From assembly GCA_003225005.1 (NCBI GenBank), contig QIAN01000139.1, positions 1 through 51,975 of the forward strand: a stretch of DNA of 51,975 nt, in the 5' to 3' direction. The DNA comes from Acidobacteriota bacterium (GTDB lineage: Bacteria > Acidobacteriota > Terriglobia > Terriglobales > Acidobacteriaceae). The position numbers and the translations under genes were made by a program. Below are positions 1-51,975 of this stretch, one piece after another. Positions within the stretch are counted from its first letter, which is position 1; every line of letters starts with the position of its first letter. A model generated the notes under the pieces. That model did no database searches and was not told where the DNA came from. It was given only the letters and a program-made list of their open reading frames with translations.

Positions 1-76
1 TAAGGAACCAGGTGATCTGATCGTCGGGCAAATCAGCGAATGCGGGAACGCGCAGCAGCTCTGATTTTGCGATCAT
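1..76 (-). CDS. 5' end of a gene cut by the window edge, possibly a cyclic-nucleotide-binding sensor
   Basis: On the minus strand an ATG (74-76) begins immediately after the TAA of the fused flavoprotein gene and stays open to the window edge, giving 25 codons. The visible product starts MIAKSELLRVPAFADLPDDQ. The pattern of leucine/arginine, then 'P-x-F-A-D-L-P-D-D-Q', resembles the first helix of Crp-type cyclic-nucleotide-binding domains. In Acidobacteria the fused REC/thioredoxin-reductase gene is, as I recall it, often followed by a histidine kinase with such a domain. Zero spacing to the upstream gene implies co-transcription and translational coupling. The full function cannot be read from 25 residues; the family call is an inference. 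Confidence 0.45.
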   Translation of the reverse strand, partial: MIAKSELLRVPAFADLPDDQITWFL

Positions 77-1747
77 TTACACTTTGCTCAAATATTGATG
101 AATGAACTGCACCGCAACCGATCCTTCGCCAACTCCGGAAGCCACCCGTTTTATGGAACCGTGCCGCACATCGCCCACCGCGAAAATCCCGGGAACATTG
201 GTTTCGAGCAAGAACGGATCGCGGTCGAGCGTCCATCCCTTTGGGCGTTGCCCGTCACGTATAAGGTCAGGCCCAGTCAACAGGAAACCGCGCTCGTCCC
301 GCTCGACGACATTCGCCAGCCAATCCGTCCGCGGCAATGCTCCAATAAAGATGAACATCGCGCTCGCCGGCACGCGCTCAACCTTGTTGGTGTCGGAGCA
401 CAGCACCGAAATCTCTTCCAGATGTGTCTCGCCGTGTGCCTCGGCCACGCTGGCATGTTTCCAGAGCTGAATGTTGGGCGTCTGTTGAACCTGGTCAATC
501 AAATATTGCGACATGGTGCTGGAAAGCGATTCGCCGCGCACAAGAATGATGACGCGCTCTGCGTATCGCGCGAAGTTCATGGCCGCCTGACCCACCGAGT
601 TTGCGCCGCCCACCACATAGACGATCTCGCCCTGACAGGATAGCGCCTCGGTAGCGCCGCCCCCATAATAGATCCCCGCACCTTGCAGCCTGTCGATTCC
701 CGGAGCTTCCAGCCTCCGCCACTGGACGCCGGTAGCGATCATCAAGGCGTGACAGGAGATCTCGTTCCCATCAGCCAGCTTGATGATTCGGTAAGACGCT
801 TCGGTTCGGACGCCCAGGGCTTCCTGAGGCGAAAGGATTTCCACTCCAAAACGCTGCGCTTGCACCACCGCACGCCGAGCCAGATCGCCGCCGCTTAACC
901 CGGTCGGAAATCCAAGATAGTTCTCAATGCGGGAACTCATACCAGCCTGACCGCCGGGCGCCTCCCGCTCCACCATCACTGTATGCAGGCCTTCCGAGGC
1001 GCCATAAACGGCAGCGGCCAAACCGGCCGGCCCTCCTCCCACGATGGCAAGGTCGTAAAAACTGGTTTGGGCGCGCGTCCGCAGCCCGACCTTTTGCGCG
1101 ACGTCGGCGGGTACACTCTCAAGAAGCTTCGTCCCGTCTGGGAACAGCACCACGGGGAGATTGGCCGACGCCGGACCCAGAGCTTCCAGAAGGCGCTTGG
1201 TCTCTGGATCATTCGCCGAAAGCTCGACGTCGATCCACTGATAGGGGACGTGGTTGCGCGCCAGGAAGTCCCGCAACTCGTACGATCGAGGTGACCAGCG
1301 AGTACCCAGCACCCGGATTCCTTGAAAGGTGGGACGGAAGGAAGCTTGCCAGTCATCAAGCAGGTCATCTAATTGCGGATACAAATGCTCTGCGGGAGGA
1401 TCCCACGGCTTCAAGAAAAAGTAGTTGATGCTGGCATGATTGATTGCGCTGATCGCGGCGTTGGTGTCGGCGTACGCCGTGAGCAATGCCCGCTTGGCAC
1501 CGGGATAAAGCCCCATGGCTTGTTGCAAGAATTCCACTCCGTCCATGCGCGGCATGCGTTGGTCGGCAAGGAGCAAGGCCACACTGTCGTTGCGCACCTT
1601 CAACTGCTTCAACAGATCGAGTGCGCCTTCAGGAGAATCGCTTCCGATCACACGATATTCTGCGCCGTACTGCGAACGGAGATCGCGTTCTATCGCCCGC
1701 AGAACATCGGAATCGTCATCCACGCTCAGTAATATGGGTTTAGCCAT
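77..1747 (-). CDS. Fused response regulator / thioredoxin-reductase-like FAD oxidoreductase
   Basis: The 556-residue protein has three parts. Residues 1-130 form a receiver domain (acidic D10-D12, phospho-acceptor D62 in ADQRMP, T90 in LLTAY, the Lys of FLKPW). Residues about 145-215 look like a glutaredoxin/thioredoxin-fold segment (VLGTRWSP...VPYQWIDVE). Residues about 230-556 are a class II pyridine-nucleotide-disulfide oxidoreductase domain with the FAD motif GGGPAG, the NAD(P)H motif VVGGANSVGQAA and the C-terminal FAD motif FAVGDVRHGSIKRVASGVGEG. The redox CxxC of genuine thioredoxin reductase is absent: the region reads YYGGGATEA. It may therefore be an NAD(P)H-dependent flavoprotein switched by phosphorylation rather than a thioredoxin reductase. 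The ATG start is followed directly by the receiver fold. A partial, probably sensory, gene follows without a gap. Confidence 0.9.
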   Translation of the reverse strand: MAKPILLSVDDDSDVLRAIERDLRSQYGAEYRVIGSDSPEGALDLLKQLKVRNDSVALLLADQRMPRMDGVEFLQQAMGLYPGAKRALLTAYADTNAAISAINHASINYFFLKPWDPPAEHLYPQLDDLLDDWQASFRPTFQGIRVLGTRWSPRSYELRDFLARNHVPYQWIDVELSANDPETKRLLEALGPASANLPVVLFPDGTKLLESVPADVAQKVGLRTRAQTSFYDLAIVGGGPAGLAAAVYGASEGLHTVMVEREAPGGQAGMSSRIENYLGFPTGLSGGDLARRAVVQAQRFGVEILSPQEALGVRTEASYRIIKLADGNEISCHALMIATGVQWRRLEAPGIDRLQGAGIYYGGGATEALSCQGEIVYVVGGANSVGQAAMNFARYAERVIILVRGESLSSTMSQYLIDQVQQTPNIQLWKHASVAEAHGETHLEEISVLCSDTNKVERVPASAMFIFIGALPRTDWLANVVERDERGFLLTGPDLIRDGQRPKGWTLDRDPFLLETNVPGIFAVGDVRHGSIKRVASGVGEGSVAVQFIHQYLSKV

Positions 1748-1983
1748 GCTCGGTCTCGGTTTTGGGCAAAGGCATGATTACAGATTTCTGCCTCGTGTGC
1801 ATGACCCCATTAGATACAGGAACTTGAATTTGGTCGCGCAGATTCCGGTTACCGGGAACATGAATCGTCTTAGCGAGCGTCTCATCCAAAAAGGATGTTT
1901 CTTCGTGCTGTGTCGAGAGCAGGGTCGTACGGGCAATTCTCCAGGAGATTCGAAACAGACCGCGACGGAAAGGACGAGGGGAG

Positions 1984-2643
1984 ATGAAGTTGATCTCGGT
2001 GAGCACCGGGCTCCCGCGAGAAACGACATGGCACGGGAGAACCGTGACCACGGGAATCTTTAAGCAACCGGTCGATGGCCGCGTCGCTTTGCGTAAGCTC
2101 AATTTGGACGGAGACCGCCAGGCAGACCTTACGGTTCACGGGGGCGAGTATAAGGCCGTCTACTGCTATCCGATCGAACACTACGACTATTGGAAGAAGG
2201 AGTTGCCGGGCCGGGAGTTGCCCACAGCGATTTTCGGCGAAAACTTCACCACGGAAGGCTTGCTGGAGGACTCGATCCATCTCGGAGACCAGTTCTCCAT
2301 CGGTTCCGCGGAGGTGATCGTCACACAGCCTCGGCTTCCCTGCTACAAACTCGGGGTGAGATTTCAGTCCGACCACATGGTGAGGCGATTTCTTGCGAGC
2401 GGGCGGACCGGTTTTTACTTTGCCGTCACCCACGAGGGAGAAGTTGGTGCTGGCGACGAGATCACGGTCATTGCTCGAGACCCGAATCGTGTCCCTGTTT
2501 CGGAAGTAACCCGCCTGTACATCGCGAAAAGGTATGGCAATGACGAGGTGAGTTTGATCCAGCGTGCCTCGCGAGTCAAGGCTCTGCCCCAGAGTTGGAA
2601 GGCGTATTTCGAACAAAGGCTGCAGGAGGTTGGGTGGGGTTGA
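1984..2643 (+). CDS. MOSC domain protein (YiiM-like)
   Basis: The 219-residue product is a stand-alone MOSC protein of the YiiM type. A beta-barrel MOSC domain covers about residues 20-165, with the segment VHGGEYKAVYCYP (51-63) and the conserved Cys120 in LPCYKLGVRF. A short alpha-helical tail follows (about 170-215), like the 3-alpha domain of YiiM. Family members bind molybdenum cofactor and sulfurated Moco and act in N-hydroxylated base reduction or sulfur transfer; the substrate here is unknown. The ATG is preceded by a purine-rich AGGACGAGGGG ribosome-binding site. It converges with the rhodanese gene, with stops about 10 bases apart. Nothing appears broken. Confidence 0.85.
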   Translation: MKLISVSTGLPRETTWHGRTVTTGIFKQPVDGRVALRKLNLDGDRQADLTVHGGEYKAVYCYPIEHYDYWKKELPGRELPTAIFGENFTTEGLLEDSIHLGDQFSIGSAEVIVTQPRLPCYKLGVRFQSDHMVRRFLASGRTGFYFAVTHEGEVGAGDEITVIARDPNRVPVSEVTRLYIAKRYGNDEVSLIQRASRVKALPQSWKAYFEQRLQEVGWG

Positions 2644-2652
2644 GATGTGGAA

Positions 2653-3102
2653 CTAATTTCTAGTGTCGAGGTGAAAGAATTTTTCGTATCGCTCGACCGG
2701 ATAACCCTTCGCTTTCCACCCCGCCAGTCCACCTCGGAGGAATTTTATCCGCAAGAATTGCAGGCCTTGAGCTCGACGCAAGATGACTCGGCTCGTTTTA
2801 TCACTGGGACAGGTACAGTAAACGACCGAGTCTTTCTCTTTCGGGATGAGCAACGGATTCTCCAGCAGTTCCCTTGGGGGAATCCTCGTTGCGCCAGGGA
2901 TGATCTCAGAATTCGCTAACAAGTCGAGCGGCAGGCGAACATCGAAAAGAAGTATCTCTTGCTTTGAAGTGAGCAATGCATGCAGGGCCTCTGGTGTGAT
3001 GCTGTGCAGCTCCAGCTCGCGTCGATCTCTTGTATGCTTGATCCAAATTACGGTCAACAGGCACAGCACGACGATGCAAATGGCCGTCAGGATCAGCGTC
3101 AT
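2653..3102 (-). CDS. Membrane-anchored rhodanese-like protein
   Basis: The 149-residue product begins with a single hydrophobic helix (about residues 2-21), followed by a positively charged HTRDRR stretch, so it is probably anchored with the domain in the cytoplasm. A single rhodanese domain fills residues 35-140: LLFDVR (51-56) and the catalytic loop YCTCPSDKTS, with Cys96 and Cys98 both plausible thiols. Rhodaneses carry persulfide sulfur; the 'YCxCP' loop is a known variant in membrane-tethered members. A strong GGAGGGG ribosome-binding site lies about 8 bases before the ATG. It converges with the MOSC gene. The physiological acceptor cannot be told. Confidence 0.82.
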   Translation of the reverse strand: MTLILTAICIVVLCLLTVIWIKHTRDRRELELHSITPEALHALLTSKQEILLFDVRLPLDLLANSEIIPGATRIPPRELLENPLLIPKEKDSVVYCTCPSDKTSRVILRRAQGLQFLRIKFLRGGLAGWKAKGYPVERYEKFFHLDTRN

Positions 3103-3250
3103 CTCTTGTTCCCCTCCACACCCTTTGATACAAGATTCCCCACGGAGGTGAAAAGATTCTCAGCGCGCGTATCCGCCGCAGGTCGACATGGTTCGGTCGG
3201 CTGCTGACAACGGTTTGGAGCACGGATGTGAGGGTGGTAGACTGCGGCCT

Positions 3251-3751
3251 ATGGCCACTCAAAAGAGAACCAAGAAGAAGCACACAAAGCTGAAGAAAAC
3301 TACCGCGAAGAAGGCGAGGCCGGTTAAGAAGGCGGCCAGAAAGCGCTTGGCTAAAAAGAAGGCAGCCCCGAAGAAGGTGGCGGAAAAGGGGCCCGCACTG
3401 AAAAAGGCAGCGGTGAAAACGGAGGTCCTCGGCAAGAAGAAAGCCGGTGCTAAGACCCTGGGCGCCGCCAGGAAGCGCGCCCCGGGAAGAAATCAGAATT
3501 TGGATGCGGACGCATTTCGAACCCAGGGAATGGGATCGCGGTCGGCGGGGCAATCGGGAGATTTGCAGGGATTATCCAACGTCGAAGGTGCGGATTCGGA
3601 GAGTGTGGACGAGCTCATCGAGGAAGGGAACGCGTTCGAGGCCGACGTTGTGGCTGGCGTGGAAGGCGCTAGGGACGCGGATGAGAAGGAAGTTCACACC
3701 CATGAGGTACCAGAGGACGATGTGCCCGGAGAATATCTAGACAAGGACTAG
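3251..3751 (+). CDS. Lysine/alanine-rich histone-H1-like protein with acidic C-terminus
   Basis: Taking the ATG at 3251, the product is 166 residues. Roughly the first 85 are Lys/Ala/Arg repeats (KKAARK, KKKAAPKK, KKAAVK) like the tails of eukaryotic histone H1 and bacterial H1-like nucleoid proteins. The second half is acidic and low-complexity, ending PEDDVPGEYLDKD. A basic half for nucleic acid binding joined to an acidic half suggests a nucleoid-associated or RNA-binding protein, but no globular domain is visible. I recall similar acidic endings in small Acidobacteria proteins. The in-frame GTG at 3188 gives an N-terminus unlike the basic repeat, so the internal ATG is preferred; GAGGGTGG lies about 14 bases upstream. 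Confidence 0.72.
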   Translation: MATQKRTKKKHTKLKKTTAKKARPVKKAARKRLAKKKAAPKKVAEKGPALKKAAVKTEVLGKKKAGAKTLGAARKRAPGRNQNLDADAFRTQGMGSRSAGQSGDLQGLSNVEGADSESVDELIEEGNAFEADVVAGVEGARDADEKEVHTHEVPEDDVPGEYLDKD

Positions 3752-3933
3752 TCCGGATAGCCCCGACTCTCCTGCTTTTTTCTTCAGAGCAAGCGGACCT
3801 CCGTAAGGGTGCATGAACCGCGATTCAGATATTAAGGGTAGGACTTGGTTCGCCTTCCGTCAGAAAGACTTCTACGACTTTGGAATAGACGCTAGGCTTG
3901 AGGCGAGCCGGGTCGATGCAGAATTCGCATCAA

Positions 3934-4380
3934 CTAAGCGGCAGGCGCGGGTGTCGCGGATTTCAACCAATCCTCCATCCGCTCATGCTGCACCAACCCC
4001 GCCTGCTGCATCACCGGACGGCCCCCGTAGAAGACAATGAAATTTGGGATGCCGCGCACGTCGAACCGTGTAGCGACCTCCGGGTAGCGTTCAGTGTCGA
4101 GTTTTACGACTACAGCTCGTCCCGCCATATCAGCGGCGGTACGCGCAACTTCCGGTGCTGCCATCCGGCAAGGTCCGCACCATGAAGCCCAGAAATCTAC
4201 CAGCACGGGGACCCGTGCATTTTGAACAATTTCGTCGAACAGCTGGGAGTTAACTTCCAGCGGCTCATCCACTGGCGGTAAAGGCGTTTTGCACACTCCA
4301 CACCTTCCCGTATCGGCGAGGTGTGCCACTGGAATACGGTTCTTCCGTCCACAAGCCTTGCAGGTTCGAATTACGGGCAT
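3934..4380 (-). CDS. trxC: Thioredoxin 2 (TrxC)
   Basis: The 148-residue product has the thioredoxin 2 architecture: an N-terminal zinc ribbon with Cys7, Cys10, Cys27 and Cys30, followed by a thioredoxin fold with the active site WCGPC (Cys68 and Cys71) in DFWASWCGPC. The cis-proline region is RGIPNFIVF. TrxC reduces protein disulfides in the cytoplasm and is typically induced by oxidative stress; the zinc ribbon tunes its redox behaviour. It lacks a signal peptide. The ATG sits right before the zinc ribbon. Length and motifs are normal. It is transcribed alone, away from the degraded PPK2 gene upstream on the same strand. Confidence 0.93.
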   Translation of the reverse strand: MPVIRTCKACGRKNRIPVAHLADTGRCGVCKTPLPPVDEPLEVNSQLFDEIVQNARVPVLVDFWASWCGPCRMAAPEVARTAADMAGRAVVVKLDTERYPEVATRFDVRGIPNFIVFYGGRPVMQQAGLVQHERMEDWLKSATPAPAA

Positions 4381-4592
4381 AGCCCCCTCACGCAGTTCAC
4401 GTCGCAGATGTTCAAACTGCTAGCCAGCGCGGTCAGGTGACCCTGGTTCGCTTTGGGATGTAACAGTATCGCGCAAGGTTGTTCGTACTCCCAAAGTCGT
4501 ACCCGTGTCTCTGACCCGGGGCGGAGACTGCTGTAACTATCCTCTCGCAATCATAATTCACTCTCACGATGAATTGTTGTATGGCGGCGTAT

Positions 4593-5022
4593 TCAATAGC
4601 ATCCGAAACCAGGCTGGTTCACTACTTCGTAGTACGAGCGATTAAAGATTCCGATTCGCCGCCCCTCCGCTAGCCGCTGCATGGTTCGCCACAGGTAATC
4701 ATGATTTCGCTCTTCGCCAGTGGGGCCTTGAACGAATAAACCTGACAACCTTGCGGAGTGACCCCCCGACATAACGTGCTTGATGGCGCTATCTTTTCCT
4801 GATGCGTCGATGCCTTGAAAAAGAAGTAGAACTACCCAACGGTCTTGGGCGTAGGGCCTATCCTGCAAGCCAATCAGTCGAGCGACTCCGTCTTGCAAGG
4901 CTGCGCGAGCGTCCTCCTTTGACTGAAATGTTCCTGGTGTCCGCGGGATCGAAGTCTTTCAATTGAAAACGTTTGCCATGGTCTATGCGATATGCCTTTG
5001 CCAGTTTGTGTAGCTCCTTCAT
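4593..5022 (-). pseudogene. Degraded polyphosphate kinase 2 (PPK2) gene, frameshifted and 3'-truncated
   Basis: Only the N-terminal third of a PPK2-family enzyme remains. From the ATG at 5022 one frame encodes the usual start with QLKDFDPADT. The frame then shifts to continue as SKEDARAALQDGVARL, and then the Walker-A-like GIDASGKDSAIKHVMSG. A second pair of shifts follows: the expected VTPQGCQVYSFKAP is read from another frame, after which PTGEERNHDYLWRTMQRL and IGIFNRSYYE return to the first frame. The sequence stops soon after (NQPGFGCY), while intact PPK2 proteins run to about 270-300 residues, so the second Walker region is gone. PPK2 transfers phosphate between polyphosphate and nucleotides; this copy cannot. 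It is adjacent to another disabled gene. Confidence 0.82.
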
Positions 5023-5031
5023 CGCCCGTGC

Positions 5032-5823
5032 TTACTTTGGCGGAACCACCTGGAGACTGTTGGTCACCGAAAAAATCCCAGGAACGCCATTGGCGCGGAG
5101 ACCGACCGAGTTTTTATCAGCTTCGCTGTCGATGATCCCTTCTAAAGTGACGTGGCCATTTTTGACAATGATCCGGATAGGCTTTTGCGCGCCCAAAGCG
5201 TACTTCTGCATAGGCTCCTACCCGTAGATGGCATGGAATAGTTGAATCCTAAGGCGATCATCCATCCGGGACAGCGGCAACACTTCAATCTGATTATCGA
5301 CCTGCTCTACGCCTTCAATATGCTTTACCGCATTCTCGGCGTCGGACTTGAGCGAGGGACGAACCACCTGACCATAGAGCGTGACGTTAGATCCGTCGAG
5401 TTTGTAAGTAATGTTGTCAAAGATCCCATACCAGGGAAGCATGAGTAGCTCATGACGAAGTTCCCGTGCGATCCGTTCCTGAGCGCTGGACGAGGTCTGG
5501 TCGCGCTGTGCGGGCGCCGCCGAAACGCTTCCCGCAATGCCCCAGGCTGTGAATGTGAAGTCATCTTGGGCCAGTCTCGAGATGGCCTTGCTGTCACGCG
5601 GAGCCGCGTCGATAACCTCAACTTCCAAACTAACGGGGATGAGGGCGGTTGTGGGATTACGGGCCAATAGAATATTGATCTTCCCCGTGGCCCGTTCAAG
5701 AGCTGCGAGTGCCTCGTCAGCTTTGTTCGCCGCAATGGCTTTGACCGCCAGGTCGCACGTGACTGTCGTTTCACTCGCAGATATGAGGATCGCAAGGCTA
5801 GCCTTTTCCCGGCTTGACCGCAC
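5032..5823 (-). pseudogene. YfdX-like/BON-domain fusion interrupted by an in-frame amber codon
   Basis: The reading frame from the ATG at 5823 gives about 200 residues, then TAG at 5218-5220. It continues in the same frame to TAA at 5032-5034 with 61 further sensible residues (EPMQKYALGAQKPIRIIV..., then VTLEGIIDSEADK). The interrupted part is the second of two BON domains, the first being NITYKLDGSNVTLYGQVVRP. BON domains occur in periplasmic/outer-membrane proteins. The first 75 residues (NKADEALAALERATGKI, LLARNP, LIPVSLEVEVID) look like a YfdX-family fragment. They run into what looks like the signal peptide of the BON protein (FTFTAWGIAGSVSAAPA). A deletion seems to have joined two genes. 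Amber readthrough cannot be excluded, but the neighbouring PPK2 remnant favours decay. Confidence 0.72.
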
Positions 5824-6116
5824 CTCGAAAAAGAGACAAAGCCTCCGGCGAGAGATATTCGCTCATATCGCGCGAAATGCAATTTTGCAACACCCAGTCC
5901 TGCTCGTGCTTAGAAAACATCCGGCGCTACAGCGGAAAGTGCTCATGGAGCTGGCAAGAAATCTTCAACTTCGAAACAAGCTGCTACGGGTTTGCGGGCG
6001 ACTGACCGTTTAACTGCAATCTTTCGCAGCGCGCAGGATTTGAAGCCGCTATTTTGCGACTCCTTGAACCAACATCCCGACGCCGGCGATATTTTTTACC
6101 ACTCTCTCCTCTGCAG

Positions 6117-7868
6117 CTAAGGCGCCGGAGCGTCGATCGTTCCCACTAGACCCGTGCGCCCATCTTGCACGGCGAGCCGCAACTGGTTATTCCCCGGTTG
6201 GGGATCCAGATCCATGTGTAGCATCAATCCGTGTTGCAGAATCTGCTGATAAGTGTTCGCATCGAAGGCTTGGTCTACTTTCTGGTTGCGATTGGACAAC
6301 ATCTTGCCGCTCGGAGAATAGACCGTGGCATACATGGCCACATTCAGACGCTTGCCGCCAGAGGTATCCTCAGCAGAAAGAGTGTTGGCATCAACCAGGA
6401 AAGTCACTCCGATTTTGTCCTTTACTGAATTGGCGGAAGGTGGCTTCACCTGTGCGCTGAAAGCAACCAGGGTTGACGGAACAACATCTCCTAGCGCCGA
6501 GGCCACTTCTTGTTGCGGGTTGTAGCCTTTCAACTGCGTCGGATCGATGGCGTAATACCCACGCCGATTCTGGACGTCCACACCGTCGCGCTTTACCTTT
6601 ACCTTGATCGATCGATATTTGCCATCATATTTCTTGATTTCTGGATAATAGCCAATGGTGTAGGCAGCGGAGTCGTCTTCGAACGCGCGCTGCACTCCTA
6701 TCTTGATCTCATTCTGGTTGACGTAGGCGCGACCCCCTGTTTCGCGTGCCATCTCTCGCATGGTTTCCTGCGAGTCGATATCGGTCGAGATCGAAAGTCC
6801 CCGCGCATCGACCGGGTAGACAGCTACTTGCGCACTAGCCAGCCGGGAGGCCGTATCGCGGATTTCATCCGCGTGCGACTGCCGGAAAGTCGCGGCATAG
6901 TTTCCCGCCGAATGTTCGTCAACCCGGCGTGTGTTGAAGCTGGGTAAGTTCTCTTCCAGTTCTGCATTGGACATGGTCCGGTTCTCTGGAATGAATGAAA
7001 AAGGCAAATTCCCTGTTATCCAGATGAGGTTCTTCCGACCAGGCAGTCCGCCTAGAATGCGGGCTAGGCTATTCAGGGCGTTCAGAGCTAACACGGCCCG
7101 CTGGTCCTCGGCGTACGCCGTTTGCGCGCTTTCAAAAGCCTTCAGCGACGTCTGTGCGACGGCGATGGCGTTGGATGCTCCACTCCGTCCCAGACCCGAG
7201 TCGCCTGAGGCACCACTGAGCGGAGCCGTGCTGGCGTCGAGGCTGGACACCGTGCTGGAGGCACTCGGATCAGCGGATGCGCTTGTTGCAGCCCGGCCAG
7301 CGCTGGCGAACTCCTGCGGCTGGGGCTTGTAGCGCTGTAGTGCCGTGTAGAGAATCTGTGGATCACTCGTAAAGTCCTGCAACACACTGAGGGAGCCAGT
7401 CAAAGTAAAGATACCCATACGCTGGCCCGGCTTGTACTGTTCCTGAACGAAGCGCAGCATTTGAGTGCGGGCATAGGCCTGGTTGGTAAACGGGGTGTCA
7501 ATCGCGTCGAGGAGCATCACCGTGATGGGGCCACCGGGCGAACGATACTGCGCCCGGTTCGAGTAGATCCCAGCTGGCAAAGCCGCCGCCGGCGAGTTCT
7601 CGCTGGGAGTTGCCAGGCTGGCGACCTTCTGCATCTTGCCGTTTTCTTCCACCACGAAATCTTCGGGACGAAGTCCGGTAAGGGCTTTGCCCTGCTTATC
7701 CGTCACCACTACGTCCACCAGGACCATGTGGGTGGTGACGCGGATCGTAACAGGTGGGATCTGGGCAGGAGAGGGCTGTGCGGCCTGACTCCAGCCTCCA
7801 AGTGTCATACTCCCCGTCAGCAGCAAACCCAGGCAAGGAGAGCGCAAGCGTAACAGGAGCGTGATCAT
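6117..7868 (-). CDS. Secreted VWA-domain protein (acidobacterial VWFA family)
   Basis: With the ATG at 7868 the product is 583 residues. A strong ribosome-binding site (GGGAGGAAC) precedes this ATG; an upstream in-frame extension to 8405 has low-quality sequence and overlaps the divergent gene, so it was rejected. A Sec signal peptide covers about residues 1-30. Then comes a beta-sandwich-like segment (TTHMVLVDVVVTDKQGKAL...GLRPEDFVVEENGK) and a von Willebrand A domain beginning ITVMLLDAIDTPFTNQAYAR. The MIDAS DxSxS is degenerate (DAIDT). A low-complexity Ala/Ser linker interrupts the middle of the domain. VWA proteins mediate protein contacts in the envelope; no partner is known. It is divergent from the TPR-CRTAC1 pair, with about 250 bases between starts. 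Confidence 0.85.
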   Translation of the reverse strand: MITLLLRLRSPCLGLLLTGSMTLGGWSQAAQPSPAQIPPVTIRVTTHMVLVDVVVTDKQGKALTGLRPEDFVVEENGKMQKVASLATPSENSPAAALPAGIYSNRAQYRSPGGPITVMLLDAIDTPFTNQAYARTQMLRFVQEQYKPGQRMGIFTLTGSLSVLQDFTSDPQILYTALQRYKPQPQEFASAGRAATSASADPSASSTVSSLDASTAPLSGASGDSGLGRSGASNAIAVAQTSLKAFESAQTAYAEDQRAVLALNALNSLARILGGLPGRKNLIWITGNLPFSFIPENRTMSNAELEENLPSFNTRRVDEHSAGNYAATFRQSHADEIRDTASRLASAQVAVYPVDARGLSISTDIDSQETMREMARETGGRAYVNQNEIKIGVQRAFEDDSAAYTIGYYPEIKKYDGKYRSIKVKVKRDGVDVQNRRGYYAIDPTQLKGYNPQQEVASALGDVVPSTLVAFSAQVKPPSANSVKDKIGVTFLVDANTLSAEDTSGGKRLNVAMYATVYSPSGKMLSNRNQKVDQAFDANTYQQILQHGLMLHMDLDPQPGNNQLRLAVQDGRTGLVGTIDAPAP

Positions 7869-8115
7869 GGGATGTTCCTCCCTAGCCCGCTTGGCAGGCG
7901 CACACACGTTATTATCTTTCGGCTCTCCTTGCAAGGAGTTTGCTGCGTTCAGGTGAGGTGGCTGTCCCCGACGGACAGCGGTTTTTTCATGCTCTCTGTC
8001 AGTAGCAGAATGCCTTTCTTGGTCGTCAGCGTTGGTATACTTCAGTCTTGCGAATGCACCCGACGATATTTGGCGGTTGCGATTGGAAGAGCAACTACTG
8101 GTTTTGGAAACGGAC

Positions 8116-9249
8116 ATGCAACCGATCACGTTCATGGAGCTCCTGCCCGGCCGACCGCCCAGTTTCGCCCGACCGAGACACCTGCAATTGCTACAAAACT
8201 TGCATGCGGATTGGGGCAAACGACACCTTTTGTGCGGTCTATTAGCGATGGCATGTGTGTTCGGAGCGAGTGCCCAATCACAAGACCGGCAGTTGGAAAC
8301 GCTCATAGAGAACGGGCAGAGTGATTTAGACGCCGGCGATTTCGGTCGTGCTGTCGTTAGCTTCGAGCGGGCAACGCAGATGGCACCGGACAATCTAGAA
8401 GCCAATCGAGGACTCCTGCTCAGTTATTTGCAGGCAAAGCGCCTGCCAGATGCAGAGAACGCAGGTCAGTCTGCAACCGCCCGTTGGCCGCAGGATGCGC
8501 CATTACAGCATTGGCTGGGGCTGGTTTATTTCAAAGAGCGTCAGAATGCAAAGGCCTTGGAACGGCTGCGCAGTGCCGAGGGCCTGGACGGCACGCGGTT
8601 CGATATTCACTTCGACGTAGCCTTGGTACTGCTCTCGGAGGAGCAGTATGCGGCGGCTGCGGAGGAATTGGAAAAAGCTATAAGGCTCGACCCGAACACC
8701 GCCATGGCTCATGTGTTGCTGGGCCGTTGTTATCAAAACACGAATCGTACCGTGCAAGCGATTGAGCAGTTTCAGGTCGCGCTGCGACTTGACCGGAACA
8801 TTCCGCTCGGCCACTATCATCTCGGGTTCGCTTATGCAAGTCTGGGCCACAACCCTGAAGCCATCGCCGAATACAAAAAAGAACAGACGCATTCGCCCGA
8901 CAATCCGTTAGTCCTTTATCAGCTGGGTCATTGTCTGCTAGAAGCAGGAGAATGGAAGTCCGCCGCAGCGCACTTGAAAAGAGCAGTGGAAGCTGACCCG
9001 CAAAATTCCGATGCCTCCTACGATTTGGGTAAGGCATTGCTTCTCGAAGGTGATGCTGAATCCGCGCTGCCAGCTTTGCGCCACGCGTCAGAGTTGAAGC
9101 CTGCGGATCCCAGCGTGCATTACCAGTTGGCACGAGCGCTCGGAAAGATGGGCCGAAAAGAAGAAGCACAACAAGAGTTCCAGACTTTCGCGGTGCTGAA
9201 GAAGACCCAACCTGTAGCCGGAGGAATGGCAGCCGGACCGACCCAGTGA
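8116..9249 (+). CDS. Secreted tetratricopeptide-repeat protein
   Basis: From the ATG at 8116 the product is 377 residues. It has an unusually long pre-hydrophobic N-terminus, then a signal-like segment HLLCGLLAMACVFGASAQS. The rest is about eight TPR units (for example AAEELEKAIRLDPNTAMAHV, AIEQFQVALRLDRN, AAAHLKRAVEADPQNSDAS, YDLGKALLLEGDAESALPAL). TPRs are protein-binding solenoids, so a periplasmic scaffold role is inferred. The start is uncertain: TTG at 8032 and ATG at 8134 are alternatives, and none has a convincing ribosome-binding site. Its TGA overlaps the start of the CRTAC1 gene (ATGA), so the two are translationally coupled and probably work together. Confidence 0.85.
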   Translation: MQPITFMELLPGRPPSFARPRHLQLLQNLHADWGKRHLLCGLLAMACVFGASAQSQDRQLETLIENGQSDLDAGDFGRAVVSFERATQMAPDNLEANRGLLLSYLQAKRLPDAENAGQSATARWPQDAPLQHWLGLVYFKERQNAKALERLRSAEGLDGTRFDIHFDVALVLLSEEQYAAAAEELEKAIRLDPNTAMAHVLLGRCYQNTNRTVQAIEQFQVALRLDRNIPLGHYHLGFAYASLGHNPEAIAEYKKEQTHSPDNPLVLYQLGHCLLEAGEWKSAAAHLKRAVEADPQNSDASYDLGKALLLEGDAESALPALRHASELKPADPSVHYQLARALGKMGRKEEAQQEFQTFAVLKKTQPVAGGMAAGPTQ

Positions 9250-11099
9250 TGCGCGGTCGTACATCGTTGCGGCTTAGATTCCCCGGTCGATGGGTGGCGG
9301 CAGCAATGCTATTTCTCGCGACGTGTGCATTGCCCCAAGCCTCGCAACAATCTAATCGGTCGCAACCCCGAACTGATCATGTTGCTGCGGACTCGATGTC
9401 CCGCAATCGGGGCGCGCATTCGAGCCCAGTATCTTTCGCGGATGTAACCGCGGCCGCTGGCATCGACTTCTCCCTCATCTGTGGCGGTCCGGAAAAGCGC
9501 TACATTATGGAATCCATGTGCGGCGGTATTGCGGTTTTCGACTACGACAATGACGGCTGGATGGACATCTTCCTCGTGAATGGATCCACGCTCGAAGATT
9601 TGAGAGCGGGAAAATGTCATCCCAGCAAGCTTTACCGTAACAATCACGACGGCACCTTCACCGATGTATCGGCCAAGTCTGGAATCAACCACTGCGGCTG
9701 GGGATTTGGGGCGGCCGCAGGCGAGTATGACAACGACGGCTGGGAAGATCTCTACATAACTTATCTCGATGGGGCCGTGCTTTATCACAACGACCACGAC
9801 GGCACGTTCACGGACGTAACCGCTAAAGCGGGTGTTGGCAATCTGGGGCGCTGGGGGACCAGCGCCGCCTTCGGCGACTACGACAATGATGGCAACCTCG
9901 ATCTCTACGTCGCGAACTACGTGGACCTTGATCTCAATCACCTGCCGGAATTAGGGCAGGGGCCGTTTTGCCAATACCGGGGGATTCCCGTCTCTTGCGG
10001 CCCACGCGGATTGAAGGGCGGAAGGGACAGGCTGTATCACAACAACGGCGACGGCACGTTCACCGACGTGAGCGAAAAGTTGAATATTGATCCGAACGCT
10101 TACTACGGGCTCGGTGTCCTCTGGCTGGATTACGACTTGGACGGCTGCCTCGATCTCTACGTAGCCGACGATTCGTCGCCCAGCATGCTGTATCACGGCG
10201 ACTGCAAGGGAGGCTTCACCGAAGTAGGCGTACAAGCCGGCGTGGCATACAGCGCGGATGGCCGTGAACAGGCCGGCATGGGCATCGATTCCGCCGACTA
10301 CGACAACGACGGTTGGCCTGACATCGCGAAAGCGAATTTTTCAGACGATAGCAACAACCTGTACCACAACGATCACAATGGCGAATTTACAGATCTCGCA
10401 GGCCCCGCGAACTTTGGACCTGTGAGCATTCCTTTTCTTGGTTTCGGACTCAAGTTCCTCGACTTTGACAACGACGGCTGGAAAGATATTTTCGTAGCGA
10501 ATGGTCACGTGAACCCCCAGGTGGACCAACACTCCTTTGGCGTGACCTACGCCGAACGGCCGCAGCTATTCCACAATCTCGAGAGCGGGAAATTTGAGGA
10601 GATCGGCATGACCGCCGGAACGCCGCTGGCTCGCCGTTATGTGGCCAGGGGCGCGGCTACTGCCGACTTCTTCAATGACGGCCGGGAAGACCTGCTGGTT
10701 AGTGTGCTCGACGGTCCTCCACTTCTCCTTCGCAATCAAGCTAAGAAGGGGCATTGGCTCCGTGTCAAAACCATAGGCGCCGCTTCTAACCATGACGGTT
10801 TTGGCGCCCGCGTGCAAATAAGAGCGGGCGGCTTGACTCAGACCGCTGAGGTCAGAGCCAACTCGAGTTTTGAGTCAGCCAGCGATTCGCGATTGCATTT
10901 CGGCTTGGGCGCGGCAACGCGAGCAGATTCAATTGCCATCCATTGGCCCTCGGGCAAGACGGATACTCTCGGTCCAGAATCTGCTGATCAGGAACTGGTG
11001 ATCCAGGAAGGACACGGCGTGCTGGCACGGCACGCACACGTCCCAGCCACAAGCAAGCCTGCCCAATCGCGCCAGCATTTAACTCATCGAGTACCATAG
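9246..11099 (+). CDS. CRTAC1-family FG-GAP/VCBS repeat protein with ASPIC/UnbV C-terminus
   Basis: The 617-residue product has a signal peptide (about residues 1-33; hydrophobic WVAAAMLFLATCALPQAS). It then has at least six FG-GAP/VCBS blades, each with a calcium-type loop such as FDYDNDGWMDIFLVNG, EYDNDGWEDLYI, DYDNDGNLDLYVANY and DFDNDGWKDIFVANG; together these predict an integrin-alpha-like beta-propeller. An ASPIC/UnbV domain closes the protein (about 495-580: GFGARVQIRAGG...SRLHFGLGA...IHWPSGKTDTL). The family is secreted or surface-exposed and of unknown activity. The start codon overlaps the stop of the TPR gene. A paralogue lies at 32600-34417. The last 35 residues are low-complexity. 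Confidence 0.9.
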   Translation: MMRGRTSLRLRFPGRWVAAAMLFLATCALPQASQQSNRSQPRTDHVAADSMSRNRGAHSSPVSFADVTAAAGIDFSLICGGPEKRYIMESMCGGIAVFDYDNDGWMDIFLVNGSTLEDLRAGKCHPSKLYRNNHDGTFTDVSAKSGINHCGWGFGAAAGEYDNDGWEDLYITYLDGAVLYHNDHDGTFTDVTAKAGVGNLGRWGTSAAFGDYDNDGNLDLYVANYVDLDLNHLPELGQGPFCQYRGIPVSCGPRGLKGGRDRLYHNNGDGTFTDVSEKLNIDPNAYYGLGVLWLDYDLDGCLDLYVADDSSPSMLYHGDCKGGFTEVGVQAGVAYSADGREQAGMGIDSADYDNDGWPDIAKANFSDDSNNLYHNDHNGEFTDLAGPANFGPVSIPFLGFGLKFLDFDNDGWKDIFVANGHVNPQVDQHSFGVTYAERPQLFHNLESGKFEEIGMTAGTPLARRYVARGAATADFFNDGREDLLVSVLDGPPLLLRNQAKKGHWLRVKTIGAASNHDGFGARVQIRAGGLTQTAEVRANSSFESASDSRLHFGLGAATRADSIAIHWPSGKTDTLGPESADQELVIQEGHGVLARHAHVPATSKPAQSRQHLTHRVP

Positions 11100-11422
11100 T
11101 TGAACCGGATCGGACACCGACAGGGCTACAGGGTGCAAGAAAGCTAAGCGGACCGGCCGAGAGCCATTCGAAATCCTTGCTGGAAAACTTGCTCTCGCTT
11201 CCCACGTTATTTCCTTCCAAATTATGGAGCCACCTTTGGGCAGCCCTACACTTCCTCATAGTGCAAAACCACTAATAGCTTGTAAGTTGTTGATTATTAA
11301 CAGGAGCTTGTTTGGATTGTTATGTGCTGTTGCACACACCCTTTGGGACTGTGTGGATAGGCGCGAGTCGTCACTATCCCGTCCCGCTAGATTCGCTTTT
11401 CTCAAGGAATCAGCAAGATAGC

Positions 11423-11451
11423 TTGACAGGGGCAATTCGAAGGCGCACAAT
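11423..11451 (+). promoter_or_regulatory. Sigma-70-type promoter for the TonB-dependent receptor
   Basis: A perfect -35 hexamer TTGACA (11423-11428) is followed, after 17 bases, by CACAAT (11446-11451), which matches the -10 consensus TATAAT at four of six positions. It is the best promoter-like sequence I found and lies about 165 bases upstream of the receptor ATG. Whether it is used is inferred. Confidence 0.5.
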
Positions 11452-11600
11452 GGCGCGCGTTTAAAAGGACTGCTAAAACGCGCTCACACTAGGTGTTGCG
11501 AACCAATGGTTGTGATGCAAGCTAAGGATGTGAGGGTTGTCAGCTCTTGATGAGATAAACGTGGGGTCAATCGCGGTCTCAAAACGATCGAAAAGCTTGG

Positions 11601-11607
11601 GGAGGAG
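11601..11607 (+). promoter_or_regulatory. Shine-Dalgarno site fixing the receptor start
   Basis: GGAGGAG at 11601-11607 lies 7 bases before the ATG at 11615. It selects this internal ATG over an in-frame upstream start at 11537, and the resulting protein begins directly with a signal peptide. Confidence 0.7.
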
Positions 11608-11614
11608 AGTCGTT

Positions 11615-14600
11615 ATGACAAGGCTACGCTGTTGCTTCGTTGTGTTGTGCACGCTGCTGTTGACCTTGGGTGCGATAGCGCAGGTTCAAAACGGTCAATT
11701 CTCCGGCACTGTGACCGACCCTAGCGGGGCGGCGGTTCCCAACGCGAAGGTGACAATCACTAACCAGGCGACAAACCTGTCGGTGACGGTCATGTCGAAT
11801 CAGACTGGTGCCTACGGTGCCAAAGAACTGCCGGTTGGCACGTATAAGATCACGGTGGAGGCAAGCGGCTTCAAAACCTTCTCCGATGTTGGCGTCGTGC
11901 TGAACGCCGGCTCAATTGCGCACGTCGACGCGAAGATGGCGCTCGGTCAGGCTCGCGAAGTAGTGGAGGTCACCAGCCAGGAAGTAGCAGTCAACACAGA
12001 AGATTCCAAGCTGGCCTCGACGGTGAGTTCCACTCAGATCAACAACCTGCCCCTGAACGGCCGCAACGTGTTTGACCTGATGCAAATGAGCGCTGGCGCC
12101 GTGAACGTCAACGGAGTGGATTTTGAAAATGGTCACGGCACTGTCGTCAATGGCGTGCGCGAAGACTTCAATGGCTTCCTGGTCAATGGCGTCTCCAACA
12201 AGGGTCTGAGCGGCGGCGCGGTCAACGTGCCGATTCAGGATAGCGTGGAAGAATTCCAGCAATTGCAGCTCAACATGTCGGCACAGTATGGCAACAGCGC
12301 GGGGGGTACCGTAAACCTCGTAACCAAATCCGGCACCAATAACTGGCATGGCAGCCTGTGGGAGTATCTACGCAACGACGCGCTGGATGCCAATCAGTTT
12401 TTCCTGAATCAAAAGGGCGTCGCAAAACCCGCCTTGCGATTTAACCAATTTGGCGCCACGGTGGGTGGACCCATCGTGAAGGACAAGTTGTTCTTTTTCC
12501 TCTCCTTGCAAGGAGACCGTTTCAGGACGATCGGGGCGCCAATTACAACCACACAAGAGACTGCAGCATGGCGCAACGCGGTCATCCAGGCCGATGCCAA
12601 CGCGACTGCCGCTGGAGACTCGGTCAACTCCGTCGCCGCTCTGCTCTATAGCAACTTTGCGCCAGCAAATCCTGGCACACCCGGCACCCTCACAGCGAAC
12701 TCGTACGCGGCGACGTCTGCGGCCGGAAACTTCTCCCGCTTCCTGTGCCCCTCGGCAAACTTTGGCGGCACTCCACTGATGGCGAAGAAGTGGCAGTATC
12801 TGTTCGGAATCACCGCACAAGACATTGCTGACATGAATGCGGCCGGCTGCCCGGACACACCAGCAACTACGCTGCAAGGCACCCTCGACCGGAATGCTCC
12901 AATCCAAGAAGACAGCGTTGCCACTTTCAAGAGCCAGACGCAGACCCTCGGCAATTTGTTTAATGGAAACGAGGCCTCGTTGCGGGTGGATTACAATTGG
13001 AACCCTAACAATCGGCTGTTCGCCCAATACAACTACCTCCGCGAGACGGATACATTTGGCTTCTGCAATGCAGCCTGCACCCGCGGGTTCAGCAATCCGT
13101 TCCGCAACAACTTCCCGCAGGGCTCGCTGAGTTGGGTGCACACCTTGAGCCCGAGCATTTTGAATGAGGCTCGTGTGGGATACCTGCAGAACAACACTAA
13201 GATCACCGTGAGCAGCGGCGGTGTGCCGGCGATCGGGTTTGCTGACGGATCGGCGGGCTTCGGCTCCTACAACGGCTACCCACAGAATTTCAAAGAGAAC
13301 ATTTACACTTACTCCGACCTGGTCTCGATCAGCCACAGGAACCACAGCATGAAGGTGGGTGTAGACTTTCGGCGCAATATCGAGAACAGCGAATTCAACG
13401 TGGCGCGTCCCTCCTACTATTTCTACGATCAGGTGTTTTTTGCGGCGGACGCTCCCTACTATCAAGCGGCAGGCGTAGATCCTGGGATATGCAAGGCGCC
13501 TTGCCCTTCTTCTTCGTTCAACCCAACCCCCTCCTCTCAGTTGAGCAGCAACTTCCGGCATTGGCGCAATCTGGAAATGGGAGCCTATTTCCAGGATGAC
13601 TGGAAGGTTTCGAAGCGTTTGACCCTGAACCTCGGTCTTCGTTACGACCTCTACAGGCGGCACAGCGAAGAAAACAATTTGGCAACCACGTTTATTCCCG
13701 GGCCGGGAACTAACGCAATAGACTGGGTCGCCAACGCAAATGTTCCGAGACATCAAATCGGAACCATTAATGGTGTGACATACGACTGCACCTCCGACAC
13801 TGCGGTCCTGCTTTCAACTCTGGCAGGGGTTTGCGGTCCAGGGGGGTTTGCGCCGTCCAAGACCTTGGGCGCGGGTGACCACAACGACTTTGGGCCACGT
13901 GTCGGGTTCGCCTGGGACGTGTTCGGCAATGGTAAGACATCATTGCGCAGCGGGTTCGGCGTAGCCTACGAAGGCACCCTGTACAACCCGCTCTCGAACT
14001 CGCGCTGGAATCTCCCTTACTATTCGTTCAACGGGATAGTGGGCGGAGTTGGCGTGGCTAACGCGGACGTAGTTTATGGCCCGTCGATCTGTACTGGAAC
14101 TCCGCCAAACGGCCTTTGCGTTCAAGATCCAACGACAGCCCCGAGGTTTACGGGCGCACCAGGACCGACGCAGAATCAGGGGCCTGCAGGACAGGCGCAG
14201 ACTCAAGGTAATATCAGCGGCTGGGATCCGAGCAACCCGAACAAGGCTGTCCTAACGGGGATCATTTTCCCGAAGGGAATTAAGGACCCCTATGTGTACA
14301 ACTACTATTTAGGGGTACAGCATGAAATCATGCCCAAGACTGTACTGGAGGTTAATTATGTGGGCACGACGGGCCACAAGCTCTTCCGCTCTGAAGATAT
14401 CAACCGTCGGCCGGGTACTCTCCTGCCCGCAGACTCTGTTGTTACCGACAATTTGGGGCGCACTTGGACGGGGAACGACGGCCGACCCAATGGGAACTAC
14501 GGCCGCCTAAGGAACTGGCAGAATGCGGTCAATTCGAATTACAACTCCTTGCAGGCTTCCGTGAAACAGAAAATGAGTCACGGGCTGCAGTTTAATGTGA

Positions 14601-15421
14601 ACTATACCTACAGCCACTCCATTGACGAGGGATCAACTTGGCACAGCGGTGCCACTACCGCCAATGGATCCGCTGCCGGTGAGGGCTTCACAACAGACCA
14701 GACACTGCCTGGTCTGGATCGAGGTAATTCGATTTATGACATCCGGCAGCGTCTGGTTTTGAACTACGTCTGGCAATTGCCCGGGCAGAACCTGAAGGGC
14801 GTTCTGGGATGGATTGCTGGCGGCTGGTCGTACAACGGCATCTGGTCGCTCCAAAGCGGGGCGCACTGGGAGCCCTTCACTGGCGGTTTTGATAATCTAT
14901 CGGGGGACTGCTCTACGTCGGGCATAGCCAGCGGTCTCTGCGTCAATACCGGCGGCGACTTTAACCTCGACCGCGGGAGGAATGATCGACCGAACTCGTC
15001 CGTAGCGGGGCTCAGTGGAGTGGGTCACGACAGCTGGGCGAAGGGATGGGGAGCGACGCAAGGTAGTGGGACGGAAGTCATCACGACCTCACCAGGCGTC
15101 ACGTTCTCATCACCGTGCTTAGCATGCGTGGGCGACCTCGGCCGTAACACTTTTGTTGGTCCGGGCCAGTGGTATGCAGATATGACCCTCTCGAAGACCT
15201 TCAAGTTCACCGAGCGGGTCAACTTGAAGTTTGACGCCAACGCCTTCAACATCTTCAACCACACCAATTTCCTCCTGGCGACACAAGGTGGAGGCGCGCA
15301 CAACCAGTACGCGTCCAACGATCCGGTGAGCGGAGGTCTTACTGCAGTTAGCAACTTTGGTAAAGCAGCTGGCACTCTCAATGCCCGGAACTTGCAGATT
15401 GGTTTGAAGCTCAGCTTCTAG
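11615..15421 (+). CDS. Oar-like TonB-dependent receptor with carboxypeptidase-regulatory N-terminal domain
   Basis: The 1268-residue outer-membrane protein starts with a signal peptide (MTRLRCCFVVLCTLLLTLGA, cleaved near AIAQ). A carboxypeptidase-regulatory-like beta-sandwich follows (about 25-105: FSGTVTDPSGAAVPNAKVTI...ELPVGTYKITVEASGF). A plug-like region (NNLPLNGRNVFDLMQM...GGTVNLVTKSGTNNWHGS) and a long beta-barrel complete it. It ends in phenylalanine (LQIGLKLSF), the usual outer-membrane insertion signal. Such Oar-like receptors are expanded in Acidobacteria and are thought to take up large or carbohydrate substrates; the ligand is unknown. It is expressed as a single gene between its own promoter and a strong terminator. 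Downstream neighbours are TPR and sulfatase-fold proteins, hinting at surface polymer processing. Confidence 0.92.
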   Translation: MTRLRCCFVVLCTLLLTLGAIAQVQNGQFSGTVTDPSGAAVPNAKVTITNQATNLSVTVMSNQTGAYGAKELPVGTYKITVEASGFKTFSDVGVVLNAGSIAHVDAKMALGQAREVVEVTSQEVAVNTEDSKLASTVSSTQINNLPLNGRNVFDLMQMSAGAVNVNGVDFENGHGTVVNGVREDFNGFLVNGVSNKGLSGGAVNVPIQDSVEEFQQLQLNMSAQYGNSAGGTVNLVTKSGTNNWHGSLWEYLRNDALDANQFFLNQKGVAKPALRFNQFGATVGGPIVKDKLFFFLSLQGDRFRTIGAPITTTQETAAWRNAVIQADANATAAGDSVNSVAALLYSNFAPANPGTPGTLTANSYAATSAAGNFSRFLCPSANFGGTPLMAKKWQYLFGITAQDIADMNAAGCPDTPATTLQGTLDRNAPIQEDSVATFKSQTQTLGNLFNGNEASLRVDYNWNPNNRLFAQYNYLRETDTFGFCNAACTRGFSNPFRNNFPQGSLSWVHTLSPSILNEARVGYLQNNTKITVSSGGVPAIGFADGSAGFGSYNGYPQNFKENIYTYSDLVSISHRNHSMKVGVDFRRNIENSEFNVARPSYYFYDQVFFAADAPYYQAAGVDPGICKAPCPSSSFNPTPSSQLSSNFRHWRNLEMGAYFQDDWKVSKRLTLNLGLRYDLYRRHSEENNLATTFIPGPGTNAIDWVANANVPRHQIGTINGVTYDCTSDTAVLLSTLAGVCGPGGFAPSKTLGAGDHNDFGPRVGFAWDVFGNGKTSLRSGFGVAYEGTLYNPLSNSRWNLPYYSFNGIVGGVGVANADVVYGPSICTGTPPNGLCVQDPTTAPRFTGAPGPTQNQGPAGQAQTQGNISGWDPSNPNKAVLTGIIFPKGIKDPYVYNYYLGVQHEIMPKTVLEVNYVGTTGHKLFRSEDINRRPGTLLPADSVVTDNLGRTWTGNDGRPNGNYGRLRNWQNAVNSNYNSLQASVKQKMSHGLQFNVNYTYSHSIDEGSTWHSGATTANGSAAGEGFTTDQTLPGLDRGNSIYDIRQRLVLNYVWQLPGQNLKGVLGWIAGGWSYNGIWSLQSGAHWEPFTGGFDNLSGDCSTSGIASGLCVNTGGDFNLDRGRNDRPNSSVAGLSGVGHDSWAKGWGATQGSGTEVITTSPGVTFSSPCLACVGDLGRNTFVGPGQWYADMTLSKTFKFTERVNLKFDANAFNIFNHTNFLLATQGGGAHNQYASNDPVSGGLTAVSNFGKAAGTLNARNLQIGLKLSF

Positions 15422-15446
15422 CCGAAGAACCGGTTACCTTTCAGAG

Positions 15447-15480
15447 CTTGCCGCCGGTTCTCCGGCGGCAAGTTTTTTTT
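15447..15480 (+). terminator. Intrinsic terminator of the TonB-dependent receptor gene
   Basis: A perfect 11-base-pair GC-rich stem (CTTGCCGCCGG at 15447-15457 paired with CCGGCGGCAAG at 15462-15472) encloses a 4-base loop and is followed by eight T residues (15473-15480). It starts 26 bases after the receptor stop. It also shows that the downstream TPR gene cannot begin at the in-frame TTG at 15448, which lies inside the stem. Confidence 0.93.
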
Positions 15481-15516
15481 CTTTCAAGCGTTTTCGCCTT
15501 TGTGCGGGGGTATCAC

Positions 15517-16524
15517 ATGGGCAGGGGCTCTCGCCGTTTCATCGTCTTCGTCGTCTCCGCATTTCTGACAGTCATACTGATGTCGGCTTGTCTTAATGCC
15601 CAGCAACAACAGAGTCCACTGGGGAAAATCATCGGCGACATCAGGGTGGCTAAAGGAGATTTTCCCCCAACTCCGATACTCGTCACCTTGGAACTACATG
15701 GGTCAGCCATTGAGAGCGTGTATAGTGACGGCCAGGGCAGATTTGGCTTTTACAGTCTTTACGCAAACCAGTACCGCGTCTCTATCGACGATGAGGCTTA
15801 CCAGGCAGTCAGCGAGAACATAACTGTATACCCTGATGTCGACCCGATGAATTTTGTGCAGTTCGTTCTGATTCCTCGCGAAGACAGAAAAAAGCCAGAC
15901 CCTCTGCAGAAGAGAGTCGCAGGAAGCAATCCCTATCTTGTGGATACTGCTGAGTATTACAGGCGTTTTCCCAAGAAAACGGTCAAAGAGTTTGAGAAGG
16001 GCGTGAATGCGGAGAAACAAGACAAGGCCGAGGAGGCCATTGAGCATTACCGGAAAGCTCTCGGCTACTCCCCCGACTTCTATCCCGCAGACAATAATCT
16101 CGGTTCGGCCTACCTGAGCCGCCAGCAATTTGCCGACGCGCGGAGCCAGTTCGAGGCGGCCATCAAAGCCAATCAGAACGATCCTGAGGCGCACTTCAAC
16201 CTGGCCAACGTAATGTTGCTGACCAAACGTTACGATGAGGCCACAGTTGAGATTGAGGAAGGCTTGAAGCGCCAGCCTGTCTCAGCATTTGGCCAATTTT
16301 TGCGCGGAACTCTCTACTCTCACACCGCTCGTCCGGATCTGGCCGAAAAGAGTCTGCTGATGGCGCTGGATCTCGACCCAAGGATGCCGCAAGTGTATCT
16401 GCAGTTGGTTAATCTGTATCTGGCCTACCTCAAGGCTTTCCCCGATTCGCAGTTTTCACGGAAGGCGCGCGAGTTGCTGAAGCGGCTGCAGGGAGAAACA
16501 TCCGCATCGGCAAACCCACACTGA
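15517..16524 (+). CDS. Secreted protein with carboxypeptidase-regulatory-like and TPR domains
   Basis: From the ATG at 15517 the product is 335 residues. A hydrophobic export signal (RRFIVFVVSAFLTVILMSAC) ends in a possible lipobox, MSAC, so it may be a lipoprotein; cleavage after LNAQ is the alternative. Residues about 40-130 form a beta-sandwich resembling carboxypeptidase-regulatory/CnaB folds (ILVTLELHGSAIESVYSDGQGRF). About five TPR units follow (AIEHYRKALGYSPDFYPADN, ARSQFEAAIKANQNDPEAH, AEKSLLMALDLDPRM). The regulatory fold echoes the one on the neighbouring receptor. The ribosome-binding site is weak (GCGGGGG). It lies 75 bases upstream of the first sulfatase/TPR gene on the same strand. 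Confidence 0.85.
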   Translation: MGRGSRRFIVFVVSAFLTVILMSACLNAQQQQSPLGKIIGDIRVAKGDFPPTPILVTLELHGSAIESVYSDGQGRFGFYSLYANQYRVSIDDEAYQAVSENITVYPDVDPMNFVQFVLIPREDRKKPDPLQKRVAGSNPYLVDTAEYYRRFPKKTVKEFEKGVNAEKQDKAEEAIEHYRKALGYSPDFYPADNNLGSAYLSRQQFADARSQFEAAIKANQNDPEAHFNLANVMLLTKRYDEATVEIEEGLKRQPVSAFGQFLRGTLYSHTARPDLAEKSLLMALDLDPRMPQVYLQLVNLYLAYLKAFPDSQFSRKARELLKRLQGETSASANPH

Positions 16525-16599
16525 GCCAGTCCTGTTCCTTAGCGATCCTGGCGAGAGTCTGCCTGGCCACAATCTGCCGATGATAAACTTTTGTATCCT

Positions 16600-18612
16600 A
16601 TGTTTCTAACAGGCCGCTTGCTGTGCGTTCTTTGCTTGGTTGCGAGCGCAATGGTGGCTAGTGCCGCCGTGCCTCACCCTCCCAAGCCTCAGCCTCCCAA
16701 CGTCATTCTGATCACATTGGACACGGTGCGCGCCGACCGAATGGGCTTCCTCGGCTCGCAGCGCGGGCTCACGCCACACCTCGATGCCATGGCCCGCCAG
16801 TCCGTGGTGTTTACCCGCGCATACGCTCAAGTTCCGCTGACAACGGCGTCGCACGCCACCATCCTGACGGGTACGTATCCGCAGTATCACCAGGTAAATG
16901 GTTTTGGAGTGCCGCTGCCCCAAGATGTGACGTTCGCTACTTCCATCTTTAGGAGCCATGGATATCACACAGCGGCTTTTGTCGGTTCTTTGGTGCTGGA
17001 CCCTGCCACACGGTCCGCTCCAGGCTTTGACCGGGGATTTGACACATTTGATGCCGGATTCCACAGACGGCGCCCACGAGAAAGTCGCTATCAGGCGATT
17101 GAACGCCGCGGCGGTGAGGTGGTTGCGCACGCATTAGCCTGGTTAAGCCAGCATCCGCGTGGTCCGTTTTTCATCTGGGTGCATCTTTACGATGCGCACG
17201 ATCCCTACGATCCTCCAGAGCCCTATAAGAGCCGTTACGCCTCTGCGCCCTACGATGGCGAGATTGCCTATGTCGATTCCGCGGTCGGTAAATTCCTGAC
17301 TCAACTGCGGACACGAGGACTCTATGAAGGCGCGGTCATTGCCGTAATGGCCGACCATGGCGAGGCTCTGGGGGAACACGGAGAAGCTACGCACGGGATT
17401 TTTCTCTACGATGAGACGATTCACGTCCCACTTCTATTCAAGTTGCCGGGAGAGCGTTCTGCAGGAAAACGAATCGACAGTCGCGTCCAGTTGGTGGATG
17501 CACTCCCCACCATCCTGCGGGCAGCAGGAATTGCTCCCCCGCCTGAAATGCAAGGACGGTGCCTTCTGACAATATTGCAATCCCTGGGCCCCAAGGGAGC
17601 AATAGGCCAAACGGAATTGACGGCTCCCGATCGCCCGGCGTATGCCGAGAGCGACTATCCGCACCGCACCTTTGGATGGAGCTCGCTGCGGGCACTGCGA
17701 GCAGGAAAGTATCTCTATATCGATGCACCGCGTGCCGAACTTTATGATCAGGTTTCGGATGGGAAAGAGGAACACAATCTGTCCGCAACGTCTGTGGCGC
17801 TGGTCAGCACCTTGGCTAGCCAACTCAATGTGTTCCGCCAGAATACGAGTAGCAGCAGGGAAGCCCCGAAAGTGACCGTTGATCCAGAACTTCAGGAAAA
17901 ACTGAGCGCGCTCGGATATGTATCGGATAGTAGTTCGTCACCTATGCCCGGTATCAAAGAAACTGGTGCCGACCCCAAAGATAAAGTTGAGGTCGTCAAC
18001 TTGCTGCACCAGGCTGAGATACTCAAGGAAGAAATGCTCTTCCGGGAGGCGGTCCCACCGCTGGAGCGGGTGATTGCTCTCGAGCCCAACCTGCCGATTG
18101 CCTATCTGCAGCTGGGCACAGCCCTAAGTTCTCTCAGGAACTACGATAAGGCGTTGCCGGTGTTGCGCAAGGCAGTGGAAATGCGTCCTGACTTAATTAT
18201 TCCGCGGTACCAATTAGGCTCGGCGCTGTTTGAGACTGGGGAATTCGGAGCGGCCGCGATCGAGTTCGAGACAGCCGTGTCTCGATCTCCCGAGTGGCCG
18301 GAAGCACATTTTTCTCTGGCGACTGCCTATGCCCGAATGGACCGCATGCCGGAGGCGATCAAGGAATATGAGAAAGTAATTGAACTCAGACCAAATCACT
18401 ACGGAGCGCACTTGCTTTTGGGGAGAGCGCTGGCTCTCTCGGGGGACCCGGCTTCTGCTCTTCCGAAACTGACAAAGGCAGCTTCCCTTCAACCGGACTC
18501 CCCCGAACCACACTCATTCCTCGCCGATGTGTATGAGCAGTTGGGGAAGACCGCGGATGCAGACCGAGAACGGGCCGAAGCTGAGCGTCTGAAGACGAAC
18601 CGCAAACCATGA
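16600..18612 (+). CDS. Sulfatase-fold hydrolase fused to TPR domain (paralogue 1)
   Basis: The product (670 residues from the ATG at 16600; TTG at 16591 is an alternative) has a signal peptide (about 1-23), an alkaline-phosphatase/sulfatase-superfamily domain (about 33-430) and a C-terminal TPR array (about 480-660). Metal-site motifs are present: ITLDTVRAD (38-46) and ADHGEALGEHGEATHG. The nucleophile segment reads LTTASHATILTG. Aligned with the sulfatase signature CxPSRxxLLTG it has Thr81 in place of the Cys/Ser that becomes formylglycine, and His in place of Arg. It is thus probably not an ordinary sulfatase; Thr nucleophiles occur in phosphotransferases and phosphodiesterases of the same fold. 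It converges on paralogue 2, stops 6 bases apart. Confidence 0.9.
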   Translation: MFLTGRLLCVLCLVASAMVASAAVPHPPKPQPPNVILITLDTVRADRMGFLGSQRGLTPHLDAMARQSVVFTRAYAQVPLTTASHATILTGTYPQYHQVNGFGVPLPQDVTFATSIFRSHGYHTAAFVGSLVLDPATRSAPGFDRGFDTFDAGFHRRRPRESRYQAIERRGGEVVAHALAWLSQHPRGPFFIWVHLYDAHDPYDPPEPYKSRYASAPYDGEIAYVDSAVGKFLTQLRTRGLYEGAVIAVMADHGEALGEHGEATHGIFLYDETIHVPLLFKLPGERSAGKRIDSRVQLVDALPTILRAAGIAPPPEMQGRCLLTILQSLGPKGAIGQTELTAPDRPAYAESDYPHRTFGWSSLRALRAGKYLYIDAPRAELYDQVSDGKEEHNLSATSVALVSTLASQLNVFRQNTSSSREAPKVTVDPELQEKLSALGYVSDSSSSPMPGIKETGADPKDKVEVVNLLHQAEILKEEMLFREAVPPLERVIALEPNLPIAYLQLGTALSSLRNYDKALPVLRKAVEMRPDLIIPRYQLGSALFETGEFGAAAIEFETAVSRSPEWPEAHFSLATAYARMDRMPEAIKEYEKVIELRPNHYGAHLLLGRALALSGDPASALPKLTKAASLQPDSPEPHSFLADVYEQLGKTADADRERAEAERLKTNRKP

Positions 18613-18618
18613 TCTATG

Positions 18619-20703
18619 TCACCGTTGGGGCATGAGCTCGCAGAATTTTTCCTCCAGTGTGCAAGCCTCTCTGTATTGGGTTAGAGCGGCGGCAGGTTCT
18701 TGCATACGCTGCAAAGCGAACGCTAGATTCAGGTGTGCTTCCGCCAAACTGGGATCGAGCTTCAACGCAACCCGATAACTCCGAACCGCCTTCTCCAGCC
18801 TATTGGTTCGACTGTAGCAGATGCCGAGATAGTTATGCAGATGTGCATCTTCAAGGCCCAGGGAAATCGCTTTCTCCAGATGCGGCGCAGCCGCAATATA
18901 GTCCTTCTGGTTAAAAAGGGCCATGCCCAGCTCGCGCTGTCCCGGATAAAAATTCGGCTGGACGGTAACCGCTTTTTGGTATGCCGAAAGAGCTGCGGCT
19001 GGGTTGCTGCCGGCATCCAGTAAGCCAGTCTCATACCAGGCTCGGTAATTCTGTGGGTTGATGCTCACTGCTTTCTGCAGCCAGCTTTTCGCTTCGTCCG
19101 CGTGGCCGAGCTTGGCGAGCGCGCGAGCCAAGCCGGTCATCGCATTGTCGAAGTTGGGATTAAGCTTCAAGCAACGCTGCAACTGATCCGCCGCTTCGGC
19201 CCATTTCTCGTGCCGCACGGCTGTCTCGCCCAGCAAGAAAGGGATGACGTAAATGTTCGGATCCTGCTCCTGCACCTTTCGGAGTAGAGCATCAGCTTGA
19301 TCGTCGTTGTGTCTTTGCAATGCGTCCTCTGCTTCGAGAACGGAGTTAAACTCCTCCAGTTTGCTCTTGGGGTCGGCTAAACCTGAAAGCAGGGCGCCTG
19401 CGGGCACCGGTGAATGGTAGGCAACATATCCCAGCGCGCGCAATTTATCCAGCGCGTCCGGACTTAGCCTTGAGTTATTGTCCGGCGCCGGGCCATAAGG
19501 GTGATTGTGCAGCACTGCCTGCAATCTATCTTTGAGCACCGCTATGGTCGCGCTTTGCTGCGGAGCTAGATTATGTTTCTCTTCCGAGTCCGCGTCTAAG
19601 TCATAGAGTTCGGGCTGCGGCGCCTCGATGTAATGGTAACGCGCGGTCTCCAGTGCGTGCAGCGGGCTCCATCCAAAAGAACTGAAGGGATAAAACGTCT
19701 CGCTGTAAGCGACATCGTCGGAGGCAGCGGCGGCGTCAAGCAGGCCGTGCGATTGCAGTTGCTGCCCCATTCCATCGTGAATGCCCGCTGCTTCCAGCAG
19801 TGTCGGAGCGACCGCGGTCGTTTCCACTGGCCGCGTGGCTCGTCCCGGCCGAATCCCGCTCCCCGCAGCGGGTTTGACGATGAGCGGCACATGTACGGTG
19901 GCGTTGTACACGAAAAAACCGTGCTCATGCTCTCCATGCTCGCCCAAAGACTCGCCATGATCACTGAGAAACAAGATCACGCTGGAATCATAAAGCTGGG
20001 TCTGCTTCAGCCATGCAAGCAGTCGCCCGAGTTCATGGTCTGCGTAGGCGATCTCTCCGTCATACAGATGGGATTGATACTGGCTGCGAAACGGCTCAGG
20101 TGGATCATACGGGCTGTGCGGATCGTACAAATGAAGCCAGAAGAAAAAAGGCCGCAGCTGATTCTTTTTCAGCCACGCCAGAGCGCGATCAACGCTCTCC
20201 CCCGCTCGTCTGTCCACCAGTCCAATGTCGCGATTGACGAAGGCTTCTGGCGCAAAGGCATCGTCGTAAAAGTCGAATCCCCGAGCTAGCCCCCAACTCC
20301 GGTCGAGCACGAAAGCGCTGACCACCGCCCCCGTGGCATAGCCATGCTGTTTGAAAGCTTGGGCGGCAGAGCGGATTCGAGGATCGAGCGGTTGTCCGGT
20401 AAAATCCTGCACCCCGTTCTGGAATGGATACATCCCCGTCAGAATGGCCGCGTGTGAAGGCCAGGTTAACGGAACTTGCGAAAAAGCGCGCTCGAACACG
20501 ACGCCGTCGCGGCCTAGAGCATCGAGCGTCGGGGTCTCAATGTTCTTATTCCCGTAACATCCCAGGTGGTCCGCGCGCACTGTGTCAAGCGTGATCAGAA
20601 TGACGTTACGCGCCCGCTTCGCCGGGGGATTCGCAGCGGCGACAAGGTGAGCGAATGTCAATAAGAGACAGACCAACAGCGGGATTCTGGTCGCACTCCA
20701 CAT
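18619..20703 (-). CDS. Sulfatase-fold hydrolase fused to TPR domain (paralogue 2)
   Basis: The 694-residue product repeats the signal peptide/sulfatase-fold/TPR layout. The signal is MWSATRIPLLVCLLLTFAHL, cleaved near VAAA. Metal-site motifs are ITLDTVRADHLGCYG and LSDHGESLGEHGEHEHG. The nucleophile segment is LTWPSHAAILTG, again Thr where sulfatases have Cys/Ser. The TPR part (about 450-690) is the longest of the four, with about seven units (ALSAYQKAVTVQPNFYPGQR, AAPHLEKAISLGLEDAHLHN, AVRSYRVALKLDPSLAEAH). It lies 34 bases downstream of paralogue 3 on the same strand, implying an operon. No good ribosome-binding site precedes the ATG, so coupling to paralogue 3 may matter. Confidence 0.9.
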   Translation of the reverse strand: MWSATRIPLLVCLLLTFAHLVAAANPPAKRARNVILITLDTVRADHLGCYGNKNIETPTLDALGRDGVVFERAFSQVPLTWPSHAAILTGMYPFQNGVQDFTGQPLDPRIRSAAQAFKQHGYATGAVVSAFVLDRSWGLARGFDFYDDAFAPEAFVNRDIGLVDRRAGESVDRALAWLKKNQLRPFFFWLHLYDPHSPYDPPEPFRSQYQSHLYDGEIAYADHELGRLLAWLKQTQLYDSSVILFLSDHGESLGEHGEHEHGFFVYNATVHVPLIVKPAAGSGIRPGRATRPVETTAVAPTLLEAAGIHDGMGQQLQSHGLLDAAAASDDVAYSETFYPFSSFGWSPLHALETARYHYIEAPQPELYDLDADSEEKHNLAPQQSATIAVLKDRLQAVLHNHPYGPAPDNNSRLSPDALDKLRALGYVAYHSPVPAGALLSGLADPKSKLEEFNSVLEAEDALQRHNDDQADALLRKVQEQDPNIYVIPFLLGETAVRHEKWAEAADQLQRCLKLNPNFDNAMTGLARALAKLGHADEAKSWLQKAVSINPQNYRAWYETGLLDAGSNPAAALSAYQKAVTVQPNFYPGQRELGMALFNQKDYIAAAPHLEKAISLGLEDAHLHNYLGICYSRTNRLEKAVRSYRVALKLDPSLAEAHLNLAFALQRMQEPAAALTQYREACTLEEKFCELMPQR

Positions 20704-20737
20704 TCAGTTATCAACCTGTTTCGTCAGGTAACGAGGT

Positions 20738-22711
20738 CTACTGCGGCCGCACCTGTTGCGCCTTGCGCATTTCTTCGTCCGCTTCCACGTTTAGACCCTT
20801 GGCGGCAAGAGCCTTGGCCAGCGCTACATGAGCACCAGGATCGTGCGGATCGAGTTCGGTTGCGCGGCGCAGTTCGGCCAGCGCTTCTTCAGTTTGACCC
20901 TGATACAGCAACAACTCGCCCCATGCGCGATGAGCCGCAGCATATTCTGGATAAATAGTCGCCGATTGCCGGAAGGCCGCCGCTGCCTCTGGGATCATTT
21001 GCTTCTTCAGGTACGCCGCCCCCAAGTTAAAGGCCGCGGAAAAATTTGTTTCATCGAGCTCCAGCGCTCGCTTCAACATTTGAATTGCCTGATCGAAGTC
21101 CCCGTTTCGCGCGTATGCAAGTCCTAGCTGGAATGCCGCCAGCTCATAGCCAGGGCTGAGTTCCAAAACCCGCTGAAGTTCCGCTACAGCTTTGGGATAT
21201 TCTCGCAGCCGGTAGTAATTCAGTCCAAGAAGATAGTGTACGGGAATCGAATTGCGTTCCGTTGTCAGAGTCGCTGTCAGCTTTTCGGTCGAGCTCTGAT
21301 ACTCCCCGTGCTGGCTCGCTGCGATGGCATCTGAAATGAGTTCGTAAACTTGAATGCGGTCTTTCGGGTCCGGCCGGGAGTTGTCAGTCGTAGTCGGGCT
21401 AGTTCCTCCGGAGAAACCTGCATATCCCAGAGACTTCAGCCTCTCCATCAATGCTGGATCGAGGCCGGTCTTCTCCGCCAGCTCCTGGTCCGCGCTGTAT
21501 TGGCGCACCAGCGCCCTCAATCGCGCCTGCAGCTCGCCCCCCACGGCTTTTTTATCCGCATAGAGATTCCGCGTCTCGCCGGGGTCCGCAGCCAAATCGT
21601 AAAGTTCAGGCTTCGGGGCTTCGATAAATTGATATTTCTCCGTCTCCACCGATCGCAATTCGCTCCAGTTAAAGTGCAGGCGAGGCAGGAACGTCTCTGC
21701 GTAGACGCTAATAGAGTCCTCTTTTTTCCCCGTAAGCAGCGGCAGAAGGCTGCGGCCTTGCACCTGTGCAGGCACCTCAATCTTCAACTCCTGCAGCACG
21801 GTGGGCATCAGGTCGGTCAGGCTCACCAACTCCGAGACGGTTTTGGAGGCCACTGCTCCGGGTAAATGGATGATCACCGGCACGTGCAGCGTCGCATTGT
21901 AGATGAAGAAGCCATGAGTCTTCTCTCCATGCTCGCCCAGGCTTTCGCCATGATCTCCCGCGAGTACGATCAGAGTGTTGTCATAAAGCCCTTTTGCCTT
22001 CAGGAAAGCGATTACGCGCCCAAACTGCGCGTCGGCGAAGGCAATCTCACCGTCGTACAACCGATCCCTATATTGCTCGCTATACGGCGGTGGGGGCTGG
22101 TACGGGTAATGCGGATCATACAGATGCACCCACAGAAAGAACTTGCTCTCCGCGTTCTTGCCCAACCAATCCAACGCGACGTCGGTTACCACATTCCCGG
22201 GACGCTCCATCGCCTCGAGATTCGATTCTTGCATCCGATTGAAATCGAAGTGGTCATAATAGAAATCAAATCCCTGGTTCAGGCCAAATCGCGAATCCAG
22301 GACCGCTGATCCGATTACAGCGCCGGTCGTATATCCCTGCTGCCTCAGAACAGTTGCGAGCGTGGGCTGCTTGGGATTGAGCTTATTACCGCTGAAGTCG
22401 TGCATCCCGCTCAGTGTGGGATACGTTCCAGTGAAAATCGCCGTGTGCGCCGGCAGGGTGACCGGAACTGGAGTGTAGGCTCGTTCAAAACGTGCGTTGT
22501 CGGCGGAAAACGTGTCGATGTTCGGAGTGCGAATCTTGGTGTAACCATAGCAACCAAGATGATCAGCCCGCAGTGTGTCAATCGTGATAACGACAACGTT
22601 GGAAGCATGTTTTACTTCGCCCGCTAGTCCACTGGTGGGGAGAAGGCAGACGATCCAGAAGAATGCAACGCGCCGGGAAAGGGCCATGAGCAAAGCAAAA
22701 TTATAACGCAT
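20738..22711 (-). CDS. Sulfatase-fold hydrolase fused to TPR domain (paralogue 3)
   Basis: This 657-residue paralogue has the same order of domains. A second ATG at 22687 would give a more compact signal peptide (MALSRRVAFFWIVCLLPTSG) and is a plausible real start; neither has a clear Shine-Dalgarno. Metal motifs are ITIDTLRADHLGCYGY and AGDHGESLGEHGEKTHG. The nucleophile segment is VTLPAHTAIFTG, with Thr at the formylglycine position and Ala-His replacing Ser-Arg. Five to six TPR units occupy about 460-650 (AVAELQRVLELSPGYELAAF, AIQMLKRALELDETNFSAAF, AAAAFRQSATIYPEYAAAHR). It is the first gene of a minus-strand pair with paralogue 2, divergent from paralogue 4 across a 620-base gap with a transposase scar. 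Confidence 0.9.
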   Translation of the reverse strand: MRYNFALLMALSRRVAFFWIVCLLPTSGLAGEVKHASNVVVITIDTLRADHLGCYGYTKIRTPNIDTFSADNARFERAYTPVPVTLPAHTAIFTGTYPTLSGMHDFSGNKLNPKQPTLATVLRQQGYTTGAVIGSAVLDSRFGLNQGFDFYYDHFDFNRMQESNLEAMERPGNVVTDVALDWLGKNAESKFFLWVHLYDPHYPYQPPPPYSEQYRDRLYDGEIAFADAQFGRVIAFLKAKGLYDNTLIVLAGDHGESLGEHGEKTHGFFIYNATLHVPVIIHLPGAVASKTVSELVSLTDLMPTVLQELKIEVPAQVQGRSLLPLLTGKKEDSISVYAETFLPRLHFNWSELRSVETEKYQFIEAPKPELYDLAADPGETRNLYADKKAVGGELQARLRALVRQYSADQELAEKTGLDPALMERLKSLGYAGFSGGTSPTTTDNSRPDPKDRIQVYELISDAIAASQHGEYQSSTEKLTATLTTERNSIPVHYLLGLNYYRLREYPKAVAELQRVLELSPGYELAAFQLGLAYARNGDFDQAIQMLKRALELDETNFSAAFNLGAAYLKKQMIPEAAAAFRQSATIYPEYAAAHRAWGELLLYQGQTEEALAELRRATELDPHDPGAHVALAKALAAKGLNVEADEEMRKAQQVRPQ

Positions 22712-23330
22712 GATGACCGCAGGCAGGGGGCGCCGCCACGGTTACAACGGCGAACAACTGGATGAATCCGGCGGTCCAGCATCCTCTACTCCGCGAGATA
22801 TTCTGTCAACTGGCTATCATGGGGTGGTAGAGCCTGCCCACATTGTATCCCCCTTAGCGAGATTGAAATGTGTGAGTGAGAAACGCCTTAGGGATCTGGC
22901 CGGACGGCTCCTCAAAAGCCGGGAGGCCAGCGACCGGGATTACAATCCGCAGCCGTGCCTCTTCCCTACTTCACTTTGGTGCGAGAAATGAAAGTGCCTA
23001 CAACCATCGCTTGCGCCTCGTCGCTCACGCTCGTCAGCATGGCATAAAGCCCGCCCCGCTGGTTCGTCTCAGATCACCGTCCCCACCGTGCACAAGTGGC
23101 TGCGCCGTTATCAGCAGCAGAGGTCGCGCGGCCTCATCGAGCTTTCCCGCGCTCCTCATCACCTGCCCGGGAAGGCTTCCCGCCGACATCGAATAGCAGG
23201 TCGTCGCTTTGCGCCAGTAGTTGTTCACTTTCGCGCTCAACTTTTTCTGGCTAGCTTCGCAACCCGACTGAGCAGGAGTGCCGGCGGAGAGCGGCACCGA
23301 AGCGCGCTTACTGTGCTAGGCTGATTGGCG
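22712..23330. other. Divergent intergenic region between sulfatase-fold paralogues 3 and 4
   Basis: No intact gene is visible in this 619-base gap. Its right half contains a broken transposase-like helix-turn-helix remnant, listed separately. The left half (22712-22970) shows nothing recognisable. The promoters of both flanking genes must lie here, but I found no convincing -35/-10 pair; TTATAAT inside the start region of paralogue 3 is the only striking AT-rich hexamer. Confidence 0.4.
22978..23177 (+). pseudogene. Transposase helix-turn-helix remnant (IS481-like)
   Basis: Two frames joined across small indels give about 60 residues that read as the N-terminus of a DDE transposase with a helix-turn-helix: NHRLRLVAHARQHGIKPA, then RWFVS, then ITVPTVHKWLRRYQQQ and GLIELSRAPHH. 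The 'V-P-T-V-H-K-W-L-R-R-Y' recognition helix followed by 'G-L-x-x-x-S-R-x-P-H' is typical of IS481-type transposases. The catalytic integrase core is missing and the frame is broken near 23055-23070. It is therefore an old insertion scar and not an active element. I saw no terminal inverted repeats around it. Confidence 0.55.
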
Positions 23331-25298
23331 ATGCAGGCCTTTCGGATCCTAGTGTGTTTTCTCCTGCTCGTGACAGCGGCCTTTGGGCGCGAATCGGTTA
23401 CGACCAAGAGCACGCAACCTGAGGTATTCCTGATCACCATCGACACGCTCCGAGCCGACCACGTTCACTGCTACGGCTACGACAAGCTAGAAACTCCAAC
23501 CTTAGACGCACTGGCGCATGAAGGCATCCGCTTCACCCAAGCTTTTACGCCCAGCCCTATCACCAACACGTCCCATGCCAGCATCCTGACCGGACTGCTG
23601 CCAGGCTCGCATGGAGTGACGGATTTCGCCGTGCCCCTGTCAACGGCCCATCCAACCGTGGCGGAGTTGCTCAAAGCACACGGCTATCACACAGGAGCCT
23701 TTATCGGTGCGGTGATTCTTGACAGCAAGACCCTGGCGCCGGGATTTGATCGAGGGTTCGACTTCTACGACAACTTTCCAGAACATTCGTCGACAAAGTC
23801 GCGCTGGGGACGCCTCGAGCGCCGCGGCATGGACGTAGCGGAACATGCGGAAGACTGGTTGACGAAGCACCCTGCGGGTCCACACTTCGTGTGGGTACAC
23901 TTATACGATCCCCACGACCCGTACGAACCGCCCCTGCCTTATTCGCAGATCTACAAAGATCGCTTGTATGACGGCGAGATCGCTTACGCTGACTCAGCTC
24001 TCGGGAATTTTATTACCTATTTGAAGAAGCATGGTTGGTACAAGAATTCCTTGATCGTTGTTGTGGGCGATCACGGCGAAGGTCTAGGTGAACATCACGA
24101 GGATACGCACGGAATCTTCCTGTACGACTCAACCACGCACGTTCCCTTGATTTTGAAACTGCCCGGAGAAACCGCCCGCAAGGCGAAAGTGGTCGAAGCG
24201 CAAGTGCGTACCACCGACATTCTGCCGACGGTGCTCGACCTAGCCAGGGTCACTGCTCCCGCGAAGCTGGACGGCGAATCGCTGCAGCCATATTTCACAG
24301 GGACAGGTACGGATGCATCGGAGCGAATTGCCCTCGGGGAGACCGATTATCCCTTGCGCTTCGGTTGGGCGCCGTTGCGGTCGGTGCGCACGCAAAGCCT
24401 CAAGTTCATCGAAGCTCCTCGTCCAGAGCTCTTTGACCTGCATGCCGACGCGGCGGAACTGAACAACCAATATGAGCCGTGGAACGCACAAGTGAAGAAG
24501 CTTCGCGGAATGTTGGCCGGACTTCGGGCGAAAGCTCCGCCGCCGGCGCCTTCCCAAGGCGTGGTCGGGCAGGGAACCATCGATGAATTGAAGGCACTGG
24601 GCTATCTCGGCAAGGCCGATGTGGGAAGCGCAACCAACGTTCCCGAACCATCGTTGTTGCCGGATCCAAAAGACAAGATTGAAGAACAGAATCTGCTCCA
24701 CCTGGCAATGATTGCGTCGGAGGACGATCGTGCCGCTGATGCTCGTCGGTCTCTCGAGAAGGTGTTGCAACTTGATCCGAAATCCCCTACTGCGCTGCGA
24801 CAACTGGGAGAACTCGAGCTACGCGCCGGGGACTATGTGAACAGCGCCCAACATCTGAAGGTCGCTTTGGAGGTGCGCCCAGACGATGCCACCGCCTCGT
24901 TCTATGAAGGGCAGGCATTAGAAAAGACGCACGATCTGCCCGGCGCACGAGATGCTCTCGAAGACAGCTTGAAACTGCTGCCTGGACAATTCGAAGCCCG
25001 CCTGCTGCTAGGTCAGGTCTATCTTGGATTGAAAAATCCGAATGCTGCGGAGGACCAGTTTGAAGCCGCGCTACTGCTTCGATCAAATAGTATCGAAGGG
25101 CGACTCGGTGTCGCGGAGGCACAGATAGCCGAAGGCAACTTTAACGAAGCCGTGCAGCAACTCGAATCTCTTTCCAAATCGCAATCGAGGAACGCTGAGG
25201 TCTTCGAGTTGCTGGCGCAAGCTTATACGGGATTGGGCAAGAAAGTGGAAGCGGAGCAGGCCGAAGCGCGGGCTAAGCTGCTGCGTGGCAAAACGTAG
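23331..25298 (+). CDS. Sulfatase-fold hydrolase fused to TPR domain (paralogue 4)
   Basis: From the ATG at 23331 the product is 655 residues (TTG at 23325 is an alternative). It has a signal peptide (MQAFRILVCFLLLVTAAFG), a sulfatase-fold domain to about residue 420 and five to six TPR units (about 440-650). Metal motifs: ITIDTLRADHVHCYGY and VGDHGEGLGEHHEDTHG, in which a His interrupts the usual LGEHGE. The nucleophile segment is ITNTSHASILTG: Thr at the formylglycine position, as in the other three copies. The TPR section includes SLEKVLQLDPKSPTALRQL and AQHLKVALEVRPDDATASF. It is divergent from paralogue 3. The TPR domain probably brings partner proteins to the catalytic domain in the periplasm. 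Confidence 0.9.
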   Translation: MQAFRILVCFLLLVTAAFGRESVTTKSTQPEVFLITIDTLRADHVHCYGYDKLETPTLDALAHEGIRFTQAFTPSPITNTSHASILTGLLPGSHGVTDFAVPLSTAHPTVAELLKAHGYHTGAFIGAVILDSKTLAPGFDRGFDFYDNFPEHSSTKSRWGRLERRGMDVAEHAEDWLTKHPAGPHFVWVHLYDPHDPYEPPLPYSQIYKDRLYDGEIAYADSALGNFITYLKKHGWYKNSLIVVVGDHGEGLGEHHEDTHGIFLYDSTTHVPLILKLPGETARKAKVVEAQVRTTDILPTVLDLARVTAPAKLDGESLQPYFTGTGTDASERIALGETDYPLRFGWAPLRSVRTQSLKFIEAPRPELFDLHADAAELNNQYEPWNAQVKKLRGMLAGLRAKAPPPAPSQGVVGQGTIDELKALGYLGKADVGSATNVPEPSLLPDPKDKIEEQNLLHLAMIASEDDRAADARRSLEKVLQLDPKSPTALRQLGELELRAGDYVNSAQHLKVALEVRPDDATASFYEGQALEKTHDLPGARDALEDSLKLLPGQFEARLLLGQVYLGLKNPNAAEDQFEAALLLRSNSIEGRLGVAEAQIAEGNFNEAVQQLESLSKSQSRNAEVFELLAQAYTGLGKKVEAEQAEARAKLLRGKT

Positions 25299-25340
25299 TT
25301 CAGGCTCCTCGAATCCTCATACCTCCGCGCTGGTGAGCGA

Positions 25341-26579
25341 TCATCGTTTCACGGATACGGCGAGACGCAAGCGACTCGCGACGGCACGACCGTCCTTGAA
25401 AGCGGTAACAAACTTCCATTCTGTCGCCGCCTTGATCAGGTCCGGGTCGGATTTTGTGTTTCCCGCCGGTTCGACGGATCGAACTTTTCCGGCGGAATCG
25501 ATCAGCAGATCTAGGAGCAACTCGGAGTCTGTCAAACCCTGCTCCGAAGCCACCGGAGCGGACCGCCGCAGCAGAATCGGTTGCGGCGGGATTATTTCAG
25601 ATTTACTCCGCTCCGACCTCTTGGTGGTGGTATCGAAAACCATCGCGCGTTTTTTACGGCCAGGCGAAGGCCCAGAGGATCTCTCATCCACCTGGGCATG
25701 AATTCCATGGGCACGGACGTCTAGCATCGCTGTCCGCAGGCGCTGCACATCAGAGTCAGGCCACATGTCAGCGAGCCAGAGCCATGCCTCTGGCTCACGA
25801 CCGCTATAGAGGTAAGACCAGGCGATTTCTAGTACCTTGATTTTCACTCCCCGCAAACGGTGTAGCTGCCCTGCCGAAAAGCGGGCAGTGGAAGCCAATT
25901 TGCCATCACTGTTTTTGAAATCGCGCAGGTCCTCGGAATCAAGCTCCGCCCTGAGCGTTGCGATTTTTTCATCAAAATCAATCCGGAATTCAGAACTTAC
26001 GTCGAGCAAGTGGTTGCGCTCGAAGCGGAGTACGATGGTTGGCGCGAAGTCCAGTTCGCCTCCAACCAAGTTCTCGAAGCCATCCCCCGCAGCGGCATCG
26101 TCTGTCCAGATCTCGACGCGACCGTCCAGATCTGTATCCGACGCGCTGAAGGAGCCTCCACCGGTAATTGCGCGCAGCAAAGCAGGCGGCTTTTGAAGAG
26201 AATAAATCTGGTATGCCATGCAGCACTCGGTTTCCGACTGCTTCACCTGGAACGTTACAACGGGAACACCTAGGCCCAGGTCGGCGCCAAATGCATCCAC
26301 ATCAAGCTGCGAGGCCCCGGTCGCAACGGTTATCTCTTGCTTGTCCCAACTGAGCGTTGCTTCACAGACCCGTGTCGCGAGTCCGGTTGCAGTTTTCCTT
26401 GCCGCTCCCAACCGCAGCTTTACTCCGGTGTGGAACTCGGCTTCGAAATTGCCACTGCCATTGCGGCACAGTGCATCGCGGCCCTGGGCATGGCACGGGA
26501 TTACCATTACGCAGAAAAGCAAGAATGAAGCGAGCGCCAACGGGCCGTAGGGAAGTCGAACTAGCGCTCGCCAAGACAC
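25341..26579 (-). CDS. Secreted protein with C-terminal TonB-like domain
   Basis: The 412-residue product starts at GTG (26577-26579) and then has a good signal peptide (LALASFLLFCVMVIPCHAQG). The middle (about 35-310) is not recognised; it has an acidic 'DTDLDGRVEIWTDDAA' stretch recalling calcium loops and paired cysteines (ECC). The last 75 residues resemble the TonB C-terminal domain (LLLDLLIDSAGKVRSVEPAG, ATEWKFVTAFKDGRAV). There is no inner-membrane anchor beyond the signal peptide and no Pro-rich periplasmic spacer, so classical energy transduction is unlikely; such TonB-C proteins are common in Acidobacteria. It starts 29 bases after the phosphodiesterase gene on the same strand, probably one operon. 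Confidence 0.8.
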   Translation of the reverse strand: MSWRALVRLPYGPLALASFLLFCVMVIPCHAQGRDALCRNGSGNFEAEFHTGVKLRLGAARKTATGLATRVCEATLSWDKQEITVATGASQLDVDAFGADLGLGVPVVTFQVKQSETECCMAYQIYSLQKPPALLRAITGGGSFSASDTDLDGRVEIWTDDAAAGDGFENLVGGELDFAPTIVLRFERNHLLDVSSEFRIDFDEKIATLRAELDSEDLRDFKNSDGKLASTARFSAGQLHRLRGVKIKVLEIAWSYLYSGREPEAWLWLADMWPDSDVQRLRTAMLDVRAHGIHAQVDERSSGPSPGRKKRAMVFDTTTKRSERSKSEIIPPQPILLRRSAPVASEQGLTDSELLLDLLIDSAGKVRSVEPAGNTKSDPDLIKAATEWKFVTAFKDGRAVASRLRLAVSVKR

Positions 26580-26607
26580 GAGGAATGGAGTGCAGCTGTC
26601 GCCCGAT

Positions 26608-27834
26608 CTACTTCTTTGCGATGGCCTTGTCCGAATTCTCGAAAATCTCGCTCAGTACACGGCCGCGCATCTGTGCCGGTTGCTCAATGCCGTAGATGTG
26701 CAGGATGGTAGGCGCAAGGTCATACACTGAGACCTCAAAACCCATCAAACGCAGGTCGTGCTTGATACCAGGACCCATGGCAAAGAACGATCCGGGTACG
26801 TCGTCACCGTCGGCGAAGTCATGTTTCGCCACCACGGGGGTAGTTTTCTCGTGGTCCATGTGCGCGTGCGGATCGGTCTCTTCGAACTCACGCAGCGGCT
26901 TGATACCATGATCGGAAACGATGATCACGTAGGTATTGTCGTCCACGTGCTTCAGGACCGCGCCCAGAACTTTGTCGAAGGCGATGTATTGATCCGGGAA
27001 GGCCTCCGTCCGCACAGCGTTGATCTTGGGATTGTAGCCGGCGTTATAAGGCGCAATAGGATACAGCCAATGCCCGGTCCGGTCCTCGCAAGACTGGCCC
27101 AACCAGGTGAATTCCGTGGGATGACGGCTCAGCAGGTAGTCGAAAAGCTGCGTCTGCTGCTCGCGGATGAGCTGGACTTTATTCAGCCAAGCATCGATGG
27201 CTTCGGTTTCGTGTCCTTTCAGATCCGCCGCCGAAGGCATGCGCTCGCAGTCAATGTAAAAGTCCCCCACATTCTTCAGCAACTCCGCCTTCATGGCAGG
27301 AGGATAAACCGCATCGCCACCCTGCACTTCTGATAGCTTGGGCGCGCAAAGCACGCCGTCTTCACAGTTTTTCCCGCGGGTCAGCATGCCGCTGATCATG
27401 TAGCCATTCACCGGCATAACCGGAAAGGTTGCGGGCACGTTGGCCATGCCCACAGTCACGCCGTTCTTAGACAGCATGGACCAGATAGGCTCTTCCTTCA
27501 ACATATTCGTGTTGGCCGTGATGCCGCCCACAATGAAGCCCGTAACCCCGTGTTCCTCAGGTTTCGTGCTGGTGAAGAAAGTGCTATACACGCGCGGGCA
27601 ATTGGGAGCGGAGACAGTCCGCAACTTGCCATACGCCCCCTTCCTGATCACGCTGGAGAGGTTGGGCATCTTGCCTTCTAACAGCAAGGGCCGAATGACG
27701 TCCAACTCCATGCCGTTTACGCCGATTACCACCACGTGGGGCTTGGGTTTGGCAGTGCTCTGGGCTTGTCCCAACAAAGCTACAGGGAGCGCAGCCAACA
27801 ACACCAGGACCATGGAGAACCGTTGAAAGACCAT
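26608..27834 (-). CDS. Type I phosphodiesterase/nucleotide pyrophosphatase-family protein, secreted
   Basis: With the ATG at 27834 (GAGG 9 bases upstream) the product is 408 residues; GTG at 27849 is an in-frame alternative. A signal peptide (about 1-25) precedes an alkaline-phosphatase-superfamily domain of the phosphodiesterase type: VVVIGVNGMELDVIRPLL with the metal Asp replaced by Asn in GVNG, the nucleophile region APNCPRVYSTFFTSTKPEEHGV, and the metal residues VIIVSDHGIKP and HMDHE. A substrate cannot be named. The Asn at the position where many members have Asp (GxDG) may weaken metal binding. It shares its fold with the four sulfatase-like paralogues nearby and is upstream of the TonB-C gene. 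Confidence 0.85.
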   Translation of the reverse strand: MVFQRFSMVLVLLAALPVALLGQAQSTAKPKPHVVVIGVNGMELDVIRPLLLEGKMPNLSSVIRKGAYGKLRTVSAPNCPRVYSTFFTSTKPEEHGVTGFIVGGITANTNMLKEEPIWSMLSKNGVTVGMANVPATFPVMPVNGYMISGMLTRGKNCEDGVLCAPKLSEVQGGDAVYPPAMKAELLKNVGDFYIDCERMPSAADLKGHETEAIDAWLNKVQLIREQQTQLFDYLLSRHPTEFTWLGQSCEDRTGHWLYPIAPYNAGYNPKINAVRTEAFPDQYIAFDKVLGAVLKHVDDNTYVIIVSDHGIKPLREFEETDPHAHMDHEKTTPVVAKHDFADGDDVPGSFFAMGPGIKHDLRLMGFEVSVYDLAPTILHIYGIEQPAQMRGRVLSEIFENSDKAIAKK

Positions 27835-28196
27835 CGAGACTGACCTCACTACTGGGATTATCAGGGGGTACCGTCGCTTTCCGCGTGTGTGGAAATTATA
27901 CGTCTATGAAGTCCTTTTATTCCAGTAACAGTGTCTGCAGGTAATGCCTCAGTAAAAGCCTTGGCGCTGCAGATTAACCCGTGCCTACGTAGGGTGACAG
28001 CCTGGTCGCTGTACCCGCTTCCGCGTATCGACATTCGCCTGCCGATATCCGACCATCATTTGCGGAGGCCCTCTGCGTGTAGGGGCCGGACATTACTCGA
28101 GACTTGAGGCGAAGTGTCGGCAGTTTTTGAGGTTGTGGAGGTTGGGAGGCCGAGGCCAAAGAATCTGAGATCGAACACAGTCAAAGGAGAGATTTT
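27835..28196. other. Intergenic region with no gene seen
   Basis: This 362-base gap lies between the divergent phosphodiesterase gene and a 50-residue membrane protein gene. No open frame with a recognisable product was seen on either strand. The left 100 bases are AT-richer than the surroundings and probably carry the promoters. The only clear signal is the AAGGAGA ribosome-binding site of the downstream gene at its right end. Confidence 0.4.
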
Positions 28197-28349
28197 ATGC
28201 TTTGGACAATTTTCGTGATTCTTCTGGTGTTGTGGCTGCTCGGATTAGTCAGTTCGTACACACTGGGGGGATTCATTCACATCCTGCTCGTCCTGGCGGT
28301 CGTGGTTCTGATCATCAACCTTCTGAGTGGCCGAAGCACGGCGGTTTGA
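28197..28349 (+). CDS. Small lmo0937-family (DUF5670) membrane protein
   Basis: This 50-residue gene encodes two hydrophobic helices separated by a short polar turn: MLWTIFVILLVLWLLGLVSS, then YTLGGFIHILLVLAVVVLII and a charged end (NLLSGRSTAV). The 'MLWTI...LWLLGLVxSYTLGGFIHILL' layout is the lmo0937/DUF5670 family, small inner-membrane proteins often linked with stress, of unknown function. A strong Shine-Dalgarno (AAGGAGA) lies 6-7 bases before the ATG. The gene stands alone, just upstream of a block with Crp/Fnr regulators on the other strand. Confidence 0.85.
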   Translation: MLWTIFVILLVLWLLGLVSSYTLGGFIHILLVLAVVVLIINLLSGRSTAV

Positions 28350-28416
28350 TTCAGCGGTTTGATCGCGCTTTGATGCCTTTGACCGGCGTTTCCCCGGGCA
28401 ATGGCTTTGCTCACAG

Positions 28417-28698
28417 CTACTGAGTGAGGAGAGCGTTTGCCCGCCGACTCGTGGAACTGTCCCGGTTGAGGTCGCATTGGGGGCAGAGGGGCAGTGGGAT
28501 GTTCCACGCTCGATCGCCTCCCAAAAGATAGAACGTGGTGTCGGCGTGAACCATCGAGGCGCCACAATTTGAGCACGCTGATTCCGCCAAGACAGGATTG
28601 CCCTGCACGTCGAGGAATTCCTCAATCGACCGACGAAGTGACGGATTACACTTGGTGGTCTGACTCGGAGAGGTTTTTATGATTTCAGCGTCTTTCAT
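28417..28698 (-). CDS. Small zinc-ribbon protein
   Basis: The product (93 residues from ATG 28698; GTG at 28707 adds three) contains two Cys pairs, CSNCG and CPQC, 28 residues apart, the spacing of a zinc ribbon, with HADTTFYLLGGDRAWNIPLPL between them. The N-terminal 35 residues look like a short helical arm. No specific family was recognised; proteins of this shape can bind nucleic acid or other proteins. It lies downstream of the first Crp/Fnr gene on the same strand with an 84-base gap. The ribosome-binding site is poor, so the start is uncertain. Confidence 0.6.
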   Translation of the reverse strand: MKDAEIIKTSPSQTTKCNPSLRRSIEEFLDVQGNPVLAESACSNCGASMVHADTTFYLLGGDRAWNIPLPLCPQCDLNRDSSTSRRANALLTQ

Positions 28699-28782
28699 TT
28701 CTTTCACCGGGGAGGGTTGCTTTCACCAAAGTAGCAGAGAAGTTTTACGCGTCTGCCTGCCCGGCCAACGCACTGCAGTGCG

Positions 28783-29559
28783 CTACCGCACGGAGTTATT
28801 CGATTCGCACAGCCAGTTCCTGCTCTGCCGCTGCATGGCTTCGTAGCACTCACACGCTGCATCCTTCAGATTCTCTCTACTTTCAATCGTGACGTTCCCT
28901 CGCTTGTAGGTGATGAGGCCCGCTTTTTGTAAGGTACCCGCAGCCACCGTCACGCTGGAGCGGCGCGTTCCCAGCATATGGGCCAATAGCTCCTGAGTGA
29001 GAGGGACGGTATCAGAATTGATGCGATCCTGGCACATGAGCAACCAGCGCGCCAGCCGCTCATCGACTTCGTGGATGCGGTTGCAAGCCGCCACCTGCGA
29101 TGCCTGCATGGACAGGACTTGCACATAGCGTTGCAGTCTCTGGGTTAACGTTTCGGATCGGCGGAGAATCTTCATCAGGCCTGCCGCGCTCACCCTGAAA
29201 CCCGCACCTTCTATCTGAATCACGGTGCGTGTCGGACTCGTGCTGAGGCCGACGACGAGCGGCAATCCAACAAAACCTTCCTTGCCGGTCAATCCTACCT
29301 CCACGCTCTTGCCGTCTGACAACACGCTCAACACTGACGCCAGGCCGCTATTCAGGAAATAGGCAAACCTGATTGGTTCGCCAGACTCGTGCAGCACCTC
29401 GTGAGTTCTCAGCTGCACCGAGCTTAACTCCGGGAATATTGACTCCCAATCTTCCGGGGGCAGGCTGAGCAGAAGCTCATTGCTCACGAGAGTTCCATCG
29501 ACCATTGGCGCAGCTTTGCCGTCGGACTTCCTCCGGGAGAGAGCAGGCTTATTCACCAT
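28783..29559 (-). CDS. Crp/Fnr-family transcriptional regulator (paralogue A)
   Basis: From the ATG at 29559 (AAGGAG about 5 bases upstream) the product is 258 residues. A cyclic-nucleotide-binding-type beta-roll covers about 30-150 (HESGEPIRFAYFLNSGLASV, GKSVEVGLTGKEGFVGLPLV). A dimerisation helix (LQRYVQVLSMQASQVAACNR) and a Crp-type winged helix-turn-helix follow (VPLTQELLAHMLGTRRSSVT). There are no N-terminal Cys clusters of Fnr and no obvious cAMP-binding RxS, so the effector is unknown. It has a close paralogue at 30156-30920; the HTH recognition residues (TRRSSVTVAAGxLQKAGLI) are identical, predicting the same DNA site for both. Confidence 0.9.
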   Translation of the reverse strand: MVNKPALSRRKSDGKAAPMVDGTLVSNELLLSLPPEDWESIFPELSSVQLRTHEVLHESGEPIRFAYFLNSGLASVLSVLSDGKSVEVGLTGKEGFVGLPLVVGLSTSPTRTVIQIEGAGFRVSAAGLMKILRRSETLTQRLQRYVQVLSMQASQVAACNRIHEVDERLARWLLMCQDRINSDTVPLTQELLAHMLGTRRSSVTVAAGTLQKAGLITYKRGNVTIESRENLKDAACECYEAMQRQSRNWLCESNNSVR

Positions 29560-29795
29560 TGCGCTCCTTACATGCCACGACGTCAAAATCCCAAGCGCTT
29601 CCCCACTCGGGCCAGATGCGTAAAGATGCAAAAATGGAAGAAAATGAGAGCTGACACGAGTTTGACGATCTTTCTTTCTTTACCGACGCCCCCTGGCTTC
29701 CCCGAGTTCAGGAGTACAGGGGAATCATTACTCCGCCAATCGTACAAACCGCCCGTACAGCTTGTCTGAATCAATGACTCGGCGAAAAAGCCGCA

Positions 29796-30068
29796 TTACT
29801 TTTCACCCTCGCCGAAATGCAACTGGTCTCTTTTCAGAACACGAAGGTTGGCCAAGGCGTCTTCCATCGCGACTCGCTCGGTCTGACTACTAGAATCGTG
29901 CTCCAGCGCATCACGACGAGCAAGGATTGCCGCCTCCGCCACTTCCACGCGCTTGAACAACACACTCTTGTCTGTTTCCAACAAAGCAGACTCATACTCG
30001 CGCTGCCAATTCGGAAAACGCAAGGGCGAAAAAGATGATGCTGTTAGAGACGAGTCCCGGAGCGCCAC
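29796..30068 (-). CDS. Conserved small hypothetical protein
   Basis: The 90-residue product starts at GTG (30066-30068), fixed by a perfect AGGAGG 6 bases upstream. It reads MALRDSSLTASSFSPLRFPN, then a helical, charged stretch (FKRVEVAEAAILARRDALEH, RVAMEDALANLRVLKRDQL), probably a two-helix coiled coil. The pattern is one I associate with small conserved Acidobacteria proteins, but the function is unknown. It lies between two Crp/Fnr paralogues on the same strand, 87 bases downstream of paralogue B, and may be co-transcribed with it. Confidence 0.75.
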   Translation of the reverse strand: MALRDSSLTASSFSPLRFPNWQREYESALLETDKSVLFKRVEVAEAAILARRDALEHDSSSQTERVAMEDALANLRVLKRDQLHFGEGEK

Positions 30069-30074
30069 AGGCGA

Positions 30075-30080
30075 CCTCCT
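30075..30080 (-). promoter_or_regulatory. Shine-Dalgarno that fixes a GTG start
   Basis: On the minus strand AGGAGG ends 6 bases before the GTG at 30068. It is a full consensus match and the reason the small protein gene 29796-30068 is called with a GTG start. Confidence 0.75.
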
Positions 30081-30155
30081 GGCAGAATGCTAGAAGTGAT
30101 GCATGGTTGAGTCTGCCCGCCAACGAACCCCGGTTGGTGCGCCATCCGACAAAAG

Positions 30156-30920
30156 CTATTCCAATTCGGTCTGCCAGTAGCTGGCCTGCCGTAACATCGA
30201 GTCGTAGCACTCGCAGGCCGCATCGACGAGCCCGGCTCGGTCTTCAATTTTGACGTGCCCGCGCTTGTAAGTGATCAGTCCCGCTTTTTGCAGGACGCCT
30301 GCAGCCACGGTCACGCTGGACCGGCGCGTTCCCAGCATGTGAGCCAGGAACTCCTGGGTCAAAGGCACGCTGCTGGATCCGATCCTGTCCTGGGACATCA
30401 GCAGCCACCGCGCCAGCCTTTCGTCGACTTCGTGGACTCGATTGCAGGCCGCAACCTGTGTCGCCTGCATGGCGAGGAGCTGAACATAGCGTTGCAGCCT
30501 TTTCTCCAAGGTCGAACACTGTCCCAGCAGTTGGATCAGCACCGCTGCGCTTATTCTGAATGCGCTGCCTTCAATTTGTATGACGACACGGGTCGGGCTG
30601 CTTTTCAGACCAACGATCAGCGGAAGCCCGACAAAGCCTTCCTTCCCGGTCAAGCCCACTTCTACGCTCTTCCCATCTGCCAGCACGCTCAAAACCGAGG
30701 CCAGCCCGCTATTGATGAAATAGGCGAACAAGATCGGTTCTCCCGCTTCGTGCAGCACGTCGTGAGTTCGGTTCGGCAGAAAGGCCAGCTTGGAGAATAT
30801 TGCAGCGCATTCTTTGGCGGGCAGGTTCAGCAAAAGCTCATTGTGAACTGGACTTCCGTCGATCGTGGGGGGGCCGTGCCCGTCGGTCTTCGGACGATTC
30901 CGATAAATAGGGGTAGGCAT
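30156..30920 (-). CDS. Crp/Fnr-family transcriptional regulator (paralogue B)
   Basis: The 254-residue product has the same domains as paralogue A. The ligand-binding beta-roll spans about 25-145 (HEAGEPILFAYFINSGLASV, GKSVEVGLTGKEGFVGLPLI), then a dimerisation helix (LQRYVQLLAMQATQVAACNR), then a winged HTH (VPLTQEFLAHMLGTRRSSVT). The recognition helix matches paralogue A. AAGGAG lies about 5 bases before the ATG at 30920. The two differ mostly in the N-terminal 25 residues and around 120-140, so they may sense different signals but bind similar operators. Confidence 0.9.
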   Translation of the reverse strand: MPTPIYRNRPKTDGHGPPTIDGSPVHNELLLNLPAKECAAIFSKLAFLPNRTHDVLHEAGEPILFAYFINSGLASVLSVLADGKSVEVGLTGKEGFVGLPLIVGLKSSPTRVVIQIEGSAFRISAAVLIQLLGQCSTLEKRLQRYVQLLAMQATQVAACNRVHEVDERLARWLLMSQDRIGSSSVPLTQEFLAHMLGTRRSSVTVAAGVLQKAGLITYKRGHVKIEDRAGLVDAACECYDSMLRQASYWQTELE

Positions 30921-31235
30921 AACGGCTCCTTGCGCAGCGTAAACGCTATCTGATTTCGCAAGGGACCGTCTCCAAGGAGGGCACGGCGGAAGGATGCGGA
31001 AGAGACAACTTCAGACTACTCCTCCACAGGCATAATTGCTAGAGCATAAACAGCATTCCAGCGTCTAAGATTTACATGCCCAAAAATCCCGGTGGGTCGC
31101 GGGGAGTGTCCTAACATTGCATTGAAAATTTTGCGGACAGCAACTGAACACCCAGCAATGCACCATTGGGACTTGGCCAGTTGTCTGCCCCCTCGCTAAA
31201 CTTTTTGTCGCCCGCCCGCAAGGAGACGAACTGCT
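30921..31235. other. Divergent intergenic region with no gene seen
   Basis: This 315-base gap separates Crp/Fnr paralogue B from the small zinc-binding protein gene on the other strand. I see no gene in it. It must hold both promoters, but no good -35/-10 pair was found. The ribosome-binding site of the right-hand gene (AAGGAG) is at its right end. Confidence 0.4.
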
Positions 31236-31484
31236 GTGACAGAGCCCACACCTGCTCCCTTATGTTCGATCTGCGGCAAACCTGTGGAGCTTGAAACCAG
31301 CAAAACTTACAGCCATGTGGAAGCCGTTCACGAGGAATGCTACGCACGCAAGTTCGAGCCGAGAAAGCCGGCGAACCCGTCCCGCCCATCCGACGACTGG
31401 CCACGCAATATTGAGGACACCGCAGTCTCTGTTCGCGCTAAGCCGCGTCCTTCAAATCATCAAAAGCGTGGCCATACTTCTTAA
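31236..31484 (+). CDS. Small zinc-finger-like protein
   Basis: The 82-residue product starts at GTG (31236), with AAGGAG 10 bases upstream. It contains CSICGKPVELETSKTYSHVE followed by AVHEECYARKFE: a Cys2-His-Cys set (C10, C13, H31, C35 approx.) that looks like a treble-clef or rubredoxin-like zinc site. The rest is basic and disordered (ARKFEPRKPANPSRPSDDWP). I associate such 'CSICG...VHEECY' proteins with Acidobacteria; the function is unknown. Its last 47 bases overlap, tail to tail, the gene at 31438-31629. Confidence 0.7.
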   Translation: MTEPTPAPLCSICGKPVELETSKTYSHVEAVHEECYARKFEPRKPANPSRPSDDWPRNIEDTAVSVRAKPRPSNHQKRGHTS

Positions 31485-31629
31485 CCAGGAAAAGGGCTCT
31501 CAGGCGGACTTCCTCTTGATCATCCTTGATCACCGCATGAAGCAAAGACAGCAGATCGGCGCTCTTGTCGGGGTCTGTCTCGTCGACAATTTCCTTGCAC
31601 AGGTTCCGGACCAGATCAGCATCGAACAA
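31438..31629 (-). CDS. Conserved small helical protein
   Basis: The 63-residue product is charged and helical: MFDADLVRNLCKEIVDETDP, LLSLLHAVIKDDQEEVRLRA, LFLVKKYGHAFDDLKDAA. The start is TTG (31627-31629), preceded by a GGGGTGGG purine run. I recall similar short proteins in Acidobacteria genomes, so it is called real although the start codon is weak. Function unknown. It converges on the zinc-finger-like gene and overlaps it by 47 bases, so one of the two ends may be extended by mutation. Confidence 0.6.
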   Translation of the reverse strand: MFDADLVRNLCKEIVDETDPDKSADLLSLLHAVIKDDQEEVRLRALFLVKKYGHAFDDLKDAA

Positions 31630-32097
31630 GCACCCACCCCGTCGTCCGGCCAGAGACCAGAGATTAAGTTTTGCTGATCTTCAAGCAAGGGGGGGCTACC
31701 TGCCAATCGGGTAAATTGTGTATGACACCGAACACTCCTCGCTTGATTTGTGGCATGCTGCCGCAACTTATGGCTTTGGAGCCTGTCGTGGGGGTAGGCT
31801 CTCCCTTTGCCACCACGCCTACTAATTGACAGTAAATGACACGAAATGATTCGAAAAACACGCAAGCTATGTGCCCGCCATGGACCGATAACTGGTGGGC
31901 ATTTTTGACTTGTATTGGCGCACCCGTAGATCACTATGTGCGCTAGCGTACGGTAAACCCTGTATTGGGGAACCACGACGGTGAGCTTAAAGTGACATTA
32001 TCCTCTGCCTTTCGTGAGTAGCCGACCGCCTCCGCGCCTAGATGGCTCGGCCTGCAACCTGCCCAAGGCAACACGAGGCATTCGATAGGTGGGTTGC
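31630..32097. other. Intergenic region with no gene seen
   Basis: No convincing gene is present in these 468 bases; open frames here have no recognisable content and lack ribosome-binding sites. TTGACA occurs near 31828 and TTGACT near 31909, each a possible -35 element, but neither has a good -10 at 16-18 bases. The stretch is unusually long for this window, so a small RNA or a decayed gene is possible. Confidence 0.35.
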
Positions 32098-32478
32098 GTG
32101 CCCAGCAAAATCCTTATCGTCGACGATAGTTCCATGATGCGCCGAGCCCTGCGTCGTTGGATCGAGCAGAATCCCAACTGGAAGGTTTGCGCAGAGGCGC
32201 CGAATGGCGCGGTTGCCATTGAGAAAGTCAAAGAACTGCTTCCAGACTTGGTCATCCTCGATCTGTCGATGCCGGTGATGAACGGGTTAGAAGCGGCGCG
32301 GCATATCAAGGAAATCGCTCCCACCACACCCATGGTAATGTTCACCATGTACGTCAGCGATGCACTTACCAAAGACGCTCAAGCCGCCGGGATTCAATGT
32401 GTCGTGTCCAAGACGGAGAGCGTCGTGAACCAACTGATTACCTCGATCAGCTCACTGCTACACGAGCCCGTAGCATAG
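32098..32478 (+). CDS. Stand-alone receiver-domain response regulator
   Basis: The 126-residue product is a single CheY-like receiver: acidic pair in ILIVDDSSMMRR, phospho-acceptor Asp in LVILDLSMPVMNGLEA, the Thr/Ser position in MVMFTMY and the Lys in VVSKTES. There is no output domain, so it acts through protein contacts, like CheY or phosphorelay proteins. The kinase is not in the window. Two GTG codons (32089 and 32098) are possible starts; the second is favoured because AGGTGG lies 5 bases upstream and the fold begins at once. It is 121 bases upstream of the CRTAC1 gene on the same strand, perhaps co-transcribed. Confidence 0.88.
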   Translation: MPSKILIVDDSSMMRRALRRWIEQNPNWKVCAEAPNGAVAIEKVKELLPDLVILDLSMPVMNGLEAARHIKEIAPTTPMVMFTMYVSDALTKDAQAAGIQCVVSKTESVVNQLITSISSLLHEPVA

Positions 32479-32599
32479 AAATGCGTCCGAGCTCCCGCAA
32501 TTCAAATCGTGGCGCGGGATCAGCTTCACGCGCGATCAGCGCGGCCCGCAGCTCAAGGCAAGAGCTTGCGGGCCTGTATAATCGGAAACTTCCCCATCT

Positions 32600-34417
32600 A
32601 TGCGGACTCCTTCCCTCCGAACCCAGCTTTGTTCGTGGGTGGCGTTGTTGTGCACTGCAACCCCGCTAGCGCAAACCACTCCCGCAACAGCCGCGACGCA
32701 GGCAGTTCCTCCCAAGTCTCAGGCCCAGCAGTCACCGGCGCCGCAATCACCCGTTCCCCAATTCGAAGACGTCGCCCAGAAAGCCGGCCTGACCGTTCCG
32801 CACATTTCCTCACCGGACAAGCGTTACATTGTCGAGTCCATGAGCGGAGGCATCGGCCTGATGGACTGCGACAATGACGGTAAACTCGACATCGTCACCG
32901 TGAACGGATCCACCGTTGATCGCTACCGTCACGGTGGCGATCCCCTGATCACGCTCTATCACCAGGATTCCGATCTCAAGTTCACGGACATCACCAAATC
33001 CGCGGGCCTCACCCGCAAAGGCTGGGGCATGGGCGTCGCCGTGGCCGACTACGACAATGACGGTCTTCAAGACATTTACGTAACCGGATTCGGCGGCAAT
33101 GCTCTCTACCACAATCTCGGCAACTGTAAATTTGAAGACGTTACTGATAAAGCAGGCGTAGCCGGGGGAGGCTTCAGCACCGGCGCGGCCTGGGCCGACT
33201 ACGACCGCGACGGCAAGGTTGATCTTTTTGTCTCTCGCTACGTGCACGTCGATATCGACAAGTTGCCCGAACTCGGCAGCGATCCCCGATTCTGCCGCTT
33301 CAAGGGCGTGCTGGTGCAGTGTGGCCCCTGGGGGCTGCCGGGCGAGTCTGACTTACTGTTTCATAACAAGGGCGACGGCACTTTTGAAGAGGTCGCAAAG
33401 AAAGCTGGAGTCGACGACCCGAACCACTACTACGGGCTAGGCGCCACTTGGGGAGACTATGACAACGACGGCTGGCCTGACCTGTACGTGGCCAATGATG
33501 CCGGCCCGAACTTTCTTTATCGCAACAAACACGATGGCACCTTCGAAGACGTGGGCCTGCTCTCGGGCATCGCGTTGAGCAGCGATGGTCTGCAGCAAGG
33601 CTCGATGGGTGTGGATTGGGGAGACTATCTGCACGAAGGCCGTCTCTCCATGATCGTGACCAACTTCATCGAGCAAGGTGCCGCGCTGTATCACGCCGGG
33701 AAAGATGAATTCTCCGAGGTAAGTCTCCGTTCCAAAGTGATGAGGCCGACTTATCCGCTCGTAGGATGGGGTACCGCATTCTTCGACATGGACAATGACG
33801 GCTGGCTCGATCTGTTCATCGCCAACGGCCACGTCTACCCCCAGGTGGACACAATTCCCGGCGGCACTCCCTATCGTCAACCCATGGTGCTGCTCCGCAA
33901 TAATCGTGACGGAACCTTCGGCGATGTTTCGCAGACGCTCGCAAACATGCCGCCGGAGGCGCGTCGCGGAGCCACATTCGGAGACATCAATAATGACGGA
34001 AACGTGGACATCGTCATTCTCAATGTAGGAGCGCCACCATCTCTGTTGTTGAACCGCAACCAAAGCCCTAACCATCGCGTGCTGTTCAAGCTCATCGGAA
34101 CGAAAAGCAACAAGGCTGCCATCGCCGCGCGACTCACGGTAAAAGCAGGGGACCTCGTTCAGTTCAGCGAAGTACGCGGCGGCGCCAGCTATCTCTCACA
34201 GAATGATCTGCGCCTGCATTTCGGTCTCGGAGCCAACCGCAGAATGACCGAAGTTTCCATCCGCTGGCCCAACGGCGAAACTGAGACCGTGCACGACCTC
34301 CCCGCCGACTTCATCTACACCGTCGTCGAAGGCGAAGGCATCAGCCAGAAGACGGCGTTACCGGCGGTCTCGCCAGCCGGATCGCAGGCACGGACCGGAG
34401 GCGTGACTAAAAAGTAG
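32600..34417 (+). CDS. CRTAC1-family FG-GAP/VCBS repeat protein with ASPIC/UnbV C-terminus (second copy)
   Basis: The 605-residue product has a signal peptide (MRTPSLRTQLCSWVALLCTA, cleaved near PLAQ), then a Gln/Pro-rich linker (about 30-55). FG-GAP blades follow with calcium-type loops: DCDNDGKLDIVTVNG, DYDNDGLQDIYVTGF, DYDRDGKVDLFVSRY, DYDNDGWPDLYVAND, DMDNDGWLDLFIANG and DINNDGNVDIVILN. The ASPIC/UnbV module (about 490-575) reads LTVKAGDLVQFSEVRGG...LRLHFGLGANRR...IRWPNGETETV. It resembles the protein at 9246-11099 in order and loop motifs. Here the partner is not a TPR protein; the nearest upstream gene is the receiver. Secreted or surface-located; activity unknown. Confidence 0.9.
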   Translation: MRTPSLRTQLCSWVALLCTATPLAQTTPATAATQAVPPKSQAQQSPAPQSPVPQFEDVAQKAGLTVPHISSPDKRYIVESMSGGIGLMDCDNDGKLDIVTVNGSTVDRYRHGGDPLITLYHQDSDLKFTDITKSAGLTRKGWGMGVAVADYDNDGLQDIYVTGFGGNALYHNLGNCKFEDVTDKAGVAGGGFSTGAAWADYDRDGKVDLFVSRYVHVDIDKLPELGSDPRFCRFKGVLVQCGPWGLPGESDLLFHNKGDGTFEEVAKKAGVDDPNHYYGLGATWGDYDNDGWPDLYVANDAGPNFLYRNKHDGTFEDVGLLSGIALSSDGLQQGSMGVDWGDYLHEGRLSMIVTNFIEQGAALYHAGKDEFSEVSLRSKVMRPTYPLVGWGTAFFDMDNDGWLDLFIANGHVYPQVDTIPGGTPYRQPMVLLRNNRDGTFGDVSQTLANMPPEARRGATFGDINNDGNVDIVILNVGAPPSLLLNRNQSPNHRVLFKLIGTKSNKAAIAARLTVKAGDLVQFSEVRGGASYLSQNDLRLHFGLGANRRMTEVSIRWPNGETETVHDLPADFIYTVVEGEGISQKTALPAVSPAGSQARTGGVTKK

Positions 34418-34550
34418 GCCGGAAGCGCTCGGCGTGCGATGATGTTGACCCAACTCCGGAACTGTACGCGTGTTCGGAAAGCCTGAGGGCGAGTCACCAT
34501 TCTTATCTCGGTATTCCGGCAGCTTGGGGAGGCCGCACCATTCGTATCAG

Positions 34551-34604
34551 GGCACGCCTTCAGGCGTGCCGTAAACGTTGCATGATATCCGCGGCTTTAG
34601 CCGC
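34551..34604. repeat. Palindromic intergenic element upstream of the MFS gene
   Basis: Two perfect inverted repeats lie in tandem: GGCACGCC-ttca-GGCGTGCC (34551-34570) and GCGGC-ttta-GCCGC (34591-34604). Neither has a T-tract, so a terminator is unlikely. They resemble the REP/MITE-like palindromes scattered between genes in Acidobacteria. They may form an mRNA hairpin just before the MFS ribosome-binding site (GAGGAA). Confidence 0.55.
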
Positions 34605-34619
34605 TGAGGAAGAAACTCA

Positions 34620-35987
34620 ATGCCTACTGCATCGTCGAGCGACGCCTCAGCGCCGCATAAACTAAACGCCTACCTCCTGAAGGCCGCCGTTGTAGCCGGT
34701 CTCGGAGGCCTCCTCTTCGGCTTCGACACCGCCGTAATCTCCGGCACCACCGGCGATCTCACGCAGGTCTACAACCTCTCCCCGCTGAAGCTAGGCGTGA
34801 CTGTCTTCGCCGCGCTGGTCGGCACAATCCTAGGTTCCATGTTCGCCGGTATCCCCGGAGACCAGTTCGGGCGCCGCGACAGTCTGCGCGTCATGGCCAT
34901 CTTGTACGTGGTTTCTGCCCTGGGCTGTGCCCTCGCATGGAATTGGCCCGCCCTGGTATTCTCCCGCTTCATTGGCGGACTCGGCATTGGAGGCTCATCC
35001 GTTCTTGGCCCCATGTACATAGCCGAGATTGCTCCTGCAAGCTGGCGCGGACGCCTGGTGGGAATTTTCCAGTTCAACGTGGTATCAGGAATTCTGCTGG
35101 CCTACCTTTCGAATTTCTTTGTCGGCACCCAGCATTTACGGATCGAAGACGAGTGGCGCTGGAAGTTCGGAGTCGCCGCCTTGCCGGCAGCCCTGTTCCT
35201 GACACTGCTATTCACCATCCCCCGCAGCCCACGCTGGCTGGTCAAGAAGCAGCGAATCAACGAAGCCCGCGAAGTGCTGCGTCTCAGCGGAGAACAAAAT
35301 TACGAACGCGAAGTGCAAGACATTATCGAATCCATTGACGCCGAGCACGGTCTTGCCGACGAGCCTCTGTTCTCAGCCAAATACCGCTTGCCGATTTTCC
35401 TTGCCATCACCATCGGAATGTTTAACCAGCTCTCCGGCATCAACGCCATTCTTTATTACTTGAACGACATTTTCGCCTTCGCCGGCTTCAGCAAAATGTC
35501 GGGCGATCTCCAGGCCGTGGTGGTCGGCCTGACCAATCTGCTGTTCACGGTAATCGCCATATCCATTATCGATCGCATGGGTCGCAAGAAACTGCTCTTG
35601 GTGGGCGCGGTGGGAACCGCCATTTGTCTAGCCGGAGTCGCCACTATTTTTGCCACGAACAAACACCACGAACTGCTGCTATGGCTGCTCGTGGGATTCA
35701 TTGCCAGCTTCGCTTTCTCGCAAGGATCGGTAATCTGGGTCTACCTAAGCGAAGTGTTTCCCAACCGAGTCCGCGCCAAAGGACAAAGCCTAGGCACGCT
35801 AACCCATTGGCTCATGAACGCCGCCATCTCCCTGATCTTTCCCATCCTCGCCGCCCGCTCAAAATCCATTCCCTTCATGTTTTTCGCCGCCATGATGCTC
35901 CTCGAATTCTTCGTAGTCCTATTCGTCTACCCCGAAACCAAAGGAGTCACGCTCGAAGAAATGCAGAAAAAACTGCACGTTGCCTAA
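34620..35987 (+). CDS. Sugar-porter-family MFS transporter
   Basis: The 455-residue inner-membrane protein has the twelve hydrophobic segments and motifs of the MFS sugar porter family (XylE/GalP type): GGLLFGFDTAVISGT in helix 1, DQFGRRD after helix 2, PRSPRWLVKK near the centre, GINAILYYLNDIF in helix 7, DRMGRKKLLL between helices 8 and 9, and PETKGVTLEEMQ at the end of helix 12. These proteins usually import monosaccharides with protons; the exact sugar is unknown. GAGGAA lies 9 bases before the ATG. The gene stands between two palindrome-rich spacers, which suggests it forms a separate transcription unit. Confidence 0.92.
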   Translation: MPTASSSDASAPHKLNAYLLKAAVVAGLGGLLFGFDTAVISGTTGDLTQVYNLSPLKLGVTVFAALVGTILGSMFAGIPGDQFGRRDSLRVMAILYVVSALGCALAWNWPALVFSRFIGGLGIGGSSVLGPMYIAEIAPASWRGRLVGIFQFNVVSGILLAYLSNFFVGTQHLRIEDEWRWKFGVAALPAALFLTLLFTIPRSPRWLVKKQRINEAREVLRLSGEQNYEREVQDIIESIDAEHGLADEPLFSAKYRLPIFLAITIGMFNQLSGINAILYYLNDIFAFAGFSKMSGDLQAVVVGLTNLLFTVIAISIIDRMGRKKLLLVGAVGTAICLAGVATIFATNKHHELLLWLLVGFIASFAFSQGSVIWVYLSEVFPNRVRAKGQSLGTLTHWLMNAAISLIFPILAARSKSIPFMFFAAMMLLEFFVVLFVYPETKGVTLEEMQKKLHVA

Positions 35988-36081
35988 GATCATGCAGGTC
36001 CTGCAAGAATGCCGTGTGCAGCTTGAGAAGGAGCGTTAAACAAGGAGCAGTGCGCGTGGGCTGAGCCCAAAACGTCCTGAG

Positions 36082-36205
36082 CGGGCACCGCTGTGCCCGG
36101 CCTAAGACGAATCGCGTCCTGCGGGGAATGGCCGAAAATAGCCCAGCGTTTGAACGCCAGGGAGCCGCCCCCATCTAAGGTCCCGTCCCGTAAGAGACGG
36201 CTAAA
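36082..36205. repeat. Cluster of palindromes downstream of the MFS gene
   Basis: Several short perfect inverted repeats are packed here: CGGGCAC-cgct-GTGCCCG (36082-36099), GCGTT-tg-AACGC (36146-36157) and CCGTC-ccgtaaga-GACGG (about 36183-36200). No T-tract follows any of them. A short directly repeated GAGAGCT motif lies nearby at about 36260-36275. The look is of non-autonomous palindromic repeats, matching those before the MFS gene in style, but not in sequence. Confidence 0.5.
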
Positions 36206-36278
36206 ATCCTCAAAGAGGGTGGTTAGGATATGCCTACCGAGGGAGTGCAATCGAGAACCGAGAGCTGAGAGCTGAGGA

Positions 36279-36656
36279 CTACCCCTTACTCAGGGGATAA
36301 CCTTTCTCCCGCCACTCGCGAATACCACCACCCATCGAGATAACGTTGGTATAACCCATCTTCTGCAGATTATCGGCGGCCAGAGCGGATCGGAAACCTC
36401 CGCCGCAGTAAAGCGCCAGCGGGGTATCAAGCTTAGGCACACGCGCTTCGATGTCCCGCTCAATGACGCCTTTGCCGAGAGGAATGGCGCCAGGCAGGTG
36501 GTCCTTGGCAAAGTCACTCTCCTCGCGCACATCGACGAGCACGAATTTTCCTCCGTGATCGAGCTTCGATTTCACTTCGTCCACATTCGTTGCGCGCACG
36601 CGCGTCTTCGCGTCGTCCACAATCTTCAAAAAGCGCGGCGGATGCTGATGTGCCAT
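36279..36656 (-). CDS. Cytoplasmic rhodanese-like sulfurtransferase
   Basis: From the ATG at 36656 (AAGGAG 7 bases upstream) the product is 125 residues: a single rhodanese domain. Landmarks are FVLVDVREESDFAKDHLPGA (38-57) and the active-site loop YCGGGFRS with Cys84, followed by GYTNVISMGGGIREWREKGY. The Cys loop has the length typical of sulfur-rhodaneses. No signal peptide. Sulfur carrier or persulfide transfer roles are likely; the acceptor is unknown. An upstream in-frame extension to 36881 exists but does not look like protein, and the Shine-Dalgarno supports the shorter form. Confidence 0.9.
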   Translation of the reverse strand: MAHQHPPRFLKIVDDAKTRVRATNVDEVKSKLDHGGKFVLVDVREESDFAKDHLPGAIPLGKGVIERDIEARVPKLDTPLALYCGGGFRSALAADNLQKMGYTNVISMGGGIREWREKGYPLSKG

Positions 36657-36794
36657 GGTCAAACTCCTTGCGCTCCGTTCGAATCCATAATCATTCAGAC
36701 TTGGTAAATATGGTATCAAGCGCAGCCGCTGCGTGCAGCAGACCTGAAGTAGACGCGCTCCCACCACACGCCGAACAGCGGGACTTGAAGTAGC

Positions 36795-37106
36795 ATGATG
36801 TCGATGAAGCCGAAGCAGAAATCGCGCCGCGTTGGACTGGCTCGCGCGCTCTCGAAGTTGGGATACTGTTCGCGAACGCAAGCGGCAGAGCTAATCCGCA
36901 CTGGCCATGTGCATCTGAACGAAAGGTTATGCCGAGACCCAGATACGCCAGTTCTCTTGGACCACGACTGCATCACTGTAGATGGGAATCCGATCGAACC
37001 GCGAACGAAAGTCTATCTCGTGATGAACAAGCCGCGCGGTCTCGTCACCACTGCCTCCGACGAAAAGGGCCGCGAAACGGTCTACGCCGTGCTGCGCGCG
37101 GAGTGA
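36795..37106 (+). pseudogene. 3'-truncated RsuA/RluB-type pseudouridine synthase
   Basis: The 103 residues comprise an intact S4 RNA-binding domain (LARALSKLGYCSRTQAAELI, RTGHVHLNERLC) and the first part of the RsuA/RluB catalytic domain (VYLVMNKPRGLVTTASDEKG, RETVYAVL). The sequence then ends at TGA. The expected continuation with the catalytic Asp motif (GRLDxxSEG) is missing; normal proteins are about 230-250 residues. No remnant of it was recognised in the next 150 bases before the NRPS gene. The gene is thus likely non-functional as a synthase, although a residual S4 RNA-binding peptide may be made. It borders the NRPS locus, which may mark the insertion boundary. Confidence 0.75.
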
Positions 37107-37259
37107 GAGACGAAGATGGAGAAATGCTGCGACCCTGCTCTGCAAGAAACGTTCCGGGTCTTCTATCGTACCCTTAGACACAATCCAATACCGCTAACTT
37201 TTTCCCGCGGAGCCAGCCCCCCTGCGAAATCCAAAGCGTGGCCGAAACCGTCCCTGCTC

Positions 37260-40200
37260 TCACTGCTCTGGCGGCTTGTCCCGTAGCACGCGCTGGAGCA
37301 GGCTTTGCAGTTCCGTAGCCGACAAATTGTCGAGCTGGGTCGTCAGGGCTTCCGGGCTCTGACTGGCCACCACCGGTCGCGCGCTCCGTTGCAAAATGGG
37401 GGCGCGCGCTTTCACGCCCAGCGCCTGCGCTGTCTCTACCGCCGCTCCCAACGCCGCCAACGTGGGTTCTTCAAACAGACGGCGCACCGGCAACTCCACT
37501 TCGAACAGGCTACGGATGCGCGCCATCACCTGCAGCGCCAGCAGCGAGTGCCCGCCCAGCTCAAAAAAGTTCTGATCGATCCCCACCCGCTCCAGCTTGA
37601 GCAGTTCCTGCCAGATCGCGGCCAGCTTGCGCTCCACCTCGGTGCGCGGCGCCACCAGCCCGTCGTGGTCCGCAAGCGGCACCGCAGGCGCCCGCAGAAC
37701 CGCCTTGCGATCCAGCTTGCCGCTCGGTAGCAGCGGCCATTGTTCCAGACAGCTGTAACTGGCCGGAACCATGTGCTCGGGCAGCCGGGCGCGCAGAAAC
37801 CGCCGCAACTCTCCCGCCGACGGCGCCGTCCCGTTATCCACCGTGACATACGCCGCCAGCCGCTGCTGGTCCGCCGTCAACGCCACTACCGCTTCCCGCA
37901 CCCCAGGATGCGTGCCCAGCACCGCCTCAATCTCGCCCAACTCCAGCCGCATCCCCCGCAGCTTCACCTGGCTGTCCACTCGCCCCAGATATTCGATCTC
38001 GCCCGTGGCCTTGAAGCGCCCCACGTCCCCCGTGCGGTACAGTCGCGGGGACCGCTCCGGCGCCGCCGGGTTCTGAACGAAGCGCTCCGCCGTCAACTCC
38101 GGCCGCCGCCAGTACCCCCGCGCCAGATTGTCGCCGCCCACATAAATCTCTCCCCGCACCCCCGTCGCCACCGGGTCGCAATTTGCATCCAGAATGTAGA
38201 CCTGCGTGTTCGCGATCGGTTTGCCGATCGGAATCGAGTTAGCGCGGATGTCTTGCTCACGGACCTGATGCCAGGTGACATCGGCCGCCACCTCGGCCGA
38301 GCCGTACAGATTCAGCAGCGTGGCCGCGGGAAAGCCGGCACGGAAGCGTTCCACCAGATCTGTGGGCAGCATTTCGCCGCTGCACGACCACAACTTCAGC
38401 CCGGGCACGCGCTCGCCGAGTCGCGGAGCGTGCTCCAGCAGCATGCGCAACAGCGAGGGTACCAGCACGATGCGCGTCACGTGCTCCCGCGCCAACGTCT
38501 GAAGCAGCTCTTCCGGATCGTGCAGCGTCTCCTGCGGGATGATCACGCTCGGAACCCCGGCCAGCAGCGGCCCGAAAATTTCCCACACCGAATCGACAAA
38601 GCCGAGATTGGTCTTCTGGCAGCACACCTCGCCCGCTTGAAACGGATATGTCCGCCACATCCAGGCAAACCGGTTCAGGCACGCCCGATGCGTCCCCTGC
38701 ACCCCTTTCGGCGTTCCTGTCGACCCCGACGTGTACAGCACGTACGCGGTATCGTCCCTTGACGATTGCAAATCCAGGTTATCGGCGGATAGGGTTTCAA
38801 TGAGTTCCGCATCGCCGTCGAGTGCAACTACATTTCTCAGCGTGGGCGGAAGCCTGTGCCGGGTTGCGGTGTCCGTAACCACTCCCCAAACTTGCGAATC
38901 CTCAACCACAAATGAAAGCCACTGCGGCGGATAAGTCGAGTCCAGAGGCACATAAGCAGCACCGGCCTTGAGCACTCCGAGCAAAGCAATCACCATTTGC
39001 GGCGATCGCTCGAACGATACTCCTACCGAATCGCCGGGTCGAACGCCCCGCTTGATCAGGTGATGCGCCAGGCAATTGGCCCGCTTATTGATCTGCTTAT
39101 AGCTAAACTTCTGACCCTTGAACAACACCGCGGCCGAATCTGGAGTGCGGGCCGCCTGTCGTTTGAACCCAACCTCAATGGAGGGCGGTTGCCCGCCGTC
39201 CGCGACGGTATCGTTCAATTCGACAAGAAGGTGCTCCCGCTCTGTAGAGTCCATCAACGCAATTCGCGCCAGGGACCGGTCGGGATTCTCGATGGCTGCA
39301 TTTAGCAGGTTGCGGAGGTGCCCAATCATCTGGCGGATGGTGGCTGGTTCGAATAGATCCGTGTTGTACTCGAAGCGCCAATGCAGCGCTTCTTCCTCCT
39401 CCACCTCATACACCTCGGCCGTCAGATCAAACTTGGCGATTCCAGTCTCAAACGGAAAGTCTTCCATCTCCAGGCCCTGAATCTTGAAAACCTGTTTCGG
39501 CATGTTTTGGAAGATGAACATCACCTGGAACAGTGGCGTAATGTCGACCGAACGCTGTGGCACTAACTCTTCGACCAACTTCTCAAACGGAACATCCTGA
39601 TGGGCGTATGTTTCCAGGGCAAATCCGCGCACTTGGCGAACCAGTTGGCGGAAACTGATATTTTCGTCAAGATCAGCGCGGAAAACCAAAGTATTGACGA
39701 AGAAGCCGATCAGATTCTCCACCTCGATCAGGGAACGGCCGGCGGTCGGCGTACCAACGAGAATGCTGTTCTGCATCGTGTAGCGCCATAGCCATCCCTG
39801 AAACGCTGCCATGGACACCATGAACAGCGTGCTGCCCTCCTGGTTCGCAAAGGCTTTCAGCTTGGCGAACTTATCGCGATCGAATACTAAATGCTCGGCG
39901 GCACCGTGCCAGCTGGGGGTGGAAGGACGTCGGTGATCCGTCGGCAAATCGAGCACGGTGGGTGCGCCAGCAAGCTTTTCTTTCCAATATCGGACCTCAT
40001 CGGAGAGGACGCCGCCGCTGAGATATTCGCGCTGCCATTGCGCGTATTCGGCGTACTGCACAGGCAATCCCGGGAGCTCGGGAGACTGGCCGGTAGTAAA
40101 TGCCTCATAGCACTTAGTCAGTTCCCTGAACAGGATCGCAATCGACCACCCATCGGTGATGATGTGATGCATGACCAGAATCAACAGGTGCTGATCCGGT

Positions 40201-40580
40201 TTGAGGCGTACTAGCAGCGTCCTGAATAGCGGGCCTTGGGTCAGTTCGAATGGCTTCTTTCCCTCTTCGCTGGCAATCGCCAGGGCAGCCTGTTCGTGAC
40301 CCTGCTCCGGCGTGCCGGACAGGTCCACCAGGGGAATCTCCATCTCCATCTCAGGCAAAACAATCTGCCTGGCCTGACCGTCGACGGAATCGAAAATGGT
40401 ACGCAGCGATTCGTGGCGCCGCACCACTTCCTGAACAGCACGGATCAGAGCTTGCAGGTCCAGGGGGCCAATGATCCGGAAGGCGCGGGCCGCATTGTAG
40501 GCCGCCGTCCCAGGCTCAAGCTGGTCTAGGAACCAAAGTCTCTGTTGGGCAAACGAAGTTGGGTAGGCCGTGTCGGTCAT
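37260..40580 (-). CDS. Single-module NRPS, C-A-T, predicted to activate beta-alanine
   Basis: From the ATG at 40580 the protein is about 1106 residues; an in-frame TTG at 40643 would add 21. A condensation domain (about 5-440) has HHIITDG. The adenylation domain (about 460-970) has YVLYTSGSTGTPKGV, NLYGSAE, YRTGDVGRF and GRVDSQVKLRGMRLELGEIE, with the Lys of LPSGKLDRK. A carrier domain (about 995-1060) has NFFELGGHSLLALQ. There is no thioesterase or epimerase, and the C-terminal helix-rich tail (LSATELQSLLQRVLRDKPPE) is probably a docking element. The pocket residues I extract by hand are V-D-W-V-S-S-L-A-D-K, lacking the usual Asp235 and matching 9 of 10 with the beta-alanine code I recall from BlmIV. 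GC content jumps inside the A domain near 38750. Confidence 0.88.
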   Translation of the reverse strand: MTDTAYPTSFAQQRLWFLDQLEPGTAAYNAARAFRIIGPLDLQALIRAVQEVVRRHESLRTIFDSVDGQARQIVLPEMEMEIPLVDLSGTPEQGHEQAALAIASEEGKKPFELTQGPLFRTLLVRLKPDQHLLILVMHHIITDGWSIAILFRELTKCYEAFTTGQSPELPGLPVQYAEYAQWQREYLSGGVLSDEVRYWKEKLAGAPTVLDLPTDHRRPSTPSWHGAAEHLVFDRDKFAKLKAFANQEGSTLFMVSMAAFQGWLWRYTMQNSILVGTPTAGRSLIEVENLIGFFVNTLVFRADLDENISFRQLVRQVRGFALETYAHQDVPFEKLVEELVPQRSVDITPLFQVMFIFQNMPKQVFKIQGLEMEDFPFETGIAKFDLTAEVYEVEEEEALHWRFEYNTDLFEPATIRQMIGHLRNLLNAAIENPDRSLARIALMDSTEREHLLVELNDTVADGGQPPSIEVGFKRQAARTPDSAAVLFKGQKFSYKQINKRANCLAHHLIKRGVRPGDSVGVSFERSPQMVIALLGVLKAGAAYVPLDSTYPPQWLSFVVEDSQVWGVVTDTATRHRLPPTLRNVVALDGDAELIETLSADNLDLQSSRDDTAYVLYTSGSTGTPKGVQGTHRACLNRFAWMWRTYPFQAGEVCCQKTNLGFVDSVWEIFGPLLAGVPSVIIPQETLHDPEELLQTLAREHVTRIVLVPSLLRMLLEHAPRLGERVPGLKLWSCSGEMLPTDLVERFRAGFPAATLLNLYGSAEVAADVTWHQVREQDIRANSIPIGKPIANTQVYILDANCDPVATGVRGEIYVGGDNLARGYWRRPELTAERFVQNPAAPERSPRLYRTGDVGRFKATGEIEYLGRVDSQVKLRGMRLELGEIEAVLGTHPGVREAVVALTADQQRLAAYVTVDNGTAPSAGELRRFLRARLPEHMVPASYSCLEQWPLLPSGKLDRKAVLRAPAVPLADHDGLVAPRTEVERKLAAIWQELLKLERVGIDQNFFELGGHSLLALQVMARIRSLFEVELPVRRLFEEPTLAALGAAVETAQALGVKARAPILQRSARPVVASQSPEALTTQLDNLSATELQSLLQRVLRDKPPEQ

Positions 40581-40719
40581 CCCGATGTTCTGACCTGGCG
40601 CAACATGGCCATCTTGGGGGCAGTGGTCAGGACCGCCAATCAAGTGTATAGTGTAACATGATTACTGACTTAACTGTATTGTCCCCCAGGGCAGAGTGCG
40701 CGAATGTGGTGAGGCGCCA
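40581..40719. promoter_or_regulatory. Divergent NRPS promoter region
   Basis: The gap between the two divergent NRPS genes has an AT-rich core at about 40640-40675 amid GC-rich sequence. It contains ACTATA/TATACA and TTAAGT on the minus strand, plausible -10 and -35 elements for the C-A-T gene. An imperfect dyad (AGTGTAACATGATTACT, 40654-40670) could be an operator. No known regulator site was recognised. Confidence 0.35.
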
Positions 40720-43700
40720 GTGTCGAAGGCGTACGCGTCGATGTCGTGTCGGACCAATTTTGAGCTAGCCCAACAGAAGAAGCTGCTTGTTGATGCGCTT
40801 TTACAAGCCGGGGGGACGGTTATCTATCCGGCTTCCCTGACCCAACAGCGATTGTGGTTCCTCGATCAACTCCAGGGCCCTACCGCCGCCTATAACGTGC
40901 ATGTGGGCTTGTGGCTGTACGGACCACTTAATCTGGCGGCGCTCCAATCCAGTCTTCAAGAAGTAGTGAACCGCCATGACAGTGTGCGCACCACCTTAAG
41001 ACTGGAAAATGGCGAAATTGCCCAGGTCGTTGCGCAAAGCGTTGCTGTTACGCTCCCGCTGACAGATTTCGCAGCTCTCCCGGACCCCTACCCCCCAGCT
41101 TACGAGCTTGCGAAAGAAGAAGTGGCAAGGCCGTTCGACCTGAGCGCAGGGCCGTTATTTCGCTTCCGCGTCTTTCGCATTAACGCCGAAGAGCATGTTC
41201 TTCACTGCGTCATGCACCACACCATTACCGATGCGTGGTCGATGCAGGTATTCACAAAAGAACTGGCGCTTCTCTACGAGAAGCTTGCGAACGGAAGCCG
41301 TGCCATTTTGCCCGAACTCCCCATTCAATATGGAGACTATTCGGAATGGCAGCACGCCTCGTTTGGAACCGAAGAAGTTCAGAGGCAACTGGCCTATTGG
41401 AAAGAGAAGCTTCAGCATGCGGCGCCAGTCTTGGAATTGCCGCTGGACAGGCCACGCCCTGCCGAACAAACGTTTGCAGGGGCAAATCACACGGTTACTC
41501 TGCCCGCCGAAATGGTCGCGCGCGTCAAGTCGTTGGCGACTCGGCTACAAGCTACTCCCTTCATGTTGTTTCTGGCTGCGTTTAAGGTTTTGCTTTATCG
41601 CTACTGCGGTCAACCTGACGTCATCGTCGGGGTTCCGGTGGCAGGGCGCAGCCGGGTGGAAACCGAGGGACTAATCGGATTCTTTGTAGACACCCTGGCG
41701 TTGCGCGATGATCTTGGTGGCAATCCCAGATTTATGGATTTGCTGGCGCAGGTCCGTGAAACGATTTTGGCTGCGTTCGCACACGCAGATATCCCATTTG
41801 AAAAAGTAGTCGAGGTGCTGCAGCCCGAACGCAACCTTAGCTATAACCCGATCTTCCAAGTCATGTTCTCTGCTTTTAAATCGCCGGTAGAGTCGAGCGA
41901 TTTTGGCAATTTGAAGGTTTACCCCTACATCGTCAATCCCAATACTTCGATCTTTGACCTCAGCATGACTCTGATCGAAGGGCTGGATGGAAGGTGGTGG
42001 ACACAGGTTGCCTACAACACCGACCTATTCGATTCCTCTACGATCGGACGAGTGCAGCAACACTTCCGCAACTTACTGGAAGGCATCGTTGCTGACCCGG
42101 AGCAATGCATTGCTGATCTGCCACTCCTCAGTGTTGCTGAAGAACGACAGTTGCTAGTTGATTTCAACAATACTGACGCTGACTTTCGTCGTGACTTGTG
42201 CCTGCACCGCTTTTTCGAGCAGCAGGTCGCCCGCACTCCGAACGCCGTCGCCTTAATCTGCGGCGGTCAACGAATCTCTTACGACCAACTCAACCGGCGT
42301 GCTGACGGACTTGCCGCTCACTTGCGCCAAGAAGGCATAGGCCCCGACGTTCTGGTAGGTCTCTGTGCCGATCGTTCCATCAATTTGCTGGTGGGAATAT
42401 TAGGAATTCTGAAAGCCGGCGGGGCCTACGTTCCACTTGACCCGACTTATCCCAAGGAGCGACTCGCTTGTATCCTTGAAGACTGTGGTTTGAAGCTCCT
42501 CCTTACTCAAAACAAGTTCAGTCGGAAACTGGCAGTACGTGGCGTCAAATGGATAGACCTTGATCGCGATTGGCCGACGAAAGGCGAGCAGGCACGTGAG
42601 ATAGATACGACGCCGGAAAATCTTGCGTACGTTCTTTTCACATCCGGTTCCACGGGTCGAGCGAAGGGTGTTGCTCTGGAGCATCGGAACGCGGCGAATT
42701 TCGTTCAATGGGCTCAAACAGCGTTCACGCCCGAGGAGCTGGCCGGAACGCTTTTCGCGACTTCGGCATGCTTTGACCTATCGATCTTTGAAATGTTTGT
42801 GCCTTGGAGCGTGGGAGGCGCCGTCATTCTGGCACCGAATGCGATTTCTCTGCCCGAGTTGCCGGCATTCAACGAAGTGACACTCATCAACACGGTGCCA
42901 TCAGTCATGGCGGAACTCATGCGTGCCGGCGCCGTGCCGGACTCAGTAACCACCGTGAACCTGGCCGGGGAAACTCTGCCGAGTTCGCTGGTCAATGATC
43001 TCTATAAGCACACGCAAGTACAAAATGTTTATAACCTCTATGGTCCTACCGAAGCCGCCACTTACTCAACCTACGCGCGATTGAGCCGTGATGCGGATGT
43101 CACGATTGGCAAACCGATCGCGAACACGCAAGCTTATATTCTCGACCGTGACTCTAAGTTGGTGCCTCGGGGCGGACAGGGTGAGCTGTTCTTGGGAGGA
43201 GACGGCTTGGCTCGCGGATACTTCGGCCGTCCCGATCTGACGGCCGAACGCTTTGTGCGCAACCCGTTTAGTGCGGAAACCGGAGTAAAACTCTACCGGA
43301 CCGGCGATCTATGCCGTCACCGCGCGGACGGCAGTATCGAATATCTGAGCCGCTTGGACCATCAGGTCAAGCTACGCGGATTCCGCATTGAACTCGGCGA
43401 AGTTGAAGCGGTACTCGGAAAGCACAGCAGCGTGCGACAGGCCGTCGCTGTCGTTTGCGAGGGCGAAGGCGGGAAACGACTGGTGGCCTATGTAGCAGCC
43501 AAGCCGGGCCGCGCGATCTCGGCCTCCGAGTTGCGTCAGCATTTGGAGAAGAGCTTGCCAGTTTACATGATTCCCCAGGCCTTTGTCGTGGTCGATGAAT
43601 TTCCTCGCACGTTGAACGGAAAGGTGGACCGTTGCGCGTTGCCCTCACCCGAGTCCCCGGACAGAACGAAAGCGGTAGGCCCGCGCGATGAACTGGAGAC

Positions 43701-44751
43701 AACTCTGGTGCGGATCTGGGAAACCGTTCTACCGGTGCGGCCTATTGGAGTTACGGACAATCTTTTCGATCTCGGTGGCCATTCGCTCCTGGCAGCAAGG
43801 CTTATCGCACAAATGCAGAGCGTGACCGGCAAAAGGATTCCGCTGTCGGCAATCTTCCGCGCGCCGACGATTGAGAAACTTGCCCGTCTGCTCGCAAGCG
43901 ACTCCGTGTCGAACCCGGATCCCGTTCTCATGCAGCTCCGTCAAGGCCACGATGGCGTTCCGTTTTTTGCCGTCGCGGCTCCTGGAGTCGATTCGCTCGG
44001 TTTCGCGCTATTGGCACGTCACCTGGGCGATGAGCAATCCGTATATAAGCTGCAAAGTCCCAGTCCTCGAATTTTGGGCCCGTTCGAAAAGGATGAGTTA
44101 CGCGCCCTGGCCCGAGAATACGTGACCGCGATGCGCACCGTACAACCACACGGTCCGTTTTGCCTCGGCGGCATGTGCGAAGGGGTTTTGATCGCGCAGC
44201 AAATGATTCTCGAGCTGGAATCCCAGGGGGAAGAGGTTGCGCTGTTCGCAATCTTTGATACCTGGGTCCTGGAGAACTCTCAAATCCGCCCGTTATGGAG
44301 GATCGATTACTACCTGCAACGAGTTCGCGAGTTTCCGGAACTGCCTCTCAAGAAGCAACTGGCGATCCTGCGCCACACGGTCAAACGCTGGGCGAGACGA
44401 AATCGATCCACCCGAAATGCCTGGGCTCAAGTGTACTGGCCGGGTGACGACTTCCAGGCGCCGCGTTTTCGTGCGCCCGTGCTGCTCTTCAAAAGACCGC
44501 GACAGCCGTTTTACTACGTTCGCGATCCAAAAATGGGTTGGGGGGCTCGCTCGACTGGCGAAGTAGAGATCCGCGAAGTCAACTGCGGACATTTCGAGAT
44601 GCTGCGAGAACCCCAGGTTCGAGTGCTCGGTGAACGACTTGTCGAGCGTCTGCGCGCGATCAACGAGAGGACTCCGAAGGCAGACCGGCCCTTCCCCGTG
44701 TTGCCCGCGGGAAGCGGAATCGAATCTGGATTCAGACAGCCGACACAGTGA
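40720..44751 (+). CDS. NRPS termination module C-A-T-TE with Cys-type thioesterase
   Basis: The product is about 1343 residues from GTG 40720 (GAGG 5 bases upstream; GTG 40696 and ATG 40741 are alternatives). Domains: a short helical N-terminus (FELAQQKKLLVDALLQAGG), condensation (HHTITDAWS, with Ala for the usual Gly), adenylation (YVLFTSGSTGRAKGV, NLYGPTEAATYSTY, YRTGDLCRH), carrier (NLFDLGGHSLLAARL) and a C-terminal alpha/beta-hydrolase thioesterase (about 1090-1310). The pocket code read by hand is D-L-F-N-N-A-L-T-Y-K, which I associate with alanine or glycine. The TE nucleophile motif is GGMCEG: Cys (codon 44176-44178) instead of Ser. The TGA overlaps the GTG of the ABC permease, so the final NRPS and exporter are translationally coupled. 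Confidence 0.92.
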   Translation: MSKAYASMSCRTNFELAQQKKLLVDALLQAGGTVIYPASLTQQRLWFLDQLQGPTAAYNVHVGLWLYGPLNLAALQSSLQEVVNRHDSVRTTLRLENGEIAQVVAQSVAVTLPLTDFAALPDPYPPAYELAKEEVARPFDLSAGPLFRFRVFRINAEEHVLHCVMHHTITDAWSMQVFTKELALLYEKLANGSRAILPELPIQYGDYSEWQHASFGTEEVQRQLAYWKEKLQHAAPVLELPLDRPRPAEQTFAGANHTVTLPAEMVARVKSLATRLQATPFMLFLAAFKVLLYRYCGQPDVIVGVPVAGRSRVETEGLIGFFVDTLALRDDLGGNPRFMDLLAQVRETILAAFAHADIPFEKVVEVLQPERNLSYNPIFQVMFSAFKSPVESSDFGNLKVYPYIVNPNTSIFDLSMTLIEGLDGRWWTQVAYNTDLFDSSTIGRVQQHFRNLLEGIVADPEQCIADLPLLSVAEERQLLVDFNNTDADFRRDLCLHRFFEQQVARTPNAVALICGGQRISYDQLNRRADGLAAHLRQEGIGPDVLVGLCADRSINLLVGILGILKAGGAYVPLDPTYPKERLACILEDCGLKLLLTQNKFSRKLAVRGVKWIDLDRDWPTKGEQAREIDTTPENLAYVLFTSGSTGRAKGVALEHRNAANFVQWAQTAFTPEELAGTLFATSACFDLSIFEMFVPWSVGGAVILAPNAISLPELPAFNEVTLINTVPSVMAELMRAGAVPDSVTTVNLAGETLPSSLVNDLYKHTQVQNVYNLYGPTEAATYSTYARLSRDADVTIGKPIANTQAYILDRDSKLVPRGGQGELFLGGDGLARGYFGRPDLTAERFVRNPFSAETGVKLYRTGDLCRHRADGSIEYLSRLDHQVKLRGFRIELGEVEAVLGKHSSVRQAVAVVCEGEGGKRLVAYVAAKPGRAISASELRQHLEKSLPVYMIPQAFVVVDEFPRTLNGKVDRCALPSPESPDRTKAVGPRDELETTLVRIWETVLPVRPIGVTDNLFDLGGHSLLAARLIAQMQSVTGKRIPLSAIFRAPTIEKLARLLASDSVSNPDPVLMQLRQGHDGVPFFAVAAPGVDSLGFALLARHLGDEQSVYKLQSPSPRILGPFEKDELRALAREYVTAMRTVQPHGPFCLGGMCEGVLIAQQMILELESQGEEVALFAIFDTWVLENSQIRPLWRIDYYLQRVREFPELPLKKQLAILRHTVKRWARRNRSTRNAWAQVYWPGDDFQAPRFRAPVLLFKRPRQPFYYVRDPKMGWGARSTGEVEIREVNCGHFEMLREPQVRVLGERLVERLRAINERTPKADRPFPVLPAGSGIESGFRQPTQ

Positions 44752-45704
44752 ACGAAGACAATTGGCCAGGGATGACATCAGAGAATGCGGCGGCTCCCGT
44801 CGTAGCTCCGCCTGGGGACGCCGGCGCCGAAAACCTCTCATGGACGCCGGCAGGTGATCAGTCTAAGGCCACCGCGCGTCCAATTAAGGTGATTGGACCG
44901 CCTGCCTTTTCTTTGCGCACCGTCTTCACTGGAATTCGCACGCTCATTCAATACTCCGACCTGCTCTATACCTTGAGCGTCTTCCGTCTCCACGTGCGTT
45001 ACAAGCAGTCTTTTCTGGGCTGGGCCTGGGCGGTCGTTCAGCCTTTAGCCCTGATGGGCATCTACACTTTTATTTTTTCCCATGTCACGACGGTCGCGAC
45101 TGGCGGAGCCCCTTACCCCATTTTTGTGTTCTCTGCGCTCTTACCCTGGATTTTCTTTTCCAGTTCCATCACGAACTCGATTCAGGGGCTGGTCACCTAC
45201 CCGAATCTGCTGACTAAAATGTACTTCCCGCGCGAGATCATTCCTCTATCGTATCTGGCCGCCGGCTTGGCTGATTTCCTGATCGCCTCGCTCATTCTTG
45301 CAGGGCTCATGGTCCACTATGGCGTGGCGCTGACTTGGAATGTACTCTATGCAATACCGATTTTTCTCCTGATCGCTGGGTTTGCATCCGCCATCGCCCT
45401 GTTCTTCTCGGCGGTTCACGTCCGTTTTCGTGATGTCGGGCTCGCCATGCCTTTTGTGATGCAGATCTGGGTGTTCGCCGCGCCGGTGGTCTATTCGGTC
45501 CAGTCGGTTCCAGTGCGTTTGCGCAGGATTTATTTATTAGATCCAGTAGCTGGCCTTATTGAAAATTTTCGCCGGGCTGTGATCTATGGAACCGCCCCCG
45601 ATCCGGCCGCGCTGGCCATCTCTGCCGCCATGGCGATCGTTTCGCTCGCGCTCGCGTACGCCTATTTCAAGTCCTCGGAAGGCGCCATGGCTGACCTCGT
45701 CTGA
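44748..45704 (+). CDS. ABC-2 permease of the polysaccharide/O-antigen export type
   Basis: The 318-residue membrane protein begins at a GTG that overlaps the NRPS stop (GTGA). A roughly 60-residue cytoplasmic N-terminus precedes five to six hydrophobic helices. Family marks are RYKQSFLGWAWAVVQPLALMGIYTFIF and the later VHVRFRDVGLAMPF and YSVQSVP, typical of Wzm/TagG-like ABC-2 permeases (a description, not a reading of the substrate). These proteins export lipid-linked polysaccharides, teichoic acids or glycoconjugates. The ATPase gene follows 21 bases later. Coupling to an NRPS-TE gene is unusual. Confidence 0.9.
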   Translation: MNEDNWPGMTSENAAAPVVAPPGDAGAENLSWTPAGDQSKATARPIKVIGPPAFSLRTVFTGIRTLIQYSDLLYTLSVFRLHVRYKQSFLGWAWAVVQPLALMGIYTFIFSHVTTVATGGAPYPIFVFSALLPWIFFSSSITNSIQGLVTYPNLLTKMYFPREIIPLSYLAAGLADFLIASLILAGLMVHYGVALTWNVLYAIPIFLLIAGFASAIALFFSAVHVRFRDVGLAMPFVMQIWVFAAPVVYSVQSVPVRLRRIYLLDPVAGLIENFRRAVIYGTAPDPAALAISAAMAIVSLALAYAYFKSSEGAMADLV

Positions 45705-45725
45705 CAAAAGCGTTCAGGAAACAGC

Positions 45726-46889
45726 ATGATTGACCTCAAACTTGATCACGTCTCAAAGAAATACAACATTCCTGCCAGCAGTAACTCGCCCAAGCGCTGG
45801 TACAAGCGCGGGTTTGCCAGGCGATCGTCGGAAATGTGGGCTCTGCGCGACATCAGTTTTGAGGTGAAGGAGGGGGGAGCTCTGGGCATCGTGGGTCACA
45901 ACGGCGCCGGCAAAACAACCTTGCTCAAGCTCCTCTCCAGCATTACCGCTCCCACGCGCGGCCAAATCACCATCCGCGGAAGGCTTGCCGCCCTGGTCGA
46001 AGTCAGTTCCGGATTCCATCCCGAGCTTACCGGCAGAGAAAACATATTCCTGCACGGGGCGATGCTGGGTATGCGCCGGGCGGAGATCACCCGCAAGATG
46101 AGCAGCATTGTCGAGTTCTCAGGCGTGGGACAGTACATCGAGGTGCCGGTCAAACGCTACTCCTCCGGCATGTACGTTCGCCTGGGCTTCTCCATTGCGG
46201 CGCATCTCGATCCTGACATTCTGCTGCTTGACGAAGTCCTGGCCGTAGGCGATGTCGCGTTCCAGGCCAGATGCCTCGACCGAATCGGCGAATTGCGGAA
46301 GGCTGGACGAACCATCGTCTTCGTTTCCCACGATCTTGCGGCCGTCTATCACCTCTGCGACCGGGCAATTCTGCTGGCTCGCGGCCAGATATTGTCCGAT
46401 GGCACGCCCCGCGCAGTGATTGATCAGTACCAGCGTATGGCTTTTGCTGGTCAGGGAACTTCGCTGGACCAACTCGATCCCCAGAAATTGGCAGAATGTA
46501 CCAGCATCTCGTTTTCTTCGCCTGAATCTTCCGATAGCGTTCGCACCGGCTATCCCATGATCGCGCGCCTGGGCTATCGAGCTGCCCAGAGCATTCCCGG
46601 CGCCGTCTTTCGCATTTCTCTCTACTGGCCCAGCGGCTACCTGTGTGCCCAGTTCACCAATGAGGCATCCGGCCCGCGGCTTAGTCTGGAGCCCGGCACA
46701 GGAACCATCCAGTTTCAGTGCCCAGTTCTGCCGGTTGTCCCTGGCCTCTATCGCATCGACTTGAGCATTGAGTCAAATGGTTGCGAGATTGACCTCAGGC
46801 AACGTTGTGCCTCGCTCTGTGTCGATTCCGGGAGACCGGCCCAGGGAGATTTTTACATTGAGAATCAATGGACCGTCGTGCGCAGCTGA
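45726..46889 (+). CDS. ABC transporter ATPase of the Wzt type with C-terminal extension
   Basis: The 387-residue protein has a nucleotide-binding domain (about 1-240): Walker A GHNGAGKTT (58-66), the polysaccharide-transporter signature KRYSSGMYVRLGFSIAAHLD, Walker B ILLLDEVLAVGD and the H-loop FVSHD. A C-terminal region of about 120 residues (about 265-387: YRAAQSIPGAVFRISLYWPS, GLYRIDLSIESNGCEIDLRQ) looks like the beta-sandwich of Wzt, which recognises the glycan end of exported polymers. AGGAAACAGC precedes the ATG. It forms the exporter with the upstream permease. The substrate may be a glycosylated or lipidated peptide made by the NRPSs. Its stop is 115 bases from the convergent NRPS end. 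Confidence 0.9.
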   Translation: MIDLKLDHVSKKYNIPASSNSPKRWYKRGFARRSSEMWALRDISFEVKEGGALGIVGHNGAGKTTLLKLLSSITAPTRGQITIRGRLAALVEVSSGFHPELTGRENIFLHGAMLGMRRAEITRKMSSIVEFSGVGQYIEVPVKRYSSGMYVRLGFSIAAHLDPDILLLDEVLAVGDVAFQARCLDRIGELRKAGRTIVFVSHDLAAVYHLCDRAILLARGQILSDGTPRAVIDQYQRMAFAGQGTSLDQLDPQKLAECTSISFSSPESSDSVRTGYPMIARLGYRAAQSIPGAVFRISLYWPSGYLCAQFTNEASGPRLSLEPGTGTIQFQCPVLPVVPGLYRIDLSIESNGCEIDLRQRCASLCVDSGRPAQGDFYIENQWTVVRS

Positions 46890-46919
46890 AGCCCATGCAG
46901 GTCAGGGGACACAAGAACA

Positions 46920-46943
46920 CTCAGGGCTAAACGAGAGCCTGAG
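46920..46943. terminator. Possible bidirectional hairpin between exporter and NRPS
   Basis: CTCAGGGCT (46920-46928) can pair with AGCCTGAG (46936-46943) with one bulged G, giving a stem of 8 pairs. It lies between two convergent genes, where a bidirectional terminator is expected, but there is no T-tract. A second small inverted repeat GCTCC-ttg-GGAGC follows near 46960. Confidence 0.3.
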
Positions 46944-47003
46944 GGATGTGCTTCATGCTCCTTGGGAGCTTTGGGCCGTTTGACCCGGTGGAGAGACTGA
47001 AAT

Positions 47004-50000
47004 TCAGCGTTGTGTTTTTCGTCTAACGGCGCTTTCGATAAACTTCCTGGCTTCTTCTACCGAAAGCTTTCTTAACTCCATGAGGAGCGCCTCTTTTGTC
47101 GCATCCGCGGTGTCGGCATGATGGTGACGTTGGAAGACGGGGGTACGCGCCTTCACTCCCGTGGCTTGCGCCTTCTCCAACTCCAGTCCCAATGCCGCAA
47201 TGGTCGGCGCCTCGAAAACACTGCGCACCTGCAATTCCACTTCAAACGTATGACGGATCCGCGCCATCATCTGCAGCGCCAGCAGCGAATGCCCGCCTAA
47301 CTCGAAAAAGTTCTGCTCGATTCCCACTTGCTCAACTTGCAACAGCTCCTGCCAGATGTCCGCCAGCTTCGCTTCTATCTCGTTCCGCGGAGCAATGAGC
47401 TCGGCTTCTTCCCCCAACGCAGTGGCCGACAACGCCGCCAGCGCCCCGCGGTCTACCTTGCCAGTAGGCAGGAGCGGCATTCTTTCTATCCGCCAGTAGC
47501 CGGCTGGCACCATGTACGGCGGCAGCTTTGCCCCTAGATGGCGGCGGAGTTCGCTGGCCGACGGCGCCGCCTTCCCATCATTCACCACCACGTATGCGGA
47601 TAACTTCTGCTGTTCGCCCTCGCCCGTGACGTGGACTACCGCTTCCTGCAGGGTCGAGTGCGAAGCCAGCACGGACTCGATCTCTCCCAACTCAATGCGG
47701 AAACCGCGCAGCTTGACCTGGTTGTCCACCCGGCCCAGGTACTCAATCTCGCCCTGGGAACGAAATCGGCCTAAGTCGCCAGTGCGATACAACTTGGGAG
47801 ACTGGTTCGTAACCACGCGGTTTGGAACGAAGCGCTCGGCCGTCAACTCCGGACGGTGTAGATAGCCGCGCGCAAGCCCGTCGCCACCGATGTAGATTTC
47901 TCCGGCGACATTTACCGGCACAGGGTTTTGATTGGAATCCAATATGTAGATCGAGGTATTCGCGAGGGGACGGCCGATCGGGATCGAGGCCTCCTCTCGG
48001 CCAGTCACGCGATACACGGTAGACCAGACCGTAGTCTCGGTCGGGCCATAGACATTCCATACGGATTTGCCGCGAGCGATCAGTTCGCGGGCTAGTTTCG
48101 CCGGTAGCGCTTCCGCACCACAAAGAATCTTCAGATCTGGCGAACCTTGCCACCCGGCTGCGAGAAGCAGCCGCCACGTGGCCGGGGTGGCCTGCATAAA
48201 CGTAACCCCACTCTTACTCATTAGATCCCTGAGCCGGTTGCCGTCGACCGCATCTTCCAGACTCCCAATCACCATTCGCGCTCCGGAGATCAAAGGGAGA
48301 TACATCTCAGGCGTGGCCATGTCGAATGAGATTATCGCCAGCGCGAGCAGCACGTCGTCACGATTCATGCCGGGTTCGCGCTGCATGGAACGCAGCAGGT
48401 TGACTACGCTCCCGTGCTCAATCAGCACTCCCTTCGGTCTCCCTGTTGAGCCGGAGGTGTACATCACGTAGGCCAGCGTCTGCGGACTGAGCCTTTGATC
48501 GGGGTTCTGTTTACTCTCTTGGGCGATGACGTTCCAATCCGTATCCAGAAGAACCGTGTCGGCTCCAAAAAGACCGCGCTGCATCTTCTGTTCTGTGAGC
48601 ACCATGCGCGGCTTGACGTCGGCCAGCATGAAGCTCAGCCGGTCGTCGGGTAGCCTCGGATCCAGCGGCACATAGCCTCCCCCGGCTTTGAGAATGCCCA
48701 GCAGAGCGACCATCATCCCGGGTCCACGCTCGAGGCACATACAGACCGGGACCTCGGGTCCTACTCCTCGCTTCAGCAGGTACCCGGCCAGCTGATTGGC
48801 GCGCTGGTTCAGTTCGCGATAGGTCAATTCCTGGTTTCCAGCAACTACGGCTACGGCGTCAGGCGATTGCTCAACTTGCAATTCGAACAGTTCGTGAATG
48901 CACGGCTGGGGGTGCGCTCGGGAATAGTCCGTCGTCGTCCGATTCCACTCGACCAAGACCTCCTCCCGCTCCTGCTCACTCAGGATCGGCAGTTGAGCTA
49001 AGGGTAGGTCAGGGTTCTCCAACGCGGCTTGGATCAGCTTTTCGAAGTTTCCGAGCATCCGCTCGATCGTGGATGGCCCGAAAAGATCGGTGTTGTATTC
49101 GAACTGGCAGTGGAGCTCAGTGTCCTCCCACAGTTCGGCAGACAGGTCGAACTTGGCGATGCCGGTCTCAAAATTCATCTGCTCGATGCTGAGTCCGGAA
49201 ATCTCGAAGACCTGCTTGGGAATGTTCTGGAAGATGAACATCACCTGGAACAGTGGAGGCGTGTCGAGTGAACGCTGCGGGACCAATTCCTCAACCAGTT
49301 TCTCGAAGGGCAGGTCCTGATGCATGTACGCTTCCAGGGCAAACGAGCGCACCCGCCCAATCAGATCCCGAAAGCTCAGGTTCTCCGTGAAATCCGCGCG
49401 GAAGACCAGGGTGTTCACGAACAACCCGACCATGTCTTCAAGTTCGACTTCGTTGCGCGCCCCAATCGGGGTCCCGACCAGAATGCTTTGCTGATAGGTG
49501 TAGCGCCAGAGTAAGGCCTGAAATGCGGCCATCGACACCATGAACAGCGTGGCCCTCTCGTTCTGCGCCATCAATTTCAGTCTGGACAAAGTGGCGACAT
49601 CCAGCGTGATTACCTTTCTGGCGCCGTTCCAGGTTTGGGCAGCCGGACGAGGGTGGTCGGTGGCAAGCTCAAGCAGGGTTTGCGCTCCGGCCAGCGTATT
49701 CTTCCAGTGTTCGACTTCCTTGCTGAGCGCCTCTCCGCTCATGTACTCCCGCTGCCACTGCGCGTAGTCCGTATACTCAATGGGAAGCTTGGGAAGCTCT
49801 GGATCTTTATTCTCGAGGAACGCCGCATAGCACTTCGTCACATCACGGAAAAGACAGGAAATCGACCACCCGTCACTGATGATATGGTGCATGACGATCA
49901 GCAGGATGCAGGTTTCCGGTCCCAGGCGAACCAGCAGGGTACGGAAAAGTGGCCCTTCACGCAAGTCAAACGGTTTCTTGCCTTCCTCGCTCGCAAGGCG

Positions 50001-51975
50001 AAGCGCCTCGGATTCGCGCTCTCCCTCCGGAACCGCGGTCAGATCGATGATGGGCACCTTAACATCTACGTTGGATAACACCACCTGTCTGGTCTCGCCC
50101 TCGACCGAGTCAAACACCGTACGCAGCGAGGCGTGCCGTTCTACGACGGCACGGAAAGCCCGGGTCAGGACATCGATATTCAGCTGACCGCTGATCCGGA
50201 AGACGGAAGGCATGTTGTAAGTGCCGGTTCCGGGCTCGAACTGGTCGAGAAACCATAATCTCTCCTGCGCGAAAGAAGCTGGGAACGCCTCCCGACCCGC
50301 GTCCGCACTGACACCATGATGGCGACGTTGGAAGATGCGAGTGCGCGCCTTCAGTCCCTTCCCCCGTATCTTCTCCACCTCGAGCGCCAGTGCCGCAATG
50401 GTCGGCGCCTCGAACACAGTCCGCACCGGCAATTCCACTCCAAACGCCCCCCGGATCCGCGCCGTCACCTGCAGCGCCAGCAGCGAATGCCCGCCCAACT
50501 CGAAAAAGTTATGATTGACACCAATCGGCCGCGCACCTAGGACAGACTCCCAGATCTGGACCAATCGGGACTCGATGGCATCTTTTGGCGCGACAAACTC
50601 TCCCTTGGCCGCGAAGTCTGCCTGATCAGGCGCTGGAAGCACCCGTCGGTTGACCTTGCCGCTCGACGTCAGCGGCATCTCCTTGAGCGTGACGAAAGCC
50701 GACGGCACCATGTATTCCGGCAACTTCTCTTCTAGAAAATCGCGCAACCCGTTGATCGGGGGGATCGATTCTTGCGCCGATACAAAATATGCCACCAGAC
50801 GTTTGTCTCCCGGCGTGTCCTCCCGAACAATTACCGAGGCTTGGCGAACCCCAGGGCACTTCGTCAGGATTGATTCAATCTCACCTAGCTCGATACGAAA
50901 GCCTCGCAGCTTAACTTGGTGATCGATCCGACCACGGTACTCAATGTTTCCGTCGGGAAGAAAGCGGGCCAGGTCACCGGTCTTGTAAAGGCGAGACCCA
51001 GCGTCCGAGCTGAACGGGTTCGGAATAAACTTTTCGGCCGTCAGTTCTGGGCAGTTCAGATATCCTCGGGCTAGGCCGATGCCGCCAATGTGCAACTCCC
51101 CTGCTACTCCGATGGGGACTGGCTGAAGGCTCGGCTCGAGAATGTAGATTTGGGTATTGGCAATCGGCTTGCCGATGGGCACGATTTGCTGCTTGCCACG
51201 TGGTTGGCAAGCCCAGTAAGTCACGTCCACGGCCGCCTCGGTAGGGCCATAGAGATTGTGCAGTTCCGCCCGTAACCTTTCAAAAAAACGCTGTTGTAAC
51301 GCGAAGGGCAAGGCCTCACCACTTACGAAGACTTGTCTGAGCGCACGGCAACCCTCGAGATCTTCAACCTCCAAGAAAATGCTAAGCATGGAAGGAACGA
51401 AGTGAAGGGTCGTGATCTTCTGATCGGCAATCAGGTTTACGAGGTACGCGGGATCCTTGTGTCCACCCGGACGCGCCAGAACTAACGTAGCGCCCGTCAT
51501 GAGTGGCCAAAAAAACTCCCATACAGAAACGTCGAAACTGTATGGTGTCTTCTGCAGAACGCGATCATCCGCCGTCAGACGATACATGTCTTGCATCCAC
51601 AACAGCCGGTTTACTATGCCCTCGTGGACGTTGGGTACACCTTTGGGTTTACCCGTGGAACCCGAGGTGTAGATCACGTATGCTAGATTTTTCCCGCTAA
51701 CAGTGGCAGGCAGATTCTCGGTGCTCTCCTGGTGCAGACTTTCCCCGTCACGATCGAGCAGGATGACATGTCGCGCCCCCTGCGGTATGCGGTTCTGGAG
51801 GCGTTGTTGGGTGAGCAGAATGGAAGACTTTGCATCCTGCTGCATAGTCTCCAAGCGTTCCCGAGGATACTCAGGATCCAACGGAACATAGGCGCCACCG
51901 GCTTTGATAATACCCAGGAGAGCAACGACCATTTCTACGGAGCGCTCGGCGCAAACACTAACCAGAACGTCTGGC
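47004..51975 (-). CDS. Multimodular NRPS, partial: A(Ser)-T-C-A-T, 5' end outside window
   Basis: The open frame runs past the right edge; 1656 residues are visible. The first A domain lacks its N-terminus (starts near PDVLVSVCAERSVE) and has YVIYTSGSTGKPKGV and YKTGDLARF; its pocket code by hand is D-V-W-H-F-S-L-V-D-K, the canonical serine code. A carrier (NFFELGGHSLLALQVTARI) and a condensation domain (HHIISDGWS) follow. The second A domain (YVMYTSGSTGRPKGV, YGPTETTVWS, YRTGDLGRF) has D-M-P-Q-L-G-V-V-W-K, partly like glycine codes. A second carrier (FFELGGHSLLALQMMARI) ends the chain with a docking-like tail (LLMELRKLSVEEARKFIESA). No epimerase or TE. Start and any earlier modules lie outside. 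Confidence 0.93.
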   Translation of the reverse strand, partial: PDVLVSVCAERSVEMVVALLGIIKAGGAYVPLDPEYPRERLETMQQDAKSSILLTQQRLQNRIPQGARHVILLDRDGESLHQESTENLPATVSGKNLAYVIYTSGSTGKPKGVPNVHEGIVNRLLWMQDMYRLTADDRVLQKTPYSFDVSVWEFFWPLMTGATLVLARPGGHKDPAYLVNLIADQKITTLHFVPSMLSIFLEVEDLEGCRALRQVFVSGEALPFALQQRFFERLRAELHNLYGPTEAAVDVTYWACQPRGKQQIVPIGKPIANTQIYILEPSLQPVPIGVAGELHIGGIGLARGYLNCPELTAEKFIPNPFSSDAGSRLYKTGDLARFLPDGNIEYRGRIDHQVKLRGFRIELGEIESILTKCPGVRQASVIVREDTPGDKRLVAYFVSAQESIPPINGLRDFLEEKLPEYMVPSAFVTLKEMPLTSSGKVNRRVLPAPDQADFAAKGEFVAPKDAIESRLVQIWESVLGARPIGVNHNFFELGGHSLLALQVTARIRGAFGVELPVRTVFEAPTIAALALEVEKIRGKGLKARTRIFQRRHHGVSADAGREAFPASFAQERLWFLDQFEPGTGTYNMPSVFRISGQLNIDVLTRAFRAVVERHASLRTVFDSVEGETRQVVLSNVDVKVPIIDLTAVPEGERESEALRLASEEGKKPFDLREGPLFRTLLVRLGPETCILLIVMHHIISDGWSISCLFRDVTKCYAAFLENKDPELPKLPIEYTDYAQWQREYMSGEALSKEVEHWKNTLAGAQTLLELATDHPRPAAQTWNGARKVITLDVATLSRLKLMAQNERATLFMVSMAAFQALLWRYTYQQSILVGTPIGARNEVELEDMVGLFVNTLVFRADFTENLSFRDLIGRVRSFALEAYMHQDLPFEKLVEELVPQRSLDTPPLFQVMFIFQNIPKQVFEISGLSIEQMNFETGIAKFDLSAELWEDTELHCQFEYNTDLFGPSTIERMLGNFEKLIQAALENPDLPLAQLPILSEQEREEVLVEWNRTTTDYSRAHPQPCIHELFELQVEQSPDAVAVVAGNQELTYRELNQRANQLAGYLLKRGVGPEVPVCMCLERGPGMMVALLGILKAGGGYVPLDPRLPDDRLSFMLADVKPRMVLTEQKMQRGLFGADTVLLDTDWNVIAQESKQNPDQRLSPQTLAYVMYTSGSTGRPKGVLIEHGSVVNLLRSMQREPGMNRDDVLLALAIISFDMATPEMYLPLISGARMVIGSLEDAVDGNRLRDLMSKSGVTFMQATPATWRLLLAAGWQGSPDLKILCGAEALPAKLARELIARGKSVWNVYGPTETTVWSTVYRVTGREEASIPIGRPLANTSIYILDSNQNPVPVNVAGEIYIGGDGLARGYLHRPELTAERFVPNRVVTNQSPKLYRTGDLGRFRSQGEIEYLGRVDNQVKLRGFRIELGEIESVLASHSTLQEAVVHVTGEGEQQKLSAYVVVNDGKAAPSASELRRHLGAKLPPYMVPAGYWRIERMPLLPTGKVDRGALAALSATALGEEAELIAPRNEIEAKLADIWQELLQVEQVGIEQNFFELGGHSLLALQMMARIRHTFEVELQVRSVFEAPTIAALGLELEKAQATGVKARTPVFQRHHHADTADATKEALLMELRKLSVEEARKFIESAVRRKTQR

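Follow-up and report, generated by a model that had tools for sequence, protein, structure and literature searches.

How does a nonribosomal peptide synthetase (NRPS) release its product when its terminal thioesterase (TE) carries a cysteine in place of the usual catalytic serine, and where does that product go? The question is raised by a terminal NRPS gene in an acidobacterial contig (QIAN01000139.1), of which the whole stretch analysed, 51,975 nucleotides, is called the window below. The original prediction, made from these letters alone, had taken the TE to be active, with candidate Asp and His residues for a catalytic triad, and had supposed an uncommon mode of release, such as the strained ring formed by the obafluorin synthetase or transfer to an amine or thiol. 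The TE gene and its catalytic residues are as follows.

40696-44751, plus strand: terminal NRPS gene, C-A-T-TE, 1351 aa (Pfam domain map; GTG start assumed), A-domain code DLFNNALTYK
43882-44748, plus strand: TE domain, the stretch used as search query (PF00975, PDB matches, AF2 model)
44176-44178, plus strand: nucleophile Cys1161, codon TGC, in LGGMCEG (ORF translation, alignment)
44257-44259, plus strand: triad Asp1188, codon GAT, in FDTW, 27 residues after the Cys (+27), i.e. position I (invariant in alignments A1 and A3)
44590-44592, plus strand: triad His1299, codon CAT, in CGHFEML (invariant in A1 and A3)

The TE domain is fused to the terminal module of the NRPS and matches PF00975 with 51.9 bits against a cut-off of 26.4 in the Pfam scan; six further PF00975 places lie in the same genome. 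The closest folds to its AF2 model (mean pLDDT 78.2, lid region weak) are TE domains, with PDB 7crn at the top and Pks13, 4zxh and EntF among the top rows, at TM-scores of ~0.5-0.6. In a phmmer search against the PDB, Cys1161, whose TGC codon is in frame, is aligned with the elbow Ser of 7crn and of EntF (3tej), which bears out the claim that Cys sits at the position of the catalytic Ser. The alignment with TE domains that had been proposed as a check likewise has Cys1161 in the nucleophile column, and the Asp and His named beforehand proved to be the aligned, invariant triad residues (in 21 of 21 relatives, and in A3). Read from sequence, the triad Cys1161-Asp1188-His1299 is intact, with the classical (position I) layout of a type I NRPS TE.

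The 21 relatives are loci from a pattern scan of 84,980 species genomes, all of them named as Acidobacteria, Acidobacteriota, Terriglobia or Candidatus Sulfotelmatobacter; at least nine sit on contigs shared with the 20-genome same-genus set that serves as a control below. Cys, Asp and His are present in every one of the 21, and the triad is invariant in the 22-row alignment A3, from which L076 was left out and to which L142 was added. The TE of L076 (L076:1868-2549, on the contig of L017/L054) is spread over two frames in that assembly and was read as two pieces. Because all 21 relatives keep the triad, Cys1161 is not a sequencing error, and this explanation, which had been raised for positions 44176-44178, was rejected. 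A search of the genus recovered 11 TEs of the same clade, of which 10 were aligned as A1, all with Cys, Asp and His, the eleventh being split between frames and outside A1. The clade is narrow: it is present in 10 of 37 same-genus genomes, and among 297 genomes sampled across the phylum only the window's own, G140 and G238 passed an E-value of 1e-40. Plasmid records gave 140 TE matches, all below 60% identity and the best rows at ~30%, with no close relative there.

Cys nucleophiles are described as less common among TEs in general (PMC11298585, PMC6668435). We surveyed the bacterial class to which the window belongs and found 71 PF00975 places in 121 genomes; the nucleophile column was scored for 62, the remaining nine having been missed by the profile used for scoring. 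The 61 scored places without the window comprise 37 with Ser, 23 with Cys and 1 with Arg. For this class, 'uncommon' was therefore too strong, and the idea that Cys TEs are rare is rejected. Asp and His also occupy the triad columns at 12 of the 23 other Cys places, with Asp, His or both lacking at the other 11.

Known Cys-type TEs differ in the position of the triad Asp. In the TEs of ObiF1, which forms a beta-lactone, and SulM, which forms a beta-lactam, it is displaced to position II (PMC6668435, PMC11298585); in ObiF1 the residue at +27 is Gly and the Asp sits one strand further on (PMC6668435). AB3403, a C-A-T-TE protein with a Cys nucleophile, has its Asp at position I and is described as uncharacterized (PMC11298585), while BulbE-TE, with Cys961 and Asp988 (+27), forms the indolyl macrolactam of bulbiferamide, and its Cys-to-Ser mutant loses the macrolactam and shows increased hydrolysis (PMC11536411). 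The window TE has the Cys and the position I Asp (+27) of AB3403/BulbE-like TEs; of the marks of the ObiF/SulM type it has the Cys nucleophile and lacks the position II Asp. The invariant Asp215 of alignment A1 lies, by sequence, 22 residues before the His, against 30 in the residue numbers of ObiF and SulM. Since the Asp at +27 is invariant, the window TE therefore has the AB3403/BulbE layout and departs from that of the strained-ring TEs. The comparison with obafluorin falls at this point, ObiF1 having Gly where the window has Asp (PMC6668435). An active acyl-Cys that favours an amine, as also supposed, may be a fair reading on the precedent of BulbE-TE (PMC11536411).

The A domains of the terminal modules bear on the same comparison. 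Their codes were extracted by aligning the domains with a GrsA ruler, and the residues assigned to them are presumptive. DLFNNALTYK, for which a literature search returned nothing, occurs in the terminal modules of the window, L054/L076, L069, L071 and L073, and we take it to be an Ala code; DVWHFSLVDK, in L045, L048/L065, L052/L070 and L072, is presumably a Ser code, and DFWNIGMVHK, in L049/L067, presumably a Thr code, while we regard the terminal codes of L063, L064 and L068 as Gly-like. In L038 and L062 the terminal module is C-T-TE and lacks an A domain, which suggests loading in trans. Because the terminal codes, as read, include those for Ala and Gly, residues that cannot form a beta-lactone, this ring cannot be the common product of the TE family. 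With codes for Ala, Gly, Ser and Thr, and with modules that lack an A domain altogether, release is on this reading independent of the last side chain: a single chemistry that serves such different final residues cannot depend on a beta-hydroxyl. Ala, Gly, Ser and Thr codes thus count against the obafluorin comparison as well, and together with the position I Asp they disfavour beta-lactone release.

A beta-hydroxyl residue is nonetheless possible in the lines of L038, L041 and L043, where a separate A domain, Leu-like by its code, is present along with a nearby P450. L038 and L043 also have a PLP decarboxylase, whose best NCBIfam matches (under cut-off) are diaminobutyrate and aspartate decarboxylase, and by sequence the P450 and decarboxylase might provide beta-hydroxy-leucine together with either a diamine or beta-alanine in these lines. 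No homologue of the L038-type P450 or of the PLP decarboxylase was found within the window, which holds two further NRPS genes.

47004-51974, minus strand: further NRPS, A-T-C-A-T, running off the contig end, codes DVWHFSLVDK (Ser?) and DMPQLGVVWK (Gly?)
37260-40643, minus strand: further NRPS, C-A-T, code VDWVSSLADK (beta-Ala?)

As the first of these is cut by the contig end, the peptide can be read only in part. Elsewhere in the window are four sulfatase-TPR fusion genes (16591-18612, 18619-20703, 20738-22711 and 23325-25298) and a phosphodiesterase-like gene (26608-27849). The most informative neighbour of the TE gene, absent from the original prediction, is the adjoining exporter.

44748-45704, plus strand: Wzm-like ABC-2 permease, GTG start (PF01061; six PDB matches)
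45726-46889, plus strand: Wzt-like ATPase with C-terminal carbohydrate-binding domain (PF00005; PDB, Wzt_C and fold matches)

The stop of the NRPS gene and the start of the Wzm gene overlap by 4 nt (44748-44751), and the Wzt gene follows. All six PDB matches of the permease are permease partners of Wzt/TarH-type ATPases, and the best PDB matches of the ATPase are Wzt-type and TagH/TarH ATPases. All 8 family members examined gave a Wzt_C match, with 3.5e-9 as the best E-value; that of the window's own protein (E 3.3e-4, 21.1 bits) lies below the Pfam cut-off of 30.4. A model of the Wzt C-terminal domain (mean pLDDT 86.5) retrieved 17 Wzt chains, either sugar-binding domains or whole transporters, ahead of all else in a fold search; a sequence profile of the clade's Wzt_C region found no PDB sequence. 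The window thus holds both parts of a Wzm/Wzt exporter, an ABC-2 permease and an ATPase with a Wzt sugar-binding domain, with NCBIfam matches for Wzm, Wzt and Wzx all below curated cut-offs (equivalog cut-offs not reached). No glycosyltransferase was found among the 16 window proteins scanned.

Exporters of two kinds follow the TE gene in the relatives. Wzm and Wzt are found after it in 7 of the 21 (L056, L058, L059, L060, L061, L062 and L066) and a Wzx flippase in 10: immediately 3' of the TE gene in seven (L065, L067, L068, L070, L071, L075 and L076), separated from it by a phosphopantetheinyl transferase gene in L064 and L074, and ~3 kb further along in L072. A sulfotransferase homologue is present at nine of the ten Wzx loci and an ATP-grasp gene with a small phosphatase at seven; in G023 (L047/L048), the Wzx locus inspected most closely, the surrounding genes include ATP sulfurylase/APS kinase, GT2 and polysaccharide deacetylase genes. 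In L049:2-1792 an ATP-grasp and a low-molecular-weight phosphatase domain occupy a single frame. Downstream of the TE we found no exporter homologue in L063 and L073 (~6 and ~10 kb, some ORFs scanned) or in L144, and in L057 and L069 the downstream sequence is too short to show one. At L069:3-4175 the reading frame continues past the Cys TE into a C domain and part of an A domain, so either this TE has an internal position or the assembly of the contig is wrong. G238, from another family of the phylum, has three TEs of the clade, all with Cys: two belong to a tandem pair of C-A-T-TE-sized genes, each with its own Cys TE (L151:9977-18337), that is followed by Wzm and Wzt (Wzt_C 2.8e-12), and downstream of the third come a NodZ-like gene, its match below the Pfam cut-off, and genes for a GT2 and a methyltransferase.

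On a first tree, in which L001_C actually has Arg, L125_C duplicates L103_Sb and REF duplicates the window, the Wzm-paired TEs including the window formed a group with 100/100 support nested within the Wzx-paired TEs, together with L057, whose downstream sequence is unreadable. Our first reading, a single swap from Wzx to Wzm, was weakened when G238, which also has Wzm/Wzt, was placed outside that group: on the tree with G238 added (11 hand-chosen survey rows) the Wzm-paired TEs fall into two parts of the tree, separated by Wzx-paired ones, and the TE stays Cys throughout. By sequence, Wzx and Wzm/Wzt have replaced each other at the same slot after the TE gene. These are unrelated families, alike mainly in transporting lipid-linked glycans, and their exchange is the best clue to the fate of the TE product.

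How far the link extends was judged from other TEs. Of the 37 genomes of the same genus, 20 were hand-picked, 10 containing the clade and 10 containing other TEs. In this set all 11 clade TEs have an exporter less than 3 kb away, at distances of just 0-311 nt, vs 1 of 35 other TEs; one place among the 35 (G026:C28) was entered by hand. Exporters were sought with PF01943 and the window's Wzm, a pair of queries that would pass over other kinds, and at a TE place close to the end of its contig a neighbouring exporter would go unseen. The lone exporter-paired TE among these 35, L142, is a Cys TE of another lineage. Fisher's p for this comparison, 9e-10, overstates the case because clade members are not independent. 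Across the class, with exporters chosen by eye on contigs bearing a TE place, one lies within 3 kb at 2 of 23 Cys vs 0 of 36 Ser places, and the contig of the 37th Ser place (G014) has no PF01943 or Wzm match. The relatives of G238 gave 14 TE matches, 3 with Cys (all in G238) and 11 with Ser; of the latter only one, in G204, has an exporter within 3 kb, by eye, namely a 29% identical ABC-2 match 2.1 kb off. That an exporter should accompany Cys TEs in general is not supported, given 2 of 23 other Cys places; with 11 of 11 in the clade set against 2 of 23 other Cys and 0 of 36 Ser places, the link belongs to the clade plus a few others. At L143:4611-10027, in another family of the class, an A-T-TE gene encodes a Cys TE, and genes for an ABC-2 permease and an ABC ATPase come next, possibly an independent case of such pairing.

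What the sequence establishes is a conserved triad, an NRPS gene that overlaps the exporter genes, and a switch between exporter types inside the clade, and the adjacency of the exporter hints at a peptide displayed on, or together with, a surface sugar chain. We propose that the carrier protein would hand the peptide over to Cys1161, giving a thioester, the putative acyl-Cys, and that an amine or another acceptor, and not the side chain of the last residue, would then release it, both the release and the identity of the acceptor being conjectural. The product would then exit by the lipid-linked glycan export route, here Wzm/Wzt, and the most likely reason for such a route would be that the acceptor is a lipid-linked glycoconjugate or that the peptide joins one. 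This sequence of acyl-Cys, acceptor release and entry of the product into lipid-linked glycan export is a tentative proposal, with a chance somewhat short of even. That the Cys TE itself hands a peptide or aminoacyl chain to a lipid-linked glycan, e.g. to an amino sugar, for surface display, with Wzx and Wzm/Wzt interchangeable, we regard as rather unlikely.

About as probable as the proposed route is ordinary release by a Cys-type TE, giving a macrolactam or a linear peptide, with the exporter just carrying the finished (lipo)peptide out. BulbE-TE, which has the same Cys-to-Asp spacing, does yield a macrolactam (PMC11536411), and AB3403, a C-A-T-TE protein with Cys and a position I Asp (PMC11298585), is the third row of the PDB profile search, with a match spanning only about the first half of the TE. 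Ordinary release leaves it unexplained why one slot should be shared by exporters of two unrelated families that each typically serve lipid-linked glycans, and why the ABC partner should retain a sugar-binding fold, as its model predicts; moreover, MacB pumps are said to be the commonest transporter in the clusters of Ca. Angelobacter, another soil acidobacterial genus (PMC9723581). We place the glycan-route reading first because it accounts for the exporter exchange, a macrolactam or free peptide being about equally likely.

Release as a beta-lactone or other strained ring, as in obafluorin or sulfazecin, would agree with the Cys nucleophile, with the candidate source of beta-hydroxy-leucine (Leu-like A domain and P450) in L038, L041 and L043, and with the C-T-TE terminal modules of L038 and L062; set against an Asp at position I in 22 of 22 rows of A3, Ala and Gly among the terminal codes of the family, and a window devoid of an L038-type P450 homologue, it is highly improbable. 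Nor is the TE likely to be degenerate, or merely an editor of misloaded carrier proteins: 11 of the 23 other Cys places of the class, it is true, are without Asp, His or both, but the triad is kept throughout the window's clade and the domain is part of the NRPS chain, at the end of its terminal module, and we consider this account very unlikely.

If the coupling is true, nonribosomal peptide synthesis would be tied to surface-glycan export, and the reason for the Cys nucleophile would be a thioester acyl-enzyme that can be opened by a poor or bulky acceptor. A literature search over titles and abstract openings, of partial coverage, returned no description of an NRPS paired with a Wzx flippase, an acidobacterial O-antigen exporter or Wzm/Wzt. 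Even if the coupling is false, the triad layout sets the window TE apart from the beta-lactone type and averts the mining of this locus as a beta-lactone cluster.

Among known systems, AB3403 of Acinetobacter baumannii (PDB 4zxh) resembles the window TE in its C-A-T-TE architecture, its Cys and its position I Asp (PMC11298585). BulbE-TE is alike in its Cys nucleophile and its Asp at +27; its release is aminolytic and its product a macrolactam, and of these two TEs such release is demonstrated for BulbE alone (PMC11536411). The ObiF1 and SulM TEs share the Cys, but their Asp is at position II and their terminal residue bears a beta nucleophile (PMC6668435, PMC11298585). The Wzm/Wzt O-antigen exporter resembles the window pair in its permease, its ATPase and the carbohydrate-binding fold of Wzt; unlike that exporter, the window pair forms one overlapping unit with an NRPS thioesterase gene.
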